This document shows positions 1-33,834 of a stretch of 33,834 nucleotides of DNA, piece by piece. The stretch lies in the IMG/VR virus record IMGVR_UViG_3300042987_001661, positions 1 to 33,834 of that record, one strand, 5' to 3'. The stretch comes from a virus. The position numbers and the translations under genes were made by a program. The first letter of the stretch is position 1. Every line of letters starts with the position of its first letter. The notes under the pieces were generated by a model. That model worked only from the letters and a program-made list of their open reading frames with translations, did no database searches and was not told where the DNA came from.

Positions 1-967
1 CAGATAAACCTCCCCCACCTTTCATCTGGTCACCATGAGTGACCAACATCTTGCGTCCATAAATCTCTACATATGCGTCAGCGCACAGAGGAATATTCCA
101 CGAGAATCTCCGGTCAGACTTCAGATGTCGCTGCAGCATTAAAGCAAGCAAATGATCCCAAGAATCCTCTGTACGACCCTTCATGCGAGGTTTGTAAGAT
201 AATCTTCCGTGATTCCCTACGACTGACACAACATGGGTGGGGCCATAGGCATCGGCAATTGTTTCTAAAAACTTAGCTAAGTGATCTACCCAAAAGTCTA
301 CCGTTGGGATCATTGATGATTCTTCATTAAAAATGGTGTCATCATGTAAACTTCCCGCAACCATGTCGCCACCAAGGATAACAATTGCACCTTCATAGTT
401 AAAACCACTCATAAGATTCTTACCCATGTTTACCGCACCAGCAGCAGTTTTCTGAAGGCGCTGCAATGCAATCTCACGATTGTAAGCATTCAGACCCCCA
501 ACCTCTGTTGGCTTTACGATCTCATCAAGGTGTAAATCTGATAGCATAATGAGAGCCGTAGCAGCACCCTTACGCTTAGCTCTGGTTTTAGACCAAGGTG
601 CGCTCTCTACCGAAATCTTGCTAGTCTTCAGTAAGATTTCATTAGCGGCCTTATAGTAAGCCGCCTCCTGCTCTGCCTCCTTATGTGCTTGACGAGCAGT
701 AGTGCGATCATTTCTTGCTGTAATAATCTCACGCTCTAGTCTAATGACTCTTTTCTCTAAATTTTCGTCATCTGTACCTGTCATTAATCTTCCTTTAAGT
801 TTTGAAGTATCGATTCCAAATTTAACTCTGGCATCAGCGATAGTTCGTCTGGCGACGACAATATCACGCTCTTTAAAATATTTGACTACATCTAAATCTG
901 TATTGATTTCAGGTAAATCATAAATACTCTTTAATGTTTGTTCTTCAAGCCAAGGTTTAGTTTCCAT
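1..967 (-). CDS. Calcineurin-like metallophosphoesterase, truncated at window edge
   Basis: This reading frame starts at the ATG at 967, four bases after the HNH gene stop, and runs open off the left edge with 322 residues visible. I read the metal-binding signature of the calcineurin-like phosphoesterase fold: DLH (Asp144, His146), GGDM (Asp201), GNHGR (Asn252, His253) and THGD (His311, Asp313). Residues 1-60 look like a small helical, possibly helix-turn-helix, segment. Residues 65-110 are a charged coiled coil. The family hydrolyses phosphoesters with two metal ions and includes SbcD/Mre11-type nucleases and protein phosphatases. Phage members are often annotated as metallophosphatases with unknown substrate. 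Its place behind the tail genes suggests the end of the late region or the start of a nucleic-acid-processing block. The C-terminus is not visible, so nuclease versus phosphatase cannot be decided here. Confidence 0.88.
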   Translation of the reverse strand, partial: METKPWLEEQTLKSIYDLPEINTDLDVVKYFKERDIVVARRTIADARVKFGIDTSKLKGRLMTGTDDENLEKRVIRLEREIITARNDRTTARQAHKEAEQEAAYYKAANEILLKTSKISVESAPWSKTRAKRKGAATALIMLSDLHLDEIVKPTEVGGLNAYNREIALQRLQKTAAGAVNMGKNLMSGFNYEGAIVILGGDMVAGSLHDDTIFNEESSMIPTVDFWVDHLAKFLETIADAYGPTHVVSVVGNHGRLSYKPRMKGRTEDSWDHLLALMLQRHLKSDRRFSWNIPLCADAYVEIYGRKMLVTHGDQMKGGGGLS

Positions 968-971
968 AATT

Positions 972-1409
972 TTACTCTTCATCTGGAGTGTTCTTTACAA
1001 AATGTCCTGCCGCATTACGTTTCCGAGGGCCTTCTTTTTTCCTCTTTTCACGTATTTTGTTTCGCACCGCTGTTCGGCGCTCCAATGATACCACTTTTCC
1101 TTCTCCGTGCAAAGCCGCATGTTCGGCCCGAGTGGTTAGAAATAAATTTTCTATTCTATTATCTACTTTTATTTCGTTAACGTGATGTACGGACTCTTCT
1201 GGGTTTAGAATCCTATTAAAAAATTTTTCAACGACTAATCTATGTTCATAGACATATCCATGATTACTATATGGGTGCTCTGGCCTCAACACTCGAACAT
1301 ATCCTTTATCATCAATATATTTTCCACCAGTAAAATTTGGATTTTCGTATCCAGATTGTGATTTTTTACCCCAAGAAATATCATTGCGGCGTGAGATCAA
1401 CCCAGACAT
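972..1409 (-). CDS. Free-standing HNH endonuclease
   Basis: A 145-residue protein of the HNH type found in free-standing phage homing endonucleases (HNH_3-like). The N-terminal part has the typical NPNFTGGKYIDDKGYVRV substrate-side segment (residues 23-40). It is followed by YEHRLV with His56, SVHHVNEIKVDNRIENL with His75, His76, Asn84 and Asn88, and EHAALH with His97 and His101. The C-terminus (105-145) is strongly basic and probably binds DNA. Such enzymes nick or cut one target site and spread into neighbouring phage genomes. The ATG overlaps the stop of the upstream minor tail gene by one base (TAATG), and the next gene starts four bases after its stop. It therefore sits in the late transcript without an intron or its own promoter. 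I see no interrupted gene around it. Confidence 0.9.
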   Translation of the reverse strand: MSGLISRRNDISWGKKSQSGYENPNFTGGKYIDDKGYVRVLRPEHPYSNHGYVYEHRLVVEKFFNRILNPEESVHHVNEIKVDNRIENLFLTTRAEHAALHGEGKVVSLERRTAVRNKIREKRKKEGPRKRNAAGHFVKNTPDEE

Positions 1410-2344
1410 TATACTCCTTCATAGGGTACATTGTCTAATGTATTGAGAATTTCATTATTGAGACTAGACTCAATAGAGGGACGATAGCGCATCCCCGGCA
1501 TTCCACCTTGTCCAATAAATTGAACCATTAAATATGAATATCTATTAGCGTTACTAGAAGGTGAAATTACATTGCTGATTGTTTGTCCAACATTAGTTGT
1601 ATCAGATGTAGCTTGTGTAGATCCAGACGATGAGCTTTTTGTTTGTGAGCCAGCATCATAAATTCGGCTAGCTCCATAACCCATTCTTGTATCTGTTGGT
1701 TTGATATCATTAATTACAATTTTACCCCAGTATCTGTTTGGAGATCCGAGAAGATCTCCATTATGATTGGCAACATACGTATATGTATTCCAGTTAACTA
1801 AATCACCCTGTTTTAACCATGTATAGCCAGTAGCAGCAACAGGTACGGAGATTCCAGATCTCACAAATGAAGCTCTTGCAACATATTTGCCAATATTTGG
1901 ACTATTAGGCATCTGCTGTACTTCAGATAAGCTTAATCCAGTATCTTGATCATACTTATTCGCTACATTAGCTGTGCGACCAGATCTCTTACACGTTATA
2001 GCTAAATAAAATCCATCAAGTACAATAGCTGAGTTAGCCCCGGATGCTGCGGTTCCAGTAATCGGATCAATACTAGTTGTTTCTTGCCGTGCAGAAGCGC
2101 AAGAAAGATGAACTTTATACCATCCAGTATATGGTGCGCGAAATACATCAATACACAATGGACTAATTTGTGTAGGATTATTTCCCGGCATAGACTCAAA
2201 GACAGTTCTCATTACAGACAAAGCTAAAACAGGACCTGCTGATGAAGCAACAAGATTATAATTCTCAACGTCATTGAGTACCATCTGATTGAATGTCTGC
2301 GATTGAAGCGGGGAAGTAGGTGTCCACTTGATTGACTTATACAT
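1409..2344 (-). CDS. Minor tail protein, third of three tandem relatives
   Basis: A 311-residue protein with no family I can name confidently. It begins with a short Trp/Pro motif (KWTPTSPL) and a predicted helix containing FNQMVLND, closely resembling the openings of the two genes upstream. The rest looks beta-rich, with many Tyr, Trp, Ser and Asn residues, as in phage tail-tip or receptor-contact proteins. A Ser/Thr/Asn-rich linker lies near residues 235-270. The ending MPGMRYRPSIE..NNEILNTLDNVP is unlike its neighbours. Its ATG overlaps the previous stop by one base and its own stop overlaps the HNH start by one base, so translation is probably coupled. Its place after the hub gene supports a tail-tip component. 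A role in receptor binding is inference only. Confidence 0.7.
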   Translation of the reverse strand: MYKSIKWTPTSPLQSQTFNQMVLNDVENYNLVASSAGPVLALSVMRTVFESMPGNNPTQISPLCIDVFRAPYTGWYKVHLSCASARQETTSIDPITGTAASGANSAIVLDGFYLAITCKRSGRTANVANKYDQDTGLSLSEVQQMPNSPNIGKYVARASFVRSGISVPVAATGYTWLKQGDLVNWNTYTYVANHNGDLLGSPNRYWGKIVINDIKPTDTRMGYGASRIYDAGSQTKSSSSGSTQATSDTTNVGQTISNVISPSSNANRYSYLMVQFIGQGGMPGMRYRPSIESSLNNEILNTLDNVPYEGV

Positions 2345-3264
2345 TATGGCCTCGTTGGCTCCATAGCATTATATGGATGATTTTCATATGCTTCATATAG
2401 TGGTGAAATTGATGGATCATCAATAACACCAGATGCAACACCCGATGGCTTTTCTACTTGACCACAATCTTCTACCGAGAAATATGCATTATATTGTGAA
2501 ATACCCTCTAAATTATAAGTTGTAGTGCTATTTTTATATTGAATTGGTAAATGATATACTGGCTGATTGCTTCCGCTACAATCCATTAGCTGGGGAGGAA
2601 CGACTCCGCCATAGCAATTCATTGGTCTATATTGCACTTTAATGATTGATTGACCGCTAGTTTTTGCACCCATTGCCCTTACAGCATGGCAGGAACTAGG
2701 TACTCCTCCCCTAAATGACTCGCTATTCCAGTCCCAAATATTACCATCGTAATTAAAAGATGTATCTCTAATGTAGTAATTCGATGTCGAAATAGCTCCA
2801 ACTCCACCCATATTATAATCAGCATCCACATAGTTTGTCCAATAAATTAAATCATGTCTATGTGTAACATCTCTTACTCTAATTTCTATACGTCCAGTTC
2901 TCCCTCCAAAAGAAGAAATTGGATGCGATAAATTATCGTCAGCGGTCCATACATAATCAAAATGTAGAGTAAATTTATAATATCTATTAGCTTGAAAATT
3001 AACACTAAATTTATTTGTATTAGGCTCAGTAAATTGAACATCTAACCAGTCTACTGAATTATATCTACCGTATGTAGATCCAAAACCGCTAACGCTATAG
3101 TTAGGAATATCTGTCTGTAAATTATTACATATACCCAATGCTTGTATTCCTAAAGCATTTTTTTCAATATCTGCTCTATTTGAGTCATCATTATCTGACA
3201 TCTGCTGTAGGAACTTACTATTAATTCTAGAGAATGTTGCGATATTAGGCTGTTGGATCGGCAT
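2344..3264 (-). CDS. Minor tail protein, second of three tandem relatives
   Basis: I choose the ATG at 3264 (307 residues, starting MPIQQPNIATF) because AAGGGGAG lies 8 bases upstream. The frame stays open further upstream to 3321, but that region has no ribosome site and overlaps the preceding gene more deeply. With this start the gene still overlaps the upstream gene by 20 bases. The N-terminal helix contains FLQQMSDND, resembling LQDMLQND and FNQMVLND in the flanking genes. The middle is beta-rich with YKFTLHFDYVW and RIEIRVRDV segments typical of jelly-roll or similar sandwich folds. The C-terminal part has many Tyr and Pro residues. A virion protein of the tail tip is likely from context; the fold and ligand are unknown. 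Confidence 0.7.
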   Translation of the reverse strand: MPIQQPNIATFSRINSKFLQQMSDNDDSNRADIEKNALGIQALGICNNLQTDIPNYSVSGFGSTYGRYNSVDWLDVQFTEPNTNKFSVNFQANRYYKFTLHFDYVWTADDNLSHPISSFGGRTGRIEIRVRDVTHRHDLIYWTNYVDADYNMGGVGAISTSNYYIRDTSFNYDGNIWDWNSESFRGGVPSSCHAVRAMGAKTSGQSIIKVQYRPMNCYGGVVPPQLMDCSGSNQPVYHLPIQYKNSTTTYNLEGISQYNAYFSVEDCGQVEKPSGVASGVIDDPSISPLYEAYENHPYNAMEPTRP

Positions 3265-4267
3265 TAATTTTCTCCCCTTGTACGATATCGTCTTCTTTAT
3301 AGTATATAATATTAGCCACACTACCGCAATCTGAAACTATAAATTGCGCTGTTGGGATTGACCCAGCAAATGGTGAATCAAAATTACTCCAAGTTTCTGG
3401 GTCTAAAACTGGCTGAAACCCGGGGATAGAGTTTGTTGCACCAGTATAAGTTTGTTTTGTAGGGGGATTATTACCAATTTGCTGCGTAAAATCAGATAAA
3501 TTGTACTTACCAGCTGCAGTAACTTCTCCATAATTCCAGTTATTATAAATATATTGATCTGGCTCAGAGGTACCAGATGGACGGGAATTATATGTATTTC
3601 TATTTTGTTCCCAAATTTCTAATGCAAGGGCATTTTCCGACTTCCACATAACCTCATATATGTGCGGACCTTGCCCCGGGTCAAAGTCAATAGCATCCAT
3701 ATAAAAAGAATGTGTTGACCTTGAGAGTTGATCGTTACCAGCACCACCAACATCATTATTAACTGTCCAAATATCTACCCAAGATTCAGATGTTATATCT
3801 ACTCCATCACGTACAAACTTGAATCCCGATATGGCCCAAGATGAATCATTGGTAGCCTCAGCAACAGTTCCTCCGGGGGTTGTGGTATCTGTGATTTTAG
3901 GATTACCATGAGATAGCAAAGGAATATATAATTGTAATTGTATTATTCTAGCTGGTAACACATTGACTGAGACTGATAGTCCATTAGGATTAATTTGCCA
4001 GTTATCATAGACGCGGGACCAATCTCTTAAGGTCTCTGTCGGATTTTTTGTACTCGTAAAAGCAATAGCATTAAATCCATCGGTTACATCACGGTACCCT
4101 TTTGTAGCTGTATTAGAAGCATACATAGTTAAGTCAGCACAACCCAAAATACCCCTAGGTCTAGCCAATACTTCATCTGCAACAGTTTGATCGTTTTGAA
4201 GCATATCTTGTAATTTATCTAGCGATATTGGCTCTGATGTCCAAGAAACTGGTTTATAGTTTTCCAT
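3245..4267 (-). CDS. Minor tail protein, first of three tandem relatives
   Basis: A 340-residue protein whose ATG overlaps the hub stop by one base (TAATG), with AGAGGG upstream inside the hub gene. It starts with VSWTSEPISLDKLQDMLQND, the same style of N-terminal motif as the next two genes. The central part contains alternating hydrophobic strands (LSVSVNVLPARIIQLQLYIPLL) and a GFKFVRDGVDIT segment consistent with a beta-sandwich. Several Trp, Tyr and Asn-rich loops follow (residues 215-270). Genes in this position, directly after a tail hub, commonly encode small tail-tip or adhesin proteins. I do not recognise a specific family, so the functional label comes from synteny plus the weak similarity to its two neighbours. 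Confidence 0.7.
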   Translation of the reverse strand: MENYKPVSWTSEPISLDKLQDMLQNDQTVADEVLARPRGILGCADLTMYASNTATKGYRDVTDGFNAIAFTSTKNPTETLRDWSRVYDNWQINPNGLSVSVNVLPARIIQLQLYIPLLSHGNPKITDTTTPGGTVAEATNDSSWAISGFKFVRDGVDITSESWVDIWTVNNDVGGAGNDQLSRSTHSFYMDAIDFDPGQGPHIYEVMWKSENALALEIWEQNRNTYNSRPSGTSEPDQYIYNNWNYGEVTAAGKYNLSDFTQQIGNNPPTKQTYTGATNSIPGFQPVLDPETWSNFDSPFAGSIPTAQFIVSDCGSVANIIYYKEDDIVQGEKINADPTA

Positions 4268-7200
4268 TATGAAACCCTCTTAAGTGTTAAAGTTTGTTCG
4301 ATACCGCCATTATATGATAATGATATCGACATAATCCAATATTCATTATTTTCGATAGACATTCTATCTAATGAATTAATTTCAATTCTATCACCTAATT
4401 GTAGTTGCGGTATACCCATTGTTTGCACTTGAATTGTTGGGATTGGTGATGAGTATTTTGATAGCAAATATTGTGCTAAGTCTTTAGCAAATGCAGCATC
4501 TGTAATTAATGGATTATCAATTTCTAGTATCTTTTCGCCATAGCGTCTAATATTATCCACATAATCCTTAGAAACTTCTACAATATTTTGTTTATTCTTT
4601 TCAGTATTCTGAACTACGACACCAGCAACATGAAAGTAGTTATCTAATTTTGTTACAGGGTTATTTCCTTCTAAAACTAGATATTTATTAGCTGGTACGG
4701 CGCTCGCTGACGGGTATAACTTGATCCTGCCCTTAGAGCCGTCAAATTTCCACTCAGATGCCTCTACGGTTTTATCAAATATAATGCTAGTTAAGAATGG
4801 ATACTTAACATATAAAACTGGACTACCTGACCATTCCATCATGAATTCTCTAGATTCTCCAACGGTAGATCCAGATAAGTGAGCCTGCGCTACAGTGTTC
4901 CAGTAACCACGTTCTAAGTCAAATAACATAGATCCAGAACTCTTATTGAATTTAATAAATTCATTATTGATTTTAATTATACCACTTTCGGGAAACAGCG
5001 GCTCATATTCACCAGCGGGATTCAGTGTTCTATTGATCTGCAGTGAAGTAGCCGAGGCAGAAATTCCTAAAGCTAATGTAGAGATAGCTAGTGAAGTACC
5101 CGAGTCCGCAGCCCATATCTGAGTAGTGCCAGCCCCCTGAGTTAATGGTGGATATACCTTAACTACAACTTTATTAACTTGTAATTCTACATTTTGATTG
5201 GCTGATTTGATATCTTGATTTTGATCTAATGTATATTGTACATTAGATTGTCTATAAGATAATGTATCGTCATAGGTTCTTCCGTGCTCATATATAAAGT
5301 GATTATTCTCATCAAAGTAGAACATACCAATATCAGCAGTGGCGATATTTAACATTTCGGTCCAGTATGAATCTGACCCAGCAGCTAATGCACTATAAAC
5401 GTATTGACGTATACTTCTACCTCTTTCATAGTGCTGACGTATCCATGATAGATTAGACAAAGTTTCTGATGGGGTAAGCGCGACCATACCTGTACTTGGC
5501 TTATTATATACAGCAATATTAGATATATAACCACTAAGTGATGAACTGCCGATATAAAAAGTATTGGCTCCATAGTATGGCTCTGTGCTAAAACCACAAT
5601 ATGTATTAACTTGACCATCAACAAATATTTGCACTACATATGTAGCAGCCGCTACATCATAAAATAAAACAGTTACAATATGATGCCATTCATTCAAGCT
5701 TAAGGCAGAACCTAAAGAATTTAGTGTCGGAATAGCATTATTAATATAAAAATATAATTTTTGATCAGTTCCAATTCTTACTGACCATTCACCATTGCCT
5801 CCAGAAGTCTCGGTATCTCCATATCTAAATAATTTTGTTAGTGAAGACACAGATGTAAACTTAAACCATCCCTCTAAAACAACAGCATCTGACCATTGAT
5901 CAGTATAAAATTCATAAGAATCATATCGTAGATATAATTCATTATTATAATATTGATTAGTTTGTATAGATTTTTCTATCTCTGAAGAGATTGGTGAATT
6001 AGTATTAAATGATGGATAATAGTTTATATCAAATTCATTTACTACTGATGTGCCTATGGTAAGATTCATATTTTGACCGAGGCCAGACGAATCCTCAATC
6101 GAGAGATTTCCTACCTTCTTCCACAGGGTCGCATCGATCGGAGAAGTAGTTTTGTTTTTAGTATAGGCATAAAGATGATTCTTATTCTGTCCAGAGTTTG
6201 GAATTACATTTAATTTTTGCGTTCCAGAATTTTTATAAGCATAGCCGCTATCTCTAAAGTCTTCATAGCTAAAAAATCTACCCTGATTAAGAGGCCAGTA
6301 TGCAATTAATTCATCTGATGGTTGATCGATATGAGAATTATTTGCACCATATCCAGCTTTATTGTAATGATAATAAATCTCGTCAAGAGGTAAGGCTCGT
6401 TTATAAATTGCAATTTCTGCTAGCTTAGGATAGATATTATTTCCAAAGTTCCCACCACCTATTATCAATGCGGCTGGTGGTGTCGCTTGTGCCATATAAG
6501 ATCCTGATGGAATTATACCAGTGCCAGCAAGTATGCCGTCTATATAAAGATTTAGTTGAGCCCCTACTGCGGTAACTGCAATGTGGTGCCATTTAAAGGT
6601 ACTTAAGCTCTCACTGCTGATTACACCGTAACCATTGCCAGTCGTAGTGTATACCCAAAAAACCAATTTTCCATCAGTTTGAAATTCAACTTTCCATTCA
6701 TTTTCTGATTGTGATGCACCCATTTTAGATATCAGATTAGATGTTGATGATGGCAGATATTGATAATTAAACCAAAACTCCAATGTAAAATTAGCACTAC
6801 GATTTAATGAATTAGGGAATAAACTAAAATCATAAGCACTATATCCACTATTTCCTCCTACCGATCCCTCATAGGGGGTTATAGAAGTATTAGAAATAGA
6901 AATAGATGGTATAACATTAGTAGTTCCATCCTTATCAAATCGTAAATGTAAACTATATGGGTCAGTTAAAATTGGACCAGACCAATAAGTTTGACAAGAT
7001 TCAGATCCTGTTATTGAGACGGAGCCATTCCGATCATAACCAGAACGATCACGAACAAATAAATTATTATTTGAATTAACATATTCTTGAAAATTCCAAT
7101 ATCCTACTGGCTTACTATCTAAGATAGTATCTTTATATTTGCTAGGATTATATGCATATCTTTTGTCTAATCTAGATGAGGAATTCATTTGATTAGAGAG

Positions 7201-10200
7201 AGTCTGATATCCGGTTATCGTTGTCACTTTTCCGGGTCCAAATAATTTAATCTCTCTTAAGAATCCTTGAAATATACTATTAACATTAATACTATGTGGA
7301 GCAGTAGCTACATTATTTACTACAGTATGAGGATACATACCCGCCCCAATCAGTAACTGACCTGATGGCTTTCTCGTTGGTGCTAACCCCGTAGCCCAAT
7401 TAAAATATTCTTCCTTGCCGTCGATGGTAATAATTAATCCGGTGCCATCTCTACTAGAATCTAAGCCAATACCGATATGATGCCATTTGCTATCCGTAAC
7501 TGTAGTTGGTCCAGTGATTCCATTTGTATCTATCAGCGATTGATCAGCTGATAACGCAAATCTTTGAGTTTTATAGCTTGTAGACGTCGTATTATTGCTA
7601 TAGGATTGACCTCCAACTGCATATGCAGTAGCCGTTCCATCTCCTACTACTGAATACGAACTTCTCTTATATGTTGTCATAGTAGCTATATTTGTAGTAG
7701 TCCAAGTATCAGTAGCAATATCATATCTAAATGTATATTGTCTATTAGTTATACCACTATTTTCTATGGTTCCAACAAGATAAATATAGTTACCAAGAGC
7801 AACTAATCTACTCTCCTGATAGAGTGCGGCATTAAAGTTAATTCCACTCAATGTTGTCCATGATAATGTAGTCGTATCGAAGACCCAAAAAAATTCATTA
7901 TTTGATGTGCTACTTTCAGTTTTCATTACATAAATTTTATTACCCACTACTGCACATATCACATTATTTAAATTAGTTATTCCTGATGGGAATCCGTAGC
8001 CATAGTTAGGTGATATTAACGATGGATGTGACCAAGTATTAGTAGAAGAAGTCCATGATGAAATAGAATAATTTGTTCCAGCATAGGTACCACCTATCAT
8101 CCATAATTTATTATTACAGGCTATTAACATATAACTAGTTAATCCGGAACGTGGAAAATCAGCACGTGTAGTCCAAGTATTAGAACTAGGATCAAACTCC
8201 TGTAATTTAATATTAAAGGAGCTAGCAGGGTAGTCTTCCCAGCCGCACATATAAAATTTACCATTTAATACGGCTCCAGTTTGAGAGTAATCATCACTAA
8301 AACATGAATAAGTTGATCCATTTAAGATAGTCCAAGTATTATTCGATGTATCATATACATATAAATCTCTTCTATCTCGCTGATTAATTTTTACTGCATC
8401 CGTATTATTAGCAGATTCACTATTAATGGAATAACCACCACCAACATAAATTTTTCCATTAAGATATCCAACAGCTGGATTAGTTAGTCCATAATTACCA
8501 CTAACAGAAGTTAATTTTGTAGAAGGTAGGGGTGCGATTGCACTACCACTAGAGGTATTGTCTGACCATTGTCCGCCCAATCCTATACTACCGTTTAATT
8601 GTTGTGTTTGAATATTAATCTTTCCTGAATTATTTACTCTAACAACAAAATCAGATGCATAATTTTTTGTTGAATAATTAAAAATAGTTTTACCGTTTGC
8701 TGCACTATCTGCCTTCATCCAAAATGTCAATGAAAAGGCCGATTCTGGGAAGTCATAAAATGTTCGCGGAAGGACTGCTCTAGATGCGTATGTTACATTT
8801 TGATTGACGCCATTTATATTATTATTATAAAGATCTGCAAATGGATGACTATATAGATAAACGTTACCATCAAAATACATTCCATAATTTAATATTTCAG
8901 ATTCATTCATACGCCAAAAGCCAAATGGTTTATCTTTAAGTACAGTTTTAACGTAATTATCTTCAATATCGATATTAGATAATGGAACACCGCTTCTTAA
9001 AGCTAAATCTTTAATTGCTTCACCAGCTGTTACAGATTCTGCGAGGTAACCATCAACAATGGTTCTATCCTGCATTTTTCCACTCGTATCTCGACATGAG
9101 ACATCTACCGACATGTTATCTGTGCTAATGGCCCAAGTATCAGAATAATATGTACCCTGCGGTATGAACTCATTATTTATGATGAAACCTATATCAAATT
9201 TAACACCCGGAGTTATATAGTTAGAAATACTACTATTAATATTTTGAGGGTTATATTTAAGATCTACATTACTTAATGTTAAATTAAGTGTATTTGCTGC
9301 AGTAGCACCTAGCGGTACGCTTGAATCAAAATTCTCTCTAACCTTAGAGATTTCCATCGATACCACATCAGAGGATATATCTTCAGTATATCTTGGTGCA
9401 AATTCCTGTACTCTGGCGGCATCATATCCAAATTCAGTATGCGTAATATTAACAGCAAGTCCTGACATAAGTGTAGGCTGACCAAGGTCGTATTCGAACA
9501 TTCCATTGCCTAAATTGGTTGCAGAACCTAAATCTTGCCAAGCCCCATTTTCATCTTTATAATATGCAGTCCAATCTGTTACTGCACCGTACTTCGTAGA
9601 AGTGGCAAAATCAATATAGTTAGCATTTACCTGATCGAATAGTAAATAAATCCAAACATCATCTTGCATAGTTCCGTTATAGTCACTATGAGCCTTGGAC
9701 CACCATCCATATTCATAGTCGGTATACTGAATTGTCTGTTCACGCTCAGAGATAAAATAATCCCCATTAGCAGTAATAATATTGCCGGTTTCATCGAAGG
9801 CATCTAATACACCCCAAGTGAGCGTATGTTCTTTCTGTCCGTTAATAACTTGTTTAGCATCATTAAACTTAGTAATAACTTTATTACCAAATATACTTAA
9901 TGGAGTAGAGATATTAATTGCACTAGCTGCTATATAATCGGCCATTAAGTCAATATTTTTATTAGCTACAAAAAACTCACTTACTATAACATTTTTCAGT
10001 CCGTTTCCACCATTATTAGGACCATAGCCGATACGTATAACATCGGGATAAGATGTAATGACATTAAAGTTAGCACCAGATGGCATCGCTATAAAGGTAC
10101 TAGTAGTGTTATCTGGAGAATTTATATTGCTATCAACAAGCAAATATAAATTATTATCTTTAAAAGTAAGTGTAATATGATGCCAAGTATTAATAGCTAG

Positions 10201-11751
10201 ATCGGCACTAAATGGAGTAGTATATGCAGAAGAGCCCTTGTATACAGTAGCATAAACTTGCATAGTACCTGAGGATTGCTTATTTAATTTTAACTCCCAT
10301 CCTTTGGTAGAGTTTGTGGTTGCAGTTATGCTTCCGTAATATGCTAATATTTCTGTTGCATTTGTCGTTGGAGCAGCTGTTGGATAAATCCACATCGATA
10401 CCCCTAGAGCGTTTCCAGATGTAGGAGTTTGAGAAGTGAAGTACTGACTTATCGGGATACGTCTATCTGTTTCAATAAAGGCATACGCTCCATCGATAAA
10501 TTTAACTCCACCACTATCCCTTCTTTCGACCACTGAAGAGGATGAGTTGGGATTAAAATTAAATGGAGATAAAGTTTGATTCCCATTCTTAGGTCTAAAG
10601 TTCATATATGACATATTCATATTAGACTCTGACTGTAGATAGGTGTTAATATAGCCATTATTAGATTTTGATGAGGCATCTAAGATGCCATGAAATGGCT
10701 GTATATCTGTCTGAGGTGAGATGGCTACTCGCGTTGAACTACGCGAGCTAACACGAAAAGCCCCAGAATGCCACCTTTTATGAACATCTGTAATATTCAG
10801 AGTATCATTATAAATAACAATTTCATCAATTAAGCCAGTAAATCTATGATACTCATTGTCATATGTAGAACTATTATAAGAATAATATCCGGTACCAATA
10901 TAAAGATTTCCAGAAGCTTCATCTTTCAGGTTTCCATTTATAATATTTTTTGAACCTGAGACGACTCCTTGTAAATACATTACTAACTCTTTGCCGTTGA
11001 ATGTTACAACACAGTGATACCAACGATTAGAAGAAATGGCTACATTAGATTTAACTTCCATATATACATTTGAATAATCATCATTAGCTTTATATCCAGA
11101 ATAAATATCGTTAAAAATTGTAAATTTTGGACGCATCTCCCCCGACTTAGTTTCTACTGACATGATCCAGTCGGATCGATTCATAACTGTTGTCTTATAC
11201 ATTAGATAATAGTCACCAGCAGTCGTAATCATTGAAGATCCGGTTTTTACTTGAAACCAGCACTCAACAGTGAAATTTGGATTATCTATCATAGACCATC
11301 TATTTTCAAGATCAAGTTGCGCCGATTTAGCGTAGCCATCACCTGTAGTATTAAATTCAATCGCCTTTGAAACTATACCATTATTATCTTGAACTACTCC
11401 GATACTTTGATAAATATAGTTAGTATTTCTCGTTCCAACCATATTGAGATTACAATATCCAGTTTCATCATAAACTACATCTGTTACAGGTATTGCTGCT
11501 GTATTCATACGCCAATGTGTAACTGGTTTTGGTCCCGTATTTACATTATCAATATAGTCAAATGATTCATTTAATCTATAATATATAATAGGTTGTAAAC
11601 TTTGAATATACTCTCGATAATCATCCGATGAAGAGTAAGCTTTTACGTTAGTTAATGTTTTACCATTGACCCATTCGGCAACGACAGAAGGGGACGCTGA
11701 CTGAGCGTCCTCCTTAATATAGTCAATAGTAGATTGAGTCAACTCTTGCAC
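4267..11751 (-). CDS. Giant tail hub/tip protein with inserted laminin-G and kelch domains
   Basis: This 2494-residue protein starts at a GTG (AAGGAGC upstream) that overlaps the previous stop as TAGTG. Hub-type tail-tip sequence appears twice: around residues 790-935 (with AGEAIKDLALRSGV) and 2100-2494 (MFYFDENNHFIYE, LAQYLLSKY, LQLGDRIEI, NNEYWIMSISLSYNGG). Between and before these I see five concanavalin A/laminin-G-like domains. Their conserved strands are RWYH near 243, TWHH near 522, KWHH near 1422, KWHH near 1720 and EWHH near 2021. Many begin with openers such as GFWRMNE, GYWNFQE or AYWPLNQ. The third contains a six-bladed kelch propeller at about 1085-1400. These additions probably bind host surface glycans or proteins. 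The C-terminal hub part likely seals the tail tube. No peptidase or lysozyme motif was noticed. The domain assignments are strong; the ligand is unknown. Confidence 0.88.
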   Translation of the reverse strand: MQELTQSTIDYIKEDAQSASPSVVAEWVNGKTLTNVKAYSSSDDYREYIQSLQPIIYYRLNESFDYIDNVNTGPKPVTHWRMNTAAIPVTDVVYDETGYCNLNMVGTRNTNYIYQSIGVVQDNNGIVSKAIEFNTTGDGYAKSAQLDLENRWSMIDNPNFTVECWFQVKTGSSMITTAGDYYLMYKTTVMNRSDWIMSVETKSGEMRPKFTIFNDIYSGYKANDDYSNVYMEVKSNVAISSNRWYHCVVTFNGKELVMYLQGVVSGSKNIINGNLKDEASGNLYIGTGYYSYNSSTYDNEYHRFTGLIDEIVIYNDTLNITDVHKRWHSGAFRVSSRSSTRVAISPQTDIQPFHGILDASSKSNNGYINTYLQSESNMNMSYMNFRPKNGNQTLSPFNFNPNSSSSVVERRDSGGVKFIDGAYAFIETDRRIPISQYFTSQTPTSGNALGVSMWIYPTAAPTTNATEILAYYGSITATTNSTKGWELKLNKQSSGTMQVYATVYKGSSAYTTPFSADLAINTWHHITLTFKDNNLYLLVDSNINSPDNTTSTFIAMPSGANFNVITSYPDVIRIGYGPNNGGNGLKNVIVSEFFVANKNIDLMADYIAASAINISTPLSIFGNKVITKFNDAKQVINGQKEHTLTWGVLDAFDETGNIITANGDYFISEREQTIQYTDYEYGWWSKAHSDYNGTMQDDVWIYLLFDQVNANYIDFATSTKYGAVTDWTAYYKDENGAWQDLGSATNLGNGMFEYDLGQPTLMSGLAVNITHTEFGYDAARVQEFAPRYTEDISSDVVSMEISKVRENFDSSVPLGATAANTLNLTLSNVDLKYNPQNINSSISNYITPGVKFDIGFIINNEFIPQGTYYSDTWAISTDNMSVDVSCRDTSGKMQDRTIVDGYLAESVTAGEAIKDLALRSGVPLSNIDIEDNYVKTVLKDKPFGFWRMNESEILNYGMYFDGNVYLYSHPFADLYNNNINGVNQNVTYASRAVLPRTFYDFPESAFSLTFWMKADSAANGKTIFNYSTKNYASDFVVRVNNSGKINIQTQQLNGSIGLGGQWSDNTSSGSAIAPLPSTKLTSVSGNYGLTNPAVGYLNGKIYVGGGYSINSESANNTDAVKINQRDRRDLYVYDTSNNTWTILNGSTYSCFSDDYSQTGAVLNGKFYMCGWEDYPASSFNIKLQEFDPSSNTWTTRADFPRSGLTSYMLIACNNKLWMIGGTYAGTNYSISSWTSSTNTWSHPSLISPNYGYGFPSGITNLNNVICAVVGNKIYVMKTESSTSNNEFFWVFDTTTLSWTTLSGINFNAALYQESRLVALGNYIYLVGTIENSGITNRQYTFRYDIATDTWTTTNIATMTTYKRSSYSVVGDGTATAYAVGGQSYSNNTTSTSYKTQRFALSADQSLIDTNGITGPTTVTDSKWHHIGIGLDSSRDGTGLIITIDGKEEYFNWATGLAPTRKPSGQLLIGAGMYPHTVVNNVATAPHSINVNSIFQGFLREIKLFGPGKVTTITGYQTLSNQMNSSSRLDKRYAYNPSKYKDTILDSKPVGYWNFQEYVNSNNNLFVRDRSGYDRNGSVSITGSESCQTYWSGPILTDPYSLHLRFDKDGTTNVIPSISISNTSITPYEGSVGGNSGYSAYDFSLFPNSLNRSANFTLEFWFNYQYLPSSTSNLISKMGASQSENEWKVEFQTDGKLVFWVYTTTGNGYGVISSESLSTFKWHHIAVTAVGAQLNLYIDGILAGTGIIPSGSYMAQATPPAALIIGGGNFGNNIYPKLAEIAIYKRALPLDEIYYHYNKAGYGANNSHIDQPSDELIAYWPLNQGRFFSYEDFRDSGYAYKNSGTQKLNVIPNSGQNKNHLYAYTKNKTTSPIDATLWKKVGNLSIEDSSGLGQNMNLTIGTSVVNEFDINYYPSFNTNSPISSEIEKSIQTNQYYNNELYLRYDSYEFYTDQWSDAVVLEGWFKFTSVSSLTKLFRYGDTETSGGNGEWSVRIGTDQKLYFYINNAIPTLNSLGSALSLNEWHHIVTVLFYDVAAATYVVQIFVDGQVNTYCGFSTEPYYGANTFYIGSSSLSGYISNIAVYNKPSTGMVALTPSETLSNLSWIRQHYERGRSIRQYVYSALAAGSDSYWTEMLNIATADIGMFYFDENNHFIYEHGRTYDDTLSYRQSNVQYTLDQNQDIKSANQNVELQVNKVVVKVYPPLTQGAGTTQIWAADSGTSLAISTLALGISASATSLQINRTLNPAGEYEPLFPESGIIKINNEFIKFNKSSGSMLFDLERGYWNTVAQAHLSGSTVGESREFMMEWSGSPVLYVKYPFLTSIIFDKTVEASEWKFDGSKGRIKLYPSASAVPANKYLVLEGNNPVTKLDNYFHVAGVVVQNTEKNKQNIVEVSKDYVDNIRRYGEKILEIDNPLITDAAFAKDLAQYLLSKYSSPIPTIQVQTMGIPQLQLGDRIEINSLDRMSIENNEYWIMSISLSYNGGIEQTLTLKRVS
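7552..8499 (-). repeat. Six kelch repeats (beta-propeller) inside a laminin-G domain
   Basis: Six kelch-type units of about 50-60 residues lie at protein residues 1085-1400 of the hub gene. Each has a hydrophobic strand followed by a Gly motif: IYVGGG 1101, FYMCG 1166, LWMIGG 1216, IYVMK 1273, IYLVG 1323 and AYAVGG 1376. Five are followed by a Tyr/Phe-Asp strand and a Trp in contexts such as NTWT, LSWTT or DTWTT. The sixth lacks the Trp and may be closed by a strand at about 1060-1078. The propeller sits between the early strands of laminin-G domain 3 (FSLTFWMKAD near 1006) and its late WHH strand near 1423. In domain 5 the comparable gap is about 20 residues. Confidence 0.82.
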
Positions 11752-12143
11752 TACTGCTCCTTCAATGTTAATTCAACGTCATAATAAATATTATTAGATA
11801 CATAGTCTCGACGGATGATCTTTTCACTATATGAATCTACCCAAACCGTATAGGTATTAGATGAACCAATTGGTGATCTCACAATAAGCGTTATAGTGTC
11901 TTGCTTATCGGAGAGCGTTTTTAAGAAGTCCCTCGCGGCCTTACCATCGAAAGTCTGATTTGTAAGATTTGGAAGCATTGTCCAATTGAGAGAAAAGGTA
12001 TATTTCACATCCATGAAATATTTTTTCGTAATACCGCTCGCCAACTGAACCTGAACAGAAGTTTCCTCCCTATTGGAGGAGAAAGTTCTACCCTGATCTG
12101 TTACTTCAGTCCCGTCCAAGGAAATTAAATTGGGTAAAGCCAT
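11751..12143 (-). CDS. Small tail protein after the tape measure (possible distal tail component)
   Basis: A 130-residue, beta-rich protein with the opening LPNLISLDGTEV, then alternating strands (SVQVQLASG, MDVKYTFSLNW) and a C-terminal YVSNNIYYDVELTLKEQ. Its ATG overlaps the tape-measure stop by one base and its stop overlaps the hub GTG by one base, so the three are translationally coupled. In siphophages the slot between tape measure and hub is usually taken by a distal tail (Dit) protein or a small minor tail protein. The length is shorter than classical Dit proteins (about 250 residues or more), so it may represent only a Dit-like ring domain. The function is assigned by position, and I do not recognise the family by sequence. 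Confidence 0.7.
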   Translation of the reverse strand: MALPNLISLDGTEVTDQGRTFSSNREETSVQVQLASGITKKYFMDVKYTFSLNWTMLPNLTNQTFDGKAARDFLKTLSDKQDTITLIVRSPIGSSNTYTVWVDSYSEKIIRRDYVSNNIYYDVELTLKEQ

Positions 12144-15100
12144 TAGATCCTACCTGTACGATAATTATTATCTTGATATGAAGAAACTCTTCTATTCATT
12201 GTACCATAAGATCGTTGTTTATTGGGGGCGACCTTGACGCCATATTCAGACATCATCGATTCAAACCATTGCGGTTGACCAATAAAGTTATCTACATAGA
12301 TATTGACTCCACCGGCTTCTTGTGGTTGCATATATGGAGCGCATTCCTTTAAGGCTGCCGTCATTGCTGACTGTATGTTGCCTTCAAAGGAAGCCATAGA
12401 AACACGCGATGGCTGGAACCCATTCGCAAATCCACGCAGGCCATTGGGGAGAGGAATAACGGCTTCGTCATATCTACCCTCACCAATTTGAGCCAAGATC
12501 CCGCCGGAACGTCGTTTTACAATACCACCAGTGGCAAAGCCGGGAACGTTTAATCTTAAATAATCCTCTAATGCTCGTTGTGATGGACCAACCTTGTCCG
12601 GAGCAATCCCAGATTGAATGTCTTTCATTTTAACAAAACTTCTAGCCCCAGAAACCATAATTTTAAAAATATTTTCTAATTCTTTTAACCATTGCGGGGT
12701 ACGGAAGTTCATATTTTTATTCAAGATCTCATCTAACTTTTCTTTCAGTCCAGACTCAATCCCTCCGGTTTCTACCGAGAAGTTGATCTTCAACTTTCCT
12801 CTACGGGTTAAGTCTAAGAATGGACTAATAAGAGCGTTGATCGCCGCCCTGAGCGCAGCAGAGGCATCCGGCGATGTTAATCCTTCTGCTATGCCTTGAG
12901 CCCAGAACTTACCAAATTTTTTGGCTTTGCGGGATGGTGAGCGGCTATCCAAGCCAGCAGGAGAGGCAGTAGTTGTATCCATATAGTTTGTTAAACTTAA
13001 TAATGGATTTTTTAAAATATTAATATTATCTGTTAAACCTTTACTCATTCCCGTGGTAAAGTTTTTACCATGTCTAACTCCAGCTGTACTTGATCCACGT
13101 AAACTTTGTGGATTTTCTAAAGCCCTAATGATATCACGACTATTTGGTTCTCTTATATCATCTCTTTCCCTGCGTCCAGTTCCACGGCCACCTCTTCCTC
13201 GACCACCTCGCGAGCCTTTTCCGGGTGGGGTCTTTGACCATTTTCCATTCTTTAATAAGTACCACTTAGTACCATCTGGAGTGGTACCGTCATATACATC
13301 ATCTCCGGGTATAATGGCCCCTAAAATTCTTTTAATTCCAAGTCTTTGCTCTTGAGTTAAGAATTGTCCCGGTGTTGTGGTTGCTGTTGGAGTAGGCCTA
13401 TTTCTTCCACCAGTTGGCCTTATAGGTCTTATTGGTCCTGTTGGTCCTAAGGGGCCTGTTATTGCTGCTACTGGGCCGCGAGGTCCTGCTGGTCTAGCTG
13501 CTTTTGCCCTTAATACACTAGGCTTTTTAAGTACTAATCTACCGCTACCCAGTAAGTAAAAAAGTTTTTGGCCAGTGTTAGTGAATTGTCGATAATCTGG
13601 AATATCGTCATCGGGTTCACCGGCCCCGGGGTATTCTTTACGACCCTTGAGAGATACTAAATTATAAGCTGTATTACGTTCAAATCTTCTAATGCTTCTT
13701 TGTGTTCTGCTGCGGACTGTATCTGAAGACTTTGGCGGTTTGAATCCAGAGGGAATTGGCGGACCAGCAGGCTCTCGCGGTGTAAGAGAAGTTGATGGAG
13801 GACCAGCCTGCCCAGTTTCAGTAGGGCCAAACAAGAGTGAATCAATAAATTGATCTTTAGTGCCACCATATGCTTTCTTCCAAGCAAGCCACTGAGCGCG
13901 CAATTCTTTATCTCTTTTTCCCAAAAGGACTGCGTGCTTACCGAAAATATTTCCATGATTCATCAAAAATTGATTTCTTTTTCTTGCAGCTTGCTGCATT
14001 TGTGCAGCAGTTATTAACTGATTACGCTGTAATTGCTGTTGTGGTGTTGCAGGAGTCATAGACTGCATTAATGCTTGCGGTGAACCAAGAAGGGTGTCTT
14101 CCCCTTGTCCCTTCGCTGCCGCTGCTGTAAACCAGTTAGCAACCTGTATCTTTCTTTTCTGTACTAATTTTTGATAGTAAGGAAAAATTTTATTTTTTAC
14201 TAAAAATGTTTTAAATTTTTTGCCATTATCACCAGATAATAATTCTTTCCATTTCTCTTCGCTATAATCACTGGCAGCTAAATCACGAATCATTTGACGA
14301 AATATTGAAACTGATTGCTTCCAAGTTAAATTACCGCCGCGCCCGCCTCTACCGCGTTCTCCACCTCGACTCCTCCCCGCTTGGGCTGTAGCGTCGGCTA
14401 CCTCTGCCGCTGACGCTGGTCCTTCGTCCCCCGTACCTGTGGGGCCTCCACCTCCGCCTCCAGCGCCCCCTCCAGCCCCCCCTGCTCCAGCAGTGAATCC
14501 ATCGCCCATAGACTGACCTTGCTGTCTGCCGAGTTCGTAAATAGCATCTTTATAGTTTTGACCACCAATAATTTCCAGCCATCCACGCATTGAGGCGTCA
14601 ACCCACGATCCATTCCAGAAATTGTCATCTTTAACATCGGCGGCAATTTCTGCAATAGACTGTTGGAAGATAGCAAGACCATTTTGCCAAGTGCCTGTTA
14701 TGGTCGGGATACCATAGTTAGCTAATGTATTATTTATTTGATCCATCATCAGGCGCCATTCGGCCTCTGTTTTTGGAGTGTATTTTGTAATTAAATCGAT
14801 TTGATCTTTAAGGGCTTTTTCTTCAATAGCCTTTCGAGCCTCAGCAGCATCTTTTTCAGTATTAATTCTTTCTCTTTGAAGATCACGCGTTTTTTTCAGA
14901 AGTTCTCTAGCCCTAGACTGTTCTATATCTGCAATGCCCTTAGTATTAGATTTATCTGTCTGCGAGAATTCAAGATCCATCATACGTGCGTCATCGATCC
15001 GCCCTTCATAAATTGCTAGAGACCTATTACGTCGATAATTCTCCCTATCCAAGGAGCGCTTCTGCATAGCCTCACGGCGCGACTCAATATATTGCTGTGT

Positions 15101-18100
15101 GGCAAGTAATTCTTCTTCTTTTTTCTCCAGTAAGTCTATCGCTTTAATTTGGTCATCATAAACTTGAAGTCTCTTGCTCCAGACACTATCAATTTCTTGA
15201 GAAATTTGATCTTTTAATTTATTAATAAAATTATCTAATTTTTCTTTTAATTTCTGAAGGAAGGAGTTAAATGCATCTGCCGCTTTACTGGCTGCTCCGC
15301 CACTTCCCGCTCCGGTTTTATCTCCAAATAAGTCAGTAGCCAAATTTTCCTTCGGTTGTGTCAATGCGGCTCTTGATTGTCTATCATTCTTTGATAGTCC
15401 TTCAAGGGTGTATGTAATTTTTCTCTTACCCTCTGAGCCCTTAATGGCATCATCAAGTTTTTTATTGATAGACTTAGATATATCAAATTTTTGTAAAGAT
15501 TTTCCTACACCCAATCCAAGCCAACTAAAGAATCTGCCGACTACCTGAACGGAACGGCTTATAGAACCAAGAAGACCAAAATCTAAAGTTTTAATAACAA
15601 GTTTAGTTGCATATAATACCGTTCTCCAAAGATAACTCCACAATGATTTCCAATCTCCTTGGAATAAAGCGGAAATAACTTGGATAAATGAAACAATCGA
15701 TCCTATCGTTGATCCTAAAATATCTGATAGATATTGAAAGACTGGTTTAAGTATATTAATTAATCCCGCAAATGCACGGACTAATAATCCTACAACTTGA
15801 ATGACACCACTAAAGATTTTCCCAATACTGTTCCAAACATTGCCAACCTCCCGGCCCTGCTCGGCCTGTCCTCCGATAGCCTTGGTGCTGCTCTTAAAGA
15901 TATCTACCACAGACGAGAAAGCCTTCTTCAGTTCACCCCAAGCCTTAGAGAGATACTTTAAGCCACCCTTCATACCCTCAGAAACATCTTTCCAATGTTT
16001 AATTAATAATATTACTGCTCCTGTTATTGCAGCAACAGCTGCTGCTATTATTAAGAGGGGGCCTCCCAGTGTCTGAATTCCACTCAGCACCCCACCGCCA
16101 GCCCCAGTGGCTCCAGCGGCTGCTCCGGCCTCGGCTCCAGCGGCTCCAGCCCCTCCTCCTCCAAGCAATCCACCAGTAAGAAGGCGACCAAGCCCCTTTA
16201 CACCTTTCAATGCTCCGCGCCCTAAGGTTTTAAAGCCAGTTTTTAGGCCACCCCTAGGTAGGACTGGAGGCACCATAGGGACAGGAGGACCATTGACAGG
16301 AAGTAACTGAGACGCTAAAGCCTCTGCTTCCGCCGCTGAAAGGCCGTGAAGTGCAGCAATTTGCTCAAAAATTGCTGCTATTTGCGCTTGTCTAGCTTCA
16401 GTATTTAATTCTATAGATCCAGTAAGTTTGGCTGTTGAGGAAACAAGCCCACTTTGATTAAGTAACTCTGCCGCCTCAGCCTCTGTAAGGCCAGCGAGGG
16501 CTGCTGCCTGCATGTATAGAGATCTAGTTTCATTGTCATTAACTGTTGCTGCTGCATCACTATAGGCTACTCGTGCTGCATCAAGGGCCTGTTGTTGAGC
16601 CGATAATTCAGCCTCTACTGCAATTCGTTTCTGCTCAGCTGCAGTTGCTCTATCTGCCGCCCTTTGTGCTCTCTCAACAGCGAGAGCACGCCTATCTTGT
16701 GCCGCCTGATATTCTGCTGCTGACTGAATGTTATGTTCATTTTCTAACTCTGCTAGTGCTTTTCGTTTTTGCACTTCTTTCTCTTGAAGAGATGTAAGTT
16801 TTTTCTCACTAGCTGCCTGTTCGTCATTTAAAGTTTTTAATGCAGCATTTCTTTCACTTTCAGCAGCTACTACTTCATCTTTAATTGTCTGTAATTCTGC
16901 TTCTAATGCGGCTATATTACTATTTCTATTTGCAATATGTGCTTCATGACCTCGCATTCTATTTTCAATCGCAGTATATTCATTTTCATTAACTGCAATG
17001 CGATTTTCACTACCTCTAATAGCTGCATTTGTTTTTTGAACTTCTAAATTATAAGCTTCATTAATTTCCTCTTGACGCATCGCTGCGGCTGCTTGTCGCG
17101 CTTTGAGGCGGTCGGCATCTTGCTTATACATGCCTCCATCTTTTCTATAGCGAACTCCTGATTCTTCCCGTATTAATGAAAACTCAAGATCTGATTCCAT
17201 CTCTCTTTTGCGGTGTGCAAGATACTCTAAATGGGCTTCTCTACGTCGAATTAGTGTCTGTTCATCTTTAATTTGTCTAGCCTTAGCAACCATTTCATCG
17301 GCGGCCAATTCCTTCTCAGCTACAGCCGCGGCCATAGCGCTTCTTTGAGCAGAAATTTCTTTTTCTTTTGCTGCTTGCCTTGCTGTCAAGGAGTTCATTT
17401 CACTTTGGAAATTACTATTTATGGTATTCAACTGTGATTGTAATTGTTTTTGCGCTGTAATTTCTTTTTGAATCTTAGCCTCTATATCACTTAAGCCAGT
17501 TTTACTTTTATCAATTCGAGTAACGCGTCTATCAAAGGCGCGCTGATTTGCTTCATCTAAACGTGCTACTTTTCTTTTTTCTGAATTTGCAATAGTTTGA
17601 GCAGTAAGCATATTATCTGATTCGGCCGTTTTTGCATTCTCTAATCTGGTTTCAAGACTGGAATATTTACGCTCTTCGGTTTCTACCTTTATAGCGGAGG
17701 CGATTAAACCAGCCCTATCTTGGGCCGCCTTTGTTGCTAGAGCTTCTGCTTCTGCTAATAACTTAGTTGCCTGCTCTGCTTGCATTTCCGTAGCAGCCTT
17801 GTCTCGCAGAGCAATCATTAAATTATCGGTAGCTGTTACGGTTCTTGCTTCTGTATTAGCATATAATTCTGTTTGTGATCGTAACCATATATATCTATTA
17901 CCTAAAGCCATTACATTGCCTTCTAAAGCTCCATTAGCAGCAAGAAGGTTCATTTGCTCTACGGTTAAGAACTTTAATCCCGGGACTAATGAAAATATAG
18001 TTCTAGTGAGGAGACCAAATACAGTACCTAAAGAACTTACTAAGTAAAGTCCCGGCCCTAATAAGGCAAGACCAACAGCAACTGATGCAAATACTGCCTT

Positions 18101-20029
18101 AAACTGAGTAGACATACTAGCAATTTTTTCAAAGAATGAAGATATCGCATGCATTACCTTAAGAAACGCAGGAATAAGAGCTTTACCAATTGAAGCTCCT
18201 GTCATCTTTATTGTTTCCGTTAAAATTCTAAATTGTGTCTCTGGTGAGCGAAGTCTTACCTCAATTTCCGCAGCAGATAATTTACGATATTGATCAGCCA
18301 AGTCTTTTAACTTTTCTTTGCTTAATTCAGTATAGGCTGAGCTTGCAACGATAGCACGACCAAAACCCTCAGTGAGATATTGACTTTGCAGCAATTCTTT
18401 ACGATACTCACCCATAACGCTTTTAAGATCGTCTAACTTAGCAGTTGCTAAATCTACACCATCGGCTTTTAATGTTGACTCTAAACCGGGAATACTTTTA
18501 ATGGCGTCCTTAATTTGAGCAGTACCAGTTATCACCGACTGAACCATTGGAACGAAAGTTTTAATCTGACGACGCTGGACTAGTTCACCGAAGACTTGAC
18601 CAATTTCAGTATAGTTATCTTTTCCTTCCTTGGCTCCTTTATTGGACATCTGCTGATAAAGTTCAGCAATTCGAATAAGTTTTTCCATACCGCCACCGAG
18701 TTGCTGTACGGAACTTAATGTTCCAGCACCGAAGGCAGCATCGAAACGCTCAGCGGCTTGTTTAGTTGGATTTAAGATACGAGTTAAAATAAAGTTAATG
18801 CCTGTTGCCGCAGTATCCAACTGAATACCTTTGTCGTATACACCAGTTAAGATTGATGCCAACTGAGCAGCATTGAGACCGAATAACTTAGCCGCACCAG
18901 CAGCCTTAGGCATGGCTTCAGCTAACTGATTAAGGTTAATAACGGTCTTGTTCTCAATCTGGTTTAACTGGTCAACGATAAAGTTAGTGGCAAGCAACTG
19001 ATCGTTGAATGTCTTAATTCCCGGTTCACCCTGCGTGAAAACCTTCAACATTGTTCTGAAGAAGTCTCTTGATGTATTGAGACCAATGTCACCTAATGTT
19101 GCTGTGAATGCAATAGCCTCAGATAATTTATAGGCTTCTGATGTAGCGCCGCGAATTGAATAACCCATAGTTACAACATCAGCGGTTAATCTTGTTACTG
19201 ACTGTTGCGAGATTCCGAAGGTCTTTACGATACCGGAAACACCGCGCTCCAGCGAGGCTCCATAAGCCTTAAAGTCAGCCGCTCCAGCAACCTTTGCCAT
19301 TCGGGTGAATTCTTTATTGACACTCAAGAACATGTTTACCGCTTTTTTCATGCCAATCATAAGCGGTAAAGTTAGTGTAGTAGTAAGAGTTCTACCCAAA
19401 AATTGAGCATTTTTACCCATCTGCATCATTTGAGTGCCAATGCCCATTAGGGGTTGTTTCAGTGATAATAATCTTACTCTTGCTAACTGAGAAGCAGTTG
19501 CTGCTTGCGTGAAGGATACTGCTTGTCCAGCATTTAATTGGGCTAATTGGGCATTGCCAACCATACCAATGGGGGCCGCTACGGTTCCACCACCGGCACG
19601 TGCCATATAGGCCTGCTGTGTTCCCAATGCACGCAATTGTGTTTGATAACTTGTTGTTAATCCCTTAAGATATCTAGTCTGTCGAATTAACTGACGCAGC
19701 GTGGTGTTTCCACCTGTTCCGAATGAGGCAGAGCCAACGGCCCTTGCGAACATATTATAGGCTGCTGCTTCGGCTCGTAATTCGGCTGCAGCGGCCTTAG
19801 AACTAACAATTAATCCTTGTTGTGCTGCGATTGCTCTTGTTACGCTAAGTTGCGCTATGGCTCCAAATTGTTTATATTCAGATATAGCAGTACGTAATCC
19901 AGCACTGCCGCCGATACCAGCTAACTGCTGTTGGACACTCTGACCTGCGGTACCCAAACTTCTGAGTTCCGCCATCAGTTGTCTTATCCCAGATAAATCA
20001 GCTGTAGTTCTAAATACAAGGTTGGCCAT
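12143..20029 (-). CDS. Tail tape measure protein, 2628 residues
   Basis: The ATG is one base after the chaperone T stop. Residues 215-450 match the TP901-type tape-measure core (TADVVTMGYSIRG, LNQLAEAMPKAAGAAKLFGL, QLASILTGVYDKGIQ). Hydrophobic, membrane-like stretches lie at 646-680 and 1314-1346. A very long Ala/Glu/Gln/Arg-rich coiled coil spans 745-1190 and a second spans 1590-1750. Residues 1845-1898 are Gly-rich. Two Arg-Gly clusters occur at 1887-1899 and 2272-2288, and a GPxGP collagen-like stretch at 2179-2207. The C-terminal FATGGIV..GEGRYDEAVIPLP (about 2498-2528) is the usual tape-measure ending. The family sets tail length and enters the host envelope during DNA injection. At about 1.5 angstrom per residue the whole length would correspond to a tail near 390 nm, an upper estimate because the C-terminal part may be cleaved or folded. 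Confidence 0.95.
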   Translation of the reverse strand: MANLVFRTTADLSGIRQLMAELRSLGTAGQSVQQQLAGIGGSAGLRTAISEYKQFGAIAQLSVTRAIAAQQGLIVSSKAAAAELRAEAAAYNMFARAVGSASFGTGGNTTLRQLIRQTRYLKGLTTSYQTQLRALGTQQAYMARAGGGTVAAPIGMVGNAQLAQLNAGQAVSFTQAATASQLARVRLLSLKQPLMGIGTQMMQMGKNAQFLGRTLTTTLTLPLMIGMKKAVNMFLSVNKEFTRMAKVAGAADFKAYGASLERGVSGIVKTFGISQQSVTRLTADVVTMGYSIRGATSEAYKLSEAIAFTATLGDIGLNTSRDFFRTMLKVFTQGEPGIKTFNDQLLATNFIVDQLNQIENKTVINLNQLAEAMPKAAGAAKLFGLNAAQLASILTGVYDKGIQLDTAATGINFILTRILNPTKQAAERFDAAFGAGTLSSVQQLGGGMEKLIRIAELYQQMSNKGAKEGKDNYTEIGQVFGELVQRRQIKTFVPMVQSVITGTAQIKDAIKSIPGLESTLKADGVDLATAKLDDLKSVMGEYRKELLQSQYLTEGFGRAIVASSAYTELSKEKLKDLADQYRKLSAAEIEVRLRSPETQFRILTETIKMTGASIGKALIPAFLKVMHAISSFFEKIASMSTQFKAVFASVAVGLALLGPGLYLVSSLGTVFGLLTRTIFSLVPGLKFLTVEQMNLLAANGALEGNVMALGNRYIWLRSQTELYANTEARTVTATDNLMIALRDKAATEMQAEQATKLLAEAEALATKAAQDRAGLIASAIKVETEERKYSSLETRLENAKTAESDNMLTAQTIANSEKRKVARLDEANQRAFDRRVTRIDKSKTGLSDIEAKIQKEITAQKQLQSQLNTINSNFQSEMNSLTARQAAKEKEISAQRSAMAAAVAEKELAADEMVAKARQIKDEQTLIRRREAHLEYLAHRKREMESDLEFSLIREESGVRYRKDGGMYKQDADRLKARQAAAAMRQEEINEAYNLEVQKTNAAIRGSENRIAVNENEYTAIENRMRGHEAHIANRNSNIAALEAELQTIKDEVVAAESERNAALKTLNDEQAASEKKLTSLQEKEVQKRKALAELENEHNIQSAAEYQAAQDRRALAVERAQRAADRATAAEQKRIAVEAELSAQQQALDAARVAYSDAAATVNDNETRSLYMQAAALAGLTEAEAAELLNQSGLVSSTAKLTGSIELNTEARQAQIAAIFEQIAALHGLSAAEAEALASQLLPVNGPPVPMVPPVLPRGGLKTGFKTLGRGALKGVKGLGRLLTGGLLGGGGAGAAGAEAGAAAGATGAGGGVLSGIQTLGGPLLIIAAAVAAITGAVILLIKHWKDVSEGMKGGLKYLSKAWGELKKAFSSVVDIFKSSTKAIGGQAEQGREVGNVWNSIGKIFSGVIQVVGLLVRAFAGLINILKPVFQYLSDILGSTIGSIVSFIQVISALFQGDWKSLWSYLWRTVLYATKLVIKTLDFGLLGSISRSVQVVGRFFSWLGLGVGKSLQKFDISKSINKKLDDAIKGSEGKRKITYTLEGLSKNDRQSRAALTQPKENLATDLFGDKTGAGSGGAASKAADAFNSFLQKLKEKLDNFINKLKDQISQEIDSVWSKRLQVYDDQIKAIDLLEKKEEELLATQQYIESRREAMQKRSLDRENYRRNRSLAIYEGRIDDARMMDLEFSQTDKSNTKGIADIEQSRARELLKKTRDLQRERINTEKDAAEARKAIEEKALKDQIDLITKYTPKTEAEWRLMMDQINNTLANYGIPTITGTWQNGLAIFQQSIAEIAADVKDDNFWNGSWVDASMRGWLEIIGGQNYKDAIYELGRQQGQSMGDGFTAGAGGAGGGAGGGGGGPTGTGDEGPASAAEVADATAQAGRSRGGERGRGGRGGNLTWKQSVSIFRQMIRDLAASDYSEEKWKELLSGDNGKKFKTFLVKNKIFPYYQKLVQKRKIQVANWFTAAAAKGQGEDTLLGSPQALMQSMTPATPQQQLQRNQLITAAQMQQAARKRNQFLMNHGNIFGKHAVLLGKRDKELRAQWLAWKKAYGGTKDQFIDSLLFGPTETGQAGPPSTSLTPREPAGPPIPSGFKPPKSSDTVRSRTQRSIRRFERNTAYNLVSLKGRKEYPGAGEPDDDIPDYRQFTNTGQKLFYLLGSGRLVLKKPSVLRAKAARPAGPRGPVAAITGPLGPTGPIRPIRPTGGRNRPTPTATTTPGQFLTQEQRLGIKRILGAIIPGDDVYDGTTPDGTKWYLLKNGKWSKTPPGKGSRGGRGRGGRGTGRRERDDIREPNSRDIIRALENPQSLRGSSTAGVRHGKNFTTGMSKGLTDNINILKNPLLSLTNYMDTTTASPAGLDSRSPSRKAKKFGKFWAQGIAEGLTSPDASAALRAAINALISPFLDLTRRGKLKINFSVETGGIESGLKEKLDEILNKNMNFRTPQWLKELENIFKIMVSGARSFVKMKDIQSGIAPDKVGPSQRALEDYLRLNVPGFATGGIVKRRSGGILAQIGEGRYDEAVIPLPNGLRGFANGFQPSRVSMASFEGNIQSAMTAALKECAPYMQPQEAGGVNIYVDNFIGQPQWFESMMSEYGVKVAPNKQRSYGTMNRRVSSYQDNNYRTGRI

Positions 20030-20030
20030 T

Positions 20031-20644
20031 TTACTCCACTGCGGTATATCCTAAGTTCATTGGTAAACTTGCTATATCATTTGCTCCGACAAGAACAGAG
20101 TCGCTATTGCCATAGTCATCTGATATATCCGCCCCCATAGCCGCTGCAATGGTCTTCATTAGTCGTGACTGTCTTTCGACAGTCCCTTCATATAATTCCA
20201 TTAATTCAGCTAATGTTAGAGAATCTTCTAATTGAAAGTAGTTTATCCATGCTCCGCATTCGCAAAAAACTTCTGTTTCATACGTAAGGAGGGGGAGATC
20301 ATCGAAGTGAACATTATCTCCACCAGATGATCCCCCCTCCTTTACGCGTTTGGGTCTACGCCCATAGCCGCATTAAGGATTTCATTAAATGTTTTAATAT
20401 CTAACGAATCTTCAATTGCGTCACGGTCTTTGGAAAGTTCTGGAGCGGCTTTTTCAAGGGCGATAGAAGCAGCATCAATCATCTTGTCAATATCCTCGTC
20501 AGTTAAGTCAGTCTGCGACTCGAAATTCAAGTCACCCACTACCTTAATAAAACGACGAAGTTGACGGATTGTAAGAGGTCTAACCTCTACTGTTTCCTCT
20601 CCAATGTTAATTTTCGTTCCAGTTACTAAGTCCTTGTTACTCAC
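20031..20644 (-). CDS. Tail assembly chaperone G-T fusion made by -1 frameshift
   Basis: Joined product: G reading frame 20644-20348, then a -1 shift and the T frame 20348-20031, 204 residues in total. The T part (99 codons of G, then 105 codons) begins RVKEGGSSGGDN and continues through VFCECGAWINYFQLEDSLTLAELMELYE-type sequence (written here in short form) to the ending LGYTAVE. It is open and uninterrupted from the slippery site to a TAA one base before the tape measure. It has no start codon of its own with a sensible ribosome site near its beginning. In lambda-like systems G and G-T coat the tape measure and recruit tail-tube subunits. The CEC motif is unusual for a chaperone and could bind a metal. 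The frame arrangement is read directly; the shift itself is inferred from the heptamer and stem-loop. Confidence 0.9.
20288..20354 (-). promoter_or_regulatory. -1 ribosomal frameshift signal: CCCAAAC heptamer plus stem-loop
   Basis: On the mRNA strand the heptamer CCCAAAC (20354-20348) is read in the zero frame as C-CCA-AAC, the canonical X-XXY-YYZ layout. Seven bases later, after the zero-frame TAA, a long stem begins. Arm 20340-20326 (GGAGGGGGGATCATC) pairs with arm 20303-20288 (GATGATCTCCCCCTCC). This gives about 15 base pairs with one small internal irregularity, closing a loop of about 22 bases. Slipping back one base places the ribosome in the open T frame. The signal has every part expected of a tail-chaperone frameshift. 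Confidence 0.9.
20342..20644 (-). CDS. Tail assembly chaperone G (short form)
   Basis: A 100-residue acidic, mostly helical protein that starts at a GTG (20644) preceded by an excellent AGGAGGTGA. It opens VTGTKINIGEETVEVRPLTIRQLRRF, characteristic of gpG-like siphophage chaperones, and ends MGVDPNA at a TAA just past the slippery site. It lies directly between the tail tube gene and the tape measure, the conserved slot for this function. It would assemble with the G-T fusion and the tape measure during tail morphogenesis and is absent from the finished virion in known systems. The short and long forms are expected in a fixed ratio set by the frameshift. Confidence 0.88.
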   Translation of the reverse strand: MSNKDLVTGTKINIGEETVEVRPLTIRQLRRFIKVVGDLNFESQTDLTDEDIDKMIDAASIALEKAAPELSKDRDAIEDSLDIKTFNEILNAAMGVDPNA

Positions 20645-20671
20645 AAAGACTCACCTCCTAATTTTTAGTTA

Positions 20672-21268
20672 TTACGCATCTACAACAGTACCGTATTCCT
20701 TGCCCGTCTGCGAAGCATTGGGGAGGATACGGAACTCAACGGGGAGGGCAGAGTTTTCGTTGCGCTTGTAGGCAACCTCCACCGAACCCACAGACACTGC
20801 ACGAGTACAAATGTATGTACGTGTCTTTGGTGTGACTGTTGTAGCACCTGGGGCTGGTCCGGTTACCTTGATAGCGCGCTCCTCTGGGAGAGCGCTGTGG
20901 ATACCGATATTTAATGTAGTTGTACCACCTGAAGTGACTACACCTGTTTTGGTGGTGTCTGTCTGAGATGTGTCACCGAAATCAGTAGCACCACCGTATC
21001 CCCATGCTAAAGCTAAGTTACTGAATGTTGTCTCAGCCATCTTAGTCTTAACCATTACCTTAACTTTTGACTGGATCACACGAGCGGCATCACCAAATTG
21101 GTCTACCTCAATGTCCACCATGTCAGGCTCCCAAGAAATCATTACACCTTCTTGGGTCCCACCTACGTCAGTGAAAGAAATGCTGCCGGGGGCTGTAGAC
21201 CCAACGTTGTTATTACTAACATACAGCGTACCTTCACCTACGATAATATTTGCGAATGTTACAGCCAT
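20672..21268 (-). CDS. Major tail tube protein
   Basis: A 198-residue protein with the ATG at 21268 and AAGGAGG about 8 bases upstream. The opening VTFANIIVGEGTLYVSN leads into beta strands such as PGSISFTDVGGTQEGVMISW and MVDIEVDQFGDAARVIQSK. These are typical of siphophage major tail proteins with the tail-tube (lambda gpV-like) fold. An Ala-rich ALAWGYGG segment and a C-terminal VEFRILPN..TGKEYGT fit the same family. The gene sits between the terminator block and the chaperones, the canonical position. By eye it is richer in GC than the hub gene and uses few rare AT-rich codons, as expected for a protein made in hundreds of copies per virion. No extra immunoglobulin-like C-terminal domain is present. 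Confidence 0.92.
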   Translation of the reverse strand: MAVTFANIIVGEGTLYVSNNNVGSTAPGSISFTDVGGTQEGVMISWEPDMVDIEVDQFGDAARVIQSKVKVMVKTKMAETTFSNLALAWGYGGATDFGDTSQTDTTKTGVVTSGGTTTLNIGIHSALPEERAIKVTGPAPGATTVTPKTRTYICTRAVSVGSVEVAYKRNENSALPVEFRILPNASQTGKEYGTVVDA

Positions 21269-21280
21269 GAAATAACCTCC

Positions 21281-21478
21281 TTATTCAAGGACAAACATTT
21301 TTTTACCATTTCTATCCCTACGCTTGGATAAACGCACTGCATGGACAAAATCGACCTCTTCAGGGCGTCTGCCGATGCCTAATGACTTTTGCCACTCAAA
21401 TTCATATGTACGTTTGCCTACCCTAGCGATAAAACCTGGCGTTTTACCAATGTATGTAATTGCAGTATACATTGTCAT
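21281..21478 (-). CDS. Small uncharacterised protein upstream of tail tube
   Basis: A 65-residue (or 63-residue) basic protein containing YIGKTPGFIARVGKRTYEFEW, IGRRPEEVDFVHAVRLSK and a terminal KKMFVLE. The pattern of a short beta segment, an E/V-rich turn placing a helix on a ladder of basic residues, and a final FVLE resembles small phage proteins found near capsid and tail-tube genes. I cannot name a family with a known role. Two ATGs (21478 and 21472) are possible. AAGGG is 3 bases before the first and 9 before the second, so 21472 is at least as likely. It follows a candidate promoter in the 37-base gap behind the tail terminator gene, and the tail tube gene starts 12 bases after its stop. 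Confidence 0.7.
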   Translation of the reverse strand: MTMYTAITYIGKTPGFIARVGKRTYEFEWQKSLGIGRRPEEVDFVHAVRLSKRRDRNGKKMFVLE

Positions 21479-21486
21479 ACACCCTT

Positions 21487-21515
21487 ATCATACTATTTTT
21501 TTTAATAAAAAGCAA
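21487..21515 (-). promoter_or_regulatory. Candidate sigma-70-like promoter before the tail tube cluster
   Basis: On the mRNA strand TTGCTT (21515-21510) is separated by exactly 17 bases from TATGAT (21492-21487). The -10 matches consensus at 5 of 6 positions and the -35 at 3 of 6; the spacer is A/T-only except for one G. The -35 begins immediately after the TAA of the tail-terminator gene, the same placement as in the protease promoter. The -10 lies 8 bases from the first ATG of the 65-residue gene, so the transcript would have almost no leader. Support is from motif and spacing only. Confidence 0.45.
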
Positions 21516-21929
21516 TTAATCTAATGGCACCCAGCAGATTTCAAACAGTGCAGATAGCTGGTAATACCCCTCTACTGTAGAAGGCTGCCGCTGTATGGTC
21601 CTACTTAGGGTTGAGTACAAAAGTCTCCCAAATGTGTCGTCAATTGCCGTTTCCTGAATTCGATCAGCCTTATTCAGGATATTAATAATTATATTTTGTA
21701 GATTGAATCCTCTATCTACATCTGTATCTAATACAGTATACCACACGGAATCAGTGTGAATATAGTACTGATCTTGACTTTTTATATCTGGATTATACTG
21801 GTAGAGGAAAATGGGCGCAGCGTCGTCGTCGGAGCCAAGAAATGGGCGAAATATAATTGAATCTTGGTCACTGGTCGTCAATAGGTCGTTATCATTTTGT
21901 AAATAGTCATTAATACTATAAATTATCAT
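21516..21929 (-). CDS. Tail terminator protein
   Basis: A 137-residue protein whose ATG overlaps the preceding gene stop by four bases (ATGA). It has the size and position of a siphophage tail terminator (gpU-like), directly after the neck protein and before the tail tube. It opens MIIYSINDYLQND, then shows an FRPFLG turn, strands around IFLYQYNPDIK and YYIHTDSVWYTVLDTD, a helix NLQNIIINILNKAD and a terminal strand YYQLSALFEICWVPLD. This alternation of helices and strands suits the terminator fold. Such proteins cap the tube and join it to the head. Sequence similarity within the family is low, so synteny carries most of the weight. Its stop abuts the candidate promoter of the tail-tube cluster. 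Confidence 0.75.
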   Translation of the reverse strand: MIIYSINDYLQNDNDLLTTSDQDSIIFRPFLGSDDDAAPIFLYQYNPDIKSQDQYYIHTDSVWYTVLDTDVDRGFNLQNIIINILNKADRIQETAIDDTFGRLLYSTLSRTIQRQPSTVEGYYQLSALFEICWVPLD

Positions 21930-22570
21930 TCTATTACATCCCTAACAGATGGCTCGCCAACGTTTGTTACGCTGCCTCCAAATCGCGTTGACTGATAGGC
22001 GGAGTAGGTACCTATGGGTCTAAAAATGCCGTTTCCGATAGCATTGAGTTCGACTGTCATTTTTCCATATAACTCCATTCCCTTATCTCCAATAAGTTTT
22101 CCAATAAGCTCAGCCTTCCCTTCCGATCCGGGGTGCATAACTCTCTGGGCTGAGCCGAAGCCAAGACCTGAGTATTCATGGTCCCACACCAGTTGATTTG
22201 AGTTAACGGCCTGAATCTCATGGGGGGCTGTCCCCTCTAGTAAGAAAGTACCAATATATTCAGGACTAGCGTCTTCAAGAATCATATCGTAGTAAGGAAC
22301 GTATCCAAGAGGATTTCCTGCTTTGCTGAATTTAAAATGCTGCGATCCATGTTCCTCTCGAACTTCGCTGCCTCCGGACCTGCCTGCGGCATCTGTAACG
22401 TGTTCATATGGATATGTCCAGGTATCTTGGTCATCTAAAATCTTTTGAGCTTCATTAATTAAATCTTCTCGCCACTTAAGCAGAGCTCCTTTGATATTGG
22501 CATCGGCTATTTTCGCTGCCTGCAAACCAGCTGAAACTACCACTCTATGATTAATTCTAGTTTTAAACAT
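21926..22570 (-). CDS. Neck/tail completion protein (HK97 gp10-like)
   Basis: A 214-residue protein with the ATG at 22570 and AGGAG six bases upstream. It begins with a helix (HRVVVSAGLQAAKIADANI, ending LLKWREDLINEAQKIL) of the kind seen in HK97 gp10-like neck proteins. It also carries a TGT-like GGxVRRxGxHxVxF-style motif in degenerate form: EEHGSQHFKFSKAG. The order closure protein, this gene, tail terminator, tail tube matches the standard siphophage neck module. It is longer than classical gp10 proteins (about 110-150 residues). The extra C-terminal part (roughly 150-214) contains a Gly/Arg-rich TRFGGSVTNVG stretch. It probably joins head and tail. A four-base overlap with the terminator gene indicates coupled translation. 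Confidence 0.7.
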   Translation of the reverse strand: MFKTRINHRVVVSAGLQAAKIADANIKGALLKWREDLINEAQKILDDQDTWTYPYEHVTDAAGRSGGSEVREEHGSQHFKFSKAGNPLGYVPYYDMILEDASPEYIGTFLLEGTAPHEIQAVNSNQLVWDHEYSGLGFGSAQRVMHPGSEGKAELIGKLIGDKGMELYGKMTVELNAIGNGIFRPIGTYSAYQSTRFGGSVTNVGEPSVRDVIE

Positions 22571-22572
22571 AA

Positions 22573-22941
22573 TTACTCCTCAATTACCCGGCGTCCTGAT
22601 ACCTCTATATGATTGATTTTTCCGCTAGGGGCGGGGCATTTCACGATGCTAGTAATCTCTATCGGACCTGCCTCTAGTATTTCACCAAAATTATTTTTTA
22701 TATTTTTCAATCGCTTTGAGAAATCAATATTGGCATTCGATAGAAAGAAAAAATGTAGATTTTGATCATAGCCATATGTTTTATCTATTAAAAAATTAAT
22801 TACCTTTTGATCTTTTGGCAGGAATGCACAAACTACAGACTCACTTTCTAACGACCAAGAGGCTTTCTTTTGTCCGGCTGGTGAGGTGGCGGTAGTTTTG
22901 CTGTAAATGTCCGCTGAGTGTTTCATTGGCATAAAATTCAT
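22573..22941 (-). CDS. Head closure / head-tail joining protein
   Basis: A 122-residue protein in the position of the head-closure component (SPP1 gp16 or HK97 gp7 class). Its ATG overlaps the connector stop by one base (TAATG) and it ends two bases before the neck gene. It begins MKHSADIYSKTTATSPAGQKKASW, a beta-hairpin and GQ-turn pattern typical of this family (D-I-Y...G...W). The end, INHIEVSGRRVIEE, forms the usual closing strand. The first residues MNFMP may be extra: an ATG at residue 6 also fits the family start, but the overlap favours 22941. It probably stacks on the connector ring to close the portal channel after packaging. Confidence 0.75.
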   Translation of the reverse strand: MNFMPMKHSADIYSKTTATSPAGQKKASWSLESESVVCAFLPKDQKVINFLIDKTYGYDQNLHFFFLSNANIDFSKRLKNIKNNFGEILEAGPIEITSIVKCPAPSGKINHIEVSGRRVIEE

Positions 22942-23828
22942 TATATTAATCCCATTGTATAAAGTATGTAGTCCATCAAAAGCACATCGACCTCAATATT
23001 GCCAGTGCCAAACGATGCAGCATCTGCGAAGTTTAAAGAATATTGATCCATTTTGACTGATGAGATACCGTGTTTACTATATGCTGTATCAAGATTGCAC
23101 AGATCTACAATTAGTAAACTGGCGGCTTCGGTGATATTAGTGGGTACTGAATCCCAGCCCCAATCTGCTCGAACGATATAAAAAATATCACTCATAAATT
23201 TAGGTTGAATATATTTTTGTTCTTGAGTCGCAATGGGAATAACCTGTTCTGTTCTTCGTAAATATATCTTAGATTCTACTGTTACTTCTGTAGTATCTGT
23301 TACATCTATATCTGGTTTTTGCGTTACCTCAAGTAAATTAGTACATCTTAATCCGAGAAATAAATTTTCATGATTATCTCCCTCATAAGTTAAAGATTTA
23401 TTTTTTATAGACTGAAACTTTTGACCGCAGACAGTTTCGATAAATGCACGGACTCTCCGCTCCATTGCATCAAATTGATCTGAGAACTCTGTTTCTAAAG
23501 ATGGATATGCCTCGAAAAACTCGCTATCTGTTATATATGGTTTATAAACATTGATATATTCAACTACTGTATAGTCGGTGCCACCCTCTGTATATTTCCA
23601 AATAATTTTATGTTTACCATAACTATTTAAGTCATTGGTGGTAAATTCATAACTATACTCTCCCGCCGAATCTCTCGTTGCGATCTCTTCATCTACAATA
23701 ACGTCTCCCCACTCATATACAAGTGACACAAAGACTTGATAAATACCAGATATAATGTCTGCATCTGATGCTAGACTTAATCCCGCCTCATAAGATTCAT
23801 CTTGCTTGACATAAACTTGAGTTGGCAT
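22941..23828 (-). CDS. Head-tail connector with fused N-terminal immunoglobulin-like domain
   Basis: A 295-residue protein in two parts. Residues 1-105 are beta-rich (GIYQVFVSLVYEWGD, AGEYSYEFTTNDL, KHKIIWKYTEGGTDY) and read as an immunoglobulin-like sandwich similar to the whole of the preceding 97-residue gene. Residues 110-295 look like an adaptor/connector of the HK97 gp6 class: EFFEAYPSLETEFSDQF, then MERRVRAFIETVCGQKF (helix), strands with LEVTQKPDIDV and a C-terminal helical bundle AASLLIVDLCNLDTAY. Connectors form a twelve-fold ring below the portal. The family normally has about 100-180 residues, so the N-terminal domain is an addition that would project from the neck. Gene order supports the call. 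Confidence 0.72.
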   Translation of the reverse strand: MPTQVYVKQDESYEAGLSLASDADIISGIYQVFVSLVYEWGDVIVDEEIATRDSAGEYSYEFTTNDLNSYGKHKIIWKYTEGGTDYTVVEYINVYKPYITDSEFFEAYPSLETEFSDQFDAMERRVRAFIETVCGQKFQSIKNKSLTYEGDNHENLFLGLRCTNLLEVTQKPDIDVTDTTEVTVESKIYLRRTEQVIPIATQEQKYIQPKFMSDIFYIVRADWGWDSVPTNITEAASLLIVDLCNLDTAYSKHGISSVKMDQYSLNFADAASFGTGNIEVDVLLMDYILYTMGLI

Positions 23829-23830
23829 AT

Positions 23831-24124
23831 CTATACCCTAAATTTTGCTTTTATTACCGCTCTTGTAAGTTGCGGAAGCGCAGCAAAATTCCCTTTAAGT
23901 TCTACGATATACTTAGTTTCCTTATTTGGAATTGTATAGTCATAATAATATACGCCCTGCGATAGGCGTGTGGCCGCAGCGGAACTGATACTCCTTTTAG
24001 TATCGTAACTGTAGACCGTAAATGTAACGCTATTGCTGTCGGCATCAATTAACTGATTCGAAGAGTTTCGAAAGGTCCCTTTGATTCTAATTGTATCCCC
24101 AGTATATACAGTTGTAGTTGCCAT
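23831..24124 (-). CDS. Small immunoglobulin-like structural protein
   Basis: A 97-residue protein that reads as a single beta-sandwich: VYTGDTIRIKGTFRNSSNQ, VTFTVYSYDTKRSI, RLSQGVYYYDYTIP, then KYIVELKGNFA and a closing RAVIKAKFRV. The alternation of GD-turn, F/Y-rich strands and a GVYYYDY strand resembles the N-terminal domain of the next gene. The pair probably arose by duplication. A perfect TATAAT lies exactly 6 bases before its ATG and no good ribosome site is visible, so it may be read from a leaderless transcript. It ends two bases before the connector start. It may decorate the neck or capsid, but nothing in the sequence gives a ligand. Confidence 0.7.
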   Translation of the reverse strand: MATTTVYTGDTIRIKGTFRNSSNQLIDADSNSVTFTVYSYDTKRSISSAAATRLSQGVYYYDYTIPNKETKYIVELKGNFAALPQLTRAVIKAKFRV

Positions 24125-24130
24125 ATTTAT

Positions 24131-24159
24131 ATTATACTCTCTTTCTGACTAAATGCCAT
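24131..24159 (-). promoter_or_regulatory. Candidate leaderless promoter before the connector cluster
   Basis: TATAAT (24136-24131, mRNA strand) lies exactly 6 bases before the ATG at 24124, which would place the first transcribed base at or next to the start codon. ATGGCA (24159-24154) sits at the ideal 17-base distance and matches the -35 consensus at 4 of 6 positions. The only purine-rich tract upstream (AGAAAGAGAG) is 12 bases from the ATG and overlaps the spacer, so it would be a poor ribosome site. The -35 overlaps the end of the preceding gene. The spacing equals that of the promoter at 28811-28819. Confidence 0.5.
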
Positions 24160-26776
24160 CAATATTTATTTGTATGGAGGCATCTTCATATACCATATTA
24201 ATATCTATTATGGTATCAATTTCTATCGATCCAGATATAGCCATATCCGAACCGCTCGCTAAACGAATTACCGACCCAGCAGCTGATATAGCGGCCACTA
24301 AACGCCTTCTAGCCTGCTTACGAGCCACGGAGGTGCTCGTAATCAATCCTGAAATCCTTCTTCTTGGTGATTTCAAGAGATTGCTTGAAGTTGATATTGT
24401 GGAAGTAAGTATTTTATGAAAAATATTTAATAAATAAATATTTCCAGAAGAAGATATGCTTCCAGATGATTTCCTTGTAGATAATCGCCTAACAGTAGAA
24501 GCCGTGGCTACTTGCGAGGCTAGGCGTCTTGCAATAAAATCAGAAATTATAGATGTAGAAGAAATACTACTTAAAGTAATTTTATTAACTTGTTTTCTTA
24601 TAGAAGAATTGCTTGATATTGATCCAGCAAGTAAGAGGGTGATAAGGCCAGAGATGTATTCATAAGAGAACGCTCCAGAGCTTGAGATAGATCCTGTGAA
24701 TCTCTTATTTATCTGCAGATAACTTATTCCTATAGAGGATACTTGAGCATTTAAAGATTTATTAATGCTTCTATGAATATGTGCTACTGATTCCACTAAT
24801 CCATTATGATCCTTAGTAGCAGATTTAGTGATATTGCTGCTGCTGGATATGCTCGATGTCAAAAATTTTCCTGTCGTAAGTATTACATCTGCACCACTAC
24901 TTGTTATTGAGGATATAAAGTTTTGGGTTTTTAATTTAATTACAGATCCATTTAATGAACTAGATCCACTTAATAGCATATTTAAAGATTTAATGATATT
25001 AGAAGAACTCGATATAGAGGATGCATTAATTGTATTTGACAATTTAACTATTGAGGCATTTGTTGAGATGGATGCACTCAAAGATTGAGTTCTTACAATA
25101 CGAGACGTACTCGATAGTGTTCCGCCACCATTAATGCTAGAGGTGGCATTTATAATTCTTGTAGAAGTAGATGATAATGAGCCACCACCATTGATGGTTC
25201 CACCAGTAGCGCTTTCTGTAATAACATCGTCTGAGAATGACGACCACGTTACAATGGTTGAGGTATTATTCCCATTGAATAGTCCACTCTTGCCACTCCC
25301 CCCTGCAATAAGATTTGCAATATCAGCATAGGCTGGGGTTGACGACGAAAATAGCCCATTACCTATAACGTACTCACTACCTGATGTGGTACTACTGCTA
25401 TTTGCAGTACTACTGCTCGTGGGCCATGCCGGTTCAGTGCCATTCCAAGCTTTAGCGCTAATCCATAAAGATGTACTACTTAACTCTCGTATCCTTAATG
25501 CTATATTGGAAAATGACGCAGCGCTTACTGCTACGCTGGGGCTCGTCAGCGTAGTGCTAGTTATGGTGCCGCTTGACAACTTATTTAAGGCTATAGTTAA
25601 ACCTAAAGTATTTCCTGCTGTGCCTGCAGCCGTATCATGGCTAACGCTAATCCAATAATCATTACTTTGATAAGTGGTATATCTACCAACAACTCCATAT
25701 GCTGGGGCGGCTGTTCCTAGGCCAGCATAAATTAATGGTGATGAATATGTAGTAGTATTAGCTAATTTATGTGTATAATAATTAGCGCTACCATTATACC
25801 AAGTATCATCTGCTGTATCAGCGTCTTTTACTTCGCAGCCAACTACACCCCAAGCAGTAGTTGATGTGGTGAAATTTCCTGTGACAGTCTTGGTAGTTTT
25901 TCTTGTAGCTGATGTTGTTCCTCCTGTGGAGTTCATCACAGCAGTTGCAACAGCAGGTGTCCCGTGTCCATCTGATGCTGGGAGCGTACCGTTTCCTATA
26001 TGAATAATCGAGGAGTCACTACTGCTGGTTGATGAGTCATTTGTAAGATGACTAAGAAATGCTAGGACTGTCGATGTCCTAGTCGCCAGATTAGAACTTA
26101 AAGTTACACTTGGTTGTGTATTATAAGTTCCGTCAGTATCAGAATTGCTAGCTGTATTTATATAAGCACCAGATCCATCAACTGCTCCAGTCACTTGTAT
26201 AACATAAAAAGTTCGTCCAGTAGCAGTTACGGCACTAGTTCCTGCTGCATTTTTAATTTGAATATTTAGCCTGCCTACGGTGCCTGTGGAACTTGGTCCT
26301 TTTACATGATAAATAGTCTGTCTGCAATATGAGTTATCAGCAGATCCTCCAATACTCCATTGATTACTTACAACAGCAGTATATGTAGATGTAGCCCATG
26401 TACCAGTTGATCCAGCAGTGTCGATAACATGAGTATGACTAGACGCTGCTGTTGTAGAAAAACATAGTAAATAATTAGTATTTACAGCTAATCCAATATT
26501 GGCAGATGGAACTAAATAAGAACTAGCATTGGTTGTAGAAGCTAATGTTAGATTAGTTGCACCACTTTGTGCTATATGCGTAAATGATGGACCACTATTA
26601 AAGGTAAGATAAAGTTGACCTATTCCAGCGCTAGATACATTTTCTATTAATGAGGAATATGAATTAACATCAACAGTAGAACTTGGAATTACCGCCGCTG
26701 CCCAAGAATCTCCATTGCTTAGGTTGGGCCATGAGGCTGCACTTCCAGATCCAAAATCTGTGGTCCTTGCTGCCAT
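24149..26776 (-). CDS. Repeat-rich fibre or surface protein, 875 residues
   Basis: The ATG directly follows the stop of the upstream gene (TAAATG). Residues 1-320 are Ser/Thr/Ala/Asn-rich and beta-rich with GQLYLTFNSG and GRLNIQIKNA strands, as in phage surface or fibre proteins. Residues 320-515 look like a concanavalin A-type sandwich (YYTHKLANTTTYSSPLIYAGLG, DYWISVSHDT, NIALRIREL, ending VTWSSFSDD). Residues 527-850 form about seventeen degenerate units of about 18 residues centred on SISSSSNIxKS. The last 25 residues are acidic and Ile-rich and may cap the repeats. Arginine-rich units near 765-830 are a local oddity. The position between capsid and connector genes suggests a head or neck fibre, but a tail fibre is equally possible. 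No enzymatic motif was seen. Confidence 0.7.
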   Translation of the reverse strand: MAARTTDFGSGSAASWPNLSNGDSWAAAVIPSSTVDVNSYSSLIENVSSAGIGQLYLTFNSGPSFTHIAQSGATNLTLASTTNASSYLVPSANIGLAVNTNYLLCFSTTAASSHTHVIDTAGSTGTWATSTYTAVVSNQWSIGGSADNSYCRQTIYHVKGPSSTGTVGRLNIQIKNAAGTSAVTATGRTFYVIQVTGAVDGSGAYINTASNSDTDGTYNTQPSVTLSSNLATRTSTVLAFLSHLTNDSSTSSSDSSIIHIGNGTLPASDGHGTPAVATAVMNSTGGTTSATRKTTKTVTGNFTTSTTAWGVVGCEVKDADTADDTWYNGSANYYTHKLANTTTYSSPLIYAGLGTAAPAYGVVGRYTTYQSNDYWISVSHDTAAGTAGNTLGLTIALNKLSSGTITSTTLTSPSVAVSAASFSNIALRIRELSSTSLWISAKAWNGTEPAWPTSSSTANSSSTTSGSEYVIGNGLFSSSTPAYADIANLIAGGSGKSGLFNGNNTSTIVTWSSFSDDVITESATGGTINGGGSLSSTSTRIINATSSINGGGTLSSTSRIVRTQSLSASISTNASIVKLSNTINASSISSSSNIIKSLNMLLSGSSSLNGSVIKLKTQNFISSITSSGADVILTTGKFLTSSISSSSNITKSATKDHNGLVESVAHIHRSINKSLNAQVSSIGISYLQINKRFTGSISSSGAFSYEYISGLITLLLAGSISSNSSIRKQVNKITLSSISSTSIISDFIARRLASQVATASTVRRLSTRKSSGSISSSGNIYLLNIFHKILTSTISTSSNLLKSPRRRISGLITSTSVARKQARRRLVAAISAAGSVIRLASGSDMAISGSIEIDTIIDINMVYEDASIQINIDGI
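24227..25198 (-). repeat. Tandem 18-residue repeats, about 17 copies
   Basis: Within the 875-residue protein (residues about 527-850) units recur at a period near 18 residues, with a few of 20-23. Examples are ISSSSNIIKSLNMLLSGS, SSLNGSVIKLKTQNFISS, ISSSSNITKSATKDHNGL, ISSNSSIRKQVNKITLSS and ISTSSNLLKSPRRRISGL. The frame is I-S-S-x-[SGA]-x-[IV]-x-[KR]-x, then about six variable residues and an S/G-S end. At nucleotide level the copies have diverged, so they are old. A regular 18-residue period with small residues at the turns suits a beta-solenoid or another elongated fibre. Confidence 0.8.
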
Positions 26777-27460
26777 TTAACTACTGCCCCAATCTAGAAT
26801 TTCACGATATAGAATAGCTCTATAACAATAGTCAGCTAAATAAACAGGATTATCATAGTCTATAGGATCGTTAATACGGTTCACTATATCATTGCAAAGA
26901 TCAATTTTCACACCCTGCGTAAGATCTCCATATATATTATATAAATATGGAAAAGTTTCAGGTGTTGCTAAAGTAGGGGTAAAAATATCTCTATAATATG
27001 ACCATAAATTTTGTTGCAGTTCATCTCCATTAATCATTTGATCTAAAATATCTATCGCTTGATTAACGGGGTTAGAACGGTCAATCGGCCCATTAATTTG
27101 ATCTAATGCTAAACAAATAGTTTCATAATGGTCATCAACGACTGATACCAAATTTTCTACAAAATCGAACCCCGGAGCAAATGGCGGATTTTCCATAATC
27201 GTCGCCATCCAGTCAGGAATTGTAATCTCTGAGATGGAACAGGACGATAATCCAACAACTACTTTTTGAGTATTAGTAGCGTTAACTGAGGTAGCTTGAT
27301 CGGACACAGGTTTAGGTAATCCAGTAATTGGATCCCAGCATGTGAAATTCATCACAATCTGCATAGCCCACGCTGGTACGAACGATGATACCCCAGCTCT
27401 ATATGCCTTTTGGATGGTCCCTGCACCAACCCAAGGAGTAATAGTATAAATTGTTCGCAT
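26777..27460 (-). CDS. Uncharacterised structural-region protein, 227 residues
   Basis: The ATG overlaps the previous stop by one base and the stop abuts the next start, so it is part of the fibre cluster. The protein begins RTIYTITPWVGAGTIQKAYRAGVSSFVPAWAMQIVMNF, looks like a compact mixed fold and has a long acidic helical second half. That half contains FVENLVSVVDDHYETICLALDQINGPID, then AIDILDQMINGDELQQNLWSYY and RINDPIDYDNPVYLADYCYRAIL. The two PID..NPV motifs (about residues 125 and 208) could mark an internal duplication. I recognise no family. It may be an adaptor that attaches the neighbouring fibre proteins to the virion, which is inference from position only. Confidence 0.6.
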   Translation of the reverse strand: MRTIYTITPWVGAGTIQKAYRAGVSSFVPAWAMQIVMNFTCWDPITGLPKPVSDQATSVNATNTQKVVVGLSSCSISEITIPDWMATIMENPPFAPGFDFVENLVSVVDDHYETICLALDQINGPIDRSNPVNQAIDILDQMINGDELQQNLWSYYRDIFTPTLATPETFPYLYNIYGDLTQGVKIDLCNDIVNRINDPIDYDNPVYLADYCYRAILYREILDWGSS

Positions 27461-27852
27461 TACGCAGCTACATTAAGACTTACTGTTACCGCACCGCTGG
27501 CGAGTTGCAGGGTATCACCAACAGAAACAGCATTACTTGTTACAGTCCCAGATGCTATAAAATTTCCAGAAGACGAGGCATCCCAAATACTAATATGTGT
27601 ATGCGTAACAGAGCCAGCAGCGGCACTTGTAAAATCTACAGCTGCATTATTAGTTATGGATCCACCAGAGGCGGTTCCAAAGGTAATAGCAACGCGCCCC
27701 GTATAAGCAGTGCTAGTATTTGAAGTTCCATTAGCACCGGGATCTCCCGTATGTAACTGAGCATACAGGTTAGATGGACCAGTATATGATGTAGCCTTCA
27801 GCACAGCACCCAACAAAGAGTTAGCTACCGTACCCTTAAATCCGACTGCCAT
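27460..27852 (-). CDS. Small phage fibre-like structural protein
   Basis: A 130-residue protein starting MAVGFKGTVANSLLGAVLKA with AGGAGG eight bases before the ATG. The pattern LYAQLHTGDPGANGTSNTS, then GRVAITFGTASGGSITNNAAVDF and a late VTHTHISIWDASSSGNF is a widespread architecture in actinobacterial and other phages, usually annotated as tail fibre or minor structural protein. It is beta-rich with Gly/Ser/Thr turns and no catalytic motif. It forms a cluster with the upstream 235-residue gene and the two genes downstream, with gaps of at most a base or two. Whether it sits on the head or on the tail cannot be seen from sequence; its neighbours would allow a head or neck decoration. Confidence 0.72.
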   Translation of the reverse strand: MAVGFKGTVANSLLGAVLKATSYTGPSNLYAQLHTGDPGANGTSNTSTAYTGRVAITFGTASGGSITNNAAVDFTSAAAGSVTHTHISIWDASSSGNFIASGTVTSNAVSVGDTLQLASGAVTVSLNVAA

Positions 27853-27853
27853 A

Positions 27854-28561
27854 TTAGCCTCCTGAACTGAATGTTAAGTCATATGTTGTTTGAAGAGAAT
27901 CATTGCTAGCTAAGTTCACAACAGAAAATACTGAGCGGTCAAGCAACGTCCCACCAGCATTTGAGGCTTGGTTAAAGATACCGTGCTCTGTGATCGCAAC
28001 TGAAGCATCTACTGTGTTAGTAGCGACTGAACGGTAGATGTTCGATGAGGCGCCCTCGGTAGTGGTTCCTGTTGGACGGGTGTTATTGGTCTCGTATTCC
28101 GTTGTTAACTCAGTTCCAAGTGCCGTATCAGCACTGCTCTCAGAACCTGTTCCGGTACCGATCGCGTGATACTTGAAAGTCTCAAGTTCAAATGTGTTCT
28201 GGAAGGCATCTACTATTGCGGCAACGCCTGCAGTTGTGACCACTCTCATAGAGATGATTCCGAGGTCAAGCGTTTCACCATTGCTTGTAACCTGCCCCCA
28301 AAGTGTTCCATAAAATGTTGGAATTTTATTGTTATGAGCGATCTTAATGTGATTCCAGCCTCTCATAATATTCTGCCAGTTCATCGAACGGTATCTACGT
28401 ACCTCTTCGTCAAGGTTTGCATGAGGCATAGCATACTCATTAATTAATTCATTGATGTCCTTGGGACCCTCGCTCGCGCGAATAACCTGAATACCGACAT
28501 TGCCAGAAGTATTAAGGCTGTGGGGGTCCTTGTGTGATTTCTTAAGTCCTAAAAAAGACAT
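27854..28561 (-). CDS. Phage structural protein with C-terminal fibre-like domain
   Basis: I take the ATG at 28561 (MSFLGLKKSHKDP, 235 residues) because TAGGAGG stands four bases upstream. A start at 28594 would add 11 residues without a ribosome site. The N-terminal third is charged and helical (INELINEYAM, LDEEVRRYRSMNWQNIMRGW). The C-terminal part follows a common phage pattern: KYHAIGTGTG, then TALGTELTTEY, an N/R/GT turn, IYRSVATN, VAITEHGIFNQAS, LLDRSVFSVVNL and LQTTYDLTFSSGG. That pattern is known from small phage surface or fibre proteins. It probably sits on the virion, with the N-terminal part as anchor. Its position soon after the capsid gene would suit a capsid or neck decoration. 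The specific family is not named here. Confidence 0.72.
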   Translation of the reverse strand: MSFLGLKKSHKDPHSLNTSGNVGIQVIRASEGPKDINELINEYAMPHANLDEEVRRYRSMNWQNIMRGWNHIKIAHNNKIPTFYGTLWGQVTSNGETLDLGIISMRVVTTAGVAAIVDAFQNTFELETFKYHAIGTGTGSESSADTALGTELTTEYETNNTRPTGTTTEGASSNIYRSVATNTVDASVAITEHGIFNQASNAGGTLLDRSVFSVVNLASNDSLQTTYDLTFSSGG

Positions 28562-28612
28562 TTTTCCTCCTAAAAGATGGGGTAACCCTTTCATATTTTC
28601 TCATATTACAAA

Positions 28613-28804
28613 TTAGATAGCAATATTGTAATTATAATATGATTTCAATTCATCGGCTCCGGCCTCTCTGAAGCGACTCATCTCTAATAAAATAGAAGCT
28701 TCCGAGGTTTCAACCAATTGATAAGGGTGTTCCTTAGAAAAGTATACACCATTTGCCGTAATATAACCAGCACCTGACTGCATAAATAATAAGACCTTTT
28801 CCAT
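28613..28804 (-). CDS. Small 63-residue unknown, possibly leaderless
   Basis: I choose the ATG at 28804 (MEKVLLFMQSGAGYITANGV). The frame is open upstream to 28855, but that part covers a strong hairpin and a promoter-like TATAAT rather than plausible coding sequence. The protein has a Gly-rich turn (SGAGYITANG), YFSKEHPYQLVE and a helical end LLEMSRFREAGADELKSYY. Proteins of this kind occur beside capsid genes in many phages, but I know no function. No ribosome site is visible before this ATG, and TATAAT lies exactly 6 bases upstream. It stands alone between the capsid gene and the fibre cluster. Confidence 0.6.
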   Translation of the reverse strand: MEKVLLFMQSGAGYITANGVYFSKEHPYQLVETSEASILLEMSRFREAGADELKSYYNYNIAI

Positions 28805-28810
28805 AGTAAC

Positions 28811-28819
28811 ATTATAGCA
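28811..28819 (-). promoter_or_regulatory. Candidate extended -10 leaderless promoter
   Basis: TGCTATAAT on the mRNA strand (28819-28811) is a perfect extended -10 element, 6 bases before the ATG at 28804. No -35 match is seen at 16-18 bases because that stretch is the GC-rich hairpin; extended -10 promoters can work without one. The predicted start of transcription falls at the ATG. The same 6-base spacing appears at 24131. Confidence 0.5.
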
Positions 28820-28847
28820 GAAGGCGACCGCCGAAGCAGTCGCCCTC
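28820..28847 (-). terminator. Strong UUCG hairpin after the major capsid gene
   Basis: The mRNA strand folds as GAGGGCGACTGC - TTCG - GCGGTCGCCTTC: 12 consecutive pairs (two of them G-U) closed by the exceptionally stable C(UUCG)G tetraloop. It starts 29 bases after the capsid stop. The bases that follow (TGCTATAATGTT) are not a clean U tract. A classical intrinsic terminator is therefore uncertain; a weak terminator, an RNA 3'-end stabiliser or a processing point are alternatives. It directly precedes the candidate promoter of the next gene. Confidence 0.5.
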
Positions 28848-28875
28848 CACCACACAACATAATTTTAAATTAAAA

Positions 28876-29904
28876 TTAGAGGCTGCGAACCTTAACGTTA
28901 CGCACGTGAACGTAAGCCTCAGCATTCTCGATCTGGTTAGCAACGCGAATGAACTGCGTGTACTCGATCGTGTCCTTCTTGGGCTTGAACTCGCGGTAAA
29001 CCACGATGTCACGCTGAATACCCCAGATACGGTTGTCGGGGAACGTAAGCTCCACAATACCGTGGTTGCCTGAGGCACCTGAGTATGTACCAGTCTCTGT
29101 CTCAATCATGAGAGGCACTTCCTTCAGGGTGATGCCGAAAGGACGGATCCCCTGAACAACAGCACTGCCGCCACCTGAGCCAGCGCCTGTACCGGCGTTG
29201 ACAATCAGGTCACCGAGCGTGCCACCGGGCGAAGCCGCACCAGTGCCACCAAGACCCGTGTCGCTACCGTTGGTCAGTGACCAAATGTAGTCCTGAATCA
29301 GGCTTGATGATGTGTACCATGAAAGAGCGCTACGACGCTGAAGGTACTTGTTGGGCAGGTTGCGGAGCGCACGGTCAAAAAGTGATCGTGTCAGGTTCGC
29401 ACCAGCCGCGTCTACAACCGTGGCATCCGCACGGGCGCGCACGATGTAACCATCGAGCGACTTGAGAAGGGCGTCTGAATCCGTTGTGTCGCCGTGAAGA
29501 GCAAGGTCCTCAAGGTCATTAGCGGTCTGACGAGCCATAAGTGAGGCAACGTGGTCCTCAAGGCTTGTCCCCTCAATGTTGTCTTCGAGACCCTCTGTTG
29601 AGAGTTCCCAGTCAAGACGAAGCTTCACTGTCGTCATCGAAATCTTGCTGAATGTGGGGTCCACATTCGTGCCGTCATCGACAGCCTCAGTAGCCTTACG
29701 CATGATACGTGTGCCCACGTTTACCTTATCGATCTCCACTGTTGGCTGATTCATTCGCACAACGCGCACATCGTTAAGGAGTACTGACTGCTCTACTAAG
29801 TAGTCAAGGAATCGGTTTGATTGCTGAGGGTTAAGAAGACCCCCACCACCGGCCCCAATCTGCGTAGTAGAAACAACCTTTTCTAACAGTTCTCTAGAAC
29901 CCAT
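28876..29904 (-). CDS. Major capsid protein (HK97-like fold expected)
   Basis: A 342-residue protein with the ATG at 29904 and AGGAGG eight bases before it. The sequence suits a small phage major capsid protein: MGSRELLEKVVSTTQ, then LLNPQQSNRFLDYLVEQS, VNVGTRIMRKATEAVDDG, LRLDWELSTEGLEDNIEG, LEDHVASLMARQTANDLEDLA and a late GITLKEVPLM. The end shows IWGIQRDIVVYREFKPKKDTIEY and FIRVANQIENAEAYVHVRNVK, as expected for the P domain and last strand. A Gly-rich loop occupies about 222-246. The gene follows the protease/scaffold gene directly, the usual order. By eye it is the most GC-rich and codon-regular gene here, consistent with very high expression. A protease cleavage site cannot be placed by eye. 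Confidence 0.9.
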   Translation of the reverse strand: MGSRELLEKVVSTTQIGAGGGGLLNPQQSNRFLDYLVEQSVLLNDVRVVRMNQPTVEIDKVNVGTRIMRKATEAVDDGTNVDPTFSKISMTTVKLRLDWELSTEGLEDNIEGTSLEDHVASLMARQTANDLEDLALHGDTTDSDALLKSLDGYIVRARADATVVDAAGANLTRSLFDRALRNLPNKYLQRRSALSWYTSSSLIQDYIWSLTNGSDTGLGGTGAASPGGTLGDLIVNAGTGAGSGGGSAVVQGIRPFGITLKEVPLMIETETGTYSGASGNHGIVELTFPDNRIWGIQRDIVVYREFKPKKDTIEYTQFIRVANQIENAEAYVHVRNVKVRSL

Positions 29905-29919
29905 ATTATTTCCTCCTAA

Positions 29920-30660
29920 TTAGGACTGATAGCCCAAAACTTCTGCGATTTCCGCGGGTACGAAGATGCCACCCCAGAATGACTCGGCCTTCTTCTCGAT
30001 GATTTCCTCATCGCCCACAACTTCCTCGTCTACCGACTTCTTGATAGCGCCAGCATTCTCAACCGTTTCTACACGCTCTGAGACTGTTTCTACCTTCTCG
30101 TCAATGGACTTGGATACTTCAGACAGCTTCTCATCCACTGACTCAAGTACTTCTTCCTTAATCTTGTTGATTCTCTCGTCCAGAAGGGCACCAAACCCCT
30201 CCATCAGCTTCTCAACGTCCACTTCGTTACCTCCATTGTCTTCACCTTCGGTGAGTGTTGTATCTGTTTCATCAGACTTCTTCATGCCTGCTCCCTCTTC
30301 CATGTCACCCATTTCATGACCACACTCAGGGCAAGAGTCCTCACCCTCAGGTACGGCAGCACCGCACTCAGGGCACTCCATAGCCTTTGTGATCTCTGAT
30401 GAGTCTTCGACTGAAGTTTCAGCAGACTTCTCTACATCGCCATTCTTGTTAATGTAGATATTAACACTCGGCGCAGGTTGCACGGTAGATGAAACATTGT
30501 TAGCTTTGACAGTTTCGTCAGTCTCAACCGACTTAGTTACATCATTTGTGTCACCATTAATCCATGAAACAAACTTCGCAATTAAACCGATTTTGGTTGA
30601 CTCTGAAAGTGTCTGCACAGACTCAACTGTATCATCTACAACATTTTTTTGCAAATCCAT
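29920..30660 (-). CDS. Nested scaffold-like product from internal start Met455
   Basis: TATAGGAGG (AGGAGG at 30670-30665) lies four bases before the in-frame ATG at 30660. The product would have 246 residues: MDLQKNVVDDTVESV, a Ser/Thr/Val-rich linker, the zinc ribbon (CPECG twice), an acidic coiled coil and the final FVPAEIAEVLGYQS. It is small, acidic and coiled-coil, as expected for a capsid scaffolding protein, and it ends 15 bases before the capsid start. I regard it as the likeliest free scaffold; the spacing is slightly short, so strength is uncertain. Confidence 0.6.
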   Translation of the reverse strand: MDLQKNVVDDTVESVQTLSESTKIGLIAKFVSWINGDTNDVTKSVETDETVKANNVSSTVQPAPSVNIYINKNGDVEKSAETSVEDSSEITKAMECPECGAAVPEGEDSCPECGHEMGDMEEGAGMKKSDETDTTLTEGEDNGGNEVDVEKLMEGFGALLDERINKIKEEVLESVDEKLSEVSKSIDEKVETVSERVETVENAGAIKKSVDEEVVGDEEIIEKKAESFWGGIFVPAEIAEVLGYQS

Positions 30661-30972
30661 GTTGCCTCCTATATCTTTCCTTACAATTTTACCACTTTCC
30701 ATCGTGTAATCTGTTTCACTTAAACGATTTAAAGCAGCAATGATTCTTCTTCCAATAGAAGTCCATTGTTCCGTTGTGTAGCCACCAGCCTCACGCTGAC
30801 CCGCTTGATTATAGTAACGGAAAGCGGCCATAACTCGCTCCGCTGTATCAAGTGGATACTTGTAATTATCTGGATCGGCGTAGTCACTACGACTCTCTGG
30901 AAATCCTTTGGGAGGAGTCTTGTGACCATATTCGACAGCCTTCTCAACGAAGTCTGTAAATACGTCTTCCAT
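29920..30972 (-). CDS. Nested in-frame product from internal start Met351
   Basis: TAAGGAGGT (30988-30980) lies seven bases before the in-frame ATG at 30972. This is one of the best ribosome sites in the window although it is inside a gene. The product would have 350 residues (MEDVFTDFVEKAVEYGHK...): the DUF6582-like segment, the zinc ribbon and the coiled-coil tail, without the protease domain. The site falls in a linker (SENKEVSN) between domains, where such DNA is not demanded by a fold. It parallels the nested Nu3 scaffold in lambda gene C. Expression is inferred. Confidence 0.6.
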   Translation of the reverse strand: MEDVFTDFVEKAVEYGHKTPPKGFPESRSDYADPDNYKYPLDTAERVMAAFRYYNQAGQREAGGYTTEQWTSIGRRIIAALNRLSETDYTMESGKIVRKDIGGNMDLQKNVVDDTVESVQTLSESTKIGLIAKFVSWINGDTNDVTKSVETDETVKANNVSSTVQPAPSVNIYINKNGDVEKSAETSVEDSSEITKAMECPECGAAVPEGEDSCPECGHEMGDMEEGAGMKKSDETDTTLTEGEDNGGNEVDVEKLMEGFGALLDERINKIKEEVLESVDEKLSEVSKSIDEKVETVSERVETVENAGAIKKSVDEEVVGDEEIIEKKAESFWGGIFVPAEIAEVLGYQS

Positions 30973-32022
30973 GTTACTTACCTCCTTATTTTCGGACTGC
31001 ATTGCCTCTTCTTTGTAAAGAGCCTCAATTTCATCCATAAAATCAATTTTATTCATCCTGTCAGCAATTGAATTGGCCCATGTTCGACCGGCATCGCCGC
31101 CCCACAAAGCCCAAGCAATTCTACCAGCTGATGGGAAACCGTCTTCGCCGGGTGACCATCCTTGACCCTTTTTATCGACTTCATGTCTAGCGAAGTAACT
31201 GACCATTCTATTGATCGTGCTAATCGATAATTCTTTTCCATTTGAGATATCCCGCGCTCTGGCTACACCAACAGCCGTGCCGCCGCGATTGAACTCACGA
31301 CGCCACTCAAGGCCCTTACGAGCCTCTGCCCTTGCACCCTGAGGCGGGGTGAACCCCTCGGCGGCTTTCACCACCTCGGTCTGAATCATCTTAGAAATCA
31401 CATCGATATCGATTTCGTCTACTGCACCAATCTCGCGCATAGCGTCACCATGCTCACATTCACTGTTGTTAATGCGAGCAACTCCGTGACGGTCACAATA
31501 AAAAACCTTATACTTTGCTAATTCATAGTTTAATGAACCATCCTGTGCCATCTTAATCATAGTTACAGTTGCAGCAGGATTGCCCATATTATCAACAAGA
31601 CTTAACTCATTTAAGTCATATTTCTTAATGCGTCGAATAGTGCGATTAGAAGACTTATCAAAATCTTCAGATGAATTCTTCACTACACCACCAACAGAAA
31701 AACCCTTCAGGGTTCCATCCAGAATTTTCTCCCATGTGTCCTGAGCTCCTTTGGAAATGTAGGCATCAACCTCAAATCCTCTGTACTCACGACCCTGATA
31801 TGGAACTACCACTGGACGGTAGCTAATCGCTTTACCGACAGCCTTTGGAGCATGCATTTCTCGGATATTTCCAATCCAATTACTGAATGCCTCAGCGGAT
31901 GCCTCATATTCGATTAAGTCACCTGATGGGTCAATGTTATCAGCAGTAGCATATCCCGTCACAATACGACGAGATGTATCTATCTTGCTGATGGGGATTG
32001 ATAATGTAATTTGTTCTGACAT
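29920..32022 (-). CDS. Prohead protease (XkdF-like) fused to scaffold-like region
   Basis: I choose the ATG at 32022 (700 residues, MSEQITLSIPISKID) because GGGAG lies 7 bases upstream. An in-frame ATG at 32058 is inside the leader hairpin. Residues 1-160 match XkdF-type phage serine proteases: REMHAP with His56, KGFSVGG with Ser109 and ELSLVDNMGNPA. Residues 176-191 have a CxxH...CxH pattern that could bind zinc. Residues 262-325 and 369-434 are two conserved phage accessory segments (GWSPGEDGFPSAGRIAWALWG; PKGFPESRSDYADPDNYKYP). A zinc ribbon with CPECG twice (550-567) precedes an acidic coiled coil (600-660) and a hydrophobic tail, a typical scaffold profile. The enzyme likely cleaves scaffold and capsid during head maturation. 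Two internal in-frame starts with strong ribosome sites suggest separate shorter products. Confidence 0.85.
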   Translation of the reverse strand: MSEQITLSIPISKIDTSRRIVTGYATADNIDPSGDLIEYEASAEAFSNWIGNIREMHAPKAVGKAISYRPVVVPYQGREYRGFEVDAYISKGAQDTWEKILDGTLKGFSVGGVVKNSSEDFDKSSNRTIRRIKKYDLNELSLVDNMGNPAATVTMIKMAQDGSLNYELAKYKVFYCDRHGVARINNSECEHGDAMREIGAVDEIDIDVISKMIQTEVVKAAEGFTPPQGARAEARKGLEWRREFNRGGTAVGVARARDISNGKELSISTINRMVSYFARHEVDKKGQGWSPGEDGFPSAGRIAWALWGGDAGRTWANSIADRMNKIDFMDEIEALYKEEAMQSENKEVSNMEDVFTDFVEKAVEYGHKTPPKGFPESRSDYADPDNYKYPLDTAERVMAAFRYYNQAGQREAGGYTTEQWTSIGRRIIAALNRLSETDYTMESGKIVRKDIGGNMDLQKNVVDDTVESVQTLSESTKIGLIAKFVSWINGDTNDVTKSVETDETVKANNVSSTVQPAPSVNIYINKNGDVEKSAETSVEDSSEITKAMECPECGAAVPEGEDSCPECGHEMGDMEEGAGMKKSDETDTTLTEGEDNGGNEVDVEKLMEGFGALLDERINKIKEEVLESVDEKLSEVSKSIDEKVETVSERVETVENAGAIKKSVDEEVVGDEEIIEKKAESFWGGIFVPAEIAEVLGYQS

Positions 32023-32030
32023 ATATATTC

Positions 32031-32068
32031 TCCCAAAATGGCGCTGTGGCGGCACCATCGTTTTGGGA
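32031..32068 (-). promoter_or_regulatory. Leader hairpin that includes the protease ribosome site
   Basis: On the mRNA strand TCCCAAAA (32068-32061) pairs with TTTTGGGA (32038-32031). A CGA bulge follows, then TGG with CCA, a T-G pair and GC with GC, around a seven-base loop. The right arm contains GGGA of the protease Shine-Dalgarno sequence (GGGAG 32034-32030, seven bases before the ATG). Folding would hide the ribosome site, so translation would depend on melting or on a bound protein. An upstream in-frame ATG lies in the left arm. Confidence 0.65.
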
Positions 32069-32089
32069 TAGTAGTGATAATGTTTGTCA

Positions 32090-32119
32090 ATATTGACTAT
32101 ATCAGAATTTAGTCAATAT
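32090..32119 (-). promoter_or_regulatory. Perfect 10-bp dyad over the -10 region (candidate operator)
   Basis: ATATTGACTA (32119-32110) and TAGTCAATAT (32099-32090) are exact inverted copies separated by 10 bases, so their centres are about two DNA turns apart on one face. The dyad covers the spacer and -10 of the promoter at 32096-32124. A further direct copy of ATATTGAC is at 32093-32086. This is the layout of a dimeric repressor or activator site. As RNA it would be a weak stem, only partly inside the transcript, so a DNA-level role is preferred. Confidence 0.6.
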
Positions 32120-32124
32120 GTCAA
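32096..32124 (-). promoter_or_regulatory. Near-consensus promoter for the protease/scaffold/capsid genes
   Basis: TTGACA (32124-32119), a 17-base spacer and TATAGT (32101-32096), with TG one base before the -10 (TGATATAGT, extended -10). The -35 is a perfect match, the -10 matches at 5 of 6, and spacing is ideal. The -35 starts immediately after the TAA of the 81-residue gene. Transcription should begin near 32089, giving a leader of about 66 bases that carries the hairpin. This is the strongest promoter candidate in the window. Confidence 0.75.
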
Positions 32125-32370
32125 TTAACCAAAGATAACATAATGAAATTTACCATGACCGGATGTAGCCACGCTCTGGTAGTTACCGGGGATCTTTACA
32201 TAGGCCGTAATGTCCTTTGAAAGATGCACTTGGTATTGCCCATCAAATGTAGCAATAATCTCAGAATTGCTCTGATGCTGCATGATGAGCCATTGCGTAG
32301 TTCTACTTGTCGTTGTAACGGTATCGCCAGCATTTACTTCGCCAGCGGCAATAATTTGTCCATAACTCAT
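32125..32370 (-). CDS. Small 81-residue protein between portal and protease
   Basis: The ATG at 32370 stands one base after the portal stop, so the two are almost certainly coupled. The protein is beta-rich: SYGQIIAAGEVNAGDTVTTT, then QWLIMQHQSNSEI, ATFDGQYQVHLSKDITAYVKI and a terminal HGKFHYVIFG. It may fold as a small barrel or sandwich. No membrane segment, cysteine motif or catalytic pattern is visible and I recognise no family. Its TAA touches the -35 box of the following promoter. A small head component or decoration protein is a guess from location only. Confidence 0.65.
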   Translation of the reverse strand: MSYGQIIAAGEVNAGDTVTTTSRTTQWLIMQHQSNSEIIATFDGQYQVHLSKDITAYVKIPGNYQSVATSGHGKFHYVIFG

Positions 32371-32371
32371 A

Positions 32372-33834
32372 TTAACCTCTTTCTCTTACCCCTTGGGTAT
32401 CTTGTCCTTCACCACGAACCTGTCCAGTTCCATCATTTTGTGGTGTTACATTATTGCCGTTATCCTGTCCAGACTTCGGCGGAGTTCCTACCGAAGCATT
32501 ATCATTGCCCATAGCAGCTTGACTCTTGGCATTATTCTGCTGCATCTTTACACTTGTAGGATACGGAAGAACCTCATCGCCGCCGGGAATTGCGGGAAGG
32601 CCAATCTGAGTGCGAACTTCATTTGGCGTAATAACTTCAGTACGAAGATATCTATCATTAATGCGTGAACGAAGATCTTCATCAATGATATCAAGTTGGT
32701 TAAAGAAGAATAGGAACAAATCGCTAAATTCAGCGACAATTCGATTAATCTTCTTTTCGGCAATTACTTGATCTGGACTAACCACTTGCGTCTTGAATGT
32801 TTTATCAGCATCCCGGGCGACGGCCATATTCGCATTATCGAAAATACCTACCTTGGTAGGTGGGACACGATAGGCCGAGACAATCTCGTCACGGTTCGAC
32901 TTACGGTACTGATCGAAAGAACCTTCTTGCACTCCCGTTTCAAGTTTTTCAAATCTGATGTCCGCGTCATTATTTGCTCCAATAGTAGCAGGGATAGGCA
33001 CCACAAGTGTTCCGTGGTTTCGTCCTTTAACTTCTTTCTTGAAGTATGTAATAAGTTCACGCTTGGAAGCTTCACTAAGTTTTACCCCCTTGAGGACAAT
33101 AGCATATCGCGGAATTGCTTTATTCTCAAAGTAGTCAATATTATATTCTTTAGCAAACTTATCACCAATGATGGCTGAAATTACAGATACCGAAGGTGGT
33201 ACGCCATAATATGTATGATTAGGGCTATAAAGCTTAAAGTGTAAAACTTCATTAGGCGATGGGTCGTCATTGATCGGATCTGATGTTTCAAAATCCTGAA
33301 AATTTCTAAAGAAGACCGCATTACGGTTGGCTAACTGCACGTAGCCATCTCTATCTTTACGTACACGCATTAATTTACTAGGTATATGTCCAATATACCC
33401 AATTTTTCCAACTAAAGTTCGACCTATTTCTAAGTATCCATTGCCGGTAACAAGCACATCGGTCCAAACCTTAATCATAGTCTCAGTAAAAGTTTCTTCT
33501 TCATTAAAACTTTCAAATAAAGCTTCTAGCCGGTCCATTTCGGTCTGATGCATCTGACGAATTCGTTCAGATTTTTCTGTATTTGTAGCGGCTTTTGATA
33601 CGCGTTTTTGAGCTTTGCTTGTGGGTTTCCAGTCGTAACCGAGCCCAACTGTGTTCATAGCTCTTGCGTCTATGGTAGCATGAAGAAAACCGCACTCATC
33701 ATATAGAGTGGATAACGTATCTAAATCATATGGCGGAACTGCTACATTCCATAGTCCGTATCCATCAATCATCAATGGATCTTCATATTTAGTTTTAGCC
33801 CCATCGACGCCTACGAGACGTTTGGCTAAACGCT
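32372..33834 (-). CDS. Portal protein (PBSX-like), truncated at window edge
   Basis: The frame is open from the right edge to a TAA at 32372, 487 residues visible. The start codon is outside the window: the TTG at 33775 is only an internal codon, since coding sequence continues upstream as RLAKRLVGVDGAKTKYEDPL. The sequence MIDGYGLWNVAVPPYDLDTL, then LYDECGFLHATIDARAMNTVGLGYDW is characteristic of PBSX-family portal proteins. So are VTGNGYLEIGR, NEVLHFKLYSPNHTYYGVPPS and KEYNIDYFENKAIPRYAIVLKG, while VSAYRVPPTKVGIFDNANMAVARDADKTF fits the clip region. The C-terminus is Gln/Asn/Gly-rich and probably disordered. The dodecameric portal is the DNA channel at one capsid vertex and the docking site of the packaging motor. 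The terminase genes should lie further right. Confidence 0.92.
   Translation of the reverse strand, partial: RLAKRLVGVDGAKTKYEDPLMIDGYGLWNVAVPPYDLDTLSTLYDECGFLHATIDARAMNTVGLGYDWKPTSKAQKRVSKAATNTEKSERIRQMHQTEMDRLEALFESFNEEETFTETMIKVWTDVLVTGNGYLEIGRTLVGKIGYIGHIPSKLMRVRKDRDGYVQLANRNAVFFRNFQDFETSDPINDDPSPNEVLHFKLYSPNHTYYGVPPSVSVISAIIGDKFAKEYNIDYFENKAIPRYAIVLKGVKLSEASKRELITYFKKEVKGRNHGTLVVPIPATIGANNDADIRFEKLETGVQEGSFDQYRKSNRDEIVSAYRVPPTKVGIFDNANMAVARDADKTFKTQVVSPDQVIAEKKINRIVAEFSDLFLFFFNQLDIIDEDLRSRINDRYLRTEVITPNEVRTQIGLPAIPGGDEVLPYPTSVKMQQNNAKSQAAMGNDNASVGTPPKSGQDNGNNVTPQNDGTGQVRGEGQDTQGVRERG

Follow-up and report, generated by a model that had tools for sequence, protein, structure and literature searches.

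A predicted phage tail hub with laminin-G domains in one loop and a kelch propeller nested in the first of them

Decorated tail hubs and the locus

In siphophages of Gram-positive bacteria, both Dit and the gp27-like domain of Tal are known to harbour inserted carbohydrate-binding modules (PMC7291167). The protein described here resembles such “evolved” Tal and Dit proteins, in which adhesive modules have entered loops, either in the gp27-like hub or in the galectin domain of Dit, but differs from them in that its insert measures about 1145 residues, consists of laminin-G (LamG) domains and holds a whole propeller within one inserted domain. Orthologous hubs are the minor tail proteins gp37/38/41/63 of the Streptomyces phages Muntaha, Annadreamy, Moab, Yaboi and BillNye (Stanwilliamsviridae), which share the gene order, a discoidin-like domain preceding the hub and 23–32% identity over the hub parts. 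These proteins, however, comprise only 1061–1067 aa, lack an insert at the site used here and carry a block of their own of about 330 residues further on in hub part 2, which gives weak concanavalin-like Pfam matches. A hub core with big extra domains between its parts is also present in gp15 of Anabaena phage A-1(L) (8kea; fold match with Z 20.9, chain residues 12–714), although there the extra domains are enzymes, described as lying in series rather than nested, and the phage is a myophage (PMC10966104). Tail proteins of two unrelated viral contigs (L207 and L208; phrog_376) bear a kelch propeller as well, yet towards the C-terminal end and on a tail-protein part belonging to another PHROG family. 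While the decorated Tal hub is known, the depth of nesting and the presence of kelch in a hub are new; no publication on kelch in combination with phage tails and laminin G turned up in literature searches.

The hub is encoded in the window, i.e. the whole analysed stretch of 33,834 nucleotides, by a single uninterrupted open reading frame of 2494 aa with a GTG start (4267..11751), read from 11751 to 4267 on the minus strand, as are all features given below. The gene lies straight after that of the tape measure protein (12143..20029; PHROG tape-measure families) and one small gene, which is the place of a gp27/Tal/VgrG-type hub. The small gene (11751..12143) encodes a 130-aa minor tail protein (phrog_1194) whose identity as a minimal Dit would be a guess. 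The order tape measure, 130-aa protein, hub recurs in Stanwilliamsviridae and relatives, and three more genes of about 320 aa each are located downstream of the hub gene.

Over the 33.8 kb compared, gene order equals that of Stanwilliamsviridae, with 52–53% identity for the major capsid protein and 44% for the portal. Since nearly all relatives tested (21 of 22 records) encode WhiB, the hosts are probably Actinobacteria. The one match in a search of bacterial and archaeal genomes falls in an archaeal MAG, which speaks against such hosts; given the frequency of WhiB, a binning error is likelier, albeit not proven. We regard the phage as an uncultured distant relative of Stanwilliamsviridae, probably a long-tailed phage of actinobacteria.

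The hub core and its insertion site

The protein begins with a conserved segment (residues 1–45; 11617..11751) sharing 49–62% identity with the relatives L107, L118 and L119; an AEW motif resembling that of the window is recognisable by eye also at the N-terminus of the Stanwilliamsviridae hubs. It is followed by the Pfam-matched cores of LamG1 (residues 146–323; 10783..11316; Laminin_G_3 4.7e-15) and LamG2 (residues 442–542; 10126..10428; 2.7e-9) and by a putative discoidin (F5/8 type C)-like jelly roll (residues 640–785; 9397..9834). The latter gives no Pfam match in the window protein itself; the corresponding region is beta-rich in the model of the orthologue L177, and the aligned position in Stanwilliamsviridae hubs yields a sub-threshold F5_F8_type_C match. 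These three domains, all N-terminal to hub part 1, are absent from the preliminary description of this DNA.

Hub part 1 (residues 786–950; 8902..9396) is recognised by the Stanwilliamsviridae hub HMM, the family HMM and a fold match of the L177 model, and hub part 2 (residues 2098–2494 plus stop; 4267..5460) by the same fold match and by 61–65% identity to L107, L118 and L119. The preliminary description had placed hub sequence at about 790–935 and 2100–2494, in agreement with these HMM-based boundaries. The roughly 1150 residues which it saw in between amount to about 1145 and comprise three LamG domains and the kelch block.

To describe the hub fold we used an AlphaFold2 model (pLDDT 74, pTM 0.72) of L177, an orthologue with one LamG domain in its hub which is about 32% identical to the hub parts of the window protein; the latter are homologous to the family hubs by HMM. 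The model matches some 30 hubs with Z 15–23 and about 300 aligned residues, among them the hub of Agrobacterium phage Milano (Z 22.9), VgrG1 (Z 21.7), Mu gp44 (1wru; Z 20.0) and T4 gp27 (1k28; Z 17.6). Because the alignment, spanning model residues 141 to 924, bridges the insert, both hub halves take part in the fold. When hub part 2 was compared with PDB sequences, no hub was returned; hubs emerged from the fold search only. Receptor-binding domains of botulinum toxin in the fold list, together with Toxin_R_bind_N, reflect a shared LamG-like sandwich and indicate no toxin.

Hubs with an empty site exist in nature. In the colinear Stanwilliamsviridae proteins the two hub parts are about 30 residues apart, and L181 is likewise insert-less; together with the fold match of L177 across its insert, this supports the hub identity originally proposed. 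Hub part 2 has about 65 unique family members, and a census of relatives reveals insert lengths of about 220–310, 410–450, 530–545, 805–860 and, in the window, 1145 residues at this one site, occupied in dozens of them by LamG or by PA14 plus LamG. The protein thus has an extra module within its gp27-like domain and homologues without it, as in an “evolved Tal”. Insertion at two levels, with natural empty sites, and the identity as a hub are shown by computation. One and the same hub accordingly forms a natural ladder (no insert, one LamG, PA14 plus LamG, three LamG, three LamG with nested kelch) along which the insertion tolerance of the hub and the effect of each step on host recognition can be mapped.

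The kelch propeller within the third LamG domain

Computation shows a kelch fold for residues 1055–1408 (7528..8589). The block exceeds the Pfam cut-offs for PF24681 (68.4 bits; cut-off 50), Kelch_6 (48.6; 25.3) and Kelch_1 (38.9; 20.1), reaches 7.4e-19 against Pfam kelch when searched alone and matches the kelch chain 9tsn among PDB sequences (7.3e-13), while its model matches known kelch propellers with Z 18–20. The six kelch units of the preliminary description are readable in the sequence, but the model contains five confident blades (residues ~1085–1355), the sixth being assigned by its pattern only (SYSVVGDG..AYAVGGQ..YKTQRFAL), with the N-terminal strand GGQWSDNT probably completing it.

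Against the whole protein, the Pfam LamG_3 profile scores 187.3 bits (cut-off 27.6; 2.3e-55) in five stretches. LamG1, LamG2, LamG4 (Pfam-matched core at residues 1645–1792; 6376..6819; Laminin_G_3 2.7e-24) and LamG5 (core at 1958–2085; 5497..5880; 2.5e-10) each exceed the cut-off alone; the two halves of LamG3 (residues 936–1054, 8590..8946, and 1409–1513, 7213..7527) remain below it. This weakness of the halves (2.9e-4 and 0.017), along with their pLDDT below 50, is what would favour a kelch block situated between two complete LamG domains without any nesting. When the LamG3–kelch region (residues 930–1510) was modelled, as the preliminary description had proposed, the kelch part came out well and the LamG3 halves did not. 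The halves, however, match complementary profile positions: 13–62 of Pfam LamG_3 precede the block and 68–124 follow it, as expected from the interruption first noted. Likewise, a LamG3 profile built from relatives covers positions 3–126 in residues 936–1054 (E 1.3e-45) and 131–233 in residues 1409–1508 (E 5.7e-22), leaving a gap of 4 profile positions. The same profile passes through LamG4 and LamG5 without a large gap; for LamG5, the preliminary description had noted about 20 residues at the corresponding place.

Moreover, LamG3 is unbroken in relatives. A whole-protein search of viral contigs yielded nothing; relatives were reached via the major capsid protein and their records then searched. 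Three distinct full-length relatives of 2145–2180 aa (L107/L115/L116/L117, 2145 aa; L118, 2148 aa; L119/L120, 2180 aa) are colinear with the window protein and lack only the kelch block, and are hence the very homologues, LamG present and kelch absent, which the preliminary description had suggested looking for. In L118, the intact LamG3 matches Pfam LamG_3 positions 13–150 in one piece (57.5 bits). As the LamG3 profile of these kelch-less relatives splits around it, the block constitutes a clean insertion; the propeller-in-sandwich nesting holds at the level of profile matches, and separate complete domains on either side of kelch are highly improbable. Such an insertion would be tolerated since the two ends of a propeller adjoin, allowing it to enter a loop without breaking the host fold.

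The window protein groups with L119, L107 and L118 in one clade (100/100), and kelch was found in no other relative of the hub family. The propeller would have been gained in the window lineage after its split from the three kelch-less relatives. Compared with L107, L118 and L119, identity amounts to 28–47% in the LamG domains and 54–65% in the hub, the downstream exonuclease being 84–85% identical to its relatives; the LamG decorations have thus changed more quickly than the core of the hub. Among viral contigs, the kelch block has relatives of 25–30% identity only, all outside this family of hubs, and tblastn against annotated phages gave no match.

The junction is seen in a single metagenome contig, no second one having been found among viral contigs, and might in principle be an assembly chimera. 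Yet the 2494-aa frame is open throughout, the interruption lies within a loop of LamG, as selection would favour, GC3 of the kelch part (0.19) is near that of its neighbours (0.18–0.28), and further family members contain nested inserts of other kinds, so that a chimera has very little probability. No direct repeats flank the kelch junctions; those found sit within the kelch units.

Presumed role of the inserted domains and further nested inserts

We consider it quite likely that the protein is a gp27/VgrG-type Tal hub whose loop at residues ~950–2098 holds three LamG domains, the first with a six-unit kelch propeller, and that these modules are adhesive. Judging from its family, the hub core would form a trimer which seals and opens the tail tube. 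One of its surface loops would carry the three LamG domains in series, the propeller being held in a loop between two strands of the first. LamG, kelch and the N-terminal LamG and discoidin domains would project from the hub as swappable adhesive modules, displayed at the surface and contacting glycans or proteins of the host cell. Host-cell contact is the most likely use of the insertions.

The kelch block could instead be an enzyme modifying host glycans, such as a sugar mutarotase or epimerase of the NanM type, rather than a binder. It gives weak matches to NanM/mutarotase families (2.1e-8 to 9.7e-7) and to PF24996 (4.5e-8), and enzymatic domains do occur in the cyanophage A-1(L) hub, namely a lysozyme, an endoglucanase and a peptidase, of which the last two hydrolysed host cells (PMC10966104). 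All NCBIfam and NANM matches, however, stay far under their curated cut-offs (33.7 of 243 bits), and kelch repeats cross-match one another, which renders an enzyme quite unlikely. Kelch and LamG might also be spacers or contact other tail-tip proteins: kelch propellers often bind proteins, with KLHL and Keap1 among the best fold matches of the model, and the three ~320-aa genes come after the hub. But the close relatives without kelch keep the same three genes (43–55% identity), so those phages do not need kelch for assembly, and inserts at the one hub site vary widely; we regard this role as unlikely. Kelch, best known from eukaryotic adaptor proteins, joins the folds carried within a phage tail hub.

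Nested insertion of this depth had been called uncommon in tail hubs. This applies to kelch in the present hub, but nesting within hub LamG domains as such recurs in this phage group. A 438-aa insert with a concanavalin-like look is found in L148, and one of about 115 aa with a cupredoxin-like look in L139 and L147, all inside LamG and unrelated. On balance we lean towards hub LamG domains acting as sockets whose loops unrelated folds entered independently, some of them moving between phages. If so, receptor binding inside the tail hub would be organised as an exchangeable system on two levels. The inserts of L139 and L147 are 75% identical, whereas the hubs overall share just 46%, and each of the two has a sister without the insert.

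Hub gene and neighbouring genes

The hub protein is encoded within the 33.8 kb viral record by a minus-strand ORF of 2494 codons with a GTG start (11751-4267), preceded by the genes of the tape measure (2628 aa) and of a 130-aa protein. Pfam recognises LamG_3 in five stretches of the protein (2.3e-55) and several kelch families at residues 1092-1381. Among the PHROGs, its C-terminus matches minor-tail and tail-protein families and its middle a structural protein family that itself matches kelch. After the hub lie three consecutive minus-strand genes of 311-340 aa (1409-4267), whose order is kept in relatives at 43-55% identity; they have no Pfam matches, and no paralogy among them is detectable. 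An HNH endonuclease gene (972-1409, minus strand) separates the tail-tip genes from the exonuclease gene and has counterparts at the equivalent position in L115, L118 and L120 (69-78% identity). Also on the minus strand, an 875-aa protein without any match in Pfam or PHROG is encoded between the head and tail genes (24149-26776); GSISSSS-type repeats make up its C-terminal half and, judged by eye, it possibly contains a sandwich domain. A 712-aa protein of the head maturation protease type (29920-32058, minus strand) carries a zinc-ribbon stretch at residues ~560-590.

Inner and outer insertion

Hub orthologues were reached via contigs related by a major capsid protein match, whose records were then searched with the hub. 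The preliminary description of a propeller in a sandwich in a hub had suggested a search for kelch-less homologues retaining the surrounding laminin-G domain; such homologues, colinear with the window, were found. In the orthologue L107 (2145 aa), 12 residues separate the segments aligning to positions 1-1048 and 1411-2494 of the window protein, and the same pattern is seen in L118 (2148 aa) and L119/L120 (2180 aa). A profile built solely from the third laminin-G domain (LamG3) of these three orthologues matches the window protein in two pieces, 936-1054 (profile 3-126, 1.3e-45) and 1409-1508 (profile 131-233, 5.7e-22), and runs continuously through each of the sister domains LamG4 and LamG5. 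Likewise, the Pfam LamG_3 model (151 positions), which is independent of this profile, splits at 62/68 in the window and is unbroken in L118. Residues 1055-1408 thus make up an insert of ~354 residues within a single laminin-G loop, flanked by a strand ending GKINIQ before and the WHHI strand after it.

In annotated phages, tblastn matches are confined to Streptomyces phages, via window residues 731-953 and 2294-2494. These share the window's gene order of tape measure, ~130-aa gene and minor tail protein (1061-1067 aa). A profile from five of their hubs matches window residues 781-916, 2126-2275 and 2294-2493 colinearly, the first two blocks being 30 residues apart in the Streptomyces proteins compared to 1210 in the window. 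These hubs thus provide the empty site of the outer insertion. Elsewhere in the hub they harbour a different block (their ~543-873) with weak concanavalin-like Pfam matches.

The AlphaFold2 model of window residues 935-1640 is confident solely in the kelch part (about 1085-1355), which matches kelch propellers with Z 18-20. Since LamG3 is absent from the confident model, the nesting of kelch within this domain rests on homology. A better model was obtained for residues 486-1409 of L177, an orthologue with one laminin-G domain in its hub (pLDDT 74.4, pTM 0.72). It matches the hubs of Milano, Mu gp44, T4 gp27, VgrG and contractile injection systems (Z 17-23) over ~300 aligned residues spanning model positions 141 to 924. 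Because the first hub part supplies at most ~160 of these, both halves are needed for the match, which for this orthologue bears out the earlier proposal that the parts at 790-935 and 2100-2494 of the window protein form hub domains.

Inserts among hub relatives

A profile search yielded ~65 unique hub relatives. Insert length at the single hub site ranges from none in L181 to 1145 residues in the window: it is ~220-310 in six relatives (of five scanned individually, three have a recognisable laminin-G domain), ~410-450 in most (the scanned ones contain PA14 and/or laminin-G), ~530-545 in three relatives, and ~805-860 for L107, L118, L119 and L148. A length of 272 for L002 was discarded as an artefact, only the last hub block having matched. 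Kelch is absent from all other hub relatives. In a tree of the second hub part, the window, L119, L107 and L118 form one clade (100/100) with kelch in the window alone, which is most simply read as a gain on the branch leading to the window.

Further nesting is observed in other hubs. L148 (8225-9556) and L180 possess 438 extra residues, inserted within the laminin-G domain of the hub insert; their relatives L112 and L135 (58-70% identical) are gapless at that point and hence provide an empty site. L139 (residues ~815-927) and L147 (residues ~780-898) carry a ~115-residue insert in the same laminin-G loop region. These blocks are 75% identical compared to 46% for the hubs overall and are missing from the respective sisters L133 and L138, which suggests horizontal movement of the nested module. 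A Pfam scan named no family for either block; by eye, as a lead, the shorter looks cupredoxin-like and the longer probably consists of concanavalin-like domains.

Divergence, hosts and known systems

Compared to close relatives, the hub core is 54-65% and the laminin-G domains are 28-47% identical, while the downstream exonuclease reaches 84-85% and the L013 capsid protein 87%. L009 has a 95% identical capsid protein, yet only 35% identity over hub residues 1-602. This pattern fits host-facing parts with a putative binding function. Among annotated families, the kelch block best matches generic kelch ones, with mutarotase families scoring far below the cut-off. WhiB is present in 21 of 22 relatives' records and, among 14 control genomes, in Corynebacterium alone, so the hosts are probably Actinobacteria. 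One hub relative, L210, lies at odds with this in an archaeal MAG contig (NZBO01000058.1), which is probably mis-binned.

Dit proteins with inserted modules, and Tal proteins whose gp27-like part carries them, have been described as evolved Dit and evolved Tal (PMC7291167). In the A-1(L) hub, a lysozyme domain is accompanied by an endoglucanase and a peptidase domain, both of which were shown to hydrolyse host cells (PMC10966104). In the open-licence literature we found no description of a hub containing a sandwich that in turn contains a propeller, nor of a family whose laminin-G domains repeatedly host further domains. In other phages, tail proteins of phrog_376 bear a kelch propeller towards the C-terminus (L207, 5355-9782; L208, 5067-8894), an independent use of kelch on the phage tail.
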